Position numbers and translations under genes: made by a program
The notes under the pieces: model-generated
Told to the model about the DNA's origin: nothing
What the model saw: the letters and a program-made list of their open reading frames with translations, nothing else
The model's database searches: none
NCBI GenBank assembly: GCA_040218145.1
Contig: JAVJQK010000039.1
Coordinates: forward strand, 1-64,000
DNA: 64,000 bases
Origin: Sandaracinaceae bacterium
GTDB taxonomy: Bacteria; Myxococcota_A; Polyangia; Polyangiales; Sandaracinaceae
Direction of reading: 5' to 3'
Shown here: positions 1-64,000 of the stretch, piece after piece
How the letters are laid out: each line of letters starts with the position of its first letter
Position numbering within the stretch: position 1 is the stretch's first letter

Positions 1-525
1 GTGATGCGAGGGGTCGGGCTCGGGGGTGGGGACGAGTGAGAGCAGGCGCTGCACCGTGGCCTGGGCCGCAGACGAGTCGCCGCCCTCAGCGTGCACACGG
101 GCCAGGATGAGGGCGAGGTCGGCGACGGCCCGCGCGGCCGAGGGGCGCCGTCCCAGCCCGTCCAGGTGGCGCGCCGCCGTCTGCAAGAGGGGGTTCACCC
201 GCTCGACCACGCGCGCGCGGCGACCGAAGGCGGCGTCCTCCACGGCCGGCGCCACCGCCTCGGCGAGGGACGACGCCAACTCCTCGGGCAGCTCCCGCGT
301 CTCGCTGCCGAGGTGGAGGTCGCCCAGGGGCGCGGGGGTCACCCCTCGCTCACGGAGCGCCGCCTCGAGCTGCGCCGCGAGTTCCGCCTCGTCTGGGGTC
401 AGCTCTCCGGCCGTGGCAGGGACGACGAGCCACGCCTGCTCGGCCGGCTGAGCGGCGGCGGGGGCGGCGGCGGCGAGCAACAGGCAAACGAGCCAGCGCG
501 CGCGCGAACGGATGATGTCTTTCAC
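1..525 (-). CDS. Exported protein of unknown function, 3' end outside window
   Basis: An uninterrupted minus-strand frame runs from a GTG at 525 to the left edge (175 codons, no stop). The N-terminus is a clear Sec signal peptide: a KDIIRSR-type basic start, then a Leu/Ala-rich core ending APAAAQP. The mature part is Ala/Glu-rich and helical (ELAAQLEAALRERG), suggesting a periplasmic protein. A GGAG lies 9 bases before the GTG and overlaps the end of the upstream kinase gene, so the two genes are almost certainly co-transcribed and the protein may serve the kinase pathway. I do not recognise the family. The plus-strand frames here are antisense shadows. Confidence 0.75.
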   Translation of the reverse strand, partial: MKDIIRSRARWLVCLLLAAAAPAAAQPAEQAWLVVPATAGELTPDEAELAAQLEAALRERGVTPAPLGDLHLGSETRELPEELASSLAEAVAPAVEDAAFGRRARVVERVNPLLQTAARHLDGLGRRPSAARAVADLALILARVHAEGGDSSAAQATVQRLLSLVPTPEPDPSHH

Positions 526-538
526 CTCTTCTCGCTCC

Positions 539-2260
539 TCAGTTGAATCGGATGACGACTTGCTCTCGCTCCCCGGGGGAGACCTCGACGACGCGGGACC
601 TTCGCTGCCCGGCGTAGGTGGCGACCACGCGGTGCCTACCCGGGCTGACTCGGTGCGGGGTGCGCACGCTGACCGGGCGGCCGTCGATGCGGACATCGCC
701 GAGTGGGACGACCACGACGCTGATGAACCCAGGGCGCTCCGGCCGAGCCGGCGCCCCCGCGTCTTCGGGCGTGGGCTGGGCGACCTCGGTGGAGGGCATC
801 GAGCCCGCGTCCGGCCGTGACGCCCCCGCGTCGCTCGCGGCCGCTGGCGCCGCGGGAGGGGAGGGATCCTCCGGGGGAGCGACCGCCGCGGCCGGCCTCT
901 CTCGTGCCCCGTCGTTCTCGGCGAAGAGGCCCCCCAGCGCGAACGCGGCGGCGCCGGCGCCCAGCGCGACGACCGCGAGGACGCCGAGCGCGGCCGCCAG
1001 GAGGGCGCGCCTCGGCTGGCTTGCGGACGAGGGGGGGCGCTCGGGGCTGGAGGGGAGGGCGGGGGACGCCGGAGCCGCCTCCTCGGAGAGCCGCGCCGCC
1101 GCTCCCTGCGGCAGGGGCTGCGTGGCGTGCGGCGGAATCTCGTGTGGTGGAGTCTCGTCTCTACGGACTCCGGAAAGGTCGCCGTGCTCCGCCTCGGGCG
1201 TGGGAGCCGAGGCTCCGGAGCTGGGAGCGGGAGCCGGCTTGGGGCTCGGCGTCGGGCGGGCGCCCGGCATGCTGGGCACGGTGTCCTTCGCGAGCAGGTC
1301 GCGCACGAAGGTGGCCCGGTGCGTCGGCAGCCCGAGCCCCGCCTCGACGAGGCGTCTCACCACCTCGTCGGCGGTGGCGACGCGCTCCCGGAGGCCGGGG
1401 GTGAGCATCGCCTCGATGACGTCGCGCAGCGCCTGGGGGGCGTCGGGGGCGACCTCGTGGATGGAGCGCCGCCGCGGCGGGTCGGCGCGGACGTTGATCA
1501 GCGCCCACGTCCCGCTGCCCACCCCCGGCGGGGTGCCGAGGGTCGCGTCCTCGAACGGGCGGAAACCGCACAGCAGCTCCCAGGCCGTCACCCCGAGCGC
1601 CCAGAGGTCCACCTTGTGGTTGAAGGTCACCGCGTCGGACGCGGCCTCGGGCGAGAGCACGGTCAGCAGCTCGGGGGCCATGTAGGAGTGCGTGCCGATG
1701 AAGCTGCTGGTGCGGGTGGCCTGGTACTGACCCTCGCGCTGCATCTTGCCGATGCCGAAGTCGGCGAGCTTCACCAACCCGTTCCCGCTGACGAGGATGT
1801 TCTGTGGCTTCACGTCGCGGTGGATCACCGCCTCGTGGTGGGCGTAGGCGAGGGCCTGCGCGGCCCCGACGACGATGTACGCCACGTGCCGCGGGTCGAG
1901 GCCGCGGGGCTTGGTCATCTTCAGCAAGCCGGCCGCGTCGACGCCCTCGACGTACTCCATCACGACGTAGGGCAGCCCGGGCGCGCCCTCGGGCGCTCCT
2001 TCGGGGCGGTCCTCCCCCGCGTCGATGATGGCGACGATGTTGGGGTGCGAGAGCTTCGAGGCGAGGTCGATCTCGCCATAGAAGAGCGAGAGGAGCCGCT
2101 CGCCGTGCTCCTCGTGCTCGAGGATCTCGCGCTTGATGCGCTTGATGCAGACGCGGCGGTCGCGGAGGTTGGGCTGCACCGCCACGAACACCTCCCCGAA
2201 GCCGCCCTCGGCGAGCTTCCGCTCCACGGGGTAAGGCCCGATCTGCGCCGGAGCGCTCAC
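539..2260 (-). CDS. Membrane Ser/Thr protein kinase with C-terminal PEGA domain
   Basis: A 573-aa Hanks-type kinase. The kinase domain spans about residues 8-300, with a glycine loop (LAEGGFGEVF), catalytic Lys40 (VCIKRIK), catalytic loop HRDVKPQN and DFG. A Pro/Ala-rich linker, one membrane helix (about 418-446) and an extracytoplasmic PEGA-like beta domain (ISVVVVPLGDVRIDG to the end) follow. All catalytic residues are present, so it should be active. PEGA domains are thought to bind surface ligands, so this looks like a transmembrane sensor kinase. It starts ATG and sits 13 bases upstream of the exported-protein gene. Myxobacteria carry dozens of such kinases; the target is unknown. Confidence 0.93.
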   Translation of the reverse strand: MSAPAQIGPYPVERKLAEGGFGEVFVAVQPNLRDRRVCIKRIKREILEHEEHGERLLSLFYGEIDLASKLSHPNIVAIIDAGEDRPEGAPEGAPGLPYVVMEYVEGVDAAGLLKMTKPRGLDPRHVAYIVVGAAQALAYAHHEAVIHRDVKPQNILVSGNGLVKLADFGIGKMQREGQYQATRTSSFIGTHSYMAPELLTVLSPEAASDAVTFNHKVDLWALGVTAWELLCGFRPFEDATLGTPPGVGSGTWALINVRADPPRRRSIHEVAPDAPQALRDVIEAMLTPGLRERVATADEVVRRLVEAGLGLPTHRATFVRDLLAKDTVPSMPGARPTPSPKPAPAPSSGASAPTPEAEHGDLSGVRRDETPPHEIPPHATQPLPQGAAARLSEEAAPASPALPSSPERPPSSASQPRRALLAAALGVLAVVALGAGAAAFALGGLFAENDGARERPAAAVAPPEDPSPPAAPAAASDAGASRPDAGSMPSTEVAQPTPEDAGAPARPERPGFISVVVVPLGDVRIDGRPVSVRTPHRVSPGRHRVVATYAGQRRSRVVEVSPGEREQVVIRFN

Positions 2261-2314
2261 CCGACGCTCCTCCCCGCGCCTTCACTTGCCGCCACGACCA
2301 TCCCCCCTCTGGCC

Positions 2315-2641
2315 TCAGCCTGCGTCCCTGGTCTTCTTCGGTACCTTCTGGCGCACGCCGCTCTGCGCTGGGGTCAGCATCTCCCAGGCCTCGACCCCGA
2401 GGGCCTCCGCCAGGCGCGTGATGGTCGCCAGCGTGGGGTTGGGGACGCCGTCCCCGCTCTCCAGCGAGACGAGCTGTCGCCAGTTCACCCCCGAGCGCTC
2501 GTGCAGCTCGCGGTAACTGAGTCCGTGCATGGCTCGCAGCTCGGCCAGTCGTGCGCGGAAGTGCTTCAAGGTGCGTAGGTAGAACGCCGACTCCTTGGCG
2601 TCGACCATGGTCGTGCTCACGCGATCTTTCTTCTGCGCCAT
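2315..2641 (-). CDS. XRE-family helix-turn-helix regulator
   Basis: A 108-aa protein with one HTH_XRE domain at about residues 28-90: RARLAELRAMHGLSYRELHE, the recognition-helix region SGVNWRQLVSLESG, then a typical tail (PTLATITRLAEALGVEAWEML). The frame stays open far upstream, but family-like sequence begins only after the ATG at 2641, which I chose as the start. The C-terminus is basic (VRQKVPKKTRDAG). It lies 54 bases upstream of the kinase gene on the same strand and is divergent from the 2843 operon, so it could regulate either. DNA binding is family knowledge; the target is inferred. Confidence 0.85.
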   Translation of the reverse strand: MAQKKDRVSTTMVDAKESAFYLRTLKHFRARLAELRAMHGLSYRELHERSGVNWRQLVSLESGDGVPNPTLATITRLAEALGVEAWEMLTPAQSGVRQKVPKKTRDAG

Positions 2642-2842
2642 GCGGCCCCCGTTGCAGGAGTTGCACGGGTGTACCACCGTGCTGCTACAGGGTGCAATGC
2701 CATCGGCGAGACTCATGTCGTATGTCTCGAGATATCGTGGTTGCGTGCTTCGTGCCGCAGTGCTATTCGAAGCACCGCCCGAGAGGGTGGACTGGGGGAC
2801 GGTGATGCGAGCAGGCGAGGGAACGCTCTGGCGGAGGTTCGG

Positions 2843-3184
2843 GTGAGCGAGTGGGGCTCCGAGGGGCGCCCGCTCTGGAAGCTGGGCCACCGGGCGCGGC
2901 ATCTCTCCGACGAGCTGCTGGTGCTCGTGCTGGAGGCGTACCGCGAGGGGCGGAGAGACGGGGTGGGGTGGTTCGCGGGGGAGCTCACCACCCGCCTCGC
3001 CGCGATGGAGTCGGAGGGTGAGCGAAGCCATCGCGGGCTCGGTCCCGAGGGCGTCGAGCGGTTGGAGGCGACCTATGGCTCGGCCTCGGGGTCGCCCGTC
3101 GTCGCGGCTCACTTTGGCAGCGCCGCGATGACGCTGGCGGACGTGCGCGCCATCATCGGGCGTTTGCGTGGGGGCCAGGCGTGA
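2843..3184 (+). CDS. Small hypothetical protein, first gene of kinase operon
   Basis: A 113-aa protein starting GTG (VSEWGSEG) with GGAGG 5-10 bases upstream. The frame is open further 5', but the ribosome site favours this start. No signal peptide or membrane helix is seen. The sequence is helical and charged (ARHLSDELLVLVLEAYREGR; MTLADVRAIIGRLRGG). Its TGA overlaps the GTG of the next gene (GTGA), so it is translationally coupled to the atypical kinase. I do not recognise it. Confidence 0.65.
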   Translation: MSEWGSEGRPLWKLGHRARHLSDELLVLVLEAYREGRRDGVGWFAGELTTRLAAMESEGERSHRGLGPEGVERLEATYGSASGSPVVAAHFGSAAMTLADVRAIIGRLRGGQA

Positions 3185-4080
3185 CGAACGGGGCGTTGCC
3201 CGTCGTCGAGGGCTTCGTCGTCCTCGATCGGCTGGCGGACACCAGCACCGCGGAGCTGTTTCGAGCGAGGCGCGCCGACGGAGGGCCGGTCGTGTGCCTC
3301 AAGCGGGTGCGGGCCCGCTACTGCCTCGACGAGGTCTTCGTCGCCGAACTCGCCGCGGTGGGCTCGCGGGCCGCCCTGTTGAGGCACCCCAACGTGGTGC
3401 GGGTCCACGGCTGGAGCCAGGCGGACGCTGGCTTCCTCGTCGTGATGGAGCTCGTCGAGGGACCCGACCTCGCCACGCTCTTGCGAGAGCGGGGTCCGCT
3501 CGAGCCATCCGTGGTGGCGCACGTGGGCGCGAGCCTGGCCAAGGCGCTCGCGTACATCCATCACCGCGACGGCGAGCGGGAGCCGCTGATCCACTTCGAC
3601 GTCACCCCGCACAACGCGCTGGTAGACGGGAGCGGCGCCGTGAAGCTCAGCGACTTCGGGTTGGCGAAGGCCCTCGGGACAACCGGCGCGGCGACGCTGA
3701 CCCGGGAGCGCGGGAAGGCGGGCTACCTCGCCCCCGAGCAGCTCGAGCCCGGGCCGGTCACGGCCGCAGTGGACCTGTTCGCGCTCGGCCTGATCCTCTG
3801 GCAGTGCCTCGTCGGCACCCACCCCTACGTCGAGCGATGCCCCCCGAGGCGCGCGTTGGAGCGCTGGATCCCCGCGCAGCTTTCGAAGAACGCGCGCCGG
3901 AGTGTCTCCGAGGCCGCGCCCACCGCCCCCGCAGGGCTCTGCGCGACCATCGAGCGGCTCCTGCAGCCGGTGGAGGCGCGCACGTCGGCGCCGGAGGAGG
4001 TGGTGGCCTCGTTGGAGCCGCACGTCAGATCCAGCAGCGCCGCCTCCCTGGGGCGCCTGGCGAGCGAGGTGGTCGGGTGA
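3181..4080 (+). CDS. Atypical (non-RD) Ser/Thr kinase-like protein
   Basis: A 299-aa Hanks-type kinase fold without membrane segment. Lys41 (VVCLKRVRA), Glu of helix C, DFG at 158-160 and the APEQ-like motif (YLAPEQL) are present. The glycine loop is replaced by ADTSTAELF, with no glycines, and the catalytic loop reads HFDVTPHN (138-145): the Asp remains, but the preceding Arg is Phe and the catalytic-loop Lys is Thr. This suggests weak activity or a pseudokinase. It starts GTG overlapping the previous stop, and its TGA overlaps the GTG of the next gene, so three genes form one coupled operon. Confidence 0.85.
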   Translation: MTNGALPVVEGFVVLDRLADTSTAELFRARRADGGPVVCLKRVRARYCLDEVFVAELAAVGSRAALLRHPNVVRVHGWSQADAGFLVVMELVEGPDLATLLRERGPLEPSVVAHVGASLAKALAYIHHRDGEREPLIHFDVTPHNALVDGSGAVKLSDFGLAKALGTTGAATLTRERGKAGYLAPEQLEPGPVTAAVDLFALGLILWQCLVGTHPYVERCPPRRALERWIPAQLSKNARRSVSEAAPTAPAGLCATIERLLQPVEARTSAPEEVVASLEPHVRSSSAASLGRLASEVVG

Positions 4081-4946
4081 GCGCGCGAGAGGTCGCGCGG
4101 GTGCTGCTGGTCGCTCACCCATCCCGTCGGCGACAGTTGACGCCGTGGCTGACCGTGGAGGGGGAGCCGGTCGGCTACTCCCTCGAACACTACTCTCTCG
4201 AAGACGAGGTGTCCGACGTCGCGGCTGGCGCGTCGGAGTGGGACGTGATCGTCGTCGACGGGGAGTCCTTCCCTGATGAGCGTGGGCGGCTCGCGCTCCT
4301 GCGCCGTCTCGACGAGCGCCCTCGCGTCAGCGCCGTCGTGTACGTCTGCTCGCGGCTGCCGCTCGACCGCGAGATCGAGCACGCCTCGCGCTACTGCGAC
4401 GACTGGATCCTGCCGGGGTGGGCGCACCCCGAGCGCGTCCGGCGGCGCATCCAGGTGATCGCGCTCGCGCCGTGGCGACGCCAGCTGGCGGTGCGTCTCC
4501 GCGCCGAGCGAATGGGCGAGGCCCGGCTGCAAGTCGTGGGCGGCACTGGCGAGGCGCTGCCTCGCAGTGGCCGCGCGGGCCACGCGCGCGGGTTCGTGCT
4601 CCTCGAGCGGGCGTACCAGGCGGGGGCGACGCCGGCCATGGTCGCCGACGCGTACCACGAGGGCCGACGCGCCGCGGTCGCCAGCATCGCCGAGGGCGCC
4701 GACGCCATCTTCGCGGCGCTCCGCGAGGAGCTGGCGAGGACGCGGTTCACGCTCCCGGCGGAGGCGATCGAGGACATCGAGGCGTCCGCGCGCTCACGGG
4801 CCGCGCGTGACGGAACGCGCTCGGCCGTTCTCGCGGCGCGGGTGCAGGGCGCCGAGGGCGCCCTCGACGGGGCGCACGGGCAGCTCGCCAGGCTGCTCGG
4901 CGTGGAGCTCGAAGCGATCGAGCGAAGAGAGGCTGGGATCCGATGA
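4077..4946 (+). CDS. Receiver-like N-terminal domain protein coupled to atypical kinase
   Basis: A 289-aa protein starting GTG inside the kinase stop (GTGA). The first about 125 residues resemble a degenerate receiver fold: REVARVLLVAHP, then DVIVVDGESFPDE where the phosphoacceptor Asp would sit, then VVYVCSRLPLD. The DD pair of true receivers is missing. The C-terminal half is Ala/Glu/Arg-rich helix (FAALREELARTRFTLPAEAI; LARLLGVELEAIERREAG). The tight coupling suggests it works with the atypical kinase, perhaps as its output or scaffold. The receiver assignment is tentative. Confidence 0.6.
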   Translation: MSAREVARVLLVAHPSRRRQLTPWLTVEGEPVGYSLEHYSLEDEVSDVAAGASEWDVIVVDGESFPDERGRLALLRRLDERPRVSAVVYVCSRLPLDREIEHASRYCDDWILPGWAHPERVRRRIQVIALAPWRRQLAVRLRAERMGEARLQVVGGTGEALPRSGRAGHARGFVLLERAYQAGATPAMVADAYHEGRRAAVASIAEGADAIFAALREELARTRFTLPAEAIEDIEASARSRAARDGTRSAVLAARVQGAEGALDGAHGQLARLLGVELEAIERREAGIR

Positions 4947-5077
4947 GCCGCACGGCGCTCGGCGGACGATTTCGGAGGCTGGCACGCAACGCGTCCTCTC
5001 GACGGACGAGTAGCGGCTGAGAGAGGGAAAGGTGGAGCGAAGTGTTTCCTGCATCTACGAACGGAGGAGGGCAGGCG

Positions 5078-5452
5078 ATGGCGATGCCAGACGTCTGCCA
5101 AGTTCCCGCGCCGCCGGGGCCGCCGGTACCGACGCCGTTTCCGAACGTCGCCATGCTCAACCAGGCTGACGGCTCGACCTGCTCGGATCGGGTGCGCATC
5201 GGTGGCCGAAAGACATGCACGGTTCAAACCGAAGTCTCACGCACGAGCGGTGACGAGGCGGGGACGGCCAAAGGCGTGATGAGCGGAACGAACATGGACA
5301 AGGCCGTCTTTCGCTCGGGCGTCAGCAGCGTGAAGGTGGAGGGGCATGACATCGTCACGCACCTCAAGCCGACTGCGCACAACGGGTCGAACGCCAACGC
5401 GCCGATGGGTACGCAGGCGGCACCGAGCCAGACGACCGTGATCGTGGGATGA
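5078..5452 (+). CDS. PAAR-like DUF4150 spike-tip protein (T6SS)
   Basis: A 124-aa protein opening MAMPDVCQVPAPPGP, the usual N-terminus of DUF4150/PAAR-like proteins, followed by PFPNVAMLNQ and repeated Cys/Gly/Val beta strands. PAAR-like proteins cap the VgrG spike and carry effectors. I start at the ATG at 5078 because a very strong GGAGGAGGG precedes it; an ATG at 5042 in frame has nothing comparable. The last codons overlap the next gene (ATGA). Presence directly before DUF2169, DUF3540 and vgrG genes supports the call. Confidence 0.85.
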   Translation: MAMPDVCQVPAPPGPPVPTPFPNVAMLNQADGSTCSDRVRIGGRKTCTVQTEVSRTSGDEAGTAKGVMSGTNMDKAVFRSGVSSVKVEGHDIVTHLKPTAHNGSNANAPMGTQAAPSQTTVIVG

Positions 5453-7788
5453 AGCTCGTCCGCGACACGCCGCTGTCAGTCGGTTGGCAGGTGTGGTCGT
5501 TCTCGGCCGAGCAGCGTCGAGTGATCGTCACGGTGAAGGCGACCCTCGAACTGACTCGGGAGGGCCTCTGCACGCTGGCCGACGAGCAGGCGCCGGTGAC
5601 GGGCGACCTGTTCTGGGACGACGACGTGGACCGGACGCTCCGGTACGCGTCGGACCTCGTGCCGGTGAAGCCGCGCGGTGAACTCCTGGTCAGCGGCACG
5701 CTTCGCTCACCGGAGCCGGTCCGGGAACTGTCGTGCCGCGCGCGCGTCGGAGACGTGGAGACGCGCTTCAGCGTGGTCGGCGACCGCTGGTGGCGGTCGG
5801 ATGGCGGCGTGACCGCGCCACAGCCCTTCACGGCGATGGAGCTTTGCTGGGAGCGCTGCTTCGGGGGCCCAGGTCTGTCGGGCAACCCCGTCGGCCGCGG
5901 CGTCGCGCCCGACGCGTACGACGTCGAGGGCCGCGTCGCGCTGCCAAACATCGAGCGCGCGGGCCGGCTCATCCGTTCGGCGTCCGAGCGCCCGGAGCCC
6001 GCGGGGGCGTGGCCCATCCCGCCGAGCTGGCCAGCGCGCGCTCGTCTGATGGGCGCCTACGATCGAGCGTACGCGCGACAGCGGTGGCCGTACCTCGCGG
6101 AGGACTTCGCTTGGCGTTTCTTCCAGGCGGCGCCGCCAGCGCTCCAGCGTGAGGGCTACTGGCGGGGAGACGAGCCGATTGAACTCTCGAACCTCCACCC
6201 CATCCATCCCCTTCTGCGTTGCCAGCTGCCTGCGATCAAGCCGCGAGCCTTCCTGCACGATGCGGAGCGATCCGGTGGCCCGCTGCGCGAGGTGGGCCTG
6301 GTGCTCGACACAATCGCGATCGATGTCGGTGAGGGCAGGGCGTTCGCCGTCTGGCGCGGCAGCGCGCCGTGCGTGACCGAGTCGCTCGAGGAGATCGAGC
6401 ACCTGTACGTCACGCACGAGCCGCTCGATCAGGCGCGGAGCGAGGCCGAGTACTGGGAGGCGTTCGTGGCGCGCCTGCGCGCGCTCTGGGAGGAAGAGCA
6501 GGCGTTCGCGGCCGAGCCGCGACCCGAGCCGGCTCCGCCGGCTGCCGAGCCGTCGAAGGTTGAGTCGCTACCGGGAGCGCCGCCGAGCGCGGCGGAGCTG
6601 CATGCGGAGCGGCGCCGTGAAGCGCTCGAGGCGGGGTGGCCGGAGCCGATCGTCGATCAGCTCTATCCGAGCGAGGTGCCGGAACGGTCCGGCCTCGACG
6701 TCGGAGCGGTGAGGGCGCAGCTCGAGGAAGCGCTCCGAGCGGCCGAAGGGCTCGGCTCCCCGCACGTCGCCGAGTCGCTGAGGCGGATGCTCGAGGAGCA
6801 CGACACGCCGCCCCTCGAGCAGCCGTCTCCTTCGGGACCGACGGCGGAGCCGCCGCCGGACCTCTGGACCGCGCAGGAGAAGCGCGACCTGGCGCGCCGC
6901 CGGCTCGGCCAGGGCCAGGCGCTGGCGGGGCTCGACCTCTCGGGCGGCGATCTGACCCTGCTCGACCTGTCGGGTCAGGACCTCCGCGGCGCGCTCTTGA
7001 TGGGCGCGGACCTCCGCAACACGAGCCTCATCGGCGCGAACATCGCCGGCGCCAACCTCGACGGGGCCAACCTCGAGGGAGCGACCCTGGAGCGTGCGGT
7101 GCTCCGCGGAGCGAGCCTCGCGCTGGTGGAAGCATCGGGTGTGAGCTTCCGAGGGGCCGACCTAGAGGAGGCGGTCTTCGAACGCGCGATGCTGCCCGGC
7201 GCTGACTTCTCGGGAGTCAATGCGATCGGCGTGACCATCGAGGAGTGCCTCGCGACGCAAGCGATCTTCGAGGGGGCGGTGCTCGAGGAGGCCGAGATGG
7301 CGCGCAGCAACTTCGACGAGGCCAACTTCCGCGGCGCGTCGATGACCGACGCGCGGATCGAGGGGGCGAGCCTGCGCAACGCGTGCCTCGATCAGATCGG
7401 CGCGCAGGGGCTGCGCGCCTCGGACGGCGCGGACCTGTCGGAGGCGCGGCTGCGCTGGGCGAAGCTGTCGGGGGCGTCGTTCTCCGAGAGCACGCTGATC
7501 GGCGCGAAGCTGACCGAGTCGGACCTGACCCGGGCGAGCTTCGCCAAGGCGCGGATGGAGGGCGCGGAGCTGCTCGCGGTTCAGGCGCGCGGCGCGAGCT
7601 TCGCCGAGGCGCGGATGAGCGCCAGCTCTCTCGCCGGGGCCGACCTGCTCGGGGCGCGCTTCGAGGGGGCCGAGCTGCGGCTCGCCGACCTGAGCGGCGC
7701 GAACCTTTTCCAGGCCGAGGTCTGGCGCGCGGAGCTTTCGGACGTCCGCCTCGACGGCGCGAACATCGAAGGGACGAAGCTCGCGTGA
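5449..7788 (+). CDS. DUF2169 domain fused to pentapeptide repeats (T6SS accessory)
   Basis: A 779-aa protein. Residues 1 to about 310 match the DUF2169 style (start KLVRDTPLSVGWQVW; GDLFWDDD; RCQLPAIKPRAFL). A charged Pro/Glu linker with a helical segment (about 345-470) follows, then about 300 residues of pentapeptide repeats of A(D/N)LxG type (LDLSGGDLTLLDLSG, then about 50 units). DUF2169 proteins are known from T6SS spike clusters, where they help load PAAR-type tips; pentapeptide arrays form a rigid right-handed beta helix. It overlaps both neighbours by four bases, so it is made together with the PAAR-like protein and the second pentapeptide protein. Confidence 0.88.
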   Translation: MKLVRDTPLSVGWQVWSFSAEQRRVIVTVKATLELTREGLCTLADEQAPVTGDLFWDDDVDRTLRYASDLVPVKPRGELLVSGTLRSPEPVRELSCRARVGDVETRFSVVGDRWWRSDGGVTAPQPFTAMELCWERCFGGPGLSGNPVGRGVAPDAYDVEGRVALPNIERAGRLIRSASERPEPAGAWPIPPSWPARARLMGAYDRAYARQRWPYLAEDFAWRFFQAAPPALQREGYWRGDEPIELSNLHPIHPLLRCQLPAIKPRAFLHDAERSGGPLREVGLVLDTIAIDVGEGRAFAVWRGSAPCVTESLEEIEHLYVTHEPLDQARSEAEYWEAFVARLRALWEEEQAFAAEPRPEPAPPAAEPSKVESLPGAPPSAAELHAERRREALEAGWPEPIVDQLYPSEVPERSGLDVGAVRAQLEEALRAAEGLGSPHVAESLRRMLEEHDTPPLEQPSPSGPTAEPPPDLWTAQEKRDLARRRLGQGQALAGLDLSGGDLTLLDLSGQDLRGALLMGADLRNTSLIGANIAGANLDGANLEGATLERAVLRGASLALVEASGVSFRGADLEEAVFERAMLPGADFSGVNAIGVTIEECLATQAIFEGAVLEEAEMARSNFDEANFRGASMTDARIEGASLRNACLDQIGAQGLRASDGADLSEARLRWAKLSGASFSESTLIGAKLTESDLTRASFAKARMEGAELLAVQARGASFAEARMSASSLAGADLLGARFEGAELRLADLSGANLFQAEVWRAELSDVRLDGANIEGTKLA

Positions 7789-9836
7789 CGGTGGACGGCG
7801 CCGATCTGACCGAGCTGTCGAGCCGCGCCGCGGTGGAGGCGCGCCTACGCGCGTCCGAGCGCCGCGGCGGTGGACCGAGCCTGCGTGACGTGCTCGTCCG
7901 CGGGGTGGACTTCGAGGGGCTGTCGATCCGGGCGGCCGTGCTCTCGCGCGTGCAGCTGGTCCGCTGCCGGCTCGCCGGCGTCGATCTGACCGGTGTGGTC
8001 CTGCGTAACGTCGTGATCCGGGGCTGTGATCTGTCCGGCGCGTCGTTCGAGGGCGCCCGCCTCGACTCGGGCGTGCTGCGGTTCGAGGACGAGGGCGAGG
8101 GCGACGAGGCGACTGATTGCGCGGGGACCCGCTTCGCGGGCGCGTCGTTCGAGAGCGCGATCTTCGATGGGGTGAGCCTCGCGCGCGCGGACTTCACGGG
8201 CGCGTCGCTCGAGAACGCGCGGTGGACGGGATGCGCACTGAGCGAGGCGCGCTTCACCGGAGCGACCCTCGACCTCGCGTCGTTCGAGCGCTGCGAGCTG
8301 CGGGGGGCGTCGCTCGACGACGTGTCGCTGTCCATGGTCACGCTCGGATCCTGTGACGCGACCGGCGCTCGCTTCGAGCGGGCGCGGCTCGACGGCGCGA
8401 GCCTCGGCGGGTCGCGTTTCTCGGAGGCGTCGATGGCGGGCGCGACGCTCTCGGGCGTCCGCTTCGATGCGGTCGAGGCGATGCCCCGGGCCCTGGCGGG
8501 CGCGGACCTGAGCAGAGCGATCCTCGCGGGCCGCGCGATGGTGGGGGCGGACCTGCGCGAAGCGATCCTGGACGGCGCCGACCTGCTCGGCGCGCGGCTC
8601 GCGGGCGCTGACCTGACCGCCGCCAGCCTCCGCGGCGTGCGCCTCGAGAGCGCCGACCTGACCGATGCCCGCCTCGACGGCTGCGAGCTTGCGAACTCGC
8701 GCGTGGTCAAGGCGTCGCTCCGCGGCGCATCGCTCGTCGAGGCGCGAGGGCAGGGTGTCGATCTGTCGGAGGCGGATCTGCGCGGCGCGGATCTGCGCGG
8801 CGCGCGTTTTTCGGGCTCGTTTAGGGAGGCGCGCTTCGGCGCGGCCGTGCTCGACGGCGCGCGATTCGACGGGAGCAGCCTCCGCGGCGTCGAGATCGAG
8901 GAGGGCGCCGCGTGGGTCGAGGTCGGCCTCGCGGGCGTCGACCTCGCGGTGACCGACCTGTCCGGCGTGCGGTTCGAGCGGTGCGATCTTCGCGCCGCGA
9001 ACCTCGCGCGCGCCCGCCTCCGCGGCGCGCGCCTCGACGAGTGCGACCTGTCGGCGGCGCGGCTCGCCGAGGCCGACCTCGCCGGCGCCGACCTGTCCGA
9101 GTCGATCCTCAGCGAGGCGGACCTGTCCGACGCGACCCTCGCGGGTGCGCGCCTGGACTACGCCGACCTCCGGGGGGCGACGCTGGCCGCTGCCGACCTG
9201 TCTGGGGCGAGCCTGTTCCGAGCCGACCTCCAGGCGCTGGATCTCCGGCAGGTGAAAGTCTCGGCGGAGACCTCGTTCGAGTCGGCGACGATGCGGAGCG
9301 CGGATCTGAGCGGCGTCGTCTTCCGAGGCTGCGTGCTCGAGAGCGCCGAGCTCACGGGCGCGCTGCTCGCGGGCGCGGCGCTCGACGAGGTGCGGGGCAA
9401 GCAGCTCGAGCTGACCTCGACCGATCTGACGGGCGCGTCGTGGCTCCGCGCCGACCTGCGCGCGGCCGACTTCACGGACGCGGCGATGGAGGACGCGGAC
9501 CTGCGCGGTGCAGACCTCCGGGGCGCGCAGATGCGGGGAGGGGCCGCGCGCCGCGCACGCTTCGAGCTCTGCGCGATGAGCCGGTGCCAACTCGTCGGGG
9601 TCGACCTGCGGGAGACCCGCTTCGATCACGCCGACCTCCGCTACAGCTGGATCGAGGGCTGCCACCTCGGCGCGGCGAGCTTCCGGGACGCGGATCTGAG
9701 CGGCAGCAGTCTGGTGGGCTCGACCGAGCAGGGGACGGATTTCGCCGGGGCCGAGCAACGGGACGTCACTCGGGTCGATGAGGCGAAGGCGAGGGCGGAG
9801 GCGTTCGAGCCGCCGCGGCGAGGGCCGGCGGCGTGA
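7785..9836 (+). CDS. Large pentapeptide-repeat protein (T6SS cluster)
   Basis: A 683-aa protein, almost all pentapeptide repeats (units such as ADLRG, ARLDG, ASLRG), starting at a GTG overlapping the previous TGA. A few non-repeat insertions interrupt the coil (for example around VLRFEDEGEGDEATD and KVSAETSFESA). The frame is also open upstream of the GTG, but that part is antisense-like noise inside the DUF2169 gene. No signal peptide or catalytic motif is visible. It is likely a structural or cargo-presenting beta-helix for the spike, or itself a toxin-like DNA mimic; I cannot decide between these. Confidence 0.85.
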   Translation: MTVDGADLTELSSRAAVEARLRASERRGGGPSLRDVLVRGVDFEGLSIRAAVLSRVQLVRCRLAGVDLTGVVLRNVVIRGCDLSGASFEGARLDSGVLRFEDEGEGDEATDCAGTRFAGASFESAIFDGVSLARADFTGASLENARWTGCALSEARFTGATLDLASFERCELRGASLDDVSLSMVTLGSCDATGARFERARLDGASLGGSRFSEASMAGATLSGVRFDAVEAMPRALAGADLSRAILAGRAMVGADLREAILDGADLLGARLAGADLTAASLRGVRLESADLTDARLDGCELANSRVVKASLRGASLVEARGQGVDLSEADLRGADLRGARFSGSFREARFGAAVLDGARFDGSSLRGVEIEEGAAWVEVGLAGVDLAVTDLSGVRFERCDLRAANLARARLRGARLDECDLSAARLAEADLAGADLSESILSEADLSDATLAGARLDYADLRGATLAAADLSGASLFRADLQALDLRQVKVSAETSFESATMRSADLSGVVFRGCVLESAELTGALLAGAALDEVRGKQLELTSTDLTGASWLRADLRAADFTDAAMEDADLRGADLRGAQMRGGAARRARFELCAMSRCQLVGVDLRETRFDHADLRYSWIEGCHLGAASFRDADLSGSSLVGSTEQGTDFAGAEQRDVTRVDEAKARAEAFEPPRRGPAA

Positions 9837-10513
9837 GTCAGGAGAAGCAAGTGGGTAGAGACTTGATGACCGATGAGCTGCGGCGGGCGCTCGAGGGCGG
9901 CGCGCGAGCCGACTCGAGCGCGGGCGCCGTCACGCGCTACGAGGTGCCGAGCGGCGTGGCGATCGAGGAGGACGTCGACGAGCAAGGGGAGGCTCGCGTC
10001 GCGCTCCGCGCGCCCGGCGGCGGCGTGCTGCTCGAGCTCCGGCCGAGCGACGGACGGTGCCGGATCCACGCGCCGTCGATCGAGATCGCCGCCTCGAACG
10101 AGCTGCGGCTGTCGGGCCGCAGCGTCCGCGTGGAGGCCGAGCGCAGCCTCGTGATGCGCGCGGGCGACACGGCCATCTCGGCGCAGCCCCGCCACCTCGG
10201 CCTGCTCGCCGAAGAGATAACAGCCACGAGCCAGCAGACGAACTGGACCACGAAGGGCTTCCGCTTGGTCGGGGACGTCGTGGAGACGAGGGCGCGGCGG
10301 CTCGTCCAGCGGGCCGAGGAGATGGAGAGCCGCGCCCGGCTGCTCGTCGAGAAGACGTGGCAGAGCCTGCGCGAGGCCGAGGACCTCGCGCAGACGAAGG
10401 CGCAGCGGGTGCGGCTCGTGGCCGAGGACACGCTCCGCGCGTTCGGCCGCCGAACGCTGTTGAAGGCGCGTGAGGACATGAAGCTGCGCGGCGAGCGCAT
10501 CTACCTCGATTGA
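9833..10513 (+). CDS. DUF3540-type T6SS accessory protein
   Basis: A 226-aa protein starting GTG within the previous stop. The central part (GGVLLELRPSDGRCRIHAP, then SIEIAASNELRLSGRSVRVE) is a beta-strand ladder like that of VgrG shafts, and the C-terminal 100 residues are a long charged helix (VVETRARRLVQRAEEMESRA) ending KLRGERIYLD, as in DUF3540 proteins. DUF3540 genes are found beside DUF2169 and vgrG in T6SS clusters; the exact role (spike assembly or effector loading) is not settled. The next ATG is 15 bases downstream, behind AGGAAGG. Confidence 0.8.
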   Translation: MSQEKQVGRDLMTDELRRALEGGARADSSAGAVTRYEVPSGVAIEEDVDEQGEARVALRAPGGGVLLELRPSDGRCRIHAPSIEIAASNELRLSGRSVRVEAERSLVMRAGDTAISAQPRHLGLLAEEITATSQQTNWTTKGFRLVGDVVETRARRLVQRAEEMESRARLLVEKTWQSLREAEDLAQTKAQRVRLVAEDTLRAFGRRTLLKAREDMKLRGERIYLD

Positions 10514-10527
10514 GGAAGGGACGGGCG

Positions 10528-12411
10528 ATGAGCAACGACAGCGAGCGGCCGGAGGTGCCCGAGCACGCCGACCCCGAAGACACCCTCGGCGAGGTAGCCG
10601 AGCAGGTCGGACAAGGGCTCGACGGCGCGGCGGAGCAGATCCCCGAAGAAGAAGAGGAGGCGCGCGCGGCGATGGAGACGGCGGGCGACGTCGCCAGCGC
10701 GGTCTCGAACGTCGTGAAGGCCGCCCAGGCGGCCGAGCAGCTCGGCCAGGCGCTCGAGGCGGGCGACGAGGGGAGGGCGGCCAGCGCGGTCGGGAACCTC
10801 GCCGGAGGCGTGCTCGGGACGACCGGGGCGCTCGTCGACGGCGTGGCCGGCGCGATCCCCGAGGAGGCGCGCGAGGGCGTCAACACCGCCGCGTCGGTGC
10901 TCCGCGGCGCGGCGGCCGTGAGCCGATCGACCGAGCGCGTCGTCAGCACCTACCAATCGATCGAGCGGGCGGTCAGCGGCCGGCGGTTGTCGTTTCACAC
11001 CCGGGCGGACGTCGGAGCCCGGCTCCTCGCGGAGCGCGCCTCGGGCACGCAGCGCCTCAGCGGACTGTACCAGTGGCGCGTCTTGGTCGAGGTCGAGCAC
11101 GAGGGAGGGTTGGACGATGAGGCTTTGAATGACCTGCTCCGCCAGCCCGCGCGCATCAGCCTCAACCGGGACGACAGCGAGGGAGAGGTGTACGGCGTGC
11201 TGCGCCAGGTGGAGATGCTCGAGGTCACGGGGCCGCGCGAGACGCACTATGACCTGACGCTCGTCCCCAAGCTCTGGCGCCTGAACCTCGTGAAGCGCTC
11301 CCGTGTGTTTCAGAACAAGACGCACGTGGAGGTAGCGCTCGCAGTGTTCGCGGAGCATGGCTTCGACCCGGACACCTACGTCTTCGACCAGACTGAGGAG
11401 TCGTACCCGACCCACGAGTACGTCGTGCAGCACAGAGAGACGGACTTCGCGTTCATCTCTCGCCTGCTGGAGCACAACGGGGTCCACTATCGCTTCGAGC
11501 AGCACCCTCGCACCGAGGCCATCGTGCTCGGAGACCGAAACGCGTCTTTCGTGCCGGTTCACGAGGAGGACGAGCTGCGCTATCACCCGCACGACTTTGC
11601 GCCTGACGACGGCGCCCCACGGGTCTGGGGCCTGCGGCGCATCCGCTCGGCGCGCTACGCGGAGGTTCAACTCCGCGACTACAACTGGCGCGCGCCTCAT
11701 CAGCCGGTGCGGGCGGTCGAGCCCGTGGACGAGGAGACGGGGTACGGCTTCCTCGACTTGTATGGAGAGCACGTGCCCGACACTGCCGAGGCGACGAGGC
11801 TCGCGCGAGTCCGCGCGCAGGAGCAGCAGGTGGCGGCGGAGACCTTCGAGGCCAAGACCTCGCTCCGCGGCGTACGCCCCGGCACCTACTTCGACCTCGT
11901 GAACCACCCCCACCCGGACCTGAACCAGCGCTACCTCGTCACCGAGACCTCGGAGACGACCGTCGATGGGCACGCCTACGTGAACACCTTCAAGGCGATC
12001 CCGTTCTCGGTGACCTACCGGCCTGCGCGAACGACGCCGTGGCCGCGCATCGACGGCGCCATCAACGCCATCGTGGATGGCGAGGCGCGGAGCACCGCGA
12101 CGCCGATCGACGAGCAGGGGCGCTACCGAGTCGTCCTGCCTTTCGATGGCGCCGCTAGCGCGGGCGGGAGTGCCTCGAGGTGGGTGCGGCGAGCTCAGCC
12201 GTCGGCAGGGGAGGGTTATGGCATGCACTTCCCGCTGCACATCGGCTCCGAGGTCGCCATCGTTCACGTCAACGGCGATCCGGACAGGCCTTTGATCGTT
12301 GGCGCGGTGCCGAACGCGGCGACCCAGAGTCCGGTCATTGCCGGCAACGCACCACAGAGCCGCATCCGCACCGGGAGTGGCGTGGTCTTCGAACTCGACG
12401 ACGATTGCTGA
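10528..12411 (+). CDS. vgrG: VgrG spike protein with N-terminal helical extension
   Basis: A 627-aa protein with ATG after AGGAAGGGACGGGCG. Residues about 153-560 form the gp27-like VgrG body (RRLSFHTRADVGARLL; TYVFDQTEESYPTHEYVVQH; ETDFAFISRLLEHNGVHYRF) and the gp5-like OB fold (GRYRVVLPFD; GMHFPLHIGSEVAIVHVNGD; DRPLIVGAVPN). Two things are odd. Residues 1-150 are an extra Ala/Glu-rich helical region not usual in VgrG. The protein also stops right after the OB fold (SRIRTGSGVVFELDDDC), without the long beta-needle. A needle-like protein is encoded by the next gene, 13 bases downstream. VgrG trimers form the tip of the T6SS tube. Confidence 0.93.
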   Translation: MSNDSERPEVPEHADPEDTLGEVAEQVGQGLDGAAEQIPEEEEEARAAMETAGDVASAVSNVVKAAQAAEQLGQALEAGDEGRAASAVGNLAGGVLGTTGALVDGVAGAIPEEAREGVNTAASVLRGAAAVSRSTERVVSTYQSIERAVSGRRLSFHTRADVGARLLAERASGTQRLSGLYQWRVLVEVEHEGGLDDEALNDLLRQPARISLNRDDSEGEVYGVLRQVEMLEVTGPRETHYDLTLVPKLWRLNLVKRSRVFQNKTHVEVALAVFAEHGFDPDTYVFDQTEESYPTHEYVVQHRETDFAFISRLLEHNGVHYRFEQHPRTEAIVLGDRNASFVPVHEEDELRYHPHDFAPDDGAPRVWGLRRIRSARYAEVQLRDYNWRAPHQPVRAVEPVDEETGYGFLDLYGEHVPDTAEATRLARVRAQEQQVAAETFEAKTSLRGVRPGTYFDLVNHPHPDLNQRYLVTETSETTVDGHAYVNTFKAIPFSVTYRPARTTPWPRIDGAINAIVDGEARSTATPIDEQGRYRVVLPFDGAASAGGSASRWVRRAQPSAGEGYGMHFPLHIGSEVAIVHVNGDPDRPLIVGAVPNAATQSPVIAGNAPQSRIRTGSGVVFELDDDC

Positions 12412-12424
12412 GGAGGGACGCGAG

Positions 12425-13804
12425 ATGACACAGACCGACCAGGAGCAGGACGCCGAGCTCGCCGACCACCAGCATCGCCTCGAACGCCTCGAGCAGGTCT
12501 TCCCGACGCCGGAGACGCCCCGCGGCGGCGCGCAACGGGCCCGGCTGCATGTACCAACTCCCGACTCGTTGTTGACGGTCGGCGCGGCCGGGCACGCAAC
12601 CTCCGAAGGGAGGGCCGAGGGCCCTGGCGGCGTCGCGCTCCATACGGTCGAGAACCTCGGAGCTCAGATTCAGGGTTCGACGATCCTCGACACGGACGGC
12701 AACACCATCCTGCACACCGGCGAGGAGGCGCGCGTCCTCGCTGAGGCCGACGCGGCGATCAGCTCGAACGCCAACGTCAAGGTCGGCAGCATCGAGGATG
12801 TGGAGATCACCGCTGGGGGCGCGGGCTTCAGGGATCCGGCGTTCACGGTGCGTCCCGCGATGGCCGTGCCCTCTCCGCCCGAGGTGAACACGGCTCGAAC
12901 CCGAGACAGCATCGGGGCCGTCAAGAACGCATGGACCTACACGTGGAAGGCATGGAGCATCAAGTCCGCGCTCAGCTCGTGGCTGGACTTCATGGCGAGC
13001 CCGACCGAGGGGGTGCAGGAAGCGAGCACCGAACGGAACACGGCCCGGGTCCTGGGCTTCGTCCGCTCCTCGATGACGCTCGGTGAGGGGCTGTGGGGGA
13101 CCCTCACGGCGCTCGCTGGTGCCTTCGAGGATCCGAGCGCCCTCGACCACACGGACTCAGGACCTCAGATGAAGCTCCACGCTGTTGGCGGGATGACGCT
13201 CTCGAGCAGCGGCAAGATCTCTGCGTTCTCGGAAGACAGCGTCAGTATAGGTGCGCCCATCAACCTCAGTCTCAAGGCCGGTTCGAGTGCGTCGATGAGC
13301 GCGGGCGGCAACTCCAAGGTCTTCGGCATCGCGAGTGCCACGCTCCAGAGCGATGGCGTGGTCGGCATCAAGGGGAAAGTGGTCGGTACCGGCGGCGACT
13401 ATATCGAGATGAAGGCCAAACAGGGCGCCTTCCTCAAGTCCGAGGGGGCGGCGCTGGTGGAGGCCAAGGGAAAGGTCGCGCTCGACGGCGATCAGGTCGC
13501 AGTGGCCGGGAACACCGTAGACGTCGGCGGGAAGGACCGCGTAGAGGTGTCGGCGAAGGTGGGCCTCGTCGATATCAAGGGGGAGCAGCGCGTGCGGGTG
13601 CAATCCCCAAATGACGTCATCGTTCAGGGCGACCGCTCGGTACAGCTGCGACAGGGAAGGGCGACCCTCGCGATCGACAATGATCAAATCGAGCTGCGTT
13701 CCGGATCGACGACAGCTATCTTGACCTCGAGCGAGTTCTCCGTGCATCGGGTGCGGATTCGAAGTGGTGAGACGACCATTCGAGGTCGCGTGAACCTCGG
13801 CTGA
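12425..13804 (+). CDS. VgrG shaft/needle-like beta-strand protein
   Basis: A 459-aa protein with a strong GAGGAGGGACGCGAG before the ATG. It has a short N-terminal coiled coil (DHQHRLERLEQVF), a strand segment (TILDTDGNTILHTGEEARVL), a middle helical part with Trp-rich sequence (NAWTYTWKAWSIKSALSSW), and then about 200 residues of short repeating beta strands (GGMTLSSSGKISAFSEDSVS; QRVRVQSPNDVIVQGDRSVQ; IELRSGSTTAILTSSEFS). That tail is the beta-prism type normally found at the C-terminus of VgrG itself. As the preceding VgrG lacks it, the two probably assemble into one spike. No enzyme motif is seen. Confidence 0.8.
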   Translation: MTQTDQEQDAELADHQHRLERLEQVFPTPETPRGGAQRARLHVPTPDSLLTVGAAGHATSEGRAEGPGGVALHTVENLGAQIQGSTILDTDGNTILHTGEEARVLAEADAAISSNANVKVGSIEDVEITAGGAGFRDPAFTVRPAMAVPSPPEVNTARTRDSIGAVKNAWTYTWKAWSIKSALSSWLDFMASPTEGVQEASTERNTARVLGFVRSSMTLGEGLWGTLTALAGAFEDPSALDHTDSGPQMKLHAVGGMTLSSSGKISAFSEDSVSIGAPINLSLKAGSSASMSAGGNSKVFGIASATLQSDGVVGIKGKVVGTGGDYIEMKAKQGAFLKSEGAALVEAKGKVALDGDQVAVAGNTVDVGGKDRVEVSAKVGLVDIKGEQRVRVQSPNDVIVQGDRSVQLRQGRATLAIDNDQIELRSGSTTAILTSSEFSVHRVRIRSGETTIRGRVNLG

Positions 13805-13818
13805 CGACGAGGTAGCTC

Positions 13819-15003
13819 ATGAACGAACTCCTCCTCGGTGCGCCGTGGTCCAAGGCCGGTGGGCGCGTCACGGCACCCCCAGTCCGCGTGCCTGTCGAGG
13901 ATGGTCGGCTGGGGTGCGCGCTCGCCCTCGCCGAGAGTGGCGAGGAGCCGACGCCGTGGGTGGAACGTGGTGCCAGCCTCCCCATGTCTGCTCCCAACTA
14001 CGCCGAGGCCCGTGAGAGCGGTCAGGCCGTAGCCGAGCTCGAACTCATCGCCATCGACGCGCGGGGGGTGGTTGAGAAGCTCGCGTGCTTCCGTGTCGAC
14101 GGCTGGGATCGTGACGCTCGCCGTGCCACATCGCCGCTCTTCGGGCTCGAGCTGGAGGTCACGCGCGAGGACGCGGACGACTCCGCCGGTTGGGCCGCGG
14201 TGACGTTCATCGCCGAGGGGAAGAGGACGCGGCTCAGGGTCCAGTCCGTTCGACCGCGCTCCGCGGTGGACGTCTCTGAGCTTCAGGGGATCGTCGTGAG
14301 CGACTCGTTCGTGCCCATCGCGGACGTCGCGTTCCTGTCGGGGCTCCAGGTCGAAGCGAGGACCGTCTGCCGAGAGCACTTCACACTTCGCCTCGACGGT
14401 GGTCGCCTGGTTCGGGTCGACCCGACCCGAGCGCGTCTGCTGGACGTCGAAACGGTTCGAACGGTCGGGCCTTGGGAGGCGCTGCAGCGCGAGTCCTTCG
14501 CCGCCTTCATGCTCTTTCCGAAGGTGCAGCTCGCTCGATACGACCCCCTCCACACGTGGCAAGCCGCCGAGCGCGTCATCTGCGCGGGAGACCGCGTGAC
14601 CGTGTCGGGCGTCCACGCGACCGTCGGGGACGGGCGCGAGGGGTACCGACAGGCGGGCGCGGAGTTGCGAGAGGTGCAAGCCGAGGACGTGCGCGTCGAC
14701 GAACCGGTTCCCCGAGACCGGGCGCTGCTCAGCGACGCGGAGCGGCGTCGCTACGGGGTAGACCAGCCGCCGCGCGCCCCCGAGTACATCCCTCCCGAGC
14801 CGAGATCCGAGCAGAAGCTGCCCGACCCGAGCGCTGTCGCCGCGTCGTTCACGCTACGTCGTTTGCTGTTGGCGCTCATCGCCTTCTTGTGCGTCCTCGC
14901 GATGTTCATGGCGCGCGAGGTGTATCGGGAGCGCGGCGAGACGAACGGGTTCACACGCGCCTACGACGGCTGCACGGGTGCGCTCAGGGAGGGCGAAGAC
15001 TGA
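13819..15003 (+). CDS. Single-pass membrane protein of spike cluster, unknown function
   Basis: A 394-aa protein starting ATG 14 bases after the needle gene. It begins NELLLGAPWSKAGG and has a long soluble part, then one membrane helix near the C-terminus (RRLLLALIAFLCVLAMFMAR, about 350-370) and a short charged tail with one Cys. A central stretch (RVICAGDRVTVSGVHATVG) faintly recalls GIDE-type domains, but I would not name it from that. Position after the spike genes and overlap with a lipoprotein gene (TGATG) make it a candidate effector, anchoring or immunity factor. The orientation of the tail suggests a tail-anchored protein facing the cytoplasm. Confidence 0.65.
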   Translation: MNELLLGAPWSKAGGRVTAPPVRVPVEDGRLGCALALAESGEEPTPWVERGASLPMSAPNYAEARESGQAVAELELIAIDARGVVEKLACFRVDGWDRDARRATSPLFGLELEVTREDADDSAGWAAVTFIAEGKRTRLRVQSVRPRSAVDVSELQGIVVSDSFVPIADVAFLSGLQVEARTVCREHFTLRLDGGRLVRVDPTRARLLDVETVRTVGPWEALQRESFAAFMLFPKVQLARYDPLHTWQAAERVICAGDRVTVSGVHATVGDGREGYRQAGAELREVQAEDVRVDEPVPRDRALLSDAERRRYGVDQPPRAPEYIPPEPRSEQKLPDPSAVAASFTLRRLLLALIAFLCVLAMFMAREVYRERGETNGFTRAYDGCTGALREGED

Positions 15004-15686
15004 TGGCCGCCCCTCCTCTCGTGATCGCGTCCCTGGCGCTCCTCACGGCCTGTGCGACGACGAACGCGGCCGGGGGCGAGACGGCGGAGGCGGTGAGCTT
15101 TGCGCGCGAGCGGCCGAGCCAGATCGACTTCGAGCTGGACTTCGACCGACGCCACTTCGCCGTGCAGCGGTCCTCGGTCTGCGCCGAGCCGGCGCCGCTC
15201 CACGCGGTGCTGGTCGACACGTCGCCTCTCGGGAACGTCTTCCTCGGATTCTGTGACGGCGCCATGGTGTCGAGGGATCGGCGAGGAGGCTTGTCCGGCA
15301 ACCTCCAGTTCCTCCGCCTGGCCCAGACGACCGACACGCGCGGCTTTGGGCTCGATGGTCAGTGGGTCCGCACGCAGATCCCCGCCCACGCCGAGTTGGA
15401 GATCCGCCCAGAGCCTGGCGGCGAGGGCGTGCGGTTGATCGGCAAGGGCGTGGACCTGTGCATCCGCCGCGCCCCTCCGAGTGATGGAGGTGAGCTGAGC
15501 GCCGAGGGGTGCCCCGAGATCGAGCGCGGGCCGGGCTACGTCATCTGCCGTCAGGCCGGCGGCTATCGCGTGCGGGTCCACGTCGAGGTCGCCGGCCGAC
15601 GCCTGCTCGTCGAGTCGGAGCCGCGAATGCGCGCGACGCTCCGGCAGGCCCAGGAGATGATCCGCGCAGCGCAGCTCATGCACTGA
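15003..15686 (+). CDS. Predicted lipoprotein, last gene of spike operon
   Basis: A 227-aa protein whose ATG overlaps the previous TGA. The N-terminus has a hydrophobic core and lipobox (VIASLALLTAC), so it should be lipidated and face the periplasm. The mature part holds several Cys (FCDGAM, LCIRRAPP, VICRQAGG) that may form disulfides, and ends in a helix (RATLRQAQEMIRAAQLMH). A periplasmic lipoprotein at the end of a T6SS spike operon fits an immunity protein, but no homology is visible. It is followed by a stretch with only repeat and transposase debris. Confidence 0.7.
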   Translation: MAAPPLVIASLALLTACATTNAAGGETAEAVSFARERPSQIDFELDFDRRHFAVQRSSVCAEPAPLHAVLVDTSPLGNVFLGFCDGAMVSRDRRGGLSGNLQFLRLAQTTDTRGFGLDGQWVRTQIPAHAELEIRPEPGGEGVRLIGKGVDLCIRRAPPSDGGELSAEGCPEIERGPGYVICRQAGGYRVRVHVEVAGRRLLVESEPRMRATLRQAQEMIRAAQLMH

Positions 15687-15753
15687 CCCGAGCGGTCGCT
15701 ACTACACAAGGATCGGTGCGGCAGCGTCGTGATGCACCGATGCCGGGGCCAAG

Positions 15754-15864
15754 CCGACCCGAGCCGGAGGCGGGCTCGAGCGGCGCGGTCCTCGCGCTTC
15801 GCCTCGGGCGGCGGCGCCGTCGTTCGGAGCGGAGGTGTCGAACCGAGGGCGATCCAGCGCCGTG
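15754..15864. repeat. Direct repeat, copy 1 (mate at 17656)
   Basis: About 110 bases, opening gacccgagccggaggcgggc and closing gatccagcgccgtga, recur at 17656-17764 with roughly 85% identity by eye. The two copies flank the IS256 remnant and the genes at 16195 and 17007. It contains no gene I can support on either strand. It could be a dispersed intergenic repeat or the scar of a duplication. Confidence 0.6.
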
Positions 15865-15867
15865 AAT

Positions 15868-16058
15868 CCGTCGTTCTCCCCGTTGATTCACCCGGTCGGC
15901 GGAACGCTCGCCATAGGACGCACCGCAGAGCCCATCCGCTTCTGCGCTCATCAGCGCCTCAGCGAACATCTGCACCATCTCCCGCAGCTGATCCGAACCG
16001 GTACCTCGAGGTGCTTGCGCAAGATCGCCGCGGCATCCATCTTCGTCATCTCGGTCAT
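15868..16058 (-). pseudogene. IS256-family transposase remnant (N-terminus only, frameshifted)
   Basis: On the minus strand an AAGGAG-preceded ATG at 16058 starts MTEMTKMDAAAILRKHLE. The frame then shifts, and the following stretch (QLREMVQMFAEALMSAEADG, CGASYGERSADRVN) reads in another frame. This is the conserved N-terminus of IS256/mutator transposases. Homology ends around 15868, so about 90% of the gene is missing. It cannot be functional; it marks an old insertion between the spike operon and the next genes. Confidence 0.8.
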
Positions 16059-16194
16059 CGTCGTCTCCTTCGTTGTCGCAACTCGAAGATGTCGCGGTGG
16101 CCGAGGCTCTAAGATCCCAGCGGACACTAACTTCGGGTAACCCGCCGCGGTGTGGTGTTGGGGGACGATCTGACCGTCGTCGGGGGGCGTGGGC

Positions 16195-16959
16195 GTGAAC
16201 CGCAAGCGAGACAGCAAGGTGCTCTGGTGGCTGCTCGGAGGCGGAGGGGCTTTGTTGCTCCTGCCCGGTCTCTGCTGCTGCGGGATGACCGTCCTCGGTG
16301 CCTTCGTGCCGGCCGGGCCTCCGCGGAGCCCGGTGCCGTCGAGTCCTGAGCTGGCTCTGCCCGAGGGCGAGCCGGTGCCGTCTCCGGTGGTGTCGCCGTC
16401 CGTCGAGCCGGGGCCCGAGCTCATTGCTGAGGGGGGCTCGCCCGCGGGTGCCGCAGAGGATCCAGCGGTCGCCCTTCCGGTGGAAGGTGCAGCGGAGGAC
16501 GCTGTGGCGGAGCCGGGCCTCCCCGGCATCGGGGCGACCCGCGCTCATTGGGAGTCGACCCACAGGCGCGCGCCGGGGTTCGCGCCCGGCGTGGTGTTCG
16601 GACCGATGATCGAGAGCGCGGATGGCGAAGCCTTCGGTCCGAAGTACGCGGGCGTAATGGGGGATGAGCGGATCTACACCTACGCGCTGAACCTGCCGCG
16701 GGGAACCTCGTTCGAGGTGGCACGGATGCTTGTTCGGGGGGAGCTCCCGTCGGACGCGCGAGAGGTGCGCACGCGGCGTCTTCGGGCATGCCGCATGATC
16801 CGCTACCGCAGCGCCACGATGCGACGGCAGTTCGGAAGTGAGGAGCATCGAGGGGACGTGGAGATCGCGTTCTTCAGTCCCAGCGACGAGGTCTTCAACC
16901 CGCGGCGAGTCACCTTCGCGACGGTCGGCTTCTACCTGGGCGAGGGCATTGACTGCTGA
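16195..16959 (+). CDS. Membrane-anchored protein of unknown function
   Basis: About 254 aa; GTG at 16195 lies a few bases behind a run of G (an alternative GTG is at 16189). One N-terminal membrane helix (WWLLGGGGALLLLPGLCCCG) carries a Cys cluster, followed by a Pro/Glu-rich spacer (about 45-110) and a C-terminal globular domain (HRRAPGFAPGVVFGPMIES; IYTYALNLPRGTSFEV; EIAFFSPSDEVFNPRR). The basic NRKRDSK start suggests an inside N-terminus and an external domain. The family is not recognised. Confidence 0.7.
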   Translation: MNRKRDSKVLWWLLGGGGALLLLPGLCCCGMTVLGAFVPAGPPRSPVPSSPELALPEGEPVPSPVVSPSVEPGPELIAEGGSPAGAAEDPAVALPVEGAAEDAVAEPGLPGIGATRAHWESTHRRAPGFAPGVVFGPMIESADGEAFGPKYAGVMGDERIYTYALNLPRGTSFEVARMLVRGELPSDAREVRTRRLRACRMIRYRSATMRRQFGSEEHRGDVEIAFFSPSDEVFNPRRVTFATVGFYLGEGIDC

Positions 16960-17006
16960 GCAGACCGCGCGTCGCGTCGGGCGCCGCCCCGTTGCAGACT
17001 GCGGCT

Positions 17007-17522
17007 ATGTGGAAGATCGACGACGCCGACGGGAGACTGCGCACGATGATGCTCGAGTCCGCGCAGTGGGCCGGCGCGCACATCTGGCGCCGTGCGCATG
17101 AGTGCGAGGACGGCATCGGGATTCTGATCGTCCATCCGAGCAACCACAGCGCCGGGCAACTCGTGGGCATCTTTTCGCCCCATGGAGCGCCGACGCCGAC
17201 CCGCGACGTCGAGGTCGACTGGAGCCACGAGCTCGCCTCGCTCGATGAGCAGGTCGAGGCGTGGGAGCTCGGCCGCAAGGCGGGAACGCTCATCTCGAGC
17301 GAGCGCCCGGCCGATCCGATGGCGGTCTGCGTCGTCCCGGCTCGCCGCAAGGCCCTGCTCCGCATTGTGACCGGCTGCGTGGGTGAGCCTGCGGGCGAGA
17401 CGCTCCGCGCGCAGCTCGAGAACGCTCCGGCTGACTGCTACCCCGAGGTGACAGTGGTGGTGGATGAGATGCGGCTCGCCTGGCGCAACGCCGAGGAGAT
17501 GCTCGCGCGTCGAGAGAGCTAG
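17007..17522 (+). CDS. Hypothetical cytosolic protein
   Basis: A 171-aa protein with ATG at 17007 (MWKIDDADG); an in-frame ATG five codons upstream is possible. No signal or membrane segment. It has alternating strands and helices (GIGILIVHPSNHSAGQLVGI; ADPMAVCVVPARRKALLRIV) and a C-terminal helix (EVTVVVDEMRLAWRNAEEML). It lies 47 bases after the membrane protein gene on the same strand, so may be co-transcribed. No function can be given. Confidence 0.65.
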   Translation: MWKIDDADGRLRTMMLESAQWAGAHIWRRAHECEDGIGILIVHPSNHSAGQLVGIFSPHGAPTPTRDVEVDWSHELASLDEQVEAWELGRKAGTLISSERPADPMAVCVVPARRKALLRIVTGCVGEPAGETLRAQLENAPADCYPEVTVVVDEMRLAWRNAEEMLARRES

Positions 17523-17655
17523 CTAGCCGCGACCTCAGCTTCCCCCGACAGGCCGCTGCGAGCGCGACGAGCAGGCCCATCCATCCTAGAGGAGGATCGC
17601 GTCGAGGGCGGCGTACAGCCCGACGTCCGATGCGGATGGTGCCCGCGGCACGGGC

Positions 17656-17764
17656 GCGACCCAACCGGAGGCGGGTTTGAACGGCGCGGTCCTCGCGCTT
17701 CGCCTCGGGCGGAGGGTGCGTCGGGCGGGGCGGAGGTGTCGAACCGGGGCGACCCAGCGCCGTG
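17656..17764. repeat. Direct repeat, copy 2 (mate at 15754)
   Basis: Second copy of the roughly 110-base repeat, opening gacccaaccggaggcgggt and closing gacccagcgccgtga. The whole stretch 17523-17981 holds no gene I can support; this repeat is the only structure seen in it. Confidence 0.6.
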
Positions 17765-17981
17765 ACTCTGCCCGAGGAAGACCCAGCTGGCGAGATCGAC
17801 GCGCGCGCCGATCCGTCGTCCTCCAAGGGCAACACCGGCGGCTCGGCGACGGTCGGCGCAGCGGCGGGGTTCATGAGCGGCCAAGGCGCCACGGGTTGCG
17901 GACCGTGGCAGAAGCGGACCTCTCGCGCGACGACCTCACGCTTGGCGCCGCCGCGCCTCCTCGGCGCGCCTGGGGACTGCA

Positions 17982-18680
17982 CTACACCAGCTCATCGAGT
18001 CCGAGCGCCGAGCGGATCCTGGCCAGGCGCGTTGTCTCCGATTTCGTCGCCTTTCCATCCGCAACCGACATTGTCTCGAGCGCAGCATAGATCTCGGCGC
18101 GACCGACGAGGGGCAGGTCCCGTAGCCGATCGATGGCGCGGTGGAGGTCGTCGGTCGAGTCCACTCGCAGTTCGGCCGCCCAGCGCGCGACGGTGTCTCG
18201 ACGCTCTGCAGGAAAGAGTCTGTCGATCTGACGCTGGAGCTCCTGGGCTTCTCCCTCGGCGTTCCGCCGATCCGCTTTCGCGATGTGCTTGAGCAGCCAG
18301 ATGATGGCGCGCTCTTCGGCTTCGAGTTCGACCATGCGCTGTTCGGCCTCGACGGCTTCCGCGCGGCGTCGCCGTTCCGCTTCGTGGGACCGCTGGCGGC
18401 GTTCCCGAAGCTCCTCGGCGGCGCGTGCCAGCTGGTGCGCGTCAGCAAGACGCTGGGCAACCACGGCCTCGAGCTGCTCCTGCCCTTCGCTCCACCCGCA
18501 GCCACAGAGTCGGAAGTTGGTGCTGTAGCGACGGTCAGGTCCGCCGTCTCTCCGGGCATGGACCCAACGAACCGTGCCTCGTCGACCGCACGAAGGGCAG
18601 GGTTCGCGCGACAGATGTACGAAGAGCGCTGCCGCCATACATGCCACGAGCGCAACCACGAAGAAGATCGCTCCACCCAT
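17982..18680 (-). CDS. Membrane zinc-ribbon protein with C-terminal TerB-like domain
   Basis: A 232-aa protein; ATG at 18680 has GGGGAG just upstream (the frame is open further but lacks family-like sequence). Order: membrane helix (1-22), zinc-ribbon Cys pairs (CPSC 28-31 and CGCGW 59-63), a long charged coiled coil (about 70-140, ELRERRQRSHEAERRRRAEA), then a TerB-like helical domain with MSVADGKATKSETTRLARIR near the end. TerB-like domains occur in stress-response and membrane-linked systems. It lies downstream of the K+ channel gene on the same strand, with about 205 bases between. Confidence 0.75.
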   Translation of the reverse strand: MGGAIFFVVALVACMAAALFVHLSREPCPSCGRRGTVRWVHARRDGGPDRRYSTNFRLCGCGWSEGQEQLEAVVAQRLADAHQLARAAEELRERRQRSHEAERRRRAEAVEAEQRMVELEAEERAIIWLLKHIAKADRRNAEGEAQELQRQIDRLFPAERRDTVARWAAELRVDSTDDLHRAIDRLRDLPLVGRAEIYAALETMSVADGKATKSETTRLARIRSALGLDELV

Positions 18681-18885
18681 TCTGCTCCCCCTCAGGTCGT
18701 TCGCCTGCGCGTTCTCCTCGGGGCGAACGTCCAACGATACACCCTCCATGTAGAGTGCGTTCTCGAGCAGGGCGTTCCGGGGTGTGCCGCCCGCCGTGAA
18801 TTTCTCGGACGGGCCGAGGAAGCTGCGCCTGTTCGTCGCGCTGGCGATCAGCGAGGCTTGCAAGGAGATCGTGCCCGAGATTCGT

Positions 18886-19761
18886 TCAACGAGGACCGCC
18901 CAACCTCGAACCGCATCCCCGGCAGAACGAGGCATCTCCGGCATGCCCCGAGATCCCACAGGCCGAACAGGCGCGGCTCTCCTGATCCCGCTTGTAGTAC
19001 TCGACCATCCCCGAACTCACGATCCCGGCGGGCACTGCGATGATCCCGATCCCGATGAGCATCAGCACCCCCGTGACCAGGCGGGCGGCTGGCCCTTGCG
19101 GGACCGTCTCTCCGTACCCGACGGTCGTGAGCGTTACCACGCTCCACCAGACGGCATGCGGGATGCTTTCGAACGTCTCGGGCTCGAGGTGGTACATCAC
19201 GCTGCCCATCAGGACGATCGCCATGACGGCGACCAGCAGGAACGCGATTAGCTGGTGGCGCGCGTCGCGAACGACCGCGCCGAGCATGGAAAGGGCCCGG
19301 GTGTAGCGGTGAAGCTTGAGCAGCCGCATGACGCGGAGCGTCCGGAGCAAGCGCAGGATTCGAAGATCGACAATCCCAACCGTGAAGAGGCTGATGTAGA
19401 ACGGAAGAATGGCCGCCAGGTCGATGAGGACCAACGGCTCCGTCGCCCTACGCAGGGGCCTCTCCGCCGTTGCGACACGTAGCACGTACTCGATGGAGAA
19501 CACCGCCACGGCGAAGCACTCGAACCAGCGAAGCCACGTGCGCGACCACCTGGGCAGCGAAGGGACCGTCTCCACCGCAACCGCGACGCAGGAAGCGAGG
19601 ATCAAGCCCATGATGGTCCACGCGACGACCTTGCCCAACCCCGTGGAGCCGTCATCGAGGACGTTCCGGATCCGCGCCCGAAGCGAGTCCTGCCTCTCCG
19701 CGGCGTCGTTTCGACTGAGAGCCGTGGTTCCGGCTTGCGGTTCTGGAGAACTCGAGTTCAT
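18886..19761 (-). CDS. Voltage-gated-type potassium channel with C-terminal zinc ribbon
   Basis: A 291-aa six-helix channel. The S4 helix has regularly spaced Arg (RILRLLRTLRVMRLLKL, 134-150), and the selectivity filter is TLTTVGYGE (211-219), preceded by the pore Trp pair (AVWWSVV). After S6 (MLIGIGIIAVPAGIVSSGMV) comes a short tail with CSAC and CRGC, a zinc ribbon as in many prokaryotic Kv-like channels. I prefer ATG at 19761 because GAGAGG precedes it; ATGs nine and ten codons upstream are possible. It should carry K+ across the inner membrane. Confidence 0.92.
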   Translation of the reverse strand: MNSSSPEPQAGTTALSRNDAAERQDSLRARIRNVLDDGSTGLGKVVAWTIMGLILASCVAVAVETVPSLPRWSRTWLRWFECFAVAVFSIEYVLRVATAERPLRRATEPLVLIDLAAILPFYISLFTVGIVDLRILRLLRTLRVMRLLKLHRYTRALSMLGAVVRDARHQLIAFLLVAVMAIVLMGSVMYHLEPETFESIPHAVWWSVVTLTTVGYGETVPQGPAARLVTGVLMLIGIGIIAVPAGIVSSGMVEYYKRDQESRACSACGISGHAGDASFCRGCGSRLGGPR

Positions 19762-19839
19762 GCGCGACCTCTCACGAAGCTTCATCATCGGAGCGGTCGT
19801 GGGTCAAGACGCGATGCACCACCACTGGAGAAGCACTCC

Positions 19840-20313
19840 ATGGGCATGAAAGTCGAGTGCCGCTCGTGCGGCCACCGATGGCAGTCGCAGGTCGCGGTTT
19901 CCGCATGGTGTCCGATCTGCCGGGGGACGCGAGTGCGTGCGCGTTCGTTGGCAGGGGTGGTCTTTCTGGTGGTCGGAGGGGTGCTCATCGCCGTGATGGC
20001 CTCGTGCTGTCTGTGGATGAAATCCGTGACGCCACAACCGCGCGCAGCAAGGACAGCTTCGCCGCGGCCCCCTGTTGTGACGGCGAGCCCGGATGCCGGC
20101 GTGGAGGAGGGTGACCCGACACCGGGAACGCTGTGTGGTCATGCCGATGCTCTCGAGGGTGCAGTCTCCCTGCCGAGCTGGTCTTCATACCGCTGTCGGT
20201 CCGCGGCCGAGCGATGTCTCGCGCGCTCCGAATACACGCATGATCGAGGGCACGGCTGTCCCGGTGAGATGCAGTGCTGCCCGCCGACCGGGCAGGCGGC
20301 GGGACTGCGGTAG
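19840..20313 (+). CDS. Small zinc-ribbon membrane protein
   Basis: A 157-aa protein; ATG preceded by GGAG at a good distance. Residues 1-30 form a zinc ribbon (ECRSCGHRW then WCPICRGTRV), followed by one membrane helix (LAGVVFLVVGGVLIAVMASC), a Pro/Ala linker, and a Cys-rich C-terminal part (TLCGHADALEG; GHGCPGEMQCCPP) likely outside the membrane. Divergent from the channel gene. The role is unknown. Confidence 0.7.
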   Translation: MGMKVECRSCGHRWQSQVAVSAWCPICRGTRVRARSLAGVVFLVVGGVLIAVMASCCLWMKSVTPQPRAARTASPRPPVVTASPDAGVEEGDPTPGTLCGHADALEGAVSLPSWSSYRCRSAAERCLARSEYTHDRGHGCPGEMQCCPPTGQAAGLR

Positions 20314-20326
20314 ACTCGGCGGCTGC

Positions 20327-21415
20327 ATGGCGTTTCGTTTTCGCAAGAGTTTCAAGATTGGTGGCGTCCGCATCAACCTTGGAAAATCGGGGGTGAGCGC
20401 GTCGGTGGGCGTTAAGGGGCTCGGCGTGGGTGTGGGTCCCAGAGGGCCGCGCATGTCCGCCTCGCTGCCGGGCACGGGCCTCAGCTACTCGGCGCGCGTT
20501 GGAGGTCGGACTGCGCGGCAGCGTCGGAACGAGCTGGTGAGCCACGCCGGCTACGTGTCGGAGTTCCACGAACTCGCGGTCTATGAGAACCGGATCGAAC
20601 TGCTGACGTCGATGCATCGCGAGCCGTGTCCGCCGTGGAACTGGTCGGAGGTGGCTGTTGCGCCGGACCCTCCGCCGCCGTCCGATGCGTCGCGCCATGC
20701 CGCAGCGGTCGTCCGGCGGCAAAACGACTACGACCCTGGATGGTCAGCGCGCCTCTTTGGCAAGGCGCACAAGACTCGAAAGATGCTCGAGGCCGAATTG
20801 ATCGCGGCGCGACAGACGGATGCCATCGAGCACGCCGCCGAGGTCGAGCGGCTCGCGTGGCTTCGGCCTCTCGCCGCTGGTGTCCTCGAAGGAAACCCTG
20901 ATGCCTGCGCGGCCGCGCTGGAGCACCTGGGCGGTTTCGAGGAGGTGCGCGAAGTCGGAAGCGGTCTCGATGTCCGCATCGTTCGACCGTGGTGCGTCGA
21001 GGCGACGTTCACGGCGTTGAGTGACGACGTGGTCCCCAGGGAAGTCAAGGAGCTGACGGCGGCCGGCAACGTGTCGACGAAGAAGATGGGCGTGACGAAA
21101 TACTGGGCCATCTATCAGGACCACGTGTGCAGCACGGCGATCCGGATCGCGCGTGAGGTGTTCGCGGTTGTTCCCGTGCCCGTCTGCCTCGTGCATGGTG
21201 CGATCCCGCTGCTCGACACCCGGACAGGACACGTCGGCGGCACCGTCGTGCTCTCGACCGCATTCGAGCAGGCGACCTTCGAGACGCTCAACTTCGATTC
21301 GATCGACCCATCGGACACGATGACCCTCTTCGAGCACCGCATGGACTTCAAGAAGACGAAGGGATTTTGCCCCGTGGAGCCGTTGAGTCCTGACAACTTC
21401 GAAACCGGTTCCTAG
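20327..21415 (+). CDS. DUF4236 N-terminal domain protein
   Basis: A 362-aa protein with ATG 14 bases after the previous gene. Residues 1-55 are a typical DUF4236 module: FRFRKSFKIGGVRINLGKSG, then VSASVGVKGLGVGVGPRGPR and SLPGTGLSYS. The rest is a larger soluble region with a helical middle (KTRKMLEAELIAARQTDAIE) and a beta-rich C-terminal half (SGLDVRIVRPWCVEATF; GGTVVLSTAFEQATFETLNF). DUF4236 has no proven function. Confidence 0.8.
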   Translation: MAFRFRKSFKIGGVRINLGKSGVSASVGVKGLGVGVGPRGPRMSASLPGTGLSYSARVGGRTARQRRNELVSHAGYVSEFHELAVYENRIELLTSMHREPCPPWNWSEVAVAPDPPPPSDASRHAAAVVRRQNDYDPGWSARLFGKAHKTRKMLEAELIAARQTDAIEHAAEVERLAWLRPLAAGVLEGNPDACAAALEHLGGFEEVREVGSGLDVRIVRPWCVEATFTALSDDVVPREVKELTAAGNVSTKKMGVTKYWAIYQDHVCSTAIRIAREVFAVVPVPVCLVHGAIPLLDTRTGHVGGTVVLSTAFEQATFETLNFDSIDPSDTMTLFEHRMDFKKTKGFCPVEPLSPDNFETGS

Positions 21416-21913
21416 CTGCCCTGGACCACCTAGACCTAGACCACCCCGTTCGATCGCACTCAGCTCTCCTGGCGAGCTTCATGGGAGACGACGCAACGAG
21501 AGAGTCCCACCGGGCGGGCAGTCACGCGTAGACCCAAGCGCCTTGCGTCTGGCGAGGTCAGAGACGGGCGAGCCGACTCCGCCCTCGGTCGACACGGAGC
21601 CGTTCCCGCTGCCTACGTTCGGGCTGGCCATCGTCGTTGACTCCAAGGGACGGCCAGCCGCCGAGGGGTCGTGAAGGCGGTCACAGGAGACGACTATCGC
21701 CGTGCTCGACAACGGCCGTCTCGAGACGCTCAAGGTCGAACTCTTCGGCCGCGCGTAGCCAACGACTCGACGAGGACGACTTCGTGAGGAGGTCCGCGCC
21801 CACACTGCGCTGGACCAGGCCGAACTCCCTGCCCTTCGGGGAGCGACGCGCTCCAGCGCCCCATCGAGCCGGACGTCGACCCCCCCGCCCCCTGGTATTC
21901 GCACCCCCGTCCC
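21416..21913. other. Non-coding or degenerate stretch
   Basis: No gene with a start, ribosome site and family-like sequence is seen on either strand. A short plus-strand frame ending at a TAG near 21760 (IAVLDNGRLETLKVELFGRA) looks gene-like but is interrupted by a TGA just upstream. I regard it as a possible decayed gene end only. Confidence 0.4.
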
Positions 21914-21940
21914 CCACCGATCGAAAAGTTCGATCGGTGG
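21914..21940. promoter_or_regulatory. Perfect 12-bp inverted repeat upstream of WGR/dsRBD gene group
   Basis: CCACCGATCGAA is followed by AAG and then its exact complement TTCGATCGGTGG. The 12-bp stem with a 3-base loop lies 34 bases before the GTG at 21975. It could be an operator (a dimeric regulator site) or, transcribed, a hairpin ending the upstream transcript; there is no T-run after it, which favours an operator or a structured leader. Confidence 0.6.
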
Positions 21941-21974
21941 TCGGAGTCACTGTTTCGACGCCTACGCTGAGGGG

Positions 21975-22460
21975 GTGGACAACGAGACGTCATGGGGGCG
22001 GGCGGAGATCGTCGATCTCGCCAGCGAAAGGATCCGGCGGAGGCTCTCGACGCTGCGCAGCGTCGAGCTGTGGGCGGAGCAAGCGGCCGAGGAGTCGGCG
22101 GTGGCGCCCATGGGTCGCGGCTGCGTCGAGGCGGCCTCCCTCGCCCTCGCGCGTGTCGAGGGCAGCCAGAGCGCATACACGGAGGTGGCCGCGAGGATGG
22201 CGGCGTACCAGCGGGCAGTCGCCGGCTACGAGCCGGACGTGCGCGTCATCCTCGCTGCCGAGCGGGCGTGGTGCGAGGCCGAGCGAGACGCGTCGCGCAC
22301 GGCCGTTCGGCTCGTGGATGGCGAGGAGAGTGACCACGCGCTCGGCCGCGCCGCGGGCTTCGACGTGGTCGCGAGGCGAATCGGCGGCCTGCTCGAGCGG
22401 CACATCGTCAGTCCCACGACGTCCGCCGCGTCCGTGCCGGCGTGGAGAGCCTGGCAATGA
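21975..22460 (+). CDS. Hypothetical helical protein, first gene of WGR/dsRBD group
   Basis: A 161-aa protein starting GTG (DNETSWGRAEIVDL) with GAGGG about 5 bases upstream. It is almost wholly helical and Ala/Arg/Glu-rich (VELWAEQAAEESAVAPMG; RVILAAERAWCEAERDA), without signal or membrane helix. Its TGA overlaps the ATG of the WGR gene, so the two are coupled. No family recognised. Confidence 0.65.
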   Translation: MDNETSWGRAEIVDLASERIRRRLSTLRSVELWAEQAAEESAVAPMGRGCVEAASLALARVEGSQSAYTEVAARMAAYQRAVAGYEPDVRVILAAERAWCEAERDASRTAVRLVDGEESDHALGRAAGFDVVARRIGGLLERHIVSPTTSAASVPAWRAWQ

Positions 22461-22849
22461 GCGAGCTGACGATCCTCTTGAGCATCGACCCGGCACAGAA
22501 TCGATTTCGGTTCTTCGCCATCGTGCTGCGCCGACTGCCGGACGGCGGCGCCGAGCTGCACCGCCGTTGGGGGCGGCTCGGCACCGAGGGGCGCCACGAG
22601 GTGGAGAGCTTCTCGACGGCCCGCCTCGCGGAGGCTGCCCGAGCAGACCTCATCGCCCGTCGTCGTCGACGCGGGTATGAACTCGCGCGCTCGCTCCCGG
22701 TCTCGGGGGAAAGCGACTTCGCCGCGCTCACGGCGTGGGAGGTGGGCCTCGCACTCGCGCTCGAGTCCATGCGTCGCGGCCTCACTGCGCGGCGGGAGGA
22801 GGCTCGCGCCGCGTTTGACTCACGGGCGCAGCTTTTGCTCCCGATCTGA
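22457..22849 (+). CDS. WGR-domain protein
   Basis: A 130-aa protein whose ATG overlaps the previous stop (ATGA). Residues about 12-75 form a WGR domain: NRFRFFAIVLRRLPDG, the signature RRWGRLGTEG (WGR at 38-40), and the helix AARADLIARRRRRGYE. WGR domains bind nucleic-acid ends in PARPs and bacterial proteins. The remaining about 50 residues are helical (AWEVGLALALESMRRGL). Stand-alone small WGR proteins are common in bacteria, with poorly known roles. Confidence 0.85.
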   Translation: MSELTILLSIDPAQNRFRFFAIVLRRLPDGGAELHRRWGRLGTEGRHEVESFSTARLAEAARADLIARRRRRGYELARSLPVSGESDFAALTAWEVGLALALESMRRGLTARREEARAAFDSRAQLLLPI

Positions 22850-22937
22850 CTCGCCCGGGCGCTCCCTGTCGGTCAACCTCGAGCCGCAAGCAATCCCGCG
22901 CTTGACGGCGCCGCCGGCCTCACGGCATCACCAAGAC

Positions 22938-23114
22938 ATGGTCGCGACCGACAACGAAGCTCCACCACCTGACTTCGACGACGACGAGACTCCGCCGCTC
23001 CCGCACCGTCGCAAGCGGAGCACGCACTCGGGTGTCGGTGTCGTTGCGAAGGAGATCCCCCCGCCCCCCAACCCCCGCGACCCGCGTCGGGAGAACGCAG
23101 ACGGGGAAGGGTGA
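22938..23114 (+). CDS. Small acidic/proline-rich protein coupled to dsRBD gene
   Basis: A 58-aa protein (VATDNEAPPPDFDDDETPPL at the start), likely disordered, with a basic patch (HRRKRS) in the middle. Its TGA overlaps the GTG of the next gene, which supports real translation. The 88 bases between the WGR gene and this ATG hold nothing I can name. Confidence 0.45.
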   Translation: MVATDNEAPPPDFDDDETPPLPHRRKRSTHSGVGVVAKEIPPPPNPRDPRRENADGEG

Positions 23115-23986
23115 ACGACCTCGAGGAGGAGCTGAGGTCTGACAACCCCAAGGGCCGGCTCTGGGAGGCGTGCGCCGCGCGGCGCATCGTGCCGCCGACA
23201 TGCCGACACGCGACGCTGGGCGCACGCCACCGGGTGGAGATGGAGATGGTGGTTGGCGAGTGGGAGCTGTCGAGCGGGGTGCATTGGGGGTGGTCACGCA
23301 AGATGGCCGAGCAGCTCGCGTCTCGCGCCCTGCTCGGGGAGTTGGAGGCGCTCGGGCAGGACGAGCCTGCGGCGCGGCCCCCGCCAACGCACGCGGGGTG
23401 TGTCGAGCAGGCGCTCGGAGACGAGGACATCTTCGACGTCGACGAGGACGAGGCGGAGCATCTCAGGCGGAGCAATGCGAAGGGCCAGGTGTACGAGTGG
23501 TGCCAGCGGCAGAAGCCCCCCGTGCGTCGCCCGCGCTTCACGGCGCACCCGGCGGGCGGGGCGGTGCTGGTGCGTGCGCGTCTCGACGCGCGCGCTCTCG
23601 AGACGCCGTGGTTCCGGGCAGCTCGGCGCAAGGAGGCTGAGCACGCTGCGGCCGAGGCGCTCCTGCAGCTGTTGCCCGAGTCGGACGATGCGCCGGATCT
23701 AGATGTGGGGGCGACGGCGAACCCGCGCACGCTGCTCAACGAGCTCGTGCAGCACGGTGAGCTCGCCGGATGCCGGGTCGACGTCACGGGTCGCTCCGGT
23801 CCAGACCACGCGCCGCGCTTCGCGGCCGAAGGCCACGCGCGCTTTCCGGACGGGACCGAGGTGAGAACTGCGTCGCACGAGGGGGCGAGCAAGCGCGAGG
23901 CGATCGGCGCCGCGTCGCGTGCCCTGCTTGTTCACGTGCTCGCTCATGCAGGGAGGCTCGAGCCTCTTCATCGCGTGGCTTTGTGA
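23111..23986 (+). CDS. Protein with three tandem double-stranded-RNA-binding-like domains
   Basis: A 291-aa protein; the GTG overlaps the previous TGA and follows GGGGAAGG. Domain 3 (about 203-278) is a convincing dsRBD: NPRTLLNELVQHG, DHAPRFAAEG, then SHEGASKREAIGAASRALL, the alpha-beta-beta-beta-alpha order with the SKREA basic helix start. Domain 1 (about 11-79: NPKGRLWEACAARR, GWSRKMAEQLASRALLGEL) and domain 2 (about 120-188: NAKGQVYEWCQRQ, ARRKEAEHAAAEALLQLL) repeat this pattern more loosely. No RNase III or other catalytic domain is attached. Bacterial dsRBDs usually occur once, in RNase III, so an all-dsRBD protein is unusual. Predicted cytosolic dsRNA or structured-RNA binding. Confidence 0.75.
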   Translation: MNDLEEELRSDNPKGRLWEACAARRIVPPTCRHATLGARHRVEMEMVVGEWELSSGVHWGWSRKMAEQLASRALLGELEALGQDEPAARPPPTHAGCVEQALGDEDIFDVDEDEAEHLRRSNAKGQVYEWCQRQKPPVRRPRFTAHPAGGAVLVRARLDARALETPWFRAARRKEAEHAAAEALLQLLPESDDAPDLDVGATANPRTLLNELVQHGELAGCRVDVTGRSGPDHAPRFAAEGHARFPDGTEVRTASHEGASKREAIGAASRALLVHVLAHAGRLEPLHRVAL

Positions 23987-24160
23987 AGCGGCGGATCGGC
24001 CGCTCGGTCATCGGGCGAGCCGCCGCCGGATCGACCCTCGCGACCTCCGCGGTGCCCCGGCCAAGGGTCGCTGCTGTGCTCGCGGGCCGCGGCGTTGCTC
24101 TCCTGGCTCGCTTCATCCGGCTGAACTTGTCCATCTCCGCCCGGACCTAAGGGACTGGTC

Positions 24161-24553
24161 ATGAGAGCCCGCGTCGGTGTCGCCTGTGATGAAGCGAGCG
24201 CTCGCAGCGCGATGAGGGACCACCTGCGCGGCGCCGGCTTCGCGGTGAGCAGCGCCGGGGATCTCCCCGGCCTCTCGCTGCTGCTTCATCGACACCGGCT
24301 GACACGGTCGCGCCTCGACGCGCTCGTTGTCGAGCCGTCCGATGGCCCTCTCGGCGTGTGCTGGACCGGACTGGAGAGCCTGCGCCTGGATCGACGCGGC
24401 GTACCGGTCGTCCTAGTCGCCGCGCCCGAGCGGGTGGGTGAAACGCTACGCAAGCGGCTGGCCGCAGTGTCCATCGTCCCGAAGACGTCCCCCAGAACGT
24501 TGGATCTGATCACGCAGTCGCTGGGCTATCTGATGCCTTTGGCTCAGCGCTGA
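24161..24553 (+). CDS. Degenerate receiver-like protein
   Basis: A 130-aa protein starting ATG. It has the length and layout of a response-regulator receiver (RARVGVACDEASARSAMRDH; GVPVVLVAAPERV; VSIVPKTSPRTLDLITQSL), but the acidic pair is reduced to CDE and the phosphoacceptor strand reads LDALVVEPSDG, without the usual D at the right place. It is a probable pseudo-receiver in the signalling cluster; one base separates it from the next gene. Confidence 0.6.
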   Translation: MRARVGVACDEASARSAMRDHLRGAGFAVSSAGDLPGLSLLLHRHRLTRSRLDALVVEPSDGPLGVCWTGLESLRLDRRGVPVVLVAAPERVGETLRKRLAAVSIVPKTSPRTLDLITQSLGYLMPLAQR

Positions 24554-24554
24554 G

Positions 24555-25124
24555 ATGTCGCGGTATGCCACGGTCGGCGAGATCTGCGGCCAGCCAGCCG
24601 ACCGCTCGTTGCGGCATTGGGAATTGTGTGCACTACGAGAGCGATCCGATTGTTCGGCCTATCGTCGCGTCTACAGCCATGACGTGGCCGAGCCCGTGCA
24701 GCTGGTAGTGGTCGATGATGACCTGATGCTCCTCCGCGTCACCGTGCGCGCCCTTCAGCTGAACAGCATCGTGACGCGCGCCTTCGACTGCCCGAACGCC
24801 GCACTGACGCACGTCCTCGAGCACCCTCCCGACGTGGTCCTCACCGACTACTCCATGCCGCGGCTCACCGGGGGGGAGCTCAGCCGGGCGTTCCGCGCCC
24901 GCCTCGGCGCGGCGTGCCCCTTCATCGTTCTATGGACGGGCGCGCGTTCGCGCCTCTCCGAAGCGGACATGAACGCGGCCGACGCTCTGCTGGACAAGCC
25001 TTGCTCCATCGATCGCCTTGCTCGGCTGATACAGCGAGGCGCCCGGCTCCATCGCCGTCGGTGCTCGGGGGTCCAATCACTGGCTTCTTCGTCTCGGGGG
25101 CGGTTGGACGAAGATGTGGGGTGA
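24555..25124 (+). CDS. Response regulator, single receiver domain
   Basis: A 189-aa protein. The receiver occupies about residues 48-160: LVVVDDDLMLLRVTVRALQ, phospho-Asp in VVLTDYSMPRLTGG, Thr/Trp switch (VLWTGAR) and Lys (LLDKPCS). The first about 45 residues look unlike a domain, so a later start is possible (for example GTG just before QLVVVDDD). The C-terminus is a short basic tail without an output domain. It likely shuttles phosphate among the neighbouring kinases. Confidence 0.8.
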   Translation: MSRYATVGEICGQPADRSLRHWELCALRERSDCSAYRRVYSHDVAEPVQLVVVDDDLMLLRVTVRALQLNSIVTRAFDCPNAALTHVLEHPPDVVLTDYSMPRLTGGELSRAFRARLGAACPFIVLWTGARSRLSEADMNAADALLDKPCSIDRLARLIQRGARLHRRRCSGVQSLASSSRGRLDEDVG

Positions 25125-25550
25125 TGCTCGAACCGAGCGGCTCCCCGTAGGGGCGCCACGGCTACTGAAGAGCGGCATCCTCGGTCGCAGCGATTTCGCG
25201 CGCGGGCCTCTCTCCCCTTCATTCGCGCGCAGCACCCGCGTTCGAGGCGCCAGGTCGGTGAGACCGCCCGTCGACGTGCCCGACGACCGCGCAGTCAGAC
25301 GGCGGACGCCGTCGCCGCCTACGGCCGCGACGGTCGACAGGACGAGGAGTGCCTCGCCGCCTTTCAGCGCGCGATGGCTCCGCTCTGCTTCCACCGCGTC
25401 GCTAGCAAGACTCGGTGAGGGGTGCACCCAGATCGGTTCGGAGATTGCGCGGCCATCCTGGGCCGTGTGCGGGACATCTGGCCACAGTCCGCAAAACGTG
25501 ATGGTAACAGTTTCGGTTGCGAGAGTATTGAAAGAAGACGTTCTAGGTGT
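25125..25550. other. Intergenic region before FHA kinase gene
   Basis: No gene supported. The last about 60 bases are unusually A+T-rich for this genome (tggtaacagtttcggttgcg and the bases after it) and are a likely promoter region for the kinase gene. A frame open from 25422 into the kinase gene has no family-like sequence. Confidence 0.4.
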
Positions 25551-27620
25551 ATGAATTGGACGATGCGGGACAGTGAAAGACCGCCCGAGAGCCACTGGGA
25601 ATCCGTCACGTCTTCCTCCGCCCGCCTCATTGATCCGCTCCTCAGCGAAGAGGAGAGAGCGGCACTCGACGTAGCCTTCGGCGCGGCCGCGCGCCCAGCC
25701 GTTCATTTCGTGTCGGCAGGTCCGGTGAAGGGCGCTCGCGGGCTTCCCCACGATCTTCTCTGGTTTCGAGTCCAACAGTGGGTCCCGGAGGCGTCGGCAT
25801 GGGATCGCCCGGCCGCCGTCGTACTCGACGTGGACTCGAGCCCATGGGGCTTGCTCGAGCGCGTGGCCGAGTTTCGGGCCGTCGCCCCCTCGACCCCCCT
25901 GATCGTCACCACCTCGTCCCCGAGCCGGTCCCACCAGCTCGCCGCGTTCGCTGCGGGCGCCGATCAGTACGTGACCAACCCGTGCGAGGAGGTCGTGCTC
26001 GCGACCGCGCTGCGGTTGGCGAAGGAAGTACGTGAGGGGAAGGCGTCGCCTCGGCCTGCGGGACACGCGGCCACATGGGAGCAAGAGATGGATGATGATC
26101 AGGACTTCGACCCGCGGGACACGATGGAGATCACCATCCCGCCCGGTGCCGTCTCCGAGTCGCGTCGGCGCCTGGTCTGCGTCCGCGGCGCCTCGATGGG
26201 CCATGCCCACCCCGTGACCAAGGTGGGTATGGTGATCGGGCGCGATCCCTCGTGCGACGTGAGCATCTCCGACCCCACCGCGTCGCGGCGGCACGCGCGA
26301 CTGAGGGCACTCGGCGCCGCGTTCGTGATCGAAGATCTGGGCAGCCGTGGCGGCACGTGGCTCAACGGCGTCGAGGTGAGCGCCCCCATGACCGTGGAGC
26401 TCGGCGATCGCATCGACGTGGGCGCAGAGTGCACCTTCCTCTTCACGCACGACGACCCGCTCGAGCAGACGATGCGGGAGCGGTCTCGCATGGTGGAGAT
26501 CGGGCGCATCGCCGCGGGCGTGTCGCACGACTTCAACAACCTCATGGCGGCCGCGTTGGCCACGCTCGTGAGTGTGGAACAGGGCGTCGTCGCATCCGGG
26601 ATCGGACCGGAGACCCAGGAGGCGCTCACCGACTTGCAGATGGTCCTCGCGAGGGCGGGCGAGCTCACCAAGACCCTCGCCACGCTCGGCCGGCGCTCGT
26701 CCGAGGACCGGGAGGCCGTCGACGCGGCCGAGGTCTGCCAGGAGGTCGCGAAGCTCTGCCGTCGGACGTTCGGGACGCGCTACGAGATCGCCTGCGAGGC
26801 GCCCTCGGAAGTGGCGGTCGAAGGCAACCGTACGGAACTGCACCAGGTTCTGTTGAACCTCTGCCTCAACGCGCGCGACGCGATGTCCGACGGAGGGCGC
26901 ATCACGATTCGCGCCAGCGTGGCGGGTGCCGAGGCGCGCATCGAGGTCGAGGACGGCGGAGAGGGGATGAAACCCGAGGTCGTCTCGCGCATCTTCGATC
27001 CGTTCTTCACGACCAAGGGGGAGGGGCAGGGGAGCGGGTTGGGCCTCGCCACGGTTGGGGAACTGGTGCGTGGTTCGAACGGGTCCATCGAGGTCGACAG
27101 CGCCGTCGGAGAGGGCACGCGCTTTCGGCTTCGTTTCCCCAAGGCGCGGTCGGCGCCGCCCCCGCGGCCGGCGCTGAGCCCTGCCGCGAGCGCCACTCGG
27201 CTGCGTGCCGCGGCGGCCGTGGAAGGGGGCCTGGTCGTCGTTGCCGACGATCAGGCCGTCGTGCGCAAGAGTATTGCGCGTCTCCTCTCGCTGGACGGTC
27301 ACCAGGTTCACCTCGCCGCAGATGGCGAGGGAGCGCTCGCGCTCTTCGATGAGCTTCAGACCAAGCCGGACGTCATGGTCGTCGACCTCGACATGCCCGT
27401 GCTCGGTGGCCACCACGTGCTCGAGGCGGTGAGGTCGATGCCCGACGCACCGGACGTGGTCATCATCAGCGGTCACTGGAATCCGGAGCGGTCTCACGAG
27501 ATCCTCGCCAATGGGGCTGCGGCCTACCTGGGCAAGCCCTTCCAGGTCGCAGAGCTTCGCGAGGTCGTCGCGATGCTCGTAACCAAGCGTCGGGGCCGGG
27601 CTCGACAGCAGCGCGGCTGA
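25551..27620 (+). CDS. FHA-domain hybrid histidine kinase
   Basis: A 689-aa protein from the ATG at 25551 (MNWTMRDSE). Order: a pseudo-receiver (about 80-185: AAVVLDVDSSPWGLLERVAE, ADQYVTNPCEE), an FHA domain (about 215-300: GMVIGRDPSCDVSISD, SRRHARL, GSRGGTWLNG), a phosphoacceptor helix with His326 (AGVSHDFNNL), a catalytic ATPase domain (NLCLNARDAM; GSGLGLATV) and a C-terminal receiver with Asp612 (VVDLDMPVLGG). FHA domains bind phospho-Thr, so this kinase may read Ser/Thr-kinase activity into a His-Asp relay. A paralogue lies at 52562-54079. Confidence 0.92.
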   Translation: MNWTMRDSERPPESHWESVTSSSARLIDPLLSEEERAALDVAFGAAARPAVHFVSAGPVKGARGLPHDLLWFRVQQWVPEASAWDRPAAVVLDVDSSPWGLLERVAEFRAVAPSTPLIVTTSSPSRSHQLAAFAAGADQYVTNPCEEVVLATALRLAKEVREGKASPRPAGHAATWEQEMDDDQDFDPRDTMEITIPPGAVSESRRRLVCVRGASMGHAHPVTKVGMVIGRDPSCDVSISDPTASRRHARLRALGAAFVIEDLGSRGGTWLNGVEVSAPMTVELGDRIDVGAECTFLFTHDDPLEQTMRERSRMVEIGRIAAGVSHDFNNLMAAALATLVSVEQGVVASGIGPETQEALTDLQMVLARAGELTKTLATLGRRSSEDREAVDAAEVCQEVAKLCRRTFGTRYEIACEAPSEVAVEGNRTELHQVLLNLCLNARDAMSDGGRITIRASVAGAEARIEVEDGGEGMKPEVVSRIFDPFFTTKGEGQGSGLGLATVGELVRGSNGSIEVDSAVGEGTRFRLRFPKARSAPPPRPALSPAASATRLRAAAAVEGGLVVVADDQAVVRKSIARLLSLDGHQVHLAADGEGALALFDELQTKPDVMVVDLDMPVLGGHHVLEAVRSMPDAPDVVIISGHWNPERSHEILANGAAAYLGKPFQVAELREVVAMLVTKRRGRARQQRG

Positions 27621-27986
27621 TGGAGGCGGTTGGGGTTGGACAAACGGCCCACGCTGCTTCGGCATGCGCAACGTTTGCCGGGTTGGGGCGGTCTCTTCAG
27701 GCGGAATCCAGTAGTCCAACGAGTGAGAATCTCAGGTGCATCCCCACGGATGTTCCCTTCCGGTTGAGAGGACTCATTCGTCGAACGACACCGAACATTC
27801 GACTGGTCGGTGTAACCAGGTATGGACCATTCAATCGGACCGCTAGTCGGCCGTTCGGATCCGTCCATGGCGCCGCCGCCGCCATTTCCCAGCTCGCGAT
27901 GCTCGACTCTCCGGCCACCGAGGTGGCACGCACCCGGTGGGCGAGAGCGTGGACGCGCGACGTCAGCGCGGGGCGGGCGAGCTCTC
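27621..27986. other. Intergenic region
   Basis: About 366 bases of lower G+C than the flanks, between two same-strand signalling genes. Plus-strand frames are open but show no domain or ribosome site. It may carry the promoter of the Ser/Thr kinase that follows. Confidence 0.35.
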
Positions 27987-28955
27987 GTGTCCGGGGCGGT
28001 CGTTGCGGGAGGTCGGTTTCAGTTGGTTCGGCCTCTCGGTGACGGAGGCACGGCGAGGGTGTGGCTCGCTCGTCATCTCGGGCTGCAACGCGATCTGGCG
28101 CTCAAGGTCCTCCACTGGCGATCGCACAGTCGCGAGCAGGTTCGCTTGCGATTCGAGCGTGAGGCTCTCGCCATCGGAAGTCTCCGCCACCCGAACATCG
28201 TTGCGGCTCTCGACTTTGGGTCCCTCGTCGATGGGCGCAGATTTCTTGCCATGGAGTACATCCGAGGCAAGACGCTCGCGGAGATCTGCGGTCACTCGGG
28301 TCGCCTGCCGTGGAGGGTTGCGGTTCATGTCGGCGTTCAGGCTGCTGATGCGCTGGCGTACTCCCACCGACGTGGTGTGATTCACCGGGACCTCAAGCCA
28401 GAGAACCTCATCGTGGAAGGAGGCGATGCTGCTCATGGCCGCTGTCTCATCTTGGATCTCGGCCTGGCCAGAATTAGAGATGCCGTGACCCACTGCGGCA
28501 TCTCCGACCACACCATGGCCATAGGCACACCGAGGTACGCGGCGCCGGAGCAGTTCCTCGGACTCTCGGTGGACCATCGGGCCGACATCTACGGTCTCTC
28601 TGCTGTGCTCTATCGGCTAATTGCAGGTCGCAGCCCCTACGATGGCTGGACGTTCGAGGAGGTTGCCGAGAAGATGCAGCGCACCGGAGTGGTCCCACTC
28701 GATCGCGCCTGTCGGGACCACTCCCGGCCTCGGCAACTCGACGATCTCGTGATGGCTGGTCTGGCGCGCGACCCGGCGCGTCGTCCCCAGAGTGCCGACG
28801 TTCTCAGTGAGTCACTTCGCCGCACGGAGTGTACTCTGGGTGGGGAGATAGCCAGGCGTCGTTGGCCAAGCAGCCAGCGATGCGCCTGGGGCGGCGCCTT
28901 GTTCGCCGTCGGCGCCGGCATCGGAGCGGCGGGCGCAGCTCTTCTCGGGCTCTAG
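27987..28955 (+). CDS. Ser/Thr protein kinase, C-terminal membrane anchor
   Basis: A 322-aa protein from a GTG (VSGAVVAGGRFQLV); the frame extends upstream to an ATG at 27822 but that part is Pro/Arg-rich and unlike a kinase. Glycine loop LGDGGTARVW, Lys40 (LALKVL), catalytic loop HRDLKPEN (133-140). The metal-binding DFG is DLG (157-159), which keeps the Asp. An APEQF motif follows. The last about 22 residues are a hydrophobic helix (GGALFAVGAGIGAAGAALLG), so it is tail-anchored. Likely active. The start is uncertain. Confidence 0.85.
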   Translation: MSGAVVAGGRFQLVRPLGDGGTARVWLARHLGLQRDLALKVLHWRSHSREQVRLRFEREALAIGSLRHPNIVAALDFGSLVDGRRFLAMEYIRGKTLAEICGHSGRLPWRVAVHVGVQAADALAYSHRRGVIHRDLKPENLIVEGGDAAHGRCLILDLGLARIRDAVTHCGISDHTMAIGTPRYAAPEQFLGLSVDHRADIYGLSAVLYRLIAGRSPYDGWTFEEVAEKMQRTGVVPLDRACRDHSRPRQLDDLVMAGLARDPARRPQSADVLSESLRRTECTLGGEIARRRWPSSQRCAWGGALFAVGAGIGAAGAALLGL

Positions 28956-29295
28956 CGGTGGCGCGGCCGCCATGATGGGTCCCGTCGCCGACCCTGTCCC
29001 TCGGGCGACGCAAGCTAGCGGTGCGGCCGAGCGGTCATCAGGCGTCACGCAACGGCGCTCGGTCGCGGGCGAGCCTTCGACGTCAGCGGCTGCGCGTGTC
29101 GCGTTGGGGGCCGACCGCGGGGCGCCCCCGGCCCTCAGGGAGGGGACTCTGCCGGACCGAGGGCGCCACGGGTCGGGGATGAGGATAGTGTACGCTCGAC
29201 CGTGTGTGAATATGGGGTGACCGCCAAGAGCTGGATGAGAGGCATTGTTGGCTTGCACGGTCGATTGCGGGAGCTAGTGATCCCCTGCCTGCTCC
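28956..29295. other. Intergenic region
   Basis: About 340 bases between two same-strand genes, with no supported gene. The stretch around 29175-29220 (gaggatagtgtacgctcgac and following) is less G+C-rich and may contain the promoter of the hybrid kinase gene. Confidence 0.35.
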
Positions 29296-31086
29296 GTGAC
29301 CCTCTCCAACCACCAGCTCCATGTGTCACCAGGGCAAGTGTCGTCCATCCTGGTGGTGGACGACGAGCCAGCCAACCTCATGGCCATGGAGGCGATGCTC
29401 GGCGACATGGGCCACCGGCTCGTGAAGGTGGGCTCGGGCGAGGCGGCGCTCAAGGAGCTGCTCGGGGGCTGCTTCGCCCTCGTCATCCTCGACGTGCACA
29501 TGCCGGGGCTCGACGGGTTCGAGACCGCACGCCTCATCCGGGAACGCTCACGGACTCGGCACATCCCGATCATCTTCGCGACGGCCTACGACCAGACGGA
29601 CGAGCGGGTGCTGCGCGGGTACGGGCTCGGCGCGGTCGATTTCCTCTTCAAGCCGCTCCAGGCGCCGGTGCTCCGGGCGAAGGTGCAGGTCTTCGTGGAG
29701 CTCTTCGAGCGCACCGAGGAGGTGAAGCGGCAGGCCGAGGCGCTCCAGACCCACGAGCGTGAGGCGGCCGAGCGGCGCTTCGCGGAGGAGCGCGCGCGGT
29801 GGGAGCGGGAGAGCCTCGAGCGACAGATGGCGGAGCAGCGCGCGGCGGCCGAGGTGAGCGCAGCGCGGGCGGAGGAGCTCGCCCGCGCGGTGGCCGAGTG
29901 CGACGCGGCGAAGCGGGAGCTGAAGCGCACGAACGCCCGCCTCGCGGAGTCCGATCGGCGCAAGGACCAGTTCCTCGCCACCCTCGCCCATGAGCTGCGC
30001 AACCCGCTCTCGCCACTCTCCTACGCAGTCGGGCTGCTCCAGGACCGCGATGACCCACAGCTGACCGAGATCTGGCAGCGCATCGAGCGCCAGCTCGTGC
30101 ACCTCGAGCGGCTCGTGGACGACCTGCTCGACGTCTCGCGGGTGACGTCGGGCAAGATCGAGCTGCGCCTCGCCAGCTTCGATCTGTGCGAGGTCGCGCA
30201 GGCTGCCGTCGAGCTCAGCCGCACGCAGCTCGACGCGCGGGAACACGAGCTCCGCGTCACGCTGCCCGACACCCCGGTCATGATGCACGGCGACGCCATG
30301 CGGCTGACGCAGGTGATCTCGAACCTGCTCAACAACAGCGCTCGCTACACCGACCCCGGCGGGCACGTCGGCCTCACCGTCGAAGCGGACGAGGAGCGGG
30401 TCGAAGTCTTCGTGGAGGACGACGGCCAGGGCATCGAGACCTCCATGCTCGAGACCGTCTTCGAAGCGTTCGTGCAGCAGCGGGCCGGGCAGGGAGGGCT
30501 CGGGCTGGGGCTGCACCTGGCCAAGCAGCTCGTGGAGATGCACGGGGGCCGGATCGCCGTGCACAGCGAGGGGGTGGGGCAGGGGGCGACGTTTCGCCTC
30601 GAGCTCCCGCGCGCGGAGGTGAAGGGCAGCGTCCAGGCGGGCGCGCGAGGGCAGGACGCCTCTGACGAGCAAGAACCGGCGCACTCGCTCCGGGTGGCCC
30701 TGGTCGAAGATCAGGACGACGTGCGCGAGATGCTGGCCCTGCTGTTGAACCGTTGGGGACATGTCGTGGCGGAGGCGGAGGACGGCGAGCGCGGGGTCGC
30801 GCTGCTGACGAGTTGGCCGTGCGACGTCGCGCTACTGGACATCGGGCTGCCCGACATCGAGGGCTACGAGGTCGCGGTGAGGGTTCGCGCCGAGCTCGGC
30901 TCGCGCTGCCCGACGCTGATTGCGGTGACCGGCTGGGGCCAGGAGAGTGACCGCCGCCGTGCCTTGGAGGCTGGCTTCGACCAGCACCTGATCAAGCCCG
31001 TGAGCCCACGCGATCTGAGGCGCGTCTTGCTCGACATCGCGTCGGCGGGAGCGCCCGAGAGGTCTGGCGGCCGTCCCGCTCCCTGA
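29296..31086 (+). CDS. Hybrid histidine kinase: receiver-HisKA-ATPase-receiver
   Basis: A 596-aa cytosolic protein starting GTG. The N-terminal receiver has ILVVDDEPANL and Asp66 (LVILDVHMPGLDG). A long charged coiled coil (about 140-220) leads to HisKA with His232 (LATLAHELRNPLSPL), an ATPase domain (QVISNLLNNSARYT; GGLGLGLHLAKQLV) and a second receiver (LVEDQDDVREM; Asp near 515 in VALLDIGLPDIEG; Lys in HLIKPVS). There is no membrane or sensory domain, so input probably comes through phosphorylation of the first receiver. A 150-bp piece covering the HisKA start is duplicated at 32519. Confidence 0.92.
   Translation: MTLSNHQLHVSPGQVSSILVVDDEPANLMAMEAMLGDMGHRLVKVGSGEAALKELLGGCFALVILDVHMPGLDGFETARLIRERSRTRHIPIIFATAYDQTDERVLRGYGLGAVDFLFKPLQAPVLRAKVQVFVELFERTEEVKRQAEALQTHEREAAERRFAEERARWERESLERQMAEQRAAAEVSAARAEELARAVAECDAAKRELKRTNARLAESDRRKDQFLATLAHELRNPLSPLSYAVGLLQDRDDPQLTEIWQRIERQLVHLERLVDDLLDVSRVTSGKIELRLASFDLCEVAQAAVELSRTQLDAREHELRVTLPDTPVMMHGDAMRLTQVISNLLNNSARYTDPGGHVGLTVEADEERVEVFVEDDGQGIETSMLETVFEAFVQQRAGQGGLGLGLHLAKQLVEMHGGRIAVHSEGVGQGATFRLELPRAEVKGSVQAGARGQDASDEQEPAHSLRVALVEDQDDVREMLALLLNRWGHVVAEAEDGERGVALLTSWPCDVALLDIGLPDIEGYEVAVRVRAELGSRCPTLIAVTGWGQESDRRRALEAGFDQHLIKPVSPRDLRRVLLDIASAGAPERSGGRPAP
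29879..30028. repeat. Source copy of 150-bp duplication (mate at 32519)
   Basis: These 150 bases inside the hybrid kinase gene, covering the coiled-coil end and the HisKA box, reappear at 32519-32668 with five differences, exactly 2640 bases downstream. The copy here is in frame and codes the intact phosphoacceptor box HELRNPLSPL. Confidence 0.85.
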
Positions 31087-31421
31087 GCCTCCTCTTCGCC
31101 TGGCGTATCGCTCCACCGGCGGCTCGCCCGCGCCATGGGGCTCATCGAAGAGCACGCGATGAGCCAGCGAAACGTCGCGCTCGGCCGTTCTCGGGTCTAC
31201 GACGCCGCCTCCCCTCGTGAGGAGGTGCGCGGCGCCGGCTTCGAGGTGCTCCGCGCCGGTGGGCACACGCTCAAGCCCTTCACCGACACGGACGAGGTCG
31301 AAGCGCTGCTGGGGACGCGGTGCTGCGCGGGCTCGCCTCGCTCGGCGGGGAGCTGGCGGAGCTGACGGCGGAGATCTTCGTGGAGGCTCGGGTCTCCGAC
31401 GCTCCGGTGTCGACGCCTTGA
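31087..31421 (+). pseudogene. SAM-dependent methyltransferase, decayed 3' remnant
   Basis: Translated across two frames this reads like the C-terminal part of a class I methyltransferase of sugar/polysaccharide loci: SLHRRLARAMGLIEEHAMSQ, NVALGRSRVYDAASPREEV, GGHTLKPFTDTDEVEALL. After a frameshift near 31310 it continues GDAVLRGLASLGGELAELTA and EIFVEARV to a TGA at 31421. The SAM-binding N-terminal half is absent. So this is a truncated, frameshifted gene. The intact acetyltransferase-like gene follows. Confidence 0.65.
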
Positions 31422-31463
31422 CGGGCCACGCCCATTGGATGGCCAGAATCAAGCCCTCCGCCG

Positions 31464-32453
31464 ATGGCTCGATGCGTGCACGGCACGCGCGTAGCCATGC
31501 TCGACGCACGACCTCATCACGCCGACGACGACGATCGCTGGGACGCCTTCGTCGAGCGCTGCCCCAAGGGGACGTTGCTGCACACGCGTCGGTTCCTCGG
31601 CTACCACGGGGCTCGCTTCGAGGACTGCTCGGTCTGGGTCGAGCGCGACGGCAAGCCGGTCGCGATCTTCCCGGCCGCGCGCCTGGACGACCGGGTCGTC
31701 AGCCACCCCGGCTCGACCTTCGGCGGGCCACTCGTGCTCAAGATCGGCGCCGCGGAGGAGGCCTTCGCGGTGCTGTCCGCCATTGGTGAGTTCTACCGAG
31801 GCGCGGGCGCGCGCCGGCTGGAGCTGAAGCTCTCGCCCGCACATCTCTGCGAGCAGCCGGACGAGCCCGAGCTGTCCGCCCTGTTCCGGCTCGGCGCCAC
31901 CGTCGAGCGCATGGACCTTTGGTCGGTGCTGAGCCTGGACCGCGATCGGAAGCGGAAGGACCGGGCCAGCGCCAACCGCGCGGAGCGGCTCGGCGTGACG
32001 GTGGCGGTCGAGGACACGCCCGACGCGTACGCCGAGATGCACGCGCTGCTCTCGGACACCCTCCGCCGCCGATACGGCGCACGGCCGGTGCACGACCTCG
32101 AGCAGCTGCTCGATCTGCGGTGCCGGCTCGGCGGGGCGCAGTCGCTCTGGATCGCGCGCGCGCCGAGCGGCGCCGCGGTCGCCGCGTGCTGGCTGCTCCG
32201 GCACCGCGAGGGCGTCTTCCACACGCAGTACCTCGCCGCCTCGGAGGAGGGGCGGGAGCTGCGCGCGCTGGATCTCGTGATCGAGAGGGCGATCGTGTAC
32301 GCCCAGGGGGAGGGCGCGCGCAGGTTCTCGTTCGGCGCCTCGACCGAAGAAGGGGGGCGGACGCTGAACGCCCCGCTCCACGGCTTCAAGTCGAAGTGGG
32401 GCGGCGGAGCGGTCGTGCAGCATCACTGTGCGTGGACCCTACCCGCGGTCTGA
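31464..32453 (+). CDS. FemAB/GNAT-like acyltransferase
   Basis: A 329-aa protein starting ATG (alternative ATG at 31497). It has the double-GNAT layout of FemAB-like and polysaccharide N-acyl/aminoacyl transferases: WDAFVERCPKGTLLHTRRFL, PAARLDDRVVSHPGSTFGG, RLELKLSPAHLCE, and in the second half SGAAVAACWLLRHREGVFHT, ALDLVIERAIVYAQGEGARR and FSFGAS. Such enzymes modify cell-wall or surface sugars. The adjacent methyltransferase scrap suggests a former polysaccharide-modification locus now surrounded by signalling genes. Confidence 0.75.
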   Translation: MARCVHGTRVAMLDARPHHADDDDRWDAFVERCPKGTLLHTRRFLGYHGARFEDCSVWVERDGKPVAIFPAARLDDRVVSHPGSTFGGPLVLKIGAAEEAFAVLSAIGEFYRGAGARRLELKLSPAHLCEQPDEPELSALFRLGATVERMDLWSVLSLDRDRKRKDRASANRAERLGVTVAVEDTPDAYAEMHALLSDTLRRRYGARPVHDLEQLLDLRCRLGGAQSLWIARAPSGAAVAACWLLRHREGVFHTQYLAASEEGRELRALDLVIERAIVYAQGEGARRFSFGASTEEGGRTLNAPLHGFKSKWGGGAVVQHHCAWTLPAV

Positions 32454-32518
32454 GCCATGGACGATTGACCTCGATCCTGCAACAGCGCGTCGTCGAGACG
32501 GCGCCGGGGGAGGTGGAG

Positions 32519-32668
32519 TCGCCCGCGCGGTGGCCGAGTGCGACGCGGCGAAGCGGGAGCTGAAGCGCACAAACGCCCGCCTCGCGGAGTCCAATCGGCG
32601 CAAGGACCGGTTCCTCGCCACCCTCGCCGATGAGCTGCGCAACCCGCTCTCGCCGCTCTCCTACGCAG
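32519..32668 (+). pseudogene. Duplicated histidine-kinase fragment with lost phosphoacceptor His
   Basis: A 150-base copy of 29879-30028 with five base changes. One change turns the phosphoacceptor His codon (cat) into Asp (gat): the box now reads DELRNPLSPL. The copy is cut off abruptly on both sides, just after the acyltransferase gene, with no ATPase domain following. It is a non-functional gene fragment from a recent local duplication, lying upstream of the next kinase gene. Confidence 0.85.
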
Positions 32669-32776
32669 GAGGTGCAGGGCGGTGTCCAGGCAGCGCGTCC
32701 TGGTGCCAAGTGTCGCCCTGCCGCGCTTGTTGTAGATCGGGACAGCGCGCCTAAGGTTGATCAGCGCTCGCCCGCC

Positions 32777-34729
32777 ATGACCGATTCCCCCCAGCCCGGC
32801 GCTGAGCTCCCAGGAGCGCTCTTCGATGCGATGCCGCAGCTCGGCTGGGCGGCGGGCCCGGATGGGCGTGTCGAGCGGTGCAACGCTCGCTGGTGCGCCT
32901 ACGTCGGCGCGACGGGCGAAGAGACGGCGGGTCCGGACTGGACGTCGATCGTAAGGTCCACAGAGCGGCCACGCGTCACCGAGTGCTGGAGGCGGTGCCT
33001 CGCCACGGGCGAGCCGCTCGACATGGAGGTCGAGCTGCGGCGATGCGACGGCGAGATGCGTTGGTTCCTGACCCGCGTCGAGCCGATGCGGGCGAGCGGA
33101 GGTGAGGTGGTTCGCTGGATCGGCACCCACACCGACGTCCACGACTCGACGCTGGCTCGAGCCGCGCTTCGGCGCGCGCACGAGGCAGAGAAGCGACGAC
33201 ACGAACGCCTTCGACGCCTGTTCGAGCAGGCCCCGCTACCCATCGCGCTCCACGAAGGTCCAGAGCACCGATACGTGCTCGCCAACCCGTGCGCGCGGGA
33301 GCTCGTGGGGGGACGCGATCTCGAAGGCAAGCCCCTCCTGGAGGCGCACCCGGAGCTGGTCGGGCAACCCATCGTGGGGGTGCTGGATGAGGTCCTCCGG
33401 ACGGGGAGAGGCATCGAGCAGGCCGAGGCGCACCCCGTGTGGCTCCAGAGCCCCGAGGGCGAGCCCGAAGAGCGTTGGTTTCGTGCGTCCTGGGCGCCGG
33501 TGAGGGCGCCTTCGGGGGAGGTCGAGGGTGTGCTCGCCGTCGGCGTCGACCTGACCGAGCAGATGCGGCTCCGCCGTGAGCTGGTCGCGTCGGAGGCGCG
33601 TGCCGTCAGCGCAAACCAGGCCAAGGACGAGTTCTTGGCGATGCTGGGCCATGAGCTGCGGAACCCGCTGGCGCCGATTCGGACCGCGCTCGAGCTCATG
33701 GATCTACACCTGGGCGAGCACGAGCTGCGCCAGGAGCGCGACGTTGTCGAAAGACAGGTCGGTCATCTCGTGCGCATGGTCGACGACCTGCTCGACGTGG
33801 CTCGCATCGCGCGCGGCAAGCTGGTGCTTAAACGTGAGCCGCTCGATCTGGCGCGGGTTGTCGGGGAGGCCGTCGAGACGGCCAGCCCGCTCTTCGAGTC
33901 CAAGGGGCACCGCCTCACGGTCGACGTACCCTCCGGAGTCTTCGTCGTGGACGGCGACCCCGATCGGCTGTCGCAGGTGATGGCCAATCTGCTGATCAAC
34001 GCCGCCAAGTACACCCGACCCGGGGGCGAGGTCCACGTCTCTGCGGAGACCAAGGGCGGCGCGGCGGAGGTATGTGTGCGCGATGACGGGCGCGGCCTGC
34101 CTCCGGAGCTGCTCGCGCGCCTCTTCTATCCGTTCGAGCAGAGCCCCCAGTCCATCGCGCGCTCGAACGGCGGGCTCGGGCTCGGGCTCGCCATCGCGCT
34201 GAACATCGTCGAGCAGCACGGCGGAACCCTGGTCGCCGAGAGCGACGGAGAAGGCCAGGGCAGCACCTTCACGGTGCGTCTCCCATTGATCGACGCCTCG
34301 ACGCTGCGAGAGCACGAGCGGGCCCTGCGAGCACAGCGGCGGAGCGCGCAGGAGATGGCCACGGTCCGCCGTATCGGGCGAATTCTGCTCGTCGACGACA
34401 ACGAAGACGCCGCGCAGCTCCTCGCTGCGCGCCTCACGAAGCGGGGCTACGAGGTGACCGTCGCGTATGATGGTGCGCGGGCGATGGAGGTCGTCGCGGG
34501 GTTCCAGCCGGATGTGTGCGTGCTCGACATCGGCCTTCCCGTCATGGACGGCTACGAGCTCGCGCACCGGCTCAGGGCCGAGCTCGATCCGACGCCGCGC
34601 TTCATCGCGCTGACGGGATACGGCCAGCGAGCCGACAAAGAGCGCGCTCGCGAAGCGGGCTTCGACCGCCACTTCACCAAGCCGGTCGGCTTTCAAGATC
34701 TCGTGGACGCGATCGACGAAGAAGGGTGA
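32777..34729 (+). CDS. PAS-PAS hybrid histidine kinase with C-terminal receiver
   Basis: A 650-aa cytosolic protein from ATG at 32777 (MTDSPQPG). PAS 1 (about 10-120: FDAMPQLGWAAGPDGRVERC) and PAS 2 (about 140-260: LFEQAPLPIALHEGPEHRYV) are followed by HisKA with His292 (LAMLGHELRNPLAPI), an ATPase domain (QVMANLLINAAKYT; GLGLGLAIALNIVEQHGG) and a receiver with Asp584 (CVLDIGLPVMDGYE). The receiver could pass phosphate on to the small regulator at 34736. There is no membrane segment; PAS domains suggest a cytosolic ligand or redox/cofactor input. Confidence 0.93.
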   Translation: MTDSPQPGAELPGALFDAMPQLGWAAGPDGRVERCNARWCAYVGATGEETAGPDWTSIVRSTERPRVTECWRRCLATGEPLDMEVELRRCDGEMRWFLTRVEPMRASGGEVVRWIGTHTDVHDSTLARAALRRAHEAEKRRHERLRRLFEQAPLPIALHEGPEHRYVLANPCARELVGGRDLEGKPLLEAHPELVGQPIVGVLDEVLRTGRGIEQAEAHPVWLQSPEGEPEERWFRASWAPVRAPSGEVEGVLAVGVDLTEQMRLRRELVASEARAVSANQAKDEFLAMLGHELRNPLAPIRTALELMDLHLGEHELRQERDVVERQVGHLVRMVDDLLDVARIARGKLVLKREPLDLARVVGEAVETASPLFESKGHRLTVDVPSGVFVVDGDPDRLSQVMANLLINAAKYTRPGGEVHVSAETKGGAAEVCVRDDGRGLPPELLARLFYPFEQSPQSIARSNGGLGLGLAIALNIVEQHGGTLVAESDGEGQGSTFTVRLPLIDASTLREHERALRAQRRSAQEMATVRRIGRILLVDDNEDAAQLLAARLTKRGYEVTVAYDGARAMEVVAGFQPDVCVLDIGLPVMDGYELAHRLRAELDPTPRFIALTGYGQRADKERAREAGFDRHFTKPVGFQDLVDAIDEEG

Positions 34730-34735
34730 AGCACG

Positions 34736-35104
34736 TCAGTCGCGTTCCGACTCGGTGAGTGAGACGATGACTTCCCCCAGCCTGACGGGCTTCTGAAAGA
34801 CGGGCACGTCGAGCGAGCGCGGCACCCGGGTCGCGTCCCCGGTGACCACCGCCACTCGGCGCCCCTCGCCGAGCAGCTGGCGGATGAACTCGTGGCTCGG
34901 CAGTCCCCCGATCTGGTAATCGGTGACGATCCAGTCGTACTCGTGCGACTTCAGGCGCTCGATGACCTCGGCGTGGTCGGCCGCCATGGCGATGTCGGCG
35001 CCGAGATCGTTCGCGACCATGCCGAACGCGTGGCGAAGGGTCGAGTCGTCTTCGAGCCAGAGGATGCGCAGGGTGCGCGCGGCGAGGGGGAGGGGACTGG
35101 TCAT
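34736..35104 (-). CDS. Single-domain response regulator
   Basis: A 122-aa protein; ATG at 35104 (MTSPLPLAART), with an in-frame GTG four codons upstream as alternative. A complete receiver: ILWLEDDSTLRHAF, phospho-Asp in WIVTDYQIGG, Thr switch (VAVVTGDATR) and Lys (VFQKPVR). No output domain. It converges on the PAS kinase gene with only 6 bases between stops and lies downstream of the kinase-receiver gene on the same strand (43 bases apart), so it likely belongs with one of them. Confidence 0.85.
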   Translation of the reverse strand: MTSPLPLAARTLRILWLEDDSTLRHAFGMVANDLGADIAMAADHAEVIERLKSHEYDWIVTDYQIGGLPSHEFIRQLLGEGRRVAVVTGDATRVPRSLDVPVFQKPVRLGEVIVSLTESERD

Positions 35105-35147
35105 GTCGGACGACACTCGTGGTGGGGGTGAGCGGAGATGTGTGTGT

Positions 35148-36311
35148 TCAGAGGTGGAGCGCTCCACGAAGGAAGGCGGACAGGCCCTCGATGTCGAGCG
35201 GCTTCCGAAAGAAGCGGACCGCACCGAGCCGTCGAAGCAGGCTCCAGTCGTTGGCGCTAGCCCGGCCGCTGACCACGACGAAGGGGACGCCCTCGAGGCC
35301 CGGGCGCTGCCGGAGCGCCGCGACGACCTCGAGGCCGTTCATCCCCGGCATCTCGAGGTCCACGATCACCGCGTCGGGGGCACGGAGGGCGGCGGCCTCG
35401 AACGCCGCGTCGCCGCACGCCGCGGTTCGCACGCTGCATCGCAGCCGCTTGGTCAGCTGCACCGAGAGCAGCTCGAGCAACCCGACGTCGTCGTCCGCCA
35501 CCAGCAGATCGGCGGGGCGGTTGGCGTCCCGCACGGCGCGGCGTAGCCCGTCGACGAAGGCGGACGCGCTTGCGGGCCGGTCCTCGGGCGACTTCTCGAG
35601 ACCGTGCAGCACCGCCCGGTCGATCCGCCACGTGACGCTCGAGTGAGCGCGGCTCGGACGCGGCGGGCGCGCGACCGCCTGGAGCCGGAGCACCTCCTGG
35701 CTGTCGGGCGCGTCGAACGGCAGCGCCCCGGTGAGCATCTCGAACGCCATCACGGCCAGGGCGTAGACGTCCTCCCGCGGCAGCAGCTCGGCCTTCATCG
35801 GGGCGCCACGCGCGCGCTCTGGAGCGAGATACTCCGGCGTCCCGCCCCGCAGGTGGTCCGCGCGTGCGATGACCCGGGAGAGCCCCAGGTCCGTCAGCAC
35901 CACCCGCCCCGTGTCCCGCTCGATGAGCACGTTCGCGGGCTTGACGTCACCGTGGATGCGCCCCGCCCGATGGATGGCGTCGAGGCCGCGCGCGATCCCG
36001 TCGAGGATCCGCAGGACCTCATCGTGGGGGAGGGCGCCCCGGCAGTCGAGGACGTCGGCGAGTGACTCGCCCCGAATCCGTTCCATGGCGACGAACGGTT
36101 TGTCGCCGTTGACGTCCACCCCGTAGATCCGGACGACCGAGTCATGCTCGATGGCGGCGAGGGCGCGGCCCTCCTCGAGGAGGGTCTTCCGGTCCCCTCT
36201 TCGCAGCACCTTTAGCGCCACCTGCCGATCCAGCATCGTGTCGGTCGCCGCATAGACGTGGCCCATTCCCCCGTGGCCAAGAAGCGATCCGACCCGGTAT
36301 TGTGCCAACAT
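35148..36311 (-). CDS. Ser/Thr kinase fused to a response-regulator receiver
   Basis: A 387-aa protein from ATG at 36311 (MLAQYRVGSLLG); an ATG nine codons upstream is possible. Kinase domain: glycine loop LGHGGMGHVY, Lys34 (VALKVL), catalytic loop HGDVKPAN (120-127; the RD Arg is Gly) and DLG (141-143) in place of DFG. From about residue 268 a full receiver follows: LLVADDDVGLLELL, phospho-Asp in VIVDLEMPGMNG, and Lys (FFRKPLD). Both modules look usable. The fusion lets a His-Asp relay control a Ser/Thr kinase, or the reverse, in one polypeptide. Confidence 0.9.
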   Translation of the reverse strand: MLAQYRVGSLLGHGGMGHVYAATDTMLDRQVALKVLRRGDRKTLLEEGRALAAIEHDSVVRIYGVDVNGDKPFVAMERIRGESLADVLDCRGALPHDEVLRILDGIARGLDAIHRAGRIHGDVKPANVLIERDTGRVVLTDLGLSRVIARADHLRGGTPEYLAPERARGAPMKAELLPREDVYALAVMAFEMLTGALPFDAPDSQEVLRLQAVARPPRPSRAHSSVTWRIDRAVLHGLEKSPEDRPASASAFVDGLRRAVRDANRPADLLVADDDVGLLELLSVQLTKRLRCSVRTAACGDAAFEAAALRAPDAVIVDLEMPGMNGLEVVAALRQRPGLEGVPFVVVSGRASANDWSLLRRLGAVRFFRKPLDIEGLSAFLRGALHL

Positions 36312-36546
36312 CGTCCCGCTCTGGAGCCACCTCAACATGCGACCCGCACATCGCAACGGCCATGCCGAGGCTGCAAAGTTGGACTCGGGGGTGATCCGCC
36401 GTGGCAAGGCGACTCGGGTGAGGCAGATCCGCACACAGGCCGTCGCTTGTCGTGACATCGCGCGCCGGGCGTGTCCGCCGCGCGCCCGAATCTTTTTGAG
36501 TCGACGTCCAGTTGCCCGTCGACCAGATCGATTGCACTCTCAACGC

Positions 36547-37356
36547 GTGAGCTGCTCCGCTACGGTGAGCGCGGCGTTGGCGCTACTGGCATTCGGTTGC
36601 TACGCGTCGCACGAGGGTGGGGAAGAACGGGGATGCGGCGACGCGGGACGCGAGTCCGAGAGCTGCGAGCGCAGCCTCTCGAACCGTGTTCTGCCGCTGG
36701 GGGTGTGTCGTCTGGCTGACGGCTCGCTGCTCGCGTTCTCCGATGCCCACCATCCGCTGAGCTGCGATGGCGCGGGCGCCGGCACCTACGCCCTCCACGC
36801 GGCTCGGTGCGTCCCGGAGCGCCCGCGGCGACGGGAGGCCGCACTTTGCGACACCTCGGCGGCTGACGCTTCGGCGCTCGGGCTGGTCGAGTTCGTTCCT
36901 GGAGCTCGCCCGCCATGGATTCCCGCTTCCTACGACGGCCTCGGCAGCCGCTGTGCGATCGCTGATCGCCGCGTCGCCCCGAACGCGGAGCCGTGGCGTC
37001 CGTTCGTCGAGGCGGACACGATATGTAGCGACGCCTACGCCTGGTGCGGCAGTCCGTATGTCATCGAGCTGAGACAGCGCGGAGGCGACCCATGCGCGGG
37101 CGGACGCTTCACGCAGCGATGCGCCGCTTCGATCGTCGACGGAACAGTGGTGCTGCGCGCGGAGACCGCAGAGGCGGTAGCGACGTCATGCCTGTCGGCG
37201 GTCGGTGATCGCGTCGCTCGGTGCGTCGTTCCTCCGCTGCCGGCCGGGCGCCACGACGTGACCAACGACACCGGCGCGCTCCTCGGTGTGGTGGAGGTGC
37301 CAATGGAGCCCCCCGTTGGCGATGACCTCACCCCCACGTGCGCACGCATGCCTTGA
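36547..37356 (+). CDS. Predicted lipoprotein, Cys-rich
   Basis: A 269-aa protein starting GTG. The signal sequence ends in a lipobox (ALALLAFGC), followed by many Cys (RGCGDAG, SESCERSL, GVCRLADGSL, LCDTSAADAS, RCAASIVDG), likely disulfide-linked, as in exported myxobacterial proteins. The frame is open upstream to 36337 but that part is basic and not signal-like. Divergent from the kinase-receiver gene; the 235 bases between them hold nothing I can name. Function unknown. Confidence 0.75.
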   Translation: MSCSATVSAALALLAFGCYASHEGGEERGCGDAGRESESCERSLSNRVLPLGVCRLADGSLLAFSDAHHPLSCDGAGAGTYALHAARCVPERPRRREAALCDTSAADASALGLVEFVPGARPPWIPASYDGLGSRCAIADRRVAPNAEPWRPFVEADTICSDAYAWCGSPYVIELRQRGGDPCAGGRFTQRCAASIVDGTVVLRAETAEAVATSCLSAVGDRVARCVVPPLPAGRHDVTNDTGALLGVVEVPMEPPVGDDLTPTCARMP

Positions 37357-37368
37357 GCCGCCGCGTGT

Positions 37369-38562
37369 TCATGCGCCTGCTTCCGGGTCTGGACGCCACG
37401 TCAGAACGGGGAAGGGCGGCCCTGGCCGGGCGAACAGAAACCCCTGCAGGTAGTCGCACTCGAGGGAGCGGAGGACCTTGCATTCCGCCGGCGTCTCCAC
37501 CCCCTCGGCGACCACCTCTATTCCGAGCGAGTGCGCCAACTGCACTAGCGACAGTACAGTGCGCTGCTTGACCGGTCGTTGGTCGATGTCGCGCACGAGA
37601 CTCATGTCCAGCTTGACGAGCTCCGGTTCGAGCGAGGCGAAGTAGCTAAGGGCCGAGTAGCCAGCACCGAGGTCATCGATCGCGATCTTGAAGCCAAGTC
37701 GGCGCAGTTCCGCGACGCGCTCGCCGACGTCGACGACGCCTTCGAGGCCCTCGCGCTCGGTTAGCTCGAGTACGACCCGCGAGGCGATGCGGCTCAGAGG
37801 AGCGTCTGCCGAAAACAGGTTCGGGTCAGCCAAGTCGGCGGCGCTCAGGTTGACAAACAGCATACCTTGCTCGAGTCGGAGCATGACATCCGTGGCGGCG
37901 CGGCTCCGCGTCATCCGGCCGAGCTGATGAAGCGTCCCCAACCGAGCGGCCATCTCGAGGAAGACGCCCGGGTGCGAGATGGTCTTCTCGTTCGTCCGCA
38001 AGAGCGCCTCGAAACCAAACGTCTCCAACGTGTCGGCGGCGACGAGGGGTTGGTAGGCCATCCAGAGCCCCTCCATTCCGGAGCGGAAGCGGCGTTCGAC
38101 CTCAGCCGAAGCGCCGTCTTGCTCGGAGCGGTGCGTCTCAGCCGCCCTCCGGCGTACGTTCACGAGGCGGTATGTCGTGACCGCACGGCGTAGTGCCTCG
38201 TGGAGTCGCTCGACGTCAACGGGCTTGGTGAAGTAGCGGAACGCTCGCAACTCCACCGCTTCGCTCGCCGACTCGACGTCTGGCTGGCCAGTGACGACGA
38301 TGACGGGCAGGTCTACGTCGCGTTCCCGGATCGCACGGATGAGTTCCAAGCCGTTGGCGCCGGGCATCGACAAATCCGTTACGACGGCTTCAATCTGCTC
38401 GCGTTCGATGACGGCGAGCGCCCCGGCGACCGACGCCGCCAACTGGATCTCATGGCCCTTCGCGCGCATGAAGCGTCCGAACGTGCGTAGGATGTCGGCG
38501 TCGTCATCGACGAACAGGACGTTGAAGGGAGTGGTCGTTTTGTCAGCCGAGATCTTTGTCAT
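37369..38562 (-). CDS. Receiver-EAL protein (cyclic-di-GMP phosphodiesterase)
   Basis: A 397-aa protein. Receiver (about 13-130): VLFVDDDADILRTFGRF, phospho-Asp in AVVTDLSMPGANG, Lys (YFTKPVD). EAL domain (about 165-390): FGFEALLRTNE, NLSAADLADP, LELTEREGLE, DDLGAGYSALSYF, KLDMSLVRD and VAEGVET, i.e. the acidic metal and Glu residues are present. It should cleave cyclic di-GMP under control of an upstream kinase. The first Met lies just before the TKISADKTTT stretch. It converges with the lipoprotein gene, 12 bases apart. Confidence 0.92.
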   Translation of the reverse strand: MTKISADKTTTPFNVLFVDDDADILRTFGRFMRAKGHEIQLAASVAGALAVIEREQIEAVVTDLSMPGANGLELIRAIRERDVDLPVIVVTGQPDVESASEAVELRAFRYFTKPVDVERLHEALRRAVTTYRLVNVRRRAAETHRSEQDGASAEVERRFRSGMEGLWMAYQPLVAADTLETFGFEALLRTNEKTISHPGVFLEMAARLGTLHQLGRMTRSRAATDVMLRLEQGMLFVNLSAADLADPNLFSADAPLSRIASRVVLELTEREGLEGVVDVGERVAELRRLGFKIAIDDLGAGYSALSYFASLEPELVKLDMSLVRDIDQRPVKQRTVLSLVQLAHSLGIEVVAEGVETPAECKVLRSLECDYLQGFLFARPGPPFPVLTWRPDPEAGA

Positions 38563-38658
38563 GTTCGTCCCGTCTCCACCACTGCCCCATGATATCAGGC
38601 GACCATATGGCTTTCCACTGTTCGTGGAGGAGCGGCGCGAGCCGGGATGAACGAGGTG

Positions 38659-39093
38659 TCATGGCCAGCGTTTCCCCGCAGACTCCAATACGGGACTCAG
38701 GTGAATCGCCGAACTGCGCTCGAACGGGGAGTCGGCATCGTCATCGCGAGGGTTCAGCGCAGCGGCGAGGCATGACGCCGCACGCGACGCGACCTCAGCC
38801 CGGGCGAGGTCGATCAGACGCGCTCCAAGCGCGCCACCGTCAACCCGCTTCGAGAAGCGGCTGGAGTCCAGCAGAGCCAACTCGACTGCGGCGGCTACCA
38901 GGCGCTGAGTGTCGTGTTCAGGCATCGGCGTGAGTACCAGAGTGAGAAGCGCCTCACGCTCCATGTGCAGGCCCCGGCGCCATGCCGCTTTGGCGCCCGG
39001 AAGCCGCGACTCCTTCTCGAAGCGGTGCGGAATCGGGAGGGTGAGCGACTCGTCGAGCGCCGAGACGAGGTCTGCGAAGGAGGTGTCTTCCAT
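38659..39093 (-). CDS. Hypothetical helical protein
   Basis: A 144-aa protein starting ATG (MEDTSFADLVSALDESL). It is helical throughout, with no signal or membrane segment (EREALLTLVLTPMPEHDTQR; LIDLARAEVASRAASCLAAA). It lies 96 bases upstream of the EAL gene on the same strand. No family recognised. Confidence 0.6.
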   Translation of the reverse strand: MEDTSFADLVSALDESLTLPIPHRFEKESRLPGAKAAWRRGLHMEREALLTLVLTPMPEHDTQRLVAAAVELALLDSSRFSKRVDGGALGARLIDLARAEVASRAASCLAAALNPRDDDADSPFERSSAIHLSPVLESAGKRWP

Positions 39094-39255
39094 CGTCTCG
39101 GATCAACGACGCGTCCTGCGAGGACTGAAGCGGCTCCGCGAATCTAGCGGCCGGATCCTGGCTGCGACCGCACTTCCCCTGTACCTCTTCGTGAGCGCTG
39201 ATGGGGCACGGCGCAGGACGGTTGCAGCCCAGCGTGTTTCAGGCACCATGAGGGT

Positions 39256-39675
39256 ATGCAATATCGGTTGCAAAGGGACGTGCTCCCCGGCGTGATCGAC
39301 CTGAACGCCGAGCGTTTGAGCCGAGGGATTCGCGCAATCGAGTCCGCGCGAGGATGGCTGCGCCAAGAGGTGGCGGCGATGCCCGCCGCCGTTTACGTGG
39401 GCATGTTGCCAGAGACATTCGCCGCGCACTACGTGTTCGCCCTCGGGCAACTCGACCGCGCGCTGGTTGCTGCGCTCGAGGACCTCGCAGTTTCGAACGA
39501 CGGAGGCTTGGAGCGAGTGCGCGCTCTGCGTCGGCACGTAGACGAGGTGTTGGCGTATTGTGAGCGGCGCGCACGAGCGGCGGTGCAACTCGATGGGGGC
39601 GCGCGAGCCCGACGCTGGGCAATTCGCCGAGCCCGACTCGAGCTTGGGCCCATTCTGCGTCGCGCTCTTCGATAG
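39256..39675 (+). CDS. Hypothetical helical protein
   Basis: A 139-aa protein starting ATG (MQYRLQRDVLPG). Long helices with Arg/Ala-rich faces (RAIESARGWLRQEVAAMPAA; FALGQLDRALVAALEDLAVS; RRHVDEVLAYCERRARAAVQ). Not recognised. The 210 bases after it, up to 39885, hold no supported gene. Confidence 0.55.
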   Translation: MQYRLQRDVLPGVIDLNAERLSRGIRAIESARGWLRQEVAAMPAAVYVGMLPETFAAHYVFALGQLDRALVAALEDLAVSNDGGLERVRALRRHVDEVLAYCERRARAAVQLDGGARARRWAIRRARLELGPILRRALR

Positions 39676-39885
39676 CTTGGCTCCGGAAACTCTGGCCGGC
39701 CAATCACGGCTGAGGCGCCGCTTGAATCGGCCCGGGGCTCCCGGAGGCTCCATTAGTATTAGTTGAGAGGATGGAGCGATGGGACGACGGAACAGTTCTC
39801 GCCGGAAGTGACACTGGTCTCCGGCGAGGACGGCGTCGCGAACTCCGCGCGTGAAGGCCGTGCGAGCGCTGACGCCGTGGCGTGC

Positions 39886-40359
39886 TCAGATCGTCTTTGC
39901 GTAGGCGACCATCTGGTCAAGCACCGTGCCCCACCCATGATGGAAGCCCATCTCTTCGTGGCGCTCCCGTCCCGCTGGATCGCGGTGAATCGCGGTCGCT
40001 GTGTAGAGCGTCCCGGCCCCGCGCGCCTGCATGGAGACGACGGCGGTAAAGAACGGTTCGGGCGCGGGGCGGTAGCCAGGCAGGAGCGCGTCCGTCCAGA
40101 CGAGGCGCTGCTCGGGGACGATCTCGAGGTAGCACCCGACGTTCGGCATCTCCTCGCCATCGGGCGAGCGCATCACGGTGCGGAAGATTCCCCCGGGGCG
40201 GAGGTCGATCTCACACTCGCTGATCGTCCAGGGCTTGGGCACGAACCACTGCTCAACGTGGCGCGGCGTGGTCCAAGCTTTCCAGACTAGCGAGGGCGGG
40301 ACATCGATCTCGCGCTCGAGCACGAGGTCCAGGGCGGGGTCGATGGGGGGCAGGGTCAT
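39886..40359 (-). CDS. SRPBCC/AHSA1-family protein
   Basis: A 157-aa protein with the START-like fold of AHSA1 proteins: [50 protein letters not shown], and the C-terminal helix ([20 protein letters not shown]). These bind hydrophobic ligands; the PKPWT/WGTVLDQ subgroup is nearly always encoded next to a small ArsR regulator. Its ATG overlaps the end of that regulator gene by 4 bases (ATGA), so the two are one operon. Confidence 0.9.
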
Positions 40360-40694
40360 GTCTCTTCATCCCTCAGCGTGAGTAGGTAGTCGTCGAGCTG
40401 ATCGAGCCGTCGCTCCCAGAGTGAGCGTTGCTCGGAGAGCCAGTTCACGGCGGTGGTCAGCCCCTCGGGTTCGAGCCGACACGTCCGCACCCGCCCCCGC
40501 TTCTCCGAGCGCACGAGCCCCGCCTGCTCGAGCAGCTTCAAGTGCCGCACGAACGAGGGGAGCTTCATGTCGAACGGAGCGGCGAGCTCGCTCACCGAGC
40601 GCGGCCCGTGCGCCAACCGTGCGACCACCTCGCGGCGGGTCGGGTCGGAGAGCGCGCGAAAGACGGCGTCGATGTTCGTGGCAGCGTGGGGCAT
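40356..40694 (-). CDS. ArsR-family regulator (SRPBCC-linked type)
   Basis: A 112-aa winged-helix repressor: [40 protein letters not shown], the wing ([19 protein letters not shown]) and a C-terminal helix with Trp ([20 protein letters not shown]). No metal-binding Cys pair, as expected for this ArsR/SRPBCC subgroup. It starts ATG at 40694 and overlaps the SRPBCC gene. It probably represses its own operon; the upstream region around 40740-40800 is less G+C-rich and a likely promoter. Confidence 0.92.
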
Positions 40695-40870
40695 GGCGAC
40701 ACTTTGGCAGATGCCGAAGCACTGAGACGGTAGGCCGCGGATACGGTTAGGTCAACAGCTAAGTGTTTGGTCAGGGTTGACGTTTCGTCTAGTGGGTCTC
40801 AGGTTGAGTGCGACCCCACCGACTTGACTTTTCGCCTGGTCTGCTCGGCACCGTTCGGAGTCCCCGGCTC

Positions 40871-41182
40871 ATGAGCGTTCCCAACTCTCCCGCCTCGGTC
40901 CTTGCCCTTGTCCACCAACTCGCAGCTCAGAAGCGCATTCTCCTCCTGTGGCCGGAGGGCCGCCGGGCGGATCATGTGGACGTTCGGATGCGCCAGCGAG
41001 GGGCGACGGCGCGCGACGTTCAGCACGCGCTCGAGAATGCTTCGACGTGCGAGCCAGGAGACCCAGAGGAGGGGGAGCGTCCACGGTGGAAGGTCACCGG
41101 TCTGGACCTCGACGCGGATCCCCTCACTGTTCTCATCGAGCTCGACGGGACGTCGTTCGTCGTCGTGATCACGCTCTACTAG
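40871..41182 (+). CDS. DUF4258-type toxin-like protein of a TA pair
   Basis: A 103-aa protein; ATG at 40871 (MSVPNSPASVLA). It shows the DUF4258/MqsR-like layout: a helix (LVHQLAAQKRILLLW), VDVRMRQRGATARDVQHALE, then strands KVTGLDLDADPLTVLIELDG and TSFVVVITLY. DUF4258 proteins are related to MqsR/RelE-type ribonucleases. The gene just downstream codes an MqsA-type antitoxin, giving the toxin-first order of mqsRA. Catalytic residues cannot be assigned by eye. Confidence 0.75.
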   Translation: MSVPNSPASVLALVHQLAAQKRILLLWPEGRRADHVDVRMRQRGATARDVQHALENASTCEPGDPEEGERPRWKVTGLDLDADPLTVLIELDGTSFVVVITLY

Positions 41183-41295
41183 CGGAGGAGCCCTCACCCC
41201 AACACGTCACTCAGTCTCATGCGCGAGCAGGCTTCGCGCGAGGTCGCCCACAAGCGACTCAAGGGCCCACCACGCCCAGAAAGAAGAAGTCCTAT

Positions 41296-41760
41296 ATGGA
41301 ACGCTGTTCCAAGTGTGGACACTCCGAGCTCGGGGGTGTCACCGAAGATCGTCAGGTCGAGGTCGCTGGCTACGTGTTCGATGTGCGCGTGGACGCCCAC
41401 GCGTGTGAGCAATGTGGCGCGCGGTACGTCTCGCTCCCGGAGCTCGAGCGCGCCGATCTTCTCGCCGCCGCATGGCTCGCCGAGCATGGAGTGCGCGAGC
41501 GCGAGGCGTTTCGCTTCATGCGCAAGGCGCTCGGGATGCGCGCGGTGGATCTGTCCGAGCTGCTTGATGTCGCACCGGAGACCGTCTCGCGATGGGAGCG
41601 AGGTGCGCTCCCCGTGGAGCCCCGCGCCTGCGCGCTGTTGGGGACGCTCGTCTGTGAGCGCGTGGAGGGCCACGAGAGAACGCTCCAACGGCTCCGCGCG
41701 CTTCGTGAACCGCCCGAGGTTCCGGCCGGGGCGGTCAGGCTTCCATCCGAGGCGGCCTGA
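41296..41760 (+). CDS. MqsA-type antitoxin (YgiT zinc finger plus HTH)
   Basis: A 154-aa protein. Zinc finger of two CxxC pairs (ERCSKCGHSE; HACEQCGARYVS) as in MqsA/YgiT, then an XRE helix-turn-helix (FRFMRKALGMRAVDLSELLD, VAPETVSRWERGALPVEPRA). These antitoxins neutralise the toxin with the N-terminal part and repress the operon with the HTH. ATG at 41296 with AGAAGAAG upstream; 113 bases after the toxin gene, a longer gap than usual. Confidence 0.85.
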   Translation: MERCSKCGHSELGGVTEDRQVEVAGYVFDVRVDAHACEQCGARYVSLPELERADLLAAAWLAEHGVREREAFRFMRKALGMRAVDLSELLDVAPETVSRWERGALPVEPRACALLGTLVCERVEGHERTLQRLRALREPPEVPAGAVRLPSEAA

Positions 41761-41908
41761 ACGAACGTGTCAACGCGTTTGAGACGCGGGAATGCCAAAT
41801 CAATCTATGAGGCGATCGCGCGGCGCGGTCCGGGAGAATCCCCACTTTGGAGGTTTGCTGTGGGGATAGCTAGGGCGATGGGCAAGGCCGATGGAGGGTG
41901 GGTGGTTC

Positions 41909-42466
41909 ATGGAGGTAGCGCGCGGGGACGAGGAGACCGGCGGCTTTTCTTTGCGGGAGACGCAGCCCGAGCTGTCCGTTTCCCATCTGCACGGCCCCGC
42001 CACGATCCGGGCGGTCTTCGCGCCCATGCTCGCCGAGCACGAGCAGCTGCGCTTGCTGCTGCGTTGCTTGGTGATCGCGCAGAGCGCGTCGGCTCGGGCG
42101 ACGATCGTCCAGACCCTGCGGGACTTCCTCCTCGGGCACGACGCGACGGAGCGCGCGGTCCTGTACGAGGCGCTTCGGGTCGATGCTCGAACGCGCGCCG
42201 CGGTGCGCGAGGCCACCGAAGGGCACGAGGCGCTCGAGGCGGCGTTGGGAACGTTGGCCGTCGCCACGCTCGCGCGAACCGACGAGGTGGAGTCTCACCT
42301 GGCCGACTTTCGGCAACGACTCACCGTGCACCTGCTGGGCGAGGAGCACCGGCTGTACCCGCTGGCGCTGCGGACGCTGGGGGTGGAAGAGTGCGTGCGC
42401 CTGGTCGCGCGGTTCCGCGACGCGCGGAGCGCGAGCCACGGCAGGAACCTTCCATGGGCCGAGTGA
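41909..42466 (+). CDS. Hemerythrin-like (HHE) domain protein
   Basis: A 185-aa protein; ATG at 41909 behind GGAGGG (ATG at 41891 is possible). Four-helix layout with iron-ligand-type His/Glu: PMLAEHEQLRLLLRCLV, LLGHDATERAVLYEAL, TEGHEALEAAL, FRQRLTVHLLGEEHRLYPLA. The spacing fits a cation-binding HHE domain, which may bind a di-iron centre and sense oxygen or NO. A short IS end follows directly downstream. Confidence 0.75.
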   Translation: MEVARGDEETGGFSLRETQPELSVSHLHGPATIRAVFAPMLAEHEQLRLLLRCLVIAQSASARATIVQTLRDFLLGHDATERAVLYEALRVDARTRAAVREATEGHEALEAALGTLAVATLARTDEVESHLADFRQRLTVHLLGEEHRLYPLALRTLGVEECVRLVARFRDARSASHGRNLPWAE

Positions 42467-42483
42467 GGTGATGTCCCGCACGG

Positions 42484-42560
42484 TGTTGAACTTCGGCGGC
42501 AGCTCCGAGGGCATCTACGCGACGTGGGCCTCGGACTCAACTCCTCGGTTGAGCCGCACT
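42484..42560 (-). repeat. Solo 3' end of IS256-family element
   Basis: About 77 bases (tgttgaacttcggcggcagc, then ctacgcgacgtgggcctcgg) match the left end of the IS256 remnant at 43505-43578, including the region coding its last residues (ESEAHVA-type end). It is a stray IS end left after deletion. The stretch 42561-42903 has no supported gene. Confidence 0.6.
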
Positions 42561-42903
42561 TAGCAGGCAGATCCCTGAATGCACAAATCTGCCGGCTCCC
42601 CCCTTTGAAGGGCGGCGGCGGGCAGACCGAGAGGCTCGACGGCGAGGACCTCGTCGAGCCTCTCGAGCCTACCACCGCCGCGCCGAGGGCGGTGACCATG
42701 GACGAAGACCATCCGCGCGAACAGATGGCGCTTTGCCGCTGCGCCTACGTCGCACTTCGAGCCGCTGCGCATGCAGCGAGAGTTCGGGCGATCACCCAGC
42801 TGGGAGGAGCACGACCGGACAGTAGATTCGACACGACGGCGTGCGGGGGCTACCGCACAACGAGGCTGTGCTCCCTGCCGTCGCGCGTGGTATCTAGGGA
42901 CGG

Positions 42904-43470
42904 ATGTTTCGTAGGCCGTCGAGCGTGGTGCTGACGATCGCGCTGGTCGCGGGCGGCTGCGGCGAGCGCACCCGACCCGAGCGGACCGCCGAGCCCGCGC
43001 CCTCCAGCCAGCCTTCCCCCGGGAGCTCCACCGAGACCTCGGACGTCGCGCCTCTGACCGAGCCGACTGGGGTTGCGCCGACGTTCCCCGGTGGGGTGAG
43101 CGCCGGCGCATCGGTCCGAGCAATCCGGAGCGCCCTGGGCGAGCCGCCGACCTGGCGCGAGGTCCGCCGAGGCGACGGCTGCGTTGACGAGACCTGGTAC
43201 ACGGTCGAGCTGACGCAACTGGGTGTCGAAGGGAGGGCGCAGTATCAGTTCTACGGCGACCTCGGGCTCGGCCTCGTCTCCTTTCTCCCCGACGACGAGA
43301 CTGCCTACGAGCGGGCCCTCGCGACGGCCGGGATCCAGCTGGATCCCGGCCCGATGGGCGCGACAATCGGCAACATCACCGTGGGACGCACCCCCATGGG
43401 CGACTTCGACTGGGCCGCAGACGCGGTCCAGGCGGAGGTCAACGAGCGGCTCGAGGCCTGCGCACGCTGA
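42904..43470 (+). CDS. Predicted lipoprotein
   Basis: A 188-aa protein starting ATG: basic FRRPSS start, hydrophobic core and lipobox (VLTIALVAGGC), then a Pro/Ser/Thr spacer and a globular domain (GASVRAIRSALGEPPTWREV; QYQFYGDLGLGLVSFLPDDE; VQAEVNERLEACAR). The spacer suggests it is set off from the membrane. Flanked on both sides by IS256 ends (42484 and 43506). Function unknown. Confidence 0.75.
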   Translation: MFRRPSSVVLTIALVAGGCGERTRPERTAEPAPSSQPSPGSSTETSDVAPLTEPTGVAPTFPGGVSAGASVRAIRSALGEPPTWREVRRGDGCVDETWYTVELTQLGVEGRAQYQFYGDLGLGLVSFLPDDETAYERALATAGIQLDPGPMGATIGNITVGRTPMGDFDWAADAVQAEVNERLEACAR

Positions 43471-43505
43471 CGACCCTGCGACGCGCGCCATGGGATGGCC
43501 CACAT

Positions 43506-44226
43506 GTTGAACTTCGGCAGCGGCCCCGAGTGCATCTACGCGACGTGAGCCTCGGACTCCACCCCGCGATCGAGCCGCGCGTCGTGTTGCCGCAGGCCGT
43601 CGAGGAGCTTGGGCATGCCCTTGAATCCGCGGACACGGCGGAAGGTCTTCTGCCGCTCGAGGACGGCGGCGACGACCCAGCGGCGAACCATGCTGCCGGA
43701 GCGCCACCACTTCACGCGCCGGGAGACGTCCCGGACGCCGCCGTTGAGATTCTCGATCGCGTTGGTGCGTACTTACGCGTGGCGACGCCCACGACCATCT
43801 GCTCGAACATCCGCTCCACCAGCGGGTCCTCGGCGGCCAGCTCCCGCCAGCTCGGAAGCTCCACCTCCCCCTTGGCGTCGCGGACGCGGGGGCGGCGGAC
43901 CTTCACCCGCCGGCCACCCAGGGTGAGCATCCCCTCGGTGCTCCCGGCCCGTTGGGGCCCTTCTTGGCCGCGGACGTAGGCCGGACCGCACAGCGCGAGC
44001 CGGTCCTGCTCCAACATCACGGCGAGCGCCTCCAGCCCCGCCTGGTGAACGAGCTCGCGAAGCTCGCGGCGAACGAAGCCGGCCAGCGGCATCACCAGCT
44101 GAAGGTGCGAGTGAGCTTCCTCCGAGCTCGGCGATTCGGCAGTCTTGGTCATGGCGGTTTCTCCTCCTTCTATGCAAGCCCGAGACTCCCTCGGGCGAGG
44201 AGGAACCGCCGCCGATTTCTAACAAC
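43506..44226 (-). mobile_element. Internally deleted IS256-family element
   Basis: The transposase gene reads on the minus strand from ATG 44152: MPLAGFVRRELRELVHQAGL, RRVKVRRPRVRDAKGEVELP, MFEQMVVGVATRKY. Then about two thirds of the gene (the catalytic DDE core) is missing. It resumes, out of frame, at TNAIENLNGGVRDVSRRVKW and runs to a stop near 43536. Imperfect inverted ends can be seen: GTTGAACTTCGGCAGCGG on the left, and GTTGTTAGAAATCGGCGGCGG read inward on the right. It cannot code an active transposase but could be mobilised in trans. Confidence 0.8.
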
Positions 44227-44478
44227 GCCTGGGACTTGCCCCCGAGTGACGCGGAGCCGGGGATGATAGCCCGTCCCAGTGACCGGCGACGCTCCCTGGA
44301 AGATGGAAGCGGAGGCGCGCCTGGCTCGCCGTGGGCTCGCCACGGGGCCGTGGCTGGCGACTGGCGACCAGCAGACGGCTCGTAACGTTCCCCGTTTCGG
44401 ATGCCGGGGCCGGACCTAGGCTCAGGTCAGGCGTGCGACCTCGAGCTGCACGCCGATGCTGATCCCGAAGGCGACTCG

Positions 44479-45600
44479 ATGCAGCACGACGACAAGCCCA
44501 CCGACTTTCCACCCGGGTATCTCATCGATGGTCGCTACCGGGTCGAGGGACTGCTTGGGGAAGGTGGGATGGGTTGGATCTGGGCCGCGGTTCACGTTCG
44601 GCTCAACCGTCCCGTGGTCATCAAGACGCTGCGTTCGTACGCCGCCCGGAGCGAGATCTCCGTCAAGCGGTTCTTGCGGGAGGCGCGCGCTGCCCCGGAG
44701 CTCGAGCACCCCGGCGTCGTCCGGGTCTTCGATGTCGGGCGCCTGGAGCGAGACGGGACCCCCTACCTCGTGATGGAGCGTCTGGTCGGGGACGATCTCG
44801 ACGAGGCCCTCGGGCGGCGGGGGCGGTTGTCGCTGCGAGAGGTGTGCGACTGGTTGGAGCCCGCCGCCGCCGCTCTCGATGCGGCGCATGCTCGCGGCAT
44901 CGTGCATCGTGACGTCAAGCCCGCGAACATATTTCGAGCCCAGGGACCGCAAGGTTACACGACGAAGCTGCTGGACTTCGGGCTCGCGGCGCTCCGCGAT
45001 GAGGCCGGGGGAGATCGAGCGACCAAGCTCACCCGCCGCGGCGTCGTACTCGGCACCCCGCACTACATGGCGCCGGAGTGTGCCGAGGGGGGCCAGGCCG
45101 ACCGGCGGAGCGACGTCTACTCGCTGGCGTGCGTGGTCTTCGAGATGCTGACCGGCGACGTGCCGCATGACGCGGACACGCCGATCGGCGTGCTGAGCGC
45201 GAAGGTGTGTGAGCCGGCGCCGCGGCTGTCTGAGCGCTCGGAGCTCACGTTCAGCACTCCGGTCGAGCAGGTCTTCGCCGACGCGCTGTCTCGCGACCCC
45301 TCCCAACGGCCCCCCAGCGCAGGCGCGCTCCTCAGCCGCCTGCGCGCGGAGATCGAAGACGACGCCAGAGAGACCGGCGCGCCGCCACCTACGATGGGTG
45401 CGGACATCCGGCGTTCGCTGCCCACCCTCGCTGCGCCTTCGGAGCACTTGCCGCTGAAACGCTGGCGTTCAAGTGCCTCGGCCTTCGTCGCGCTGGCGTT
45501 GGCCGTCGTTCTCGCGTGGACGGGCTGGATGCTCAGTCGGAACTGCTCGGCGTCAGGTGAGCAACGGGATGACCCGACAGGGCGGGTGCCCGGACGGTAG
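44479..45600 (+). CDS. Membrane Ser/Thr protein kinase
   Basis: A 373-aa Hanks-type kinase from ATG at 44479 (MQHDDKPTDF). Glycine loop LGEGGMGWIW, Lys49 (VVIKTL), HRDVKPAN (143-150), DFG (166-168), and the GTPHYMAPE activation segment. A membrane helix (about 338-356, FVALALAVVLAWTGWML) precedes a short tail with one Cys, so the kinase faces the cytosol and almost nothing is outside. All catalytic residues are present. The region 44227-44478 between the IS end and this gene probably holds its promoter. Confidence 0.93.
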   Translation: MQHDDKPTDFPPGYLIDGRYRVEGLLGEGGMGWIWAAVHVRLNRPVVIKTLRSYAARSEISVKRFLREARAAPELEHPGVVRVFDVGRLERDGTPYLVMERLVGDDLDEALGRRGRLSLREVCDWLEPAAAALDAAHARGIVHRDVKPANIFRAQGPQGYTTKLLDFGLAALRDEAGGDRATKLTRRGVVLGTPHYMAPECAEGGQADRRSDVYSLACVVFEMLTGDVPHDADTPIGVLSAKVCEPAPRLSERSELTFSTPVEQVFADALSRDPSQRPPSAGALLSRLRAEIEDDARETGAPPPTMGADIRRSLPTLAAPSEHLPLKRWRSSASAFVALALAVVLAWTGWMLSRNCSASGEQRDDPTGRVPGR

Positions 45601-45787
45601 CTCGTGTCAGGGGACCGGTACGAGGCAGGGACGGCGAACCTGATCGCACTGGGGACGGCCAATGTGGTCGCGCGGGCGGTCCGCCGCGCGTTCAGCACGG
45701 CCACCTCGCACGAGCGGATACGCGGATACGACCTCTGGCTGGCCGCTCGACGTTCGTGCTCTGGTAGTTCCTGGTATCCTGGACCAT

Positions 45788-46717
45788 ATGGGTTTCATCG
45801 CGCGGCGCGCTCTGAAGACGTCGCTGTGGTACCTGGCCGTCGCCACAGCCTGGATCGTGGGCACGAGTCTCGGCTTGGGTGCTCTCGACTTGGACTCCCA
45901 GACCCAGGCATGGTTGGAACTCATCAAAGGGGGATTCTTCGTCTCCGCCTCCGCTGCTTTCCTCTTCATTACGTCGAAGGCTGGCTTGCGGAAGCTGCTG
46001 CACGAGCGATCCGTCCGCGAGCGTGCGCAGATCGAACTCGCCCACGCTCTGCACCAGTCGGCCACTGCGGTGCTCGCCGCCTCCGTCGCCCATGACTTGA
46101 ACAACGTGCTGGTGGCCCTCTTCGGCGAACTCGACGACATGACCGGAGACGAAGCTCAAGTCGAGCGCATGACCAACGCGTTGCGGCGCGCCGCGGAGCT
46201 CTCGCGTGGGCTGATGCGCGCTGGTGGACCGGAAGGGACTGGCCAGGCGCAAGTGTTCGAAGTTGGCGGCGTCATAGAGGAGGCGCTCGTGGCGGTTCGT
46301 CGGCACCGATCTCTACGCGAGTGCGCTGTCACTACCGACCTCACCAACGGACTCGAGATCGAGGGTTTTCCCCAGCTCGTCTACCGGGTGGTGGTCAACC
46401 TCGCCATCAACTCCGCGGATGCAGACGCCAAGCAGCTACTCGTGCGGCTTCTCGGCCACAGCGGAGGAGTGACCTTGGAGATGCACGACGACGGCCCTGG
46501 CTTCCCCACCGAGTCGAAGCAGCGCTTGCTCGAGGCCTTCTTCACTACGAAGAAACATGGTACCGGTCTGGGCTTGTTGTCGGCGCGTCTCTGCGCAGAC
46601 CTGCACTCAGGGTCGATCGAGTTCGGCACGTCTGACGAGTTGGGTGGCGCATTGGTCCGGCTGGTGCTCGGGCCAGTGTCACCCAGCCAGCTTCCACCAC
46701 CATTGGAGCGTGATTGA
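45788..46717 (+). CDS. Small membrane histidine kinase
   Basis: A 309-aa protein; ATG at 45788 (MGFIARRALKTSL). Two membrane helices (about 10-33 and 45-64) with almost no loop, a helix with His102 in the HDLNN box (ASVAHDLNNVLVAL), and an ATPase domain (YRVVVNLAINSADADA; DDGPGFP; TTKKHGTGLGLLSARL). The short hairpin sensor suggests it senses the membrane or a protein partner. No receiver is attached. The 187 bases before it hold nothing recognisable. Confidence 0.87.
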   Translation: MGFIARRALKTSLWYLAVATAWIVGTSLGLGALDLDSQTQAWLELIKGGFFVSASAAFLFITSKAGLRKLLHERSVRERAQIELAHALHQSATAVLAASVAHDLNNVLVALFGELDDMTGDEAQVERMTNALRRAAELSRGLMRAGGPEGTGQAQVFEVGGVIEEALVAVRRHRSLRECAVTTDLTNGLEIEGFPQLVYRVVVNLAINSADADAKQLLVRLLGHSGGVTLEMHDDGPGFPTESKQRLLEAFFTTKKHGTGLGLLSARLCADLHSGSIEFGTSDELGGALVRLVLGPVSPSQLPPPLERD

Positions 46718-46787
46718 CACGAGATCGCCCTCCAGTGACATGCAGCGCTACTTCTCGGAAGGAGGCCAGAGCCCGGCCGCCGGCGGG

Positions 46788-48344
46788 CTAGCTGCTCGCA
46801 GCCGGGGGCGAGCTAGCGCTAGCCTGAAGGGCATCGGATACGGCGCTCAATAGCGTTGGAGTAGAGAAGGGTTTCTCCAAGAATCGTATATCACTTGTTT
46901 CTCTCCCCAGGACAATGCCTTTAGTATATCCGCTCATCAGGATGACCGGCAGGTTGGGACGGAATCGCAGCGCCTGTCGCGCCAGCTCAACGCCATTCAT
47001 CCCCGGCAATGCCACGTCTGTAATCAGCAGGTCAACGGCCATCGACTCGGTGTCCGCCTCGAGTATGCTGAGAGCTTCACGAGGTTCCCCGCATGTTCGG
47101 ACCCGATATCCGTGGGTGCTAAGAACACGGGCTAGCGCTCTGGCAACGGGCGCTTCGTCCTCGCAGACGAGCAACGTCGCACCGGTGCCTTCACGTGGAG
47201 AGAGGTCGCGGCGGGAGAGGGGCCTGGGCGAGCGTTGTCCATTGGAGTGCGACAGGGGTAGGCGAACTGTTATCAGCGTGCCTTTTCCTACCGAACTGTC
47301 AACGAGAACGGTCCCCCCGTAGGCGCTGACGATCTCATGCACGGACGCCAGTCCCATGCCTACCCCGACACCCTCTGGCTTGGTGGAGAAGAACGGGTCG
47401 AAGATCTTGGCGCGAACCTCCGCGCTCATTCCTTCTCCCGTATCGAGGATGGAGATCTCCCCGACCTCCTCGTCGGTCGAGCGAGACATTCCCACGAGGA
47501 TCTCTCCTGCCCCGGCGATAGCATCGCGCGAGTTGAGAACCAGGTTTGTGATGATCTGAGTGACGTGTATCGGCTCAACCTGAGCGCGGAGGTCGGGGAC
47601 GGACACGTCGAGGCTGAGGGAGATGCGCGCCGGAAGTAGGCGCTCGACCAGCGCGACCGCGTCGGGCACTACGTTAGCTAGATCGATGACCGGGACGTCC
47701 GGAGCGCTCTTCTGGGTTCGGCCGAATGCGAGAATCTGTTTGGCTGTGTCCGCCGCAGATACTACCGCATCCATCATTTCGGATAGCGCCAACTCCGCGT
47801 CAACCCGTTCGCCTGGGCCGGGCCCCGAGCTGCTGTCGAGGAGGTCTAGGTAGGTCATCACAACGGTGAGAGCGTTGTTGAAATCATGCGCGACTCCGCT
47901 CGTCAGCCTCCCCACGAGCTCCAGCCTTTGAGCCATTGCCAGGCGACCTTCGAGCTGCTTCTGCGGCCTGAGATCGCGCACGAACCCGGCGAACAGCTCG
48001 GATCCGTCCAGGTGCAACGGCGTCACGGTGAGTTCGACAGGGATGTCGACGTCGTCGCGACTCGTAGCGACCATTTCGAGTCGCTTGTTGAGGATTGGTC
48101 CCCGTCCGCTATGACGGAACTCGCGAAGCCCGGCCTCATGTTTGGCACGGAGCCTATTGGGGATGACCAGCTCTGAGAGCAGGGCTCCGAGTGCGTCCTT
48201 ACGGGCATATCCGAATAGCTGTTCGGCGGTCGAGTTCCACTCGACAACGCGACCGTGAACGTCCATCAATATTACGGCGTCCAGGCAGGCGTCGAACATC
48301 GCTCGAAGCCAATGCGAGGATTCTCCGAGTCCGCCGTGCGACAT
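46788..48344 (-). CDS. PAS hybrid histidine kinase with receiver
   Basis: A 518-aa cytosolic protein. PAS (about 12-125: FDACLDAVILMDVHGRVVEW, PVELTVTPLHLDGSELFAGF), HisKA-like helix with His153 (SGVAHDFNNALTVV), ATPase domain (ITNLVLNSRDAIAG; GVGMGLASVHEIVSAYGG) and a C-terminal receiver (LLVCEDEAPVARAL; phospho-Asp in LLITDVALPGMNG; Lys in FLEKPFS). It lies convergent with the small membrane kinase. A direct repeat begins 13 bases upstream of its ATG. Confidence 0.92.
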   Translation of the reverse strand: MSHGGLGESSHWLRAMFDACLDAVILMDVHGRVVEWNSTAEQLFGYARKDALGALLSELVIPNRLRAKHEAGLREFRHSGRGPILNKRLEMVATSRDDVDIPVELTVTPLHLDGSELFAGFVRDLRPQKQLEGRLAMAQRLELVGRLTSGVAHDFNNALTVVMTYLDLLDSSSGPGPGERVDAELALSEMMDAVVSAADTAKQILAFGRTQKSAPDVPVIDLANVVPDAVALVERLLPARISLSLDVSVPDLRAQVEPIHVTQIITNLVLNSRDAIAGAGEILVGMSRSTDEEVGEISILDTGEGMSAEVRAKIFDPFFSTKPEGVGVGMGLASVHEIVSAYGGTVLVDSSVGKGTLITVRLPLSHSNGQRSPRPLSRRDLSPREGTGATLLVCEDEAPVARALARVLSTHGYRVRTCGEPREALSILEADTESMAVDLLITDVALPGMNGVELARQALRFRPNLPVILMSGYTKGIVLGRETSDIRFLEKPFSTPTLLSAVSDALQASASSPPAASS

Positions 48345-48356
48345 CCCTCTGCCCCA

Positions 48357-48690
48357 GGTTAACAGTACCCAGCCACTCTGCGCCCGACAAGACGCAAGTC
48401 CGGGCGCTCGGACACGTGCTGCGCAACGCCGTCGACCACGGCTTCGAGGCGGGGAGCGGCTCGGGCGGGCAAGTCGGTGGCGAGCATCGTACGCGTCACG
48501 TCGGTTGCGACGGAGGGCACGTCATCTCAGGTCGCGCCCTCGGCGCGAGAAAGCGGCGACGCCTCGGCGCTGCGCAGCAGGGGCGCCACCGTCCGCCGGA
48601 GCGCGCTAGCCGAGACCGGCTTGGCCAGGTAGGCGGCGGCGCCGAGTCGAGTCAGCTCATCGCGGCGGGTGGGATCCCAGTTCCCCGAGA
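48357..48690. repeat. 334-bp direct repeat, copy 1 (mate at 52391)
   Basis: Starts ggttaacagtacccagccac and matches 52391-52725 with a few changes and one single-base indel. The right half corresponds, on the minus strand, to the last about 54 codons and stop of the FHA kinase gene at 52562, so copy 1 holds an orphan 3' end of that gene. The left part also reads VLRNAVDHGFEAGSGSG on the plus strand, which resembles a CheA-type ATPase box and may be gene debris. Confidence 0.9.
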
Positions 48691-48691
48691 C

Positions 48692-49512
48692 GTGAGCGGC
48701 GGGAGCGGGAGTCGCTGACGGAGTCGGAGACGACGACGTTCGTGGAAGTGTGGCCGCCTGCGTCGTGGTGGCAGATGAGCGAGCGCATCGAGGTGGTGGT
48801 CGGCGACTTCGTCGTCCGCGTGCCGGACGGGTTCGACACCTCGACGCTGCGGCAGGTGATCGACGCGCTCACGGAGGAGGAGTCGTGATCCTGTCCACCA
48901 CGCGTATCTTCGTCTGCCCGGAGCCGCAGGACATGCGGCGAGGGATCGGATCGTGGATGACCTCGCCGCGCTGATCCGACGCCTCGAAGAGATCGAGAAG
49001 AAGCAGGCCGCCCTGCAGGCCGAGCGGGACCACTACCGCGCGCTGTACCTCGAGATGCTCGAGCGCTGCCGCAAGAAGCCTACGGGACGCAAGCCGCTCC
49101 CCGACCACCTCCCCCGCGTCGACATCGAGGTGCTGCCCGAGGAGGTTCAGCGCGAGGGGCTCGACGCGTGCTGATGGGCGAGACGCCGGAGCTGCCGATC
49201 CCGCGCGGAATGGCAGGCCCGGGGATGCTGGCCGACACGCTCGTGAAGCAGTGGGACGACCACGCGCCGTTGAACATGGTCGGCGTCGAGCCCTGGGCCT
49301 GCCTCCGCGACCTCATGTGCCTGTTCCCGCGCTGGCCCAAGCACCAGGTCCTCGAGCTCGCTCCCGTCAACTGGGCCGCCACCGTCGCGCGCGAAGACGT
49401 TCAGGCCAAGCTCGCCGCAGACCCCTACCGCGCCCTCACCCTCGGCGACTGAGCCGGCCGCGTCTATCAGGCTCCGCCGGCTTGCGCCACGACGGGTGCG
49501 TGGAACGGATAC
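48692..49512 (+). mobile_element. Degenerate IS66-family element
   Basis: Pieces of all three IS66 genes follow in order: the end of orfA (MSERIEVVVGDFVVRVPDGF), a GTG-started tnpB beginning (VILSTTRIFVCPEPQDMRRG) cut after 30 codons, the tnpC N-terminus (LEEIEKKQAALQAERDHYRA; GRKPLPDHLPRVDIEVLPEE), a piece of its middle (PRGMAGPGMLADTLVKQWDD) and its C-terminal domain (VEPWACLRDLMCLFPRWPKH) ending at a stop at 49452. The DDE core is missing. The right end region (tatcaggctccgccggcttg through gtgcgtggaacggatac) reappears at 58614-58685. Confidence 0.8.
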
Positions 49513-49534
49513 GCGGCATTCGCCACCTGGTGCA

Positions 49535-49690
49535 TTACGCGCTCGCGCTCCGCGAAGTCCCCTCGAGACCGACGCGCGCGTCGACCTCCTCGCGGAGCAG
49601 CCGAGCGATCGTGGCGATCCCCTCCGTCTTCCCGTTGCACTCCGGATCGGTCTCGCGCATCGTCGTCGTCATCGGTGCCTCGTCGGTCAT
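49535..49690 (-). CDS. Short ORF, doubtful
   Basis: A 51-codon frame starting ATG (MTDEAPMTTTMRETDPECNG) and ending TAA, with plausible composition and a GGAG rather far upstream. It lies between the IS66 remnant and the low-G+C gene. It could be the start of a truncated gene. Low confidence. Confidence 0.25.
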   Translation of the reverse strand: MTDEAPMTTTMRETDPECNGKTEGIATIARLLREEVDARVGLEGTSRSASA

Positions 49691-49760
49691 GGGTCCAAGC
49701 AACTCCATGCTCCGATCGAGGTCACCGATACCTCAAGCCCTCCCGGCTACGCCGCCCGCC

Positions 49761-50816
49761 TCAGCTCCGAGCGCGCTCCAGACCCGCCCGACCGCGTTCG
49801 ATGTCGGACAATTCGGTCAGCGTCCAGTCGTCGCCTGCGAGGCGAAAAATGCCCCGTCTGTCGATCGCCCAGAGAACCTTTCCCGTCGAAGACAGGTCCA
49901 GCAGATTGTCCGGCTCGCGCGCACAGCCGGTCTCAATCGGCGTCAGATTTTCGCCGTCGTAGGTATGGAGGGACGGACCGTTGAAACCGGGAAACTCCGC
50001 CGCGCCGATATAACGAACACGGTTGTGAATCGCGGTCATGTGCAGCGCGCGCTCTTCGTTTTGATAGATCCTCTCGAAGCCTGCGTCGAGCGTGCCGCGA
50101 AAGATCTCCGCGACGGGGTCATCGCCGCACAGAATGGCCTGATCGCCCTCCGATCCGCCCCTGACCAGCCGCGCGCCACTGGCAAGCCACAACTCGTCGC
50201 TCGCGTCTCCGCGCAATCGCACGACACGGCCCAGAGCGCCGAGCAGGTAGTGGTCACCTCCGACCGCGATGGCTTTGTAGAAATGCGGATATTTACGGAT
50301 GTGCTCCACCCGCGGCTTCGTGGTCCGGGCCACGTATTCAGGGGTCGTTTCCTGGGCTTTGCGGGGTGGTGGCGCAGGCGGCGGAGGCGAGGTCACCGCC
50401 GCGATCCATTTGTCTGCCACGACATCGTAGAACCACATCTTTGAATTGTTGCACGACAGATAATATCTGTCGCCGATCCGGCTTATGTCGAAAAGAGAAA
50501 TGCGATCCTCGGGCGGCGGCGCGCGTCCGACTTTCCGGGTTTTTCTGGATATCAAAAAAAGCTGGTCGCGCGACAATACCCACGCGGCGTGGGTGTCGAG
50601 ATTGAACGTCCCCGAGTAGACGATGCCGACCCCCGGCGTGGCAAAGCTTTCTACCGCGAAGGTGTCGAACTCGACATAGTGGCAGCGCCACGACTTTTTC
50701 GTGTTTTCCTCCACATCGAATTCGTCTTCGCCCGCCAGGCGTTCACGTTCGGCACGCACGAAATCGTCGTCATCGAGGACGAAGGCAAGGTTGTCGCTGA
50801 TCGGGATGGTAAACAT
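49761..50816 (-). CDS. Hypothetical protein on lower-G+C DNA, probably acquired
   Basis: A 351-aa protein starting ATG (MFTIPISDNLAFVLDDDDFV). Repeated short beta segments with YYLSCNNSKMWFYDVVADKW, HYLLGALGRVVRLRG and KVLWAIDRRGIFRLAG suggest a beta-propeller-like fold. Two 60-base stretches I counted were 55% and 62% G+C, well below the surroundings, and codon use is more relaxed (AAA, TTT, ATA appear). It sits between IS66 and ISL3 debris, so horizontal transfer is likely. The extreme C-terminus (ERGRAGLERARS) may be host sequence fused at the junction. Function unknown. Confidence 0.75.
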   Translation of the reverse strand: MFTIPISDNLAFVLDDDDFVRAERERLAGEDEFDVEENTKKSWRCHYVEFDTFAVESFATPGVGIVYSGTFNLDTHAAWVLSRDQLFLISRKTRKVGRAPPPEDRISLFDISRIGDRYYLSCNNSKMWFYDVVADKWIAAVTSPPPPAPPPRKAQETTPEYVARTTKPRVEHIRKYPHFYKAIAVGGDHYLLGALGRVVRLRGDASDELWLASGARLVRGGSEGDQAILCGDDPVAEIFRGTLDAGFERIYQNEERALHMTAIHNRVRYIGAAEFPGFNGPSLHTYDGENLTPIETGCAREPDNLLDLSSTGKVLWAIDRRGIFRLAGDDWTLTELSDIERGRAGLERARS

Positions 50817-51011
50817 CGGCGGATAGTCACCATGAACGCCCTCCCGGAAGTTGTCATATCACCCATACTGCGAAATACCGAGGGCTGCCGAGCGGGGTAG
50901 CCGAGGGAGAGTAGAGCCGGGGATGTGGGGGCGTGGGACGACCTCCGGGCGCGAGAGCCTGAGCCGGCCATCGGGCATAGACGCCCGAGATCCCAGTGTG
51001 TTACTTTATCA

Positions 51012-52390
51012 GGATCTCCTGACGAAGCCGTAGGTGGTCGAGGCACCTGAAGAAGGGAGCGCGCACACCTCGCGGGCCTCAGGGTTGGGTTGTCGAGACC
51101 TAGCCAGGAGGTTGCGAGGGATGCGCCATGCGAGAGTGATGTGCCGAACGCTCGGAGTCGAGGGAGCCGTGCTCGACGGCGTGGGCTGGGAGGCCGACGG
51201 CGCCACTTCGTGGCGCGGGTGCGGCCGACGAAGGCGGAATCCAGTCGATGCGCCGAGTGTGGTCGTCGGTGCCCGCGCTGGGGGGCTGGTGAAGGTCGGC
51301 GGCGGTGGCGCACGGTCAGCTTCGGCCTCGCGCGGGCGTACATCGGGGCAGAGGCGCCACGCGTGCGGTGTCCCTGGCACGGCGTTCATGTTCAGCGTGT
51401 CCCGTGGGCGCGGGCCCAGTCCAAGTTCACCCGCGTGTTCGAGGATCGGCTCGCGTGGCTGGCGGTGCGCACGGACAAGACGACGATTGCCGGTCTGCTG
51501 GGAGTCGCGTGGCGTACTGTGGGCGCAATCCTCGAGCGCGTCGCGGCGAGCATGCGGGAGGCCCGCGACCCGTTCGAGGGCGTCACCCGCATCGGCATCG
51601 ACGAGGTCTCTTACCGGAAGGGACACCGCTACCTCACGGTCGTCGTCGACCACGACTCGGGCCGACTCTTGTGGGCGCACCAGGGCCACGACGAGAAGAC
51701 GCTGCGGACGTTCTTCGACAAGCTCGGGGCGGAGCGGTCGGCGCGCATTCGCTTGGTCAGCGCAGACGGTGCCGCGTGGATCCACAACGTCGTGGCGGAG
51801 CGCTGCCCCAACGCCACGCTCTGCCTCGACCCGTTTCACATCGTGCAGTGGGCGACGCGAGCTCTGGATGAAGTCCGCCGCTCGGTCTGGAACGAGTTGC
51901 GGCGCGCCGGTCAGAAGGAACGAGCGAAGGCGCTCAAGGGGGCGCGCTGGGCCCTCTGGAAGAACCCCGAGGGCCTCACCAGTAGACAGCGGACCAAGCT
52001 GGCTGAGATCGAGCACGACAACAAGAAACTCTTCCGTGCCTATCTGCTCAAGGAGCATCTCCGCGAGGTCTTCAAACTCACCGCGAATCCCACGTACGCC
52101 AAAGAGTGCCTCGAACGCTGGCTCCACTGGGCCACCCACTCCCGGCTGCCCGCCTTCGTGAAAGTCGCCCGCGCGATCCGCCGACATCGTGCCGCGGTCT
52201 ACAGCGTCCTCGAGTTCGGCCTCTCGAACGCGCGCATCGAAGCCGCCAACACCGAACTCCGCCTCATCACTCGGCTCGCCTTCGGCTTCCACTCCCACAA
52301 GCCGTTGATCGCTCTCGCCATGCTCAGGCTCGGCGGTCTCTGTCCCCCGCTCCCGAGCCTCTCCTGACCAACGTCTTCGTCAGGAGAGCC
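51012..52390 (+). mobile_element. ISL3-family insertion sequence with terminal inverted repeats
   Basis: The left end GGATCTCCTGACGAAG, continuing CCGTAGGT, matches the reverse complement of the right end GGCTCTCCTGACGAAG, continuing ACGTTGGT: 24 bases with three mismatches. Between them lies one transposase gene. Length 1379 bp, usual for ISL3. The flanking 8-mers (ctttatca on the left, ggttaaca on the right) do not match, so there is no clear target duplication. The 334-bp repeat copy 2 begins exactly at the base after the right end. Confidence 0.9.
51121..52367 (+). pseudogene. ISL3 transposase, frameshifted near the N-terminus
   Basis: The native N-terminus (MRHARVMCRTLGVEGAVLDG, then VGWEADGAT) reads from ATG 51121. 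Near 51210 the frame shifts, and the rest continues one frame over: ARVRPTKAESSRCAECGRRC (zinc finger), FTRVFEDRLAWLAVRTDKTT, GIDEVSYRKGHRYLTVVVDH (first catalytic Asp), VSADGAAWIHNVVAERCPNA, CLDPFHIVQWA (second Asp) and the final domain with SNARIEAANTELRLITRLAF (Glu). The downstream frame is also open from 51090 with a non-native start. Only this one frameshift is seen; it may be inactive, or rescued by frameshifting. Confidence 0.85.
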
Positions 52391-52725
52391 GGTTAACAGT
52401 ACCCAGCCACTCTGCGCCCGACAAGACGCGAGTCCGGGCGCTCGGACACGTGCTGCGCAACGCCGTCGACCACGGCTTCGAGGCGGGGAGCGGCTCGGGC
52501 GGGGAAAGTCGGCGGCGAGCATCGTACGCGTCACGTCGGTTGCGACGGAGGGCACGTCATCTCAGGTCGCGCCCTCGGCGCGAGAAAGCGGCGACGCCTC
52601 GGCGCTGCGCAGCAGGGACGCCACCGTCCGCCGGAGCGCGCTAGCCGAGACCGGCTTGGCCAGGTAGGCGGCGGCGCCGAGTCGAGTCAGCTCATCGCGG
52701 CGGGTGGGATCCCAGTACCCCGAGA
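52391..52725. repeat. 334-bp direct repeat, copy 2 (mate at 48357)
   Basis: Begins ggttaacagtacccagccac directly after the ISL3 right end and continues into the 3' end of the intact FHA kinase gene. It encloses the stop of that gene and about 54 of its last codons. Copies are 4034 bases apart. Confidence 0.9.
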
Positions 52726-54079
52726 TCACCACCATCAGCGGCGGCTCGGCGAGTCCTCCGAGGGTCTCGACCACGTCACGCCCGGTCAGCCCCGGCATGT
52801 CCAGGTCGAGCAGCAGCAGATCCGGCTTACGCTCCTCCGTCCGATAGATGCGCAGGGCGTGCTCTCCGTCGCGCGCGACGAGTACCTCATAGCCTGCGGC
52901 CCGGAGCAACCGCTCGAGGCTCCGGCGCACCAGTTCCTGATCGTCGGCGATGAGGACTCGCGCGCCCTGGGACGCGGCCATTCGCGAGGCGTTCTTCTTC
53001 TCCGGACTCTTCAGGCAGGCCGGCGGCTCGACCGCCGGGAGCACGATGCGGAATGCCGTGCCTCGGCCGGGCTCGCTGCTCACCTCGACGCAGCCGCCCA
53101 TGCCGCGCACCAGTTCCGCCACCGTCGCGAGCCCGAGCCCGGTGCCGTGCCCGAGCGCCTTGGTGGTGAAGAACGGTTCGAAGGCGTGTTCGAGCGTCTC
53201 GGGCGGCATGCCCACGCCTGTGTCGTTCACCGAGATCACGGCCCGGTCCGCGACCTGGTGGGCGCGCATCACGACCGCACCACCGTCGGGCATCGCGTCG
53301 CGCGCGTTGAGGCAGAGGTTGAGCAGCACCTGATGCAACTCGGTCTGGCTGCCGAAGACGTGTAGCCCGTTCGCCGCCTCCACCTGGATGGGGTGCTCTG
53401 CTCTGAAGGTGCGGAGGCAGAGCCGGGCGACCTCCTCAAGGACCTCGGCCACCCGTACCGCCTCTCGCGGCGTCTCGCCGCGCCGGCCGAGCGTGGCCAG
53501 GGCGTGGGTCAGTTCGACTGCGCGCTCGAGGGCCAGGTCGAGGTCGGTCACGCACTCGCGCGCCTCGGCCGGGAGCGGCCCGAGGATCCCCTCCAGGTGC
53601 TCAAGCGTGGCCTGTGCCGCGCCGACCACGTTGTTGAAGTCGTGGGCGATGCCGGCGGCCATGCGCCCGATTGCCTCCATCTTCTGTCGCTCGCGCAGCT
53701 CGTGCTCGAGCGGATCCTCGCAGGTGAAGAGGAGCGTGATCTGCTGGCCCAGGTCCAAGCGGGTCCCCGGTGCCAGCGGCGCCCGGCTGACCACCATGCC
53801 ATCCAACCAGGTCCCGTTGCGGCTCCCCAGGTCCTCGACCTCACAGGTCCCGTCCGGTAGCTCGACGATGCGCGCGTGCCGCCGGGAGATCGACGCGTCG
53901 AGCACCCGCACGTCGCACTCGGTGGCCCTCCCGATGACCGTCTCGGTGCCCAGCTCGAAGCGGCTCCCGCGGTTGGGTCCCCGCAGCACGACCAGCCGCG
54001 GTCGGCTCGAGGGAGCGCTGGGAGGGGACGTGCGAAAGGCCGGGAACTCGGCGGTGGTCTCGGAGAATGAGTCGCTCAA
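52562..54079 (-). CDS. FHA-domain hybrid histidine kinase with receiver
   Basis: A 505-aa protein with a TTG start (GAGG upstream). FHA (about 27-115: RPRLVVLRGPNRGSRFELGT, VIGRATECDVRV, SISRRHARIV, GSRNGTWLDG), HisKA-like helix with His146 (AAGIAHDFNNVVGA), ATPase domain (VLLNLCLNARDAMPDGG; GHGTGLGLATVAELV) and receiver (VLIADDQELVRRSL; phospho-Asp in LLLLDLDMPGLTG; Lys in YLAKPVS). It is a paralogue of the kinase at 25551, lacking that protein's N-terminal pseudo-receiver. Its 3' end was duplicated at 48357. Confidence 0.92.
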   Translation of the reverse strand: MSDSFSETTAEFPAFRTSPPSAPSSRPRLVVLRGPNRGSRFELGTETVIGRATECDVRVLDASISRRHARIVELPDGTCEVEDLGSRNGTWLDGMVVSRAPLAPGTRLDLGQQITLLFTCEDPLEHELRERQKMEAIGRMAAGIAHDFNNVVGAAQATLEHLEGILGPLPAEARECVTDLDLALERAVELTHALATLGRRGETPREAVRVAEVLEEVARLCLRTFRAEHPIQVEAANGLHVFGSQTELHQVLLNLCLNARDAMPDGGAVVMRAHQVADRAVISVNDTGVGMPPETLEHAFEPFFTTKALGHGTGLGLATVAELVRGMGGCVEVSSEPGRGTAFRIVLPAVEPPACLKSPEKKNASRMAASQGARVLIADDQELVRRSLERLLRAAGYEVLVARDGEHALRIYRTEERKPDLLLLDLDMPGLTGRDVVETLGGLAEPPLMVVISGYWDPTRRDELTRLGAAAYLAKPVSASALRRTVASLLRSAEASPLSRAEGAT

Positions 54080-54277
54080 GGAACCTCAATCCCATCAACG
54101 GCGATCCCACAGCCGTTTGAAGCGGCGTCGGTCTCGCGTCGGGTAGCGCGCGTCAATGTGGTGATCCTCTGCGCGCCGGCTGAGAGATGCCCCATGAAAA
54201 TGTGTCGGCGTCATGTCGGGGAAACCCGCATTACCTTCGGTCGAAGACCGTGGGGCGAAAGTCGTCATCACGTGTCC

Positions 54278-54916
54278 TTCTGGAACCTCGTTCAGGTGCC
54301 CGAGCAGTGGGCTGCCGCACGCGCTCGCGCGTATCAGGAGATGGGGCTGCCGGCCGAGCCCGGGCACGCGCTCGAGCGACTGCGTGACTGAGTTCGACGC
54401 TGCCCTGCACGACTTCCGCGCCGGTCTCCCTGACAACCGCTTCGCAAAGGTCGAGGCGGGCGCTCTGCGACTGTCGAAGCGCGACGCTCCGGGATCGGAC
54501 GGCGCCGGCTCACGTGGTGCTCGACCGGCTCGCCGCCAGCTCGCGTGACGATGCTCGGGCGCGTCGTGAAGACCACCTTCATCCTCCGCTACATCCACGA
54601 CGCCGCGGTGCGGGACCGAATCCACCTCCAGCTCAACCGGGCCGAGTCGCGGCATGCGCTCGCTCGGCGCCTCTTCTTCGCGAACCAGGGTTCGTTCCGG
54701 ACCGGGGACTACGCCGAGATCATGAACAAGGTCAGCGCCCTGAGCGTGCTCTCGAACAGCGTTCTGCTCTGGAACACGAAGCAGCTCGAGCGCGTGGTCG
54801 GCGCGCTCGAGGGCGGCGACAGCAAGCCCGTGGATCGAGATGACCTCGCGCGCATCTCGCCCTTGCTCCACGCCCACGTGATCCCGAGTGGCACGTACCG
54901 GTTCGCCGACGTGTGA
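54278..54916 (+). pseudogene. Tn3-family transposase mosaic remnant, copy 1
   Basis: Three pieces of a Tn3 transposase in different frames. FWNLVQVPEQWAAARARAYQ ends at 54391. CVTEFDAALHDFRAGLPDNR with RFAKVEAGALRLSKRDA follows, and a 27-base deletion relative to copy 2 interrupts the reading. The C-terminal part is then intact (TMLGRVVKTTFILRYIHDAA; NRAESRHALARRLFFANQGS; FRTGDYAEIMNKVSALSVLS; ISPLLHAHVIPSGTYRFADV). The catalytic core is mostly gone. It directly precedes merO/merR, so this is the end of an old Tn3-type mercury transposon. Confidence 0.85.
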
Positions 54917-54926
54917 CGACCGCCCC

Positions 54927-54950
54927 TTGACTCCGTACCTAGGTACGGAG
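54927..54950 (+). promoter_or_regulatory. MerR-type operator/promoter, copy 1
   Basis: TTGACT (-35) overlaps a perfect 20-bp palindrome CTCCGTACCTAGGTACGGAG at 54931-54950; a weak -10 (gcaaac) would lie 19 bases beyond the -35. This is the long-spacer layout of mer promoters, where MerR bends the DNA to activate. The site reads straight into merR, so merR and the uptake genes appear to be one MerR-controlled transcript. Confidence 0.88.
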
Positions 54951-54964
54951 TGCAAACTGAGGGC

Positions 54965-55396
54965 GTGACCGAACCGAGCACGCTGAAGATCGGGGAGCTG
55001 GCGCGCGCCGCTGATGTAGGGGTCGAGACGATTCGGTACTACGAGCGGCGCGGCCTTCTCGCTCAGCCCCCACGACGAACGTCTGGATACCGGCAGTACC
55101 CTCCGGGGGCCGTGCGGCGCGTGCGGTTCATCCGCCGCGCGCAGACCCTGGGCTTCACCCTCAAGGAGATCGAGGAGCTGCTCGCCCTTCGCGTCGACGA
55201 CGACCGCTCGTGCGCAGACGTCCGCGCGCTCGCGCGGGCGAAGCTCGAGGATATCGAGCGGCGCGTGGCCGAGCTGCAGCAGATGGGGCGCGCGCTCGAG
55301 CGGGTCGCTCGCCGGTGTCGCGGGCGCGGCCCCACGAGCGAGTGCCCGATTCTCGAGGTTCTCGACGAAGAGGAGGTGGCCAATGCCGAAGGTTGA
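54965..55396 (+). CDS. merR: MerR mercury-responsive regulator
   Basis: A 143-aa protein from GTG at 54965 (VTEPSTLKIGELARAADVGV); a GTG at 54950 would overlap the operator. Winged HTH (about 6-45: VETIRYYERRGLLAQPPRRT), long dimer helix, and the Hg(II)-binding triad Cys83 (DRSCADV), Cys118 and Cys127 (CRGRGPTSEC) with the spacing of Tn501 MerR. It should sense Hg(II) and activate the downstream genes from merO. The end overlaps the next gene by 14 bases. Confidence 0.93.
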   Translation: MTEPSTLKIGELARAADVGVETIRYYERRGLLAQPPRRTSGYRQYPPGAVRRVRFIRRAQTLGFTLKEIEELLALRVDDDRSCADVRALARAKLEDIERRVAELQQMGRALERVARRCRGRGPTSECPILEVLDEEEVANAEG

Positions 55397-56114
55397 GCTC
55401 ATCTACGACGCGGACTGCCCCAACGTGGCGGCGGCCCGCGAAGCGCTGACGCGCGGCTTCACCGACGCCGGTGTGACGCCGCGCTGGTCCGAGCACCTGT
55501 CGGCCGAGGGGCCGGCGTACGCGCGCGAGCTCGGCTCGCCGACTATCCTCGTCGACGAGAAGGATGTGAGCCCGGGCGCCGAGCCGAGTCCGGAGTCGTG
55601 TTGCCGTCTCTACGAGACGGGCGACGGTCGCCTCGTCGGCGTGCCGGAAGTCGACACGATCGCGCGAGCCATCGTGAACGCCGCTACCCATGATTCTCCC
55701 GACACAGCGGAAGCTTCGCCAGGTTGGCGGTCGAGCCTCGGCGCGCTCCCGGCGATGGGCGCTGCGTTTCTCCCGAAGGTGGCGTGCCCGGCGTGCTGGC
55801 CAGCGTACGCCGGAGTCCTTAGCGCGTTCGGGCTGACCCCTCTCATGCAGACCCGATGGCTGCTCCCGCTGACGGCGAGCTTTCTCGTCCTCGCCGTGGG
55901 CACGCTCGCGTTTCGCGCGCGCCGTCGGCGGGGCTACGGCCCGTTTGGGCTCGGCATCCTCGCCGCTGTCCTCGTGCTGGTCGGCAAGTTCGGGTTCGAC
56001 AACGACTCCGCCATGTACGTCGGCGTCGCGTTCCTCGTCGGCGCGTCGCTCTGGAACGCCTGGCCACGACGAGAGGTTTCCTGTGCCGCCTGTGAACCGG
56101 CGGCAGCGAAGTGA
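55383..56114 (+). CDS. Thioredoxin-like/MerC-type membrane transporter
   Basis: A 243-aa protein starting ATG inside merR's end. Residues 1-100 are a thioredoxin-like module with one Cys in YDADCPN and a CC pair at 73-74 (SPESCCRLY). The rest is a four-helix membrane part with CPAC at 135-138 (PKVACPACWPAYAGVLSAFG), as in MerC/MerT-type Hg(II) uptake proteins, ending with CAAC. The layout suggests uptake and thiol handling of Hg(II) in one protein, an unusual fusion. The start codon is uncertain by a few residues. Confidence 0.75.
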   Translation: MPKVELIYDADCPNVAAAREALTRGFTDAGVTPRWSEHLSAEGPAYARELGSPTILVDEKDVSPGAEPSPESCCRLYETGDGRLVGVPEVDTIARAIVNAATHDSPDTAEASPGWRSSLGALPAMGAAFLPKVACPACWPAYAGVLSAFGLTPLMQTRWLLPLTASFLVLAVGTLAFRARRRRGYGPFGLGILAAVLVLVGKFGFDNDSAMYVGVAFLVGASLWNAWPRREVSCAACEPAAAK

Positions 56115-56130
56115 AGAAGAGGAGAGAATC

Positions 56131-56400
56131 ATGACGACAACGAGAACGATCGAAGTGTTCAGCGCCGGGTGCGCGATCTGCGAGGACACCATCGCGCTGG
56201 TGAACCAGCTCGCGTGCCCCTCGTGCGAGGTGAGCGTGCTGGACACGCGAGAGCCGAACGTGGCGGAGCGCGCCAAGCAGCTCGGTGTGAACGCGCTACC
56301 TGCCGTCGCCATCGACGGTGTGCTCGCCGACTGCTGCAAGAACGGCGGCATCGACGAGGCGTCCCTGCGGGACGCGGGCGTGGGAACGCCAATCACATGA
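56131..56400 (+). CDS. Small thioredoxin-like Cys protein of mer operon
   Basis: An 89-aa protein with a strong AGAGGAGAG before the ATG. Thioredoxin-like fold (TIEVFSAGCAICEDTIALVN; NALPAVAIDGVLADCC) with CAIC and CPSC pairs plus a CC near the end. It is likely a cytosolic thiol carrier accepting metal from the transporter. The gene after it overlaps by 4 bases. Confidence 0.8.
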   Translation: MTTTRTIEVFSAGCAICEDTIALVNQLACPSCEVSVLDTREPNVAERAKQLGVNALPAVAIDGVLADCCKNGGIDEASLRDAGVGTPIT

Positions 56401-56798
56401 GGGGCATCGCGACGCTGGCGTTATCGCTCCTCGCGCTCGTCGCGTGCGGCGAGCCGGGAGCGGTGGCCCCGACGAGCGCGGCGACCCCCTCCGAGGCTTC
56501 CGAGGCAGCGCCGGATCCGAGAGACGCAGTCGCACGGCTGAGCGTCGATGGCATGGTCTGCGAGGGCTGTGCGAACGCGGCGCGGGCGTGTCTCGAGGGC
56601 ATCGAGGGCGTCCACTACGTGGATCTGAGCTTCGCCGACGCGCAAGCGACTGTGCGCTACGACCCGACGGTCGTGGAGCCCTCGGCGATGGTCGCCGCGC
56701 TCGCGGACGTCGACCGCGGCGAGGCGCCGCCGCTCCGCACGCAGGTGCTGGAAGCGCCGGAGGAACCCGAGGCTGCGGGCGGTGGAGACGGGCCGTGA
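56397..56798 (+). CDS. Lipoprotein with heavy-metal-associated (MerP-like) domain
   Basis: A 133-aa protein. Signal with lipobox (ALSLLALVACG), a short Ala/Ser/Pro spacer, then an HMA domain (about 47-112): ARLSVDGMVCEGCANAARAC with the metal-binding CxxC, GVHYVDLSFADAQATVRYDP. It resembles MerP but is anchored as a lipoprotein rather than soluble. A 20-residue acidic tail follows. ATG overlaps the previous stop. No mercuric reductase gene follows. Confidence 0.85.
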   Translation: MRGIATLALSLLALVACGEPGAVAPTSAATPSEASEAAPDPRDAVARLSVDGMVCEGCANAARACLEGIEGVHYVDLSFADAQATVRYDPTVVEPSAMVAALADVDRGEAPPLRTQVLEAPEEPEAAGGGDGP

Positions 56799-57205
56799 CG
56801 GGTCGCGTCCTCTCGGTGCTCGTCGCCGTGCGACGGAGCAGGGTCGATCGACGGTCTCCGGCGTCGTCCGCCGTCAGGGCGACTACGAGGTGCTGACCGC
56901 CTCCCGGCAGGGTCGGTGACGGCTCGCCGCGGTCATGGCTGCGTTGTTCGCTACCATTCGTCTGCAAGGACGCGGAGCGGAGCTGCCCGTCTCGTCGAGA
57001 CCTAACTAACCCTTCGAGACGGCGGCAGATGCCGTCGCGCTCGATTCGCCGCCGTACGGATTTGTGAGCTTCCCGTCGCGCGTGAGGATCTCGGAGGCTA
57101 CAGACGTCGCACGCGCCAGCGTCCGCCGTGCGACATCTCCCTGTGTTGCGGCTCGTCGAGCGCCCCCTGTTGGCGAACTGGTTCCTGGCCGTACGCGGGC
57201 GGACA
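56799..57205. other. Intergenic region after mer-type operon
   Basis: About 400 bases without a supported gene. A plus-strand frame to about 56896 has no domain. An inverted repeat around ctcgtcgagacctaactaac/ccttcgagacg near 57000 is weak. No merA remnant could be recognised. Confidence 0.4.
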
Positions 57206-57796
57206 TCACGACCGTGCCCCCCCAGGGTCGATCACGCACTCCGACAGGCTCGGTCCGATAGCTTCGCAGCGCACCGTGTCGCCATCCTCCCCGATGCAGT
57301 CGGCGTCGGTATCGCAAGGATGGGTGCAGTACCCGGCGGGGTCGTCGTCAATCCGGCAGCGTTGGGACGACGAGGGGCAGCCGGGCCCGTTGCACCCGCG
57401 CGCCAACGGGAGCAGCTCACAGGCTTCGTGGCCGGGGGTGCTCGACTCACAAGCCTCGAGTGACGCCGCGTCGGGACAGCTGAGCGGCATGCGCTGGCAG
57501 ATCGCCGGGTAGGTGCGCATCTCGTCGGACGTCGGAGGCAGCCGCGGATGCGGGCCCGCGTCCGAGACGTCGGGGGTGTCCGAGACGTGCGGCCGGCGCC
57601 CGCAGTCGGTGCAGTCCGTGCCGAGCGAGCACGACGCGGTCATCGCGCCTTCGCCGCCGTCATCGCATTCACCGTCGGCCGCAAACCGGCAGCTATCCTC
57701 ACACATGGGTGTACCGCTTCCATCGCGACTGTCCGCGTCACAGGCAGTCATCGCGAGGGAGGCGAACGCGAGGAGGATCCAGAGAGTTGAGCTCAT
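57206..57796 (-). CDS. Cys-rich predicted lipoprotein
   Basis: A 196-aa protein; ATG at 57796 gives a signal with lipobox (FASLAMTAC). The mature part has the pattern CEDSCRFAADGECDDGG, ALGTDCTDCGRR-like (CSLGTDCTDCG) typical of exported myxobacterial proteins, and a second Cys group (CSIDD-type RCRIDDDPAGYCTHPCDTDA). Likely disulfide-bonded surface protein. Upstream Mets (for example at 57845) are possible starts. Divergent from the TetR gene. Confidence 0.75.
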   Translation of the reverse strand: MSSTLWILLAFASLAMTACDADSRDGSGTPMCEDSCRFAADGECDDGGEGAMTASCSLGTDCTDCGRRPHVSDTPDVSDAGPHPRLPPTSDEMRTYPAICQRMPLSCPDAASLEACESSTPGHEACELLPLARGCNGPGCPSSSQRCRIDDDPAGYCTHPCDTDADCIGEDGDTVRCEAIGPSLSECVIDPGGARS

Positions 57797-57934
57797 GAGG
57801 CTCGAGATGACGCCTGGGTCCTGGCCCTGCAACGACTCGAACATGACGGTGTATTGTGGCCGGACGGCCGTCGCCTGCGACCGACCGATCGCGGTCTGGT
57901 TGGCCGCGACGAGTATCCGCGCCATGCTCACCAC

Positions 57935-58570
57935 GTGCGACCCAAGGACGCGGATTCCGCTGTGACCTACGACGCGATCGTTCGCGCGGCGCTCGATGTG
58001 TTGTCCGAGGGGGGCGACCTCGAGCAGCTCTCGCTGCGAAGAGTCGGCGCCCGGGCGGGGGTCAGCCTGGGCGCCATCCAATACTACTTTGTCAACAAAG
58101 ACAGTTTGCTCGAGGCGTGTTTAGACGACTACTATGTTCGCCTGAGCGCGGAGGCGCGCGCGCTCGTCGCGGAGGCGCTGCGCGATCCGGCCTCGGGGAT
58201 GGTGATCGAGCGAGCGGCTCGCCGGCTCTATCGGTTCGTGCGTCGCGAGGCGACCCTCACCCAGCTCCGGGTGAGCACCAACGCCCGGCGCGGCGAGCTT
58301 CACACCGAACGGCAGGCCGAGTACCTTGGCGCGCTCATCCAGGAGGCGGCGCAGAGCCTCATCCCGCGCGGGATGGACGAGGTCGACTTGCGCCTGACCA
58401 TTCAGGGCATGGCCTCCATGATCGTGCGGCTGGCGTTGCTCTCCAACGCCGAAGTGGAGCAGCTCACCGGCCTCGACGAGACGGAGGCGCGGGCTCGCGT
58501 CGAGACATTCGTGGTCCGAGCGGCCCATCGCCTCGTGGGAGTGACGACGAGCGAAGGCCCGCCAGGTTGA
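57935..58570 (+). CDS. TetR-family regulator
   Basis: About 211 aa from GTG at 57935 (VRPKDADSAVTYDAIVRAAL); GTG at 57962 is an alternative. HTH in ALDVLSEGGDLEQLSLRRVG, ARAGVSLGAIQYYFVNKDSL (the YYF before the next helix is diagnostic). The ligand-binding C-terminal half is helical with several Arg and Leu. It is divergent from the lipoprotein gene and likely represses one of its neighbours. Confidence 0.88.
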   Translation: MRPKDADSAVTYDAIVRAALDVLSEGGDLEQLSLRRVGARAGVSLGAIQYYFVNKDSLLEACLDDYYVRLSAEARALVAEALRDPASGMVIERAARRLYRFVRREATLTQLRVSTNARRGELHTERQAEYLGALIQEAAQSLIPRGMDEVDLRLTIQGMASMIVRLALLSNAEVEQLTGLDETEARARVETFVVRAAHRLVGVTTSEGPPG

Positions 58571-58613
58571 TTCCGCTCACACCGGGTCGACGCGCCCCTG
58601 CGCGGCGGCCAGA

Positions 58614-58685
58614 GAACCCGTTCCATGAACCCTCGTCGTGGCGCAGGCCGGCGGAGCCTGATAGGCGGGTGCGTGGAACCGATAC
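58614..58685. repeat. Ends-only remnant of an IS66-type element
   Basis: About 72 bases bounded by gaacccgttccatgaaccc and gggtgcgtggaaccgatac, which are imperfect inverse complements (about 14 of 19). The inside (gtggcgcaggccggcggagc) matches the reverse complement of the right end of the IS66 remnant at 49465-49512. It looks like an IS66 element that lost all internal sequence. Confidence 0.45.
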
Positions 58686-58925
58686 GATCCGACCGTATCT
58701 TCTCAACGCGGTCCGCACCTACTGCGAGCGAGGAGAACCGTTCGCGATGGTCATCGACACGCGGGAGGCGCCGATGCCGGACGCGGCCACTCGGCGCGCC
58801 CTCGCTGGCCACATCAACCGGCTCGACGAGGCGTTCCCGGGGCGCATCCGGGGCTCTGCGATCGTGGCTTCGTCAGCCCTCGCGCGCGGCGTGCTGACCG
58901 CGGTGCAGTGGCTTCTCGTTCATGC
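58684..58925 (+). pseudogene. Truncated SpoIIAA/STAS-like protein fragment
   Basis: The frame reads YLLNAVRTYCERGEPFAMVI, DTREAPMPDAATRRALAGHI, RGSAIVASSALARGVLTAVQ. This resembles the core of small SpoIIAA-like proteins of high-G+C bacteria. Both ends are cut: upstream by the IS66 remnant, downstream by the Tn3 remnant. Not functional. Confidence 0.45.
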
Positions 58926-59524
58926 CGCGCCTCAAGGACCTGAAGGACCAGCAACTCTACATGCTCGACCGCGAGCACGTCGCTGGCGACCTACGCAGCC
59001 TGTTCCGCAGCGCGATCGACGTCGAGTTCGTCCGTGAGCAGTGGGACCAGCTCGTGCGCGTGGCGTCCTCGCTTCGCGATCGGACGGCGCCGGCTCACGT
59101 GGTGCTCGACCGGCTCGCCGCCAGCTCGCGCTCGGACCGCCTCGCGAGGGCGCTGACCATGCTCGGTCGCGTCGTGAAGACCACCTTCATCCTCCGCTAC
59201 ATCCACGACGCCGCGGTGAGGGATCGAATCCACCTCCAGCTCAACCGAGCCGAGTCGCGACACGCGCTCGCTCGGCGCCTCTTCTTCGCCAACCAGGGTT
59301 CGTTCCGGACCGGGGACTACGCCGAGATCATGAACAAGGTCAGCGCCCTGAGCGTGCTCTCGAACAGCGTACTGCTCTGGAACACGAGGCAGCTCGAGCG
59401 CGTGGTCGGCGCGCTCGAGGAGGCCGACGGCAAGCCCGTGGATCGAGACGACCTCGCGCGCATCTCGCCCTTGCTTCACGCCCACGTGATCCCGAGCGGC
59501 ACCTACCGATTCGCCGACGCGTGA
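58922..59524 (+). pseudogene. Tn3-family transposase C-terminal remnant, copy 2
   Basis: About 200 residues of the C-terminal end of a Tn3 transposase (normally near 1000 residues) in one open frame: YMLDREHVAGDLRSLFRSAI, LVRVASSLRDRTAPAHVVLD, FILRYIHDAAVRDRIHLQLN, LARRLFFANQGSFRTGDYAE. It ends at a stop just before merO copy 2. Identity with copy 1 is high, apart from a 27-base segment missing from copy 1. Confidence 0.85.
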
Positions 59525-59534
59525 CGAGCAGCCC

Positions 59535-59558
59535 TTGACTCCGTACCTAGGTACGGAG
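59535..59558 (+). promoter_or_regulatory. MerR-type operator/promoter, copy 2
   Basis: Same TTGACT and the identical 20-bp palindrome CTCCGTACCTAGGTACGGAG at 59539-59558, 4608 bases after copy 1. It drives the truncated merR only. MerR made from the other locus could bind here, titrating it. Confidence 0.88.
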
Positions 59559-59572
59559 TGCAGACTGAGGGC

Positions 59573-59908
59573 GTGACCGAAACGAGCACGCTGAAGATCG
59601 GGGAGCTGGCCCGCGCCGCGGACGTGGGCGTCGAGACGATCCGATACTACGAACGGCGCGGCCTGCTCGCTCAGCCCCCACGACGGACGTCCGGCTACCG
59701 GCAGTACCCCCCGCGGGCCGTGCGACGCGTGCGGTTCATCCGCCGCGCGCAAGCCCTCGGCTTCACGCTCAAGGAGATCGAGGATCTGCTCGCGCTTCGC
59801 GTCGACGACGACCGCTCGTGCGCAGACGTCCGCGCGCTCGCGCGGGCGAAGCTCGAGGACATCGAGCGGCGTGTCGCAGAGCTCCCGCAGGGCTGGCCGG
59901 AGGCATAG
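59573..59908 (+). pseudogene. Truncated merR, copy 2
   Basis: A 111-aa frame, nearly identical to the first about 105 residues of merR copy 1 (DVGVETIRYYERRGLLAQPP; SCADVRALARAKLEDIERRV), then diverging (LPQGWPEA) to a stop. The DNA-binding part, dimer helix and first Cys are kept, but the second and third Hg-binding Cys are lost. It may be a constitutive or dominant-negative binder, or inert. Confidence 0.8.
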
Positions 59909-59979
59909 GACGCCAGGGCCAGGGCGGGAGCGACGAGCAGCACCCCCCTTCGTCGACGAGGTCGCGGACCCAATGTTGA

Positions 59980-60855
59980 TCACAGCTCGAGCAGACGGAA
60001 GCCCTCCACGTCGACCGAGGCCGGCCCCGGGTCACCGGCTCGGGCTGCGGCGAGGATCTCGTCACCCCGCTCGGCCATCAGCGCGAGGGCGCTGCTGCTC
60101 GCCGCGACGACGCCCCCCGTCTCGTCGAGGAGAACGACAGGCTCCTCCTGTCGGTCGAGCAGCCCGACCAACGCCCGGCGCATCCGATCGCTCCCGTTCC
60201 TCGGCGTCGGAGCGGGCACCGCAGCGGCGTCGAGGATCTGGTTCAGGCTCGCGAGGACGTAGCCGAGCTCGCCGCTAGGCATGGGGCGGCATCGGCGGTG
60301 CGGGTCGCCGGAGCGGATGACCCGAACCACCGCCGAGAGCTCGACCAGGGGAGCGAGGAGCCTCGTACGGATCCGTCGTGCGGAGAGGACCACGCCGGCG
60401 AGACCGACGAGCGCGAGGAACGCGAGCGCCCACCGACCCGCCAGCCCGAGTCGCCGCGCATCCCCGTCGGCTCGCGCCATGGCTCCGCGGTTGACGTCGC
60501 CGAGCTCGGCGAGCGCGTCGGCCGCGCGAGCTCGCGCGGCCGAGTCGCCACCCAGAGCGCCCTCCGCGTTCGCGCGGATCACCCGCAGGAGCTCCGTCTC
60601 CTCGGGCTCGGTGACGTTCGACTCGGCGGAAGCCAGCGTTTCCATGAACTCCCGGCGCTGGGCCTCCGACGGCGTGGGAGCGACCAGCACCCGGAGCATC
60701 GCCTCGACGGCCTCCGCGCTGGCGACGTTCTCGTCGAGGATCCGCCCGATCGCCGGGCTCATCCGGTCGAGGAGCCCGATGCCGGCCAGGGCGGTCAACG
60801 CCTGAAGGCCGATCAGTACGGCGAGCAGGATCCGGAGCTGGCGTCCAATCTTCAT
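59980..60855 (-). CDS. HAMP-domain membrane sensor without output kinase
   Basis: A 291-aa protein starting ATG (MKIGRQLRILLAVLIGLQAL). Two membrane helices (about 5-30 and 142-162) bracket a helical sensor (about 30-140, MCP-like four-helix type). After the second come HAMP-like sequence (RIRTRLLAPLVELSAVVRVI) and a PAS-like region (LLDRQEEPVVLLDETGGVVA). No histidine kinase, MCP signalling or cyclase domain follows, so the output is unknown. Its ATG overlaps the stop of the Cys-rich gene (ATGA). Confidence 0.75.
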   Translation of the reverse strand: MKIGRQLRILLAVLIGLQALTALAGIGLLDRMSPAIGRILDENVASAEAVEAMLRVLVAPTPSEAQRREFMETLASAESNVTEPEETELLRVIRANAEGALGGDSAARARAADALAELGDVNRGAMARADGDARRLGLAGRWALAFLALVGLAGVVLSARRIRTRLLAPLVELSAVVRVIRSGDPHRRCRPMPSGELGYVLASLNQILDAAAVPAPTPRNGSDRMRRALVGLLDRQEEPVVLLDETGGVVAASSSALALMAERGDEILAAARAGDPGPASVDVEGFRLLEL

Positions 60856-61484
60856 GTCACCTTGCCACAGCAGTAGGCGCAGCGGTCCGCCGCGACGCGA
60901 GTCCCCGGAGGCACGCAGCACGTGCCGCCGCCAAGCTCCCACCCTCCGACGCAGATGGCGTCCGCGGCGCAGCAGGCCTCGTCGTAGCACGGGCCGTAGG
61001 CCGTAGGACGGCAGGAACTCTGGCACTCTCCCTCGCTGCACACGCTCCCCGCGCACTGCTCCGACCTCTCGCACCGGGCGCCGTCCGGCTGAGGCACGGC
61101 GCAGACATAGCCGCCGCGATCGGCGGGGCGACAGGCCTCGGCTCCGACGCACACCTCGCAGGAGAGCGCGGGTGATGTGATGCCGCATGCATCTCCGTCT
61201 CGGCCCGCGCGGCAACGACCCGCTCCATCGCAGCAGCCCCGGCAGGTATCCGGGTCGCACCCCCTGCAACCGGACCGGCCAGAGTTTCCGGAACTCGCAC
61301 CGCAGACGGGTCTTTCACAGGCTGAGGTGTCGTAGCGGCAGTCGAGGCCACAAGCGAGCGTCCCGCCAATGAACCCGAGCTCGACGCAGTCGACCGGGAG
61401 GGAGGAGACACCGTCCCACTCCTCGGTGCTTCCGATGATATCGTCTCCGCAGACCGGCGCGAGGCAGGCGGCCTCGCACCCGGA
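60852..61484 (-). pseudogene. Myxobacterial Cys-rich protein, 5'-truncated
   Basis: About 210 residues packed with Cys: CEAACLAPVCGDDIIGSTEE, GGTLACGLDCRYDTSACERP, CVGAEACRPADRGGYVCAVP, CYDEACCAADAICVGGWELG. The CGDxIxGxxE..C pattern is a myxobacterial Cys-rich repeat found in exported proteins. No start or signal peptide is found: the frame beyond 61484 changes to unrelated sequence at a junction with a Shedu-like gene. The downstream sensor is coupled to it. Confidence 0.7.
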
Positions 61485-61932
61485 GATCCTCCAGCTCGCG
61501 TTCGGTTGCCACGAGCTCCACCCCGAGACGACACTGGAATGGCAGTACGAAACGGACCGAGAGGATCTGCGGCCGGACTTCATGCCGGTGAAGATGGACG
61601 GCTTCGCCGACATCGTGGAGTTCAAGCTCCCGTGGCTCAAGGGCAAGCCCGTGGTGGGGCCGGCGACGCGCACGAAGCCCTCGGCCGAGGTCGACACGGC
61701 GCTCGCGCAGATCGACGAGTACGAGGAGTGGTGCGCGCAGGACGTCAACCGCCGCTGGCTCGAGGAGGAGAAGGGGATCCGGGTCCACGCGCCGATGACG
61801 TACCTCGTGATCGGGCACCAGAGCGAGTTCACGGCCGAGGACCGCCAGCGGTTCCGAAAGCGCCGAAACGCAATCATCGTTACCTACGATGAGTTCGTGG
61901 AGATGGCCCGGCACTGGTCGTGGGTTCAGTGA
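61471..61932 (+). pseudogene. Shedu-like (DUF4263) nuclease, 5'-truncated
   Basis: About 153 residues: HPEILQLAFGCHELHPETTL, DLRPDFMPVKMDGFADIVEF, KLPWLKGKPVVGPATRTKPS, AEVDTALAQIDEYEEW, then APMTYLVIGHQSEFTAEDRQ. The PD-(D/E)xK-like residues (PDF ... VEFK) and the following helix match the Shedu SduA catalytic domain of anti-phage systems. The N-terminal part is missing; the frame to the left is antisense to the Cys-rich gene. The catalytic domain itself looks whole. Confidence 0.65.
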
Positions 61933-62026
61933 AATCGGCGGTCTCGGAGCCCGAAAAATAGGTCGCTAGAATTAGGGTTCTTGCAAGCTATTGGACCGAT
62001 TCGGGGGGCAGGGCGATGCTCTCCTC

Positions 62027-62434
62027 ATGCCCTCCACCGACGCTGAGCGGGCCTTCGTCGAAGCGCTCCTTCGAGGGGTTGTCGCCCTCGAACAATACGC
62101 CGAAGAGGCGGTCGAGGTCGCCCAGGAAGCGCTCGGAGCCGCGGGGGACCCGTCAGGAGCGGACCTCTTCTATGGAGGCGTCGAGTCGGCGTACGTGGAG
62201 GCGGGGTGCCTGGCGCAGGTGCGTACCGCGCTCGAGGGACAGATCGGTCGTGCCGCGCTCACACAGGCGCTCTCGGCCGCGCTGAGCTGGATGGATGCCG
62301 AGCGCATCGAGGCGCTATCGTCCGGTGCGGACGCAGTGTCCCGCGGTCGCGCGGAGGCGTTCGGTGACCTGATCACCGAGCTCGCCATTCTGCGAGACGC
62401 GGCCACGCGTTCGACGACGGTGGGCGCAGCGTGA
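62027..62434 (+). CDS. Small helical protein coupled to tyrosine recombinase
   Basis: A 135-aa protein with ATG at 62027 (MPSTDAERAFVEALL). Helical, Ala/Glu-rich (ALEQYAEEAVEVAQEALGAA; GRAALTQALSAALSWMDAER). Its TGA overlaps the recombinase GTG. It could be a recombination-directing partner, or unrelated. The A+T-richer stretch at about 61950-62000 is a likely promoter. Confidence 0.6.
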   Translation: MPSTDAERAFVEALLRGVVALEQYAEEAVEVAQEALGAAGDPSGADLFYGGVESAYVEAGCLAQVRTALEGQIGRAALTQALSAALSWMDAERIEALSSGADAVSRGRAEAFGDLITELAILRDAATRSTTVGAA

Positions 62435-63450
62435 GCGGCGGCGATGTCGCGACGTGGCTCGAGCGGATCGAGCTCGACCCGCCGCCGCTGGCTCCCCTGG
62501 CCGCGGTGCGGCCCGATCAGCACCCGGCATGGGTCTACCTCGCGTCGCTGTCGGAAGGCTCGCGACCGGCGATGCGGTCGGCGCTCGAGGCCGCCGCTGC
62601 GATCCTATCCGGTGGCGTGTTGGATGCAGGGCGATTCCCTTGGTCCGAGCTCCGCTATCCTCACCTCCAGTTGCTCCGCGCCAGGCTCGCCGAGAGGTAT
62701 GCGCCCAAGACCACCAACCGCTACCTGAGTGCCGTCCGCGGCGTGCTCCGCGCAGCCTGGCGCCTCGGCTACATCGACACCGACACCCTGCACCGCGCCT
62801 GCGACGTCGCCGGCGTGCGCGGCAGTCGTCTACCGGCCGGGCGCGACGTGGCCATGCGCGAGCGCCAGCAGCTCTTCGACATCTGCGCCGTCGACCCCCA
62901 TCCGGCGCGCGGTGCCCGCGACGCTGCGGCCCTCGCCCTGCTCGCGGGTACCGGAGTGCGACGCGGCGAAGCGGTGGCGCTCGACCTCGCCCACATCGAT
63001 CTCGGCGACGGCGGCGTGCGCGTGCGCGGCAAAGGAGACAAGGAGCGGCGTGTCTACCTGGTCGACGGAGCACGGCGCGCGCTCGAGTGGTGGCTGAGTC
63101 TGCGGGGCTCCGATCCGGGCCCCGTTCTCTACCGGGTGCTCAAGGGCGGACACATCCGTCCGAAGCGTCTGAAGCCGGCCGCCATCGGCATCATCGTCGA
63201 ACGCCGCGTGCGCGAGGCGGCGCTGTTGCGTCGGGCGACGCCGCACGACTTTCGGCGGACGTTCACGGGGGACCTGCTCGACGCGGGAGCAGACCTGGCC
63301 GCGGCCCAGGCGCTGCTCGGACATGCGTCACCAACCACGACGGCTCGCTACGACCGGCGTGGGGAGCGCGCTCGCCGTAAGGCGGCCGAGCTCGTGGCTG
63401 TCCCCTTTTCCGTGGCTCCCGACGTCGCGCCAGGGGGCGACGGGGAGTAA
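62431..63450 (+). CDS. Tyrosine recombinase/integrase (XerC/D-like)
   Basis: A 339-aa protein starting GTG. N-terminal SAM-like core-binding domain (about 55-130: PKTTNRYLSAVRGVLRAAWR) and catalytic domain with Arg (LAGTGVRRGEAVALDLAHID), Lys (VRVRGKGDKERRVYLVDGAR), HxxR (ATPHDFRRTFTGDLLDAGAD), His (LLGHASPTTTARYDRR) and the Tyr nucleophile in TARYD. All catalytic residues are present, so it should be active. No att site or phage genes are seen nearby. Confidence 0.92.
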   Translation: MSGGDVATWLERIELDPPPLAPLAAVRPDQHPAWVYLASLSEGSRPAMRSALEAAAAILSGGVLDAGRFPWSELRYPHLQLLRARLAERYAPKTTNRYLSAVRGVLRAAWRLGYIDTDTLHRACDVAGVRGSRLPAGRDVAMRERQQLFDICAVDPHPARGARDAAALALLAGTGVRRGEAVALDLAHIDLGDGGVRVRGKGDKERRVYLVDGARRALEWWLSLRGSDPGPVLYRVLKGGHIRPKRLKPAAIGIIVERRVREAALLRRATPHDFRRTFTGDLLDAGADLAAAQALLGHASPTTTARYDRRGERARRKAAELVAVPFSVAPDVAPGGDGE

Positions 63451-63501
63451 GCCACCCCACACAGGCGCTGGCGGGCATAGGCGCTGGCGGGTATAGATGC
63501 T

Positions 63502-63560
63502 GCGGCGAGGTCGCCGACCACACCTCGATGCGCTCGCTCATCTGCCACCACGACGCGGGC
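63502..63560 (-). repeat. IS66 orfA fragment
   Basis: 59 bases, on the minus strand, match 48756-48814 of the IS66 remnant (SWWQMSERIEV coding region) with one base deleted. It is a short scar between the recombinase and the next gene. The rest of 63451-63569 has no gene. Confidence 0.65.
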
Positions 63561-63569
63561 GGTGATACC

Positions 63570-63872
63570 TCAGGTCGTCGTCCTGGCTTGCCGCTTTTGG
63601 CCCTGGATCACGCAGGCTTTCAGGGCGCTGAATCCATCCGCGACCTCTGCCGCACGTCGTAGGCTGGCAAGGGCGCCTCTGCCGGCGTCGGCGACGGCGA
63701 ACGACGCCTCATACTGTCGCCCAGTCTGGGTCGGGTCTGAGAATAGGCTCGCAACGCCGACAGCGAACACCACGTCCGAGAGGAGGGTTTTGTTGATCGA
63801 GGCGGGCTCGTCGAGTTGCTCCAGCTCCAACATCAGGGAAGTGAGACGCACGCCTCCACGGTAGGTTGCCAC
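63570..63872 (-). CDS. Hypothetical protein
   Basis: A 100-aa protein with GTG start directly after the previous stop. Helical, mid-length Leu/Ala content (RLTSLMLELEQLDEPASINK; VVFAVGVASLFSDP; ALASLRRAAEVADGFSALKA). Adjacent stop/start suggests coupling with the gene running off the right edge. No family recognised. Confidence 0.55.
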   Translation of the reverse strand: MATYRGGVRLTSLMLELEQLDEPASINKTLLSDVVFAVGVASLFSDPTQTGRQYEASFAVADAGRGALASLRRAAEVADGFSALKACVIQGQKRQARTTT

Positions 63873-64000
63873 TCACGTTCTCTCCAGCTCCGAGTGGCGG
63901 GTTCGGACGGCGTCCTGGGCATTGGGGGACGACCAGAGGTCGTCGTCCCTCACCCACCGAGTCGATAGCTTCAGCTTCATCATCGAGAGCAGCCTATCGG
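63873..64000 (-). CDS. 3' end of a hypothetical gene, truncated by window edge
   Basis: The minus strand is open from the right edge to a TGA at 63873. It reads RLLSMMKLKLSTRWVRDDDL and SSPNAQDAVRTRHSELERT. The start lies outside the window, or is one of the two Mets. It directly precedes the 63872 GTG, so the two may form an operon. Confidence 0.5.
   Translation of the reverse strand, partial: DRLLSMMKLKLSTRWVRDDDLWSSPNAQDAVRTRHSELERT

What the first reader, a model, noticed from the sequence alone, without database searches (positions are those of the whole stretch)
23111..23986. Stand-alone protein with three tandem dsRBD-like domains
Seen: three segments (about residues 11-79, 120-188, 203-278) share the order helix, strands, helix; the last has the clear dsRBD ending SHEGASKREAIGAASRALL. 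Known: bacterial dsRBDs normally occur once, at the end of RNase III. A protein made only of dsRBD-like domains recalls eukaryotic TRBP/Loqs-type proteins. It may bind structured RNA, for example phage RNA, without cutting it.
Basis: partly seen in the sequence, partly recalled or inferred. Interest (0 to 1): 0.75.

Follow-up and report, generated by a model that had tools for sequence, protein, structure and literature searches.

The report
Bacterial protein of three dsRNA-binding domains
A myxobacterium carries a protein built only of three double-stranded-RNA-binding domains, a layout familiar from the helper proteins of animal and plant RNA interference, and its nearest relatives are the tail of an RNA-cutting enzyme, so it probably grips folded RNA without cutting it.

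Summary
Window 23111-23986 (+) encodes 291 aa with three dsRBDs: Pfam PF00035 hits the whole protein at E 2.9e-11 in three stretches, AlphaFold2 (pLDDT 86.5) gives three helix-strands-helix units, and the best PDB fold matches are TARBP2 and Loquacious, the Dicer partners. No catalytic domain is present. The window protein, and one in G129, are stand-alone versions; no trace of the nuclease half remains on the contig, and the genome holds only a distant stand-alone beta-CASP enzyme. Only domain 3 keeps the full canonical RNA-contact set (GPxH loop plus KR). Most likely it is a non-cutting dsRNA-binding adaptor related to the tail of an RNase. Partner, target and phenotype are unknown; a truncated relic is the main rival. 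New variant of a known kind.

The parts
23111..23986 (+). Gene for the 291-aa stand-alone triple-dsRBD protein (GTG start)
   Evidence: relatives
23147..23335 (+). dsRBD 1 (residues 13-75 by Pfam); short loop GARH, helix-2 start SRKMAEQ
23477..23674 (+). dsRBD 2 (residues 123-188); no GPxH loop, helix-2 start RRKEAEH
   Evidence: HYL1 match Z 9.0 over 118-190
23723..23926 (+). dsRBD 3 (residues 205-272); canonical GPDH loop and helix-2 start SKREAIG
22938..23114 (+). Possible small upstream ORF (58 aa, acidic, proline-rich) whose TGA overlaps the GTG start as GTGA; suggests translational coupling, unproven
   Evidence: sequence; no Pfam match; GC3 0.76
22457..22849 (+). Upstream same-strand gene with a WGR domain (neighbour, link not shown)
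   Evidence: Pfam WGR E 3.2e-13

Best explanation
The gene encodes a non-catalytic RNA-binding protein of three tandem dsRBDs on flexible linkers. It is homologous to the C-terminal tail of a beta-CASP ribonuclease and most likely arose when that tail was freed from its nuclease. Shown (by computation): the three dsRBD folds, the lack of a nuclease, the homology to the fusion tails. Inferred: domain 3, which keeps the canonical loop and basic helix-2 pair, grips dsRNA or a long hairpin largely without sequence specificity; domains 1 and 2, with altered loops, add avidity or protein contacts; the protein then presents structured RNA to an RNase in trans (the genome's stand-alone beta-CASP enzyme or RNase III) or shields it.
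For: Pfam dsrm three stretches E 2.9e-11; profile of the family finds ADAR, Loquacious, TARBP2, NF90, Staufen and RNase III in the PDB at E 8e-13 to 2e-5; AF2 pLDDT 86.5 with three alpha-beta3-alpha units; Foldseek TARBP2 2.3e-8, Loqs 1.2e-7; VIA-align Z about 9-10 for domains 1 and 3 and Z 9.0 for domain 2 against HYL1. Six relatives carry a metallo-beta-lactamase/beta-CASP nuclease ahead of the dsRBDs in one chain; Pfam names the domains in three of them; their nuclease half matches aCPSF1/CPSF73/INTS11/TTHA0252. Second stand-alone copy in G129. An intact 467-aa beta-CASP enzyme without dsRBD is encoded on G000 contig C35. Basic residues at the start of helix 2 in all three domains.
Against: Domains 1 and 2 lack the full GPxH loop, so RNA binding by them is uncertain. 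Whole-protein pI is 5.98. Genomes with the fusion also carry the separate beta-CASP enzyme, so it is not an obvious special partner. No conserved gene neighbourhood. Not found in the other family members searched nor in the conspecific G183. The tree does not resolve whether stand-alone or fusion came first.
Confidence: 0.5

Rival explanations
1. A truncated relic: the tail of a once-fused beta-CASP RNase left behind after loss of the nuclease half, open by chance and without function.
For: Relatives are mostly fusions; both stand-alone members have the longest branches (3.02 and 4.23); G129's third domain is incomplete; the window gene is missing in the conspecific assembly.
Against: 291 codons open with coding composition; hallmark residues of each domain kept, 31-39% identity to the relatives; the start falls at the domain-1 boundary; no nuclease remnant anywhere on the contig; confident fold of all three domains.
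Confidence: 0.2
2. A dsRNA-sequestering or sensing protein used in defence against phage or mobile elements, or carried by such an element to blunt host RNases.
For: Patchy distribution; region absent from the conspecific assembly; transposon remnants elsewhere on the contig; viral dsRBD proteins are the matches in the viral structure library, as expected for the fold.
Against: No relatives in phages, plasmids or viral contigs; no PADLOC match for it or the neighbours tested, no PHROG match for it; downstream neighbours are signalling genes.
Confidence: 0.15
3. A housekeeping RNA chaperone or ribosome-assembly factor acting alone on rRNA or mRNA hairpins.
For: dsRBDs bind A-form duplex in general (established knowledge); Foldseek also lists mitoribosomal dsRBD-fold proteins.
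Against: Too rare for a housekeeping role: absent in nearly all relatives searched.
Confidence: 0.1

Closest known systems
Beta-CASP RNase + triple dsRBD fusions (L064, L065, L066, L093, L094, L128)
   Same: All three dsRBDs align end to end (31-39% identity), same order, same NPKG-type helix-1 motifs
   Different: The window protein lacks the metallo-beta-lactamase, beta-CASP and RMMBL domains
TRBP, Loquacious and related Dicer-partner dsRBD proteins
   Same: Tandem dsRBDs on flexible linkers, no catalytic domain; best PDB fold matches
   Different: Eukaryotic; in TRBP the first two domains bind RNA and the third binds Dicer (own knowledge), whereas here the third is the canonical RNA-binding one; no Dicer in bacteria
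Bacterial RNase III dsRBD
   Same: Same domain; domains 1 and 3 match an RNase III-only profile above shuffles
   Different: RNase III normally has one dsRBD behind a catalytic domain; here three and no catalytic domain
MTH1203 / aCPSF1 (archaeal beta-CASP RNase with KH domains, PMC3095777)
   Same: Logic of adding RNA-binding domains to a beta-CASP nuclease, as in the fusion relatives
   Different: KH domains at the N terminus instead of dsRBDs at the C terminus; the window protein has no nuclease

Membership tests
dsRBD (PF00035) proteins | Significant match to the dsrm profile | tested here: met
   E 2.9e-11, 44.2 bits against cut-off 23, three stretches
dsRBD (PF00035) proteins | alpha-beta-beta-beta-alpha fold in each domain | tested here: met
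   AF2 model pLDDT 86.5, DSSP; VIA-align matches for each domain
dsRBD (PF00035) proteins | RNA-contact regions: helix-1 Glu, GPxH loop, basic pair at helix 2 | tested here: inconclusive
   All in domain 3; domains 1 and 2 keep the Glu and basic residues but not the full GPxH loop
dsRBD (PF00035) proteins | Binds dsRNA | not testable with these tools
   needs a binding assay
TRBP/Loqs-type RNase III partner proteins | Three dsRBDs and no catalytic domain | tested here: met
TRBP/Loqs-type RNase III partner proteins | Binds and assists an RNase III/Dicer enzyme | not testable with these tools
   own genome has one RNase III-type dsRBD gene over the cut-off; no evidence of contact
TRBP/Loqs-type RNase III partner proteins | Orthology to the eukaryotic family | tested here: not met
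   nearest sequence relatives are bacterial fusion tails; only weak direct hits to eukaryotic proteins
Ribonuclease III | RNase III catalytic domain | tested here: not met
   only the dsRBD end of TIGR02191 matched, 28 bits against 166
Beta-CASP ribonuclease with triple dsRBD | Metallo-beta-lactamase/beta-CASP domains | tested here: not met
   absent from the protein and the contig
Beta-CASP ribonuclease with triple dsRBD | Homologous triple dsRBD tail | tested here: met
   alignment A3; single-sequence hits to the fusions at E 3e-13 to 5e-12 per piece

The most novel reading that the evidence does not exclude
A bacterial counterpart of the Dicer-partner arrangement: a free-standing triple-dsRBD adaptor that feeds structured RNA to a separate beta-CASP or RNase III nuclease, alongside relatives in which adaptor and beta-CASP nuclease are one chain, together defining a dsRNA-processing RNase family not described before in bacteria.
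Probability: 0.25. Interest if true: 0.8.

Novelty: new variant of a known kind. Interest (0 to 1): 0.55.

Why it matters
Stand-alone multi-dsRBD proteins are usually regarded as a eukaryotic and viral speciality. A bacterial one, with relatives fused to CPSF73-like nucleases, would give a simple system in which to ask how dsRNA-binding adaptors are gained, lost and swapped between RNases, and it points to a dsRNA- or hairpin-directed beta-CASP enzyme in myxobacteria that can be tested directly.

Tried and rejected
Frameshifted or detached N-terminal nuclease: searched the window, the contig end and G129's contig for the nuclease half with six queries; best E 0.009 and inconsistent between queries, so none. 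Nuclease half elsewhere in the genome: only a 34%-identical separate enzyme of a kind that the fusion genomes also have. Phage or plasmid origin: no relatives. Defence association: no PADLOC match. The single-sequence scan of genome contigs found nothing; only the alignment query did. Several weak hits are chance frames or RNase III. Herpetosiphon plasmid beta-CASP protein with a long tail: no dsRBD found in it. Literature: no paper found that joins beta-CASP and dsRBD in bacteria, which is weak evidence as the library is partial. My first run of the RNase III control used wrong strands and was redone. A promoter/terminator scan gave nothing useful; no Rfam match in the window.

Full report
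Observation. The ORF at 23111-23986 (+) is real in frame and length (291 aa, GTG start). Its base composition by codon position is that of the neighbouring genes. Pfam gives one family only, dsrm PF00035, at E 2.9e-11 in three stretches; each third alone matches only dsrm, below the curated cut-off. NCBIfam finds mainly the dsRBD end of RNase III, far below cut-off.

Is it more than chance? With a profile made solely from RNase III dsRBDs of 30 related genomes, domains 1 and 3 beat all 5000 shuffles; domain 2 does not as a lone sequence, but the family profiles of all three domains match the RNase III dsRBD profile at 94, 96 and 98% probability, and domains 1 and 2 match each other at 99.5%, which suggests that 1 and 2 are a duplication (inference).

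Structure. With an eight-row alignment AlphaFold2 gives mean pLDDT 86.5; each unit shows helix, strands, helix, with low-confidence linkers at 87-97 and 193-202 (first model pLDDT 77.5). Low pTM (0.41) means the mutual placement of the domains is not determined. Foldseek against the PDB: TARBP2 (7zpk_C, 2.3e-8), Loqs-PB (8dfv_K, 1.2e-7), MLE, R2D2, TRBP, NF90. VIA-align: domain 1 Z about 10, domain 3 Z 9.6 (RNase III 1yyw_C, 74 residues, 1.9 A), domain 2 Z 9.0 (HYL1 3adg, 67 residues, 1.6 A).

Relatives. A search of 184 genomes of the order found clear relatives only in family f12. Reading the loci showed that three of them (L064, L065, L066) are proteins of about 820-890 aa with metallo-beta-lactamase, beta-CASP and RMMBL domains followed by the dsRBDs. 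The alignment-based scan of GTDB contigs and the phylum and class searches added L093 (labelled Planctomycetaceae MAG), L094 (Deltaproteobacteria MAG, evidently G555) and G248. Motifs of active beta-CASP enzymes (HxHxDH, SAHAD, VHGD) are visible in these sequences, and the nuclease halves match aCPSF1, CPSF73, INTS11 and TTHA0252. Apart from the window, one more stand-alone form was found, in G129, with two domains and part of a third. In the class search 6 of 318 genomes carry the module (two further hits, G110 and G111, are RNase III). The other, weaker phylum-level hits (E 1e-13 and up) match mainly the third domain; the one I read, G411, is an RNase III, and the rest were not opened one by one.

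The nuclease half is gone. None of six nuclease queries finds a convincing remnant on the window contig or next to G129's gene. The window genome's best match is a separate 467-aa enzyme on contig C35 at 34% identity, of a kind that the fusion genomes also have. The gene was found in no other member of the window's family, and the conspecific assembly G183 lacks the 3.6 kb around it and shows no near-identical match over the next 19 kb, while matching part of another contig at 99%. G183 is 84% complete, so absence is not proven.

Direction of change. Fusions outnumber stand-alones and are spread wider, which favours the fusion as the older state, but the tree of eight rows has no strongly supported branch and the two stand-alones do not group. 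So I do not claim a proven loss.

RNA-contact residues. Domain 3 has GPDH and SKR, as in RNase III. Domain 1 has a shorter loop (GARH; GAxH/F/Y in several relatives) and RK at helix 2. Domain 2 has no such loop and RRK at helix 2. The helix-1 glutamate is present in all three. Hence domain 3 is the best candidate for dsRNA binding; this is the reverse of TRBP, where the third domain is the protein-binding one (own knowledge).

Mechanism. The best-supported account is a non-cutting binder of structured RNA. That its relatives are fused to an RNase makes a partnership with an RNase in trans the most natural guess (Rosetta-stone reasoning), but no partner is shown. The relic reading remains open until orthologues from closer strains are compared.

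Surroundings. Upstream on the same strand lie a WGR-domain gene and a DUF4236 gene, downstream a response regulator, an FHA-histidine kinase and a Ser/Thr kinase. I saw none of these beside the relatives, so context does not add a function.

Noticed in passing
L064, L065, L066, L093, L094, L128: A beta-CASP ribonuclease fused to three C-terminal dsRBDs, with a stretch of about 100 residues of unassigned fold between; I found no description of this architecture.
   Followed up: partly
L129 7367-8359 (+): RNase III with two tandem C-terminal dsRBDs instead of one (G411).
   Followed up: no
window 5294-13804: Type VI secretion-like cluster: DUF2169 + pentapeptide repeats, a large pentapeptide-repeat protein, a VgrG-like protein (Phage_GPD, Phage_base_V) and a DUF2345 protein.
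   Followed up: partly
window 51435-59524: ISL3 transposase and two Tn3 transposase C-terminal fragments, with MerR-type and heavy-metal-like small genes between.
   Followed up: partly
window 22938-23114: Small acidic proline-rich ORF ending in a GTGA overlap with the triple-dsRBD gene.
   Followed up: partly
window 21500-44000: Region not found at high identity in the conspecific assembly G183, although part of another contig matches at 99%: possibly an accessory region.
   Followed up: partly
L162 2866-5355 (+): Herpetosiphon plasmid beta-CASP protein (Haur_5264, annotated as a beta-lactamase domain protein) with a long C-terminal tail without any Pfam match.
   Followed up: partly
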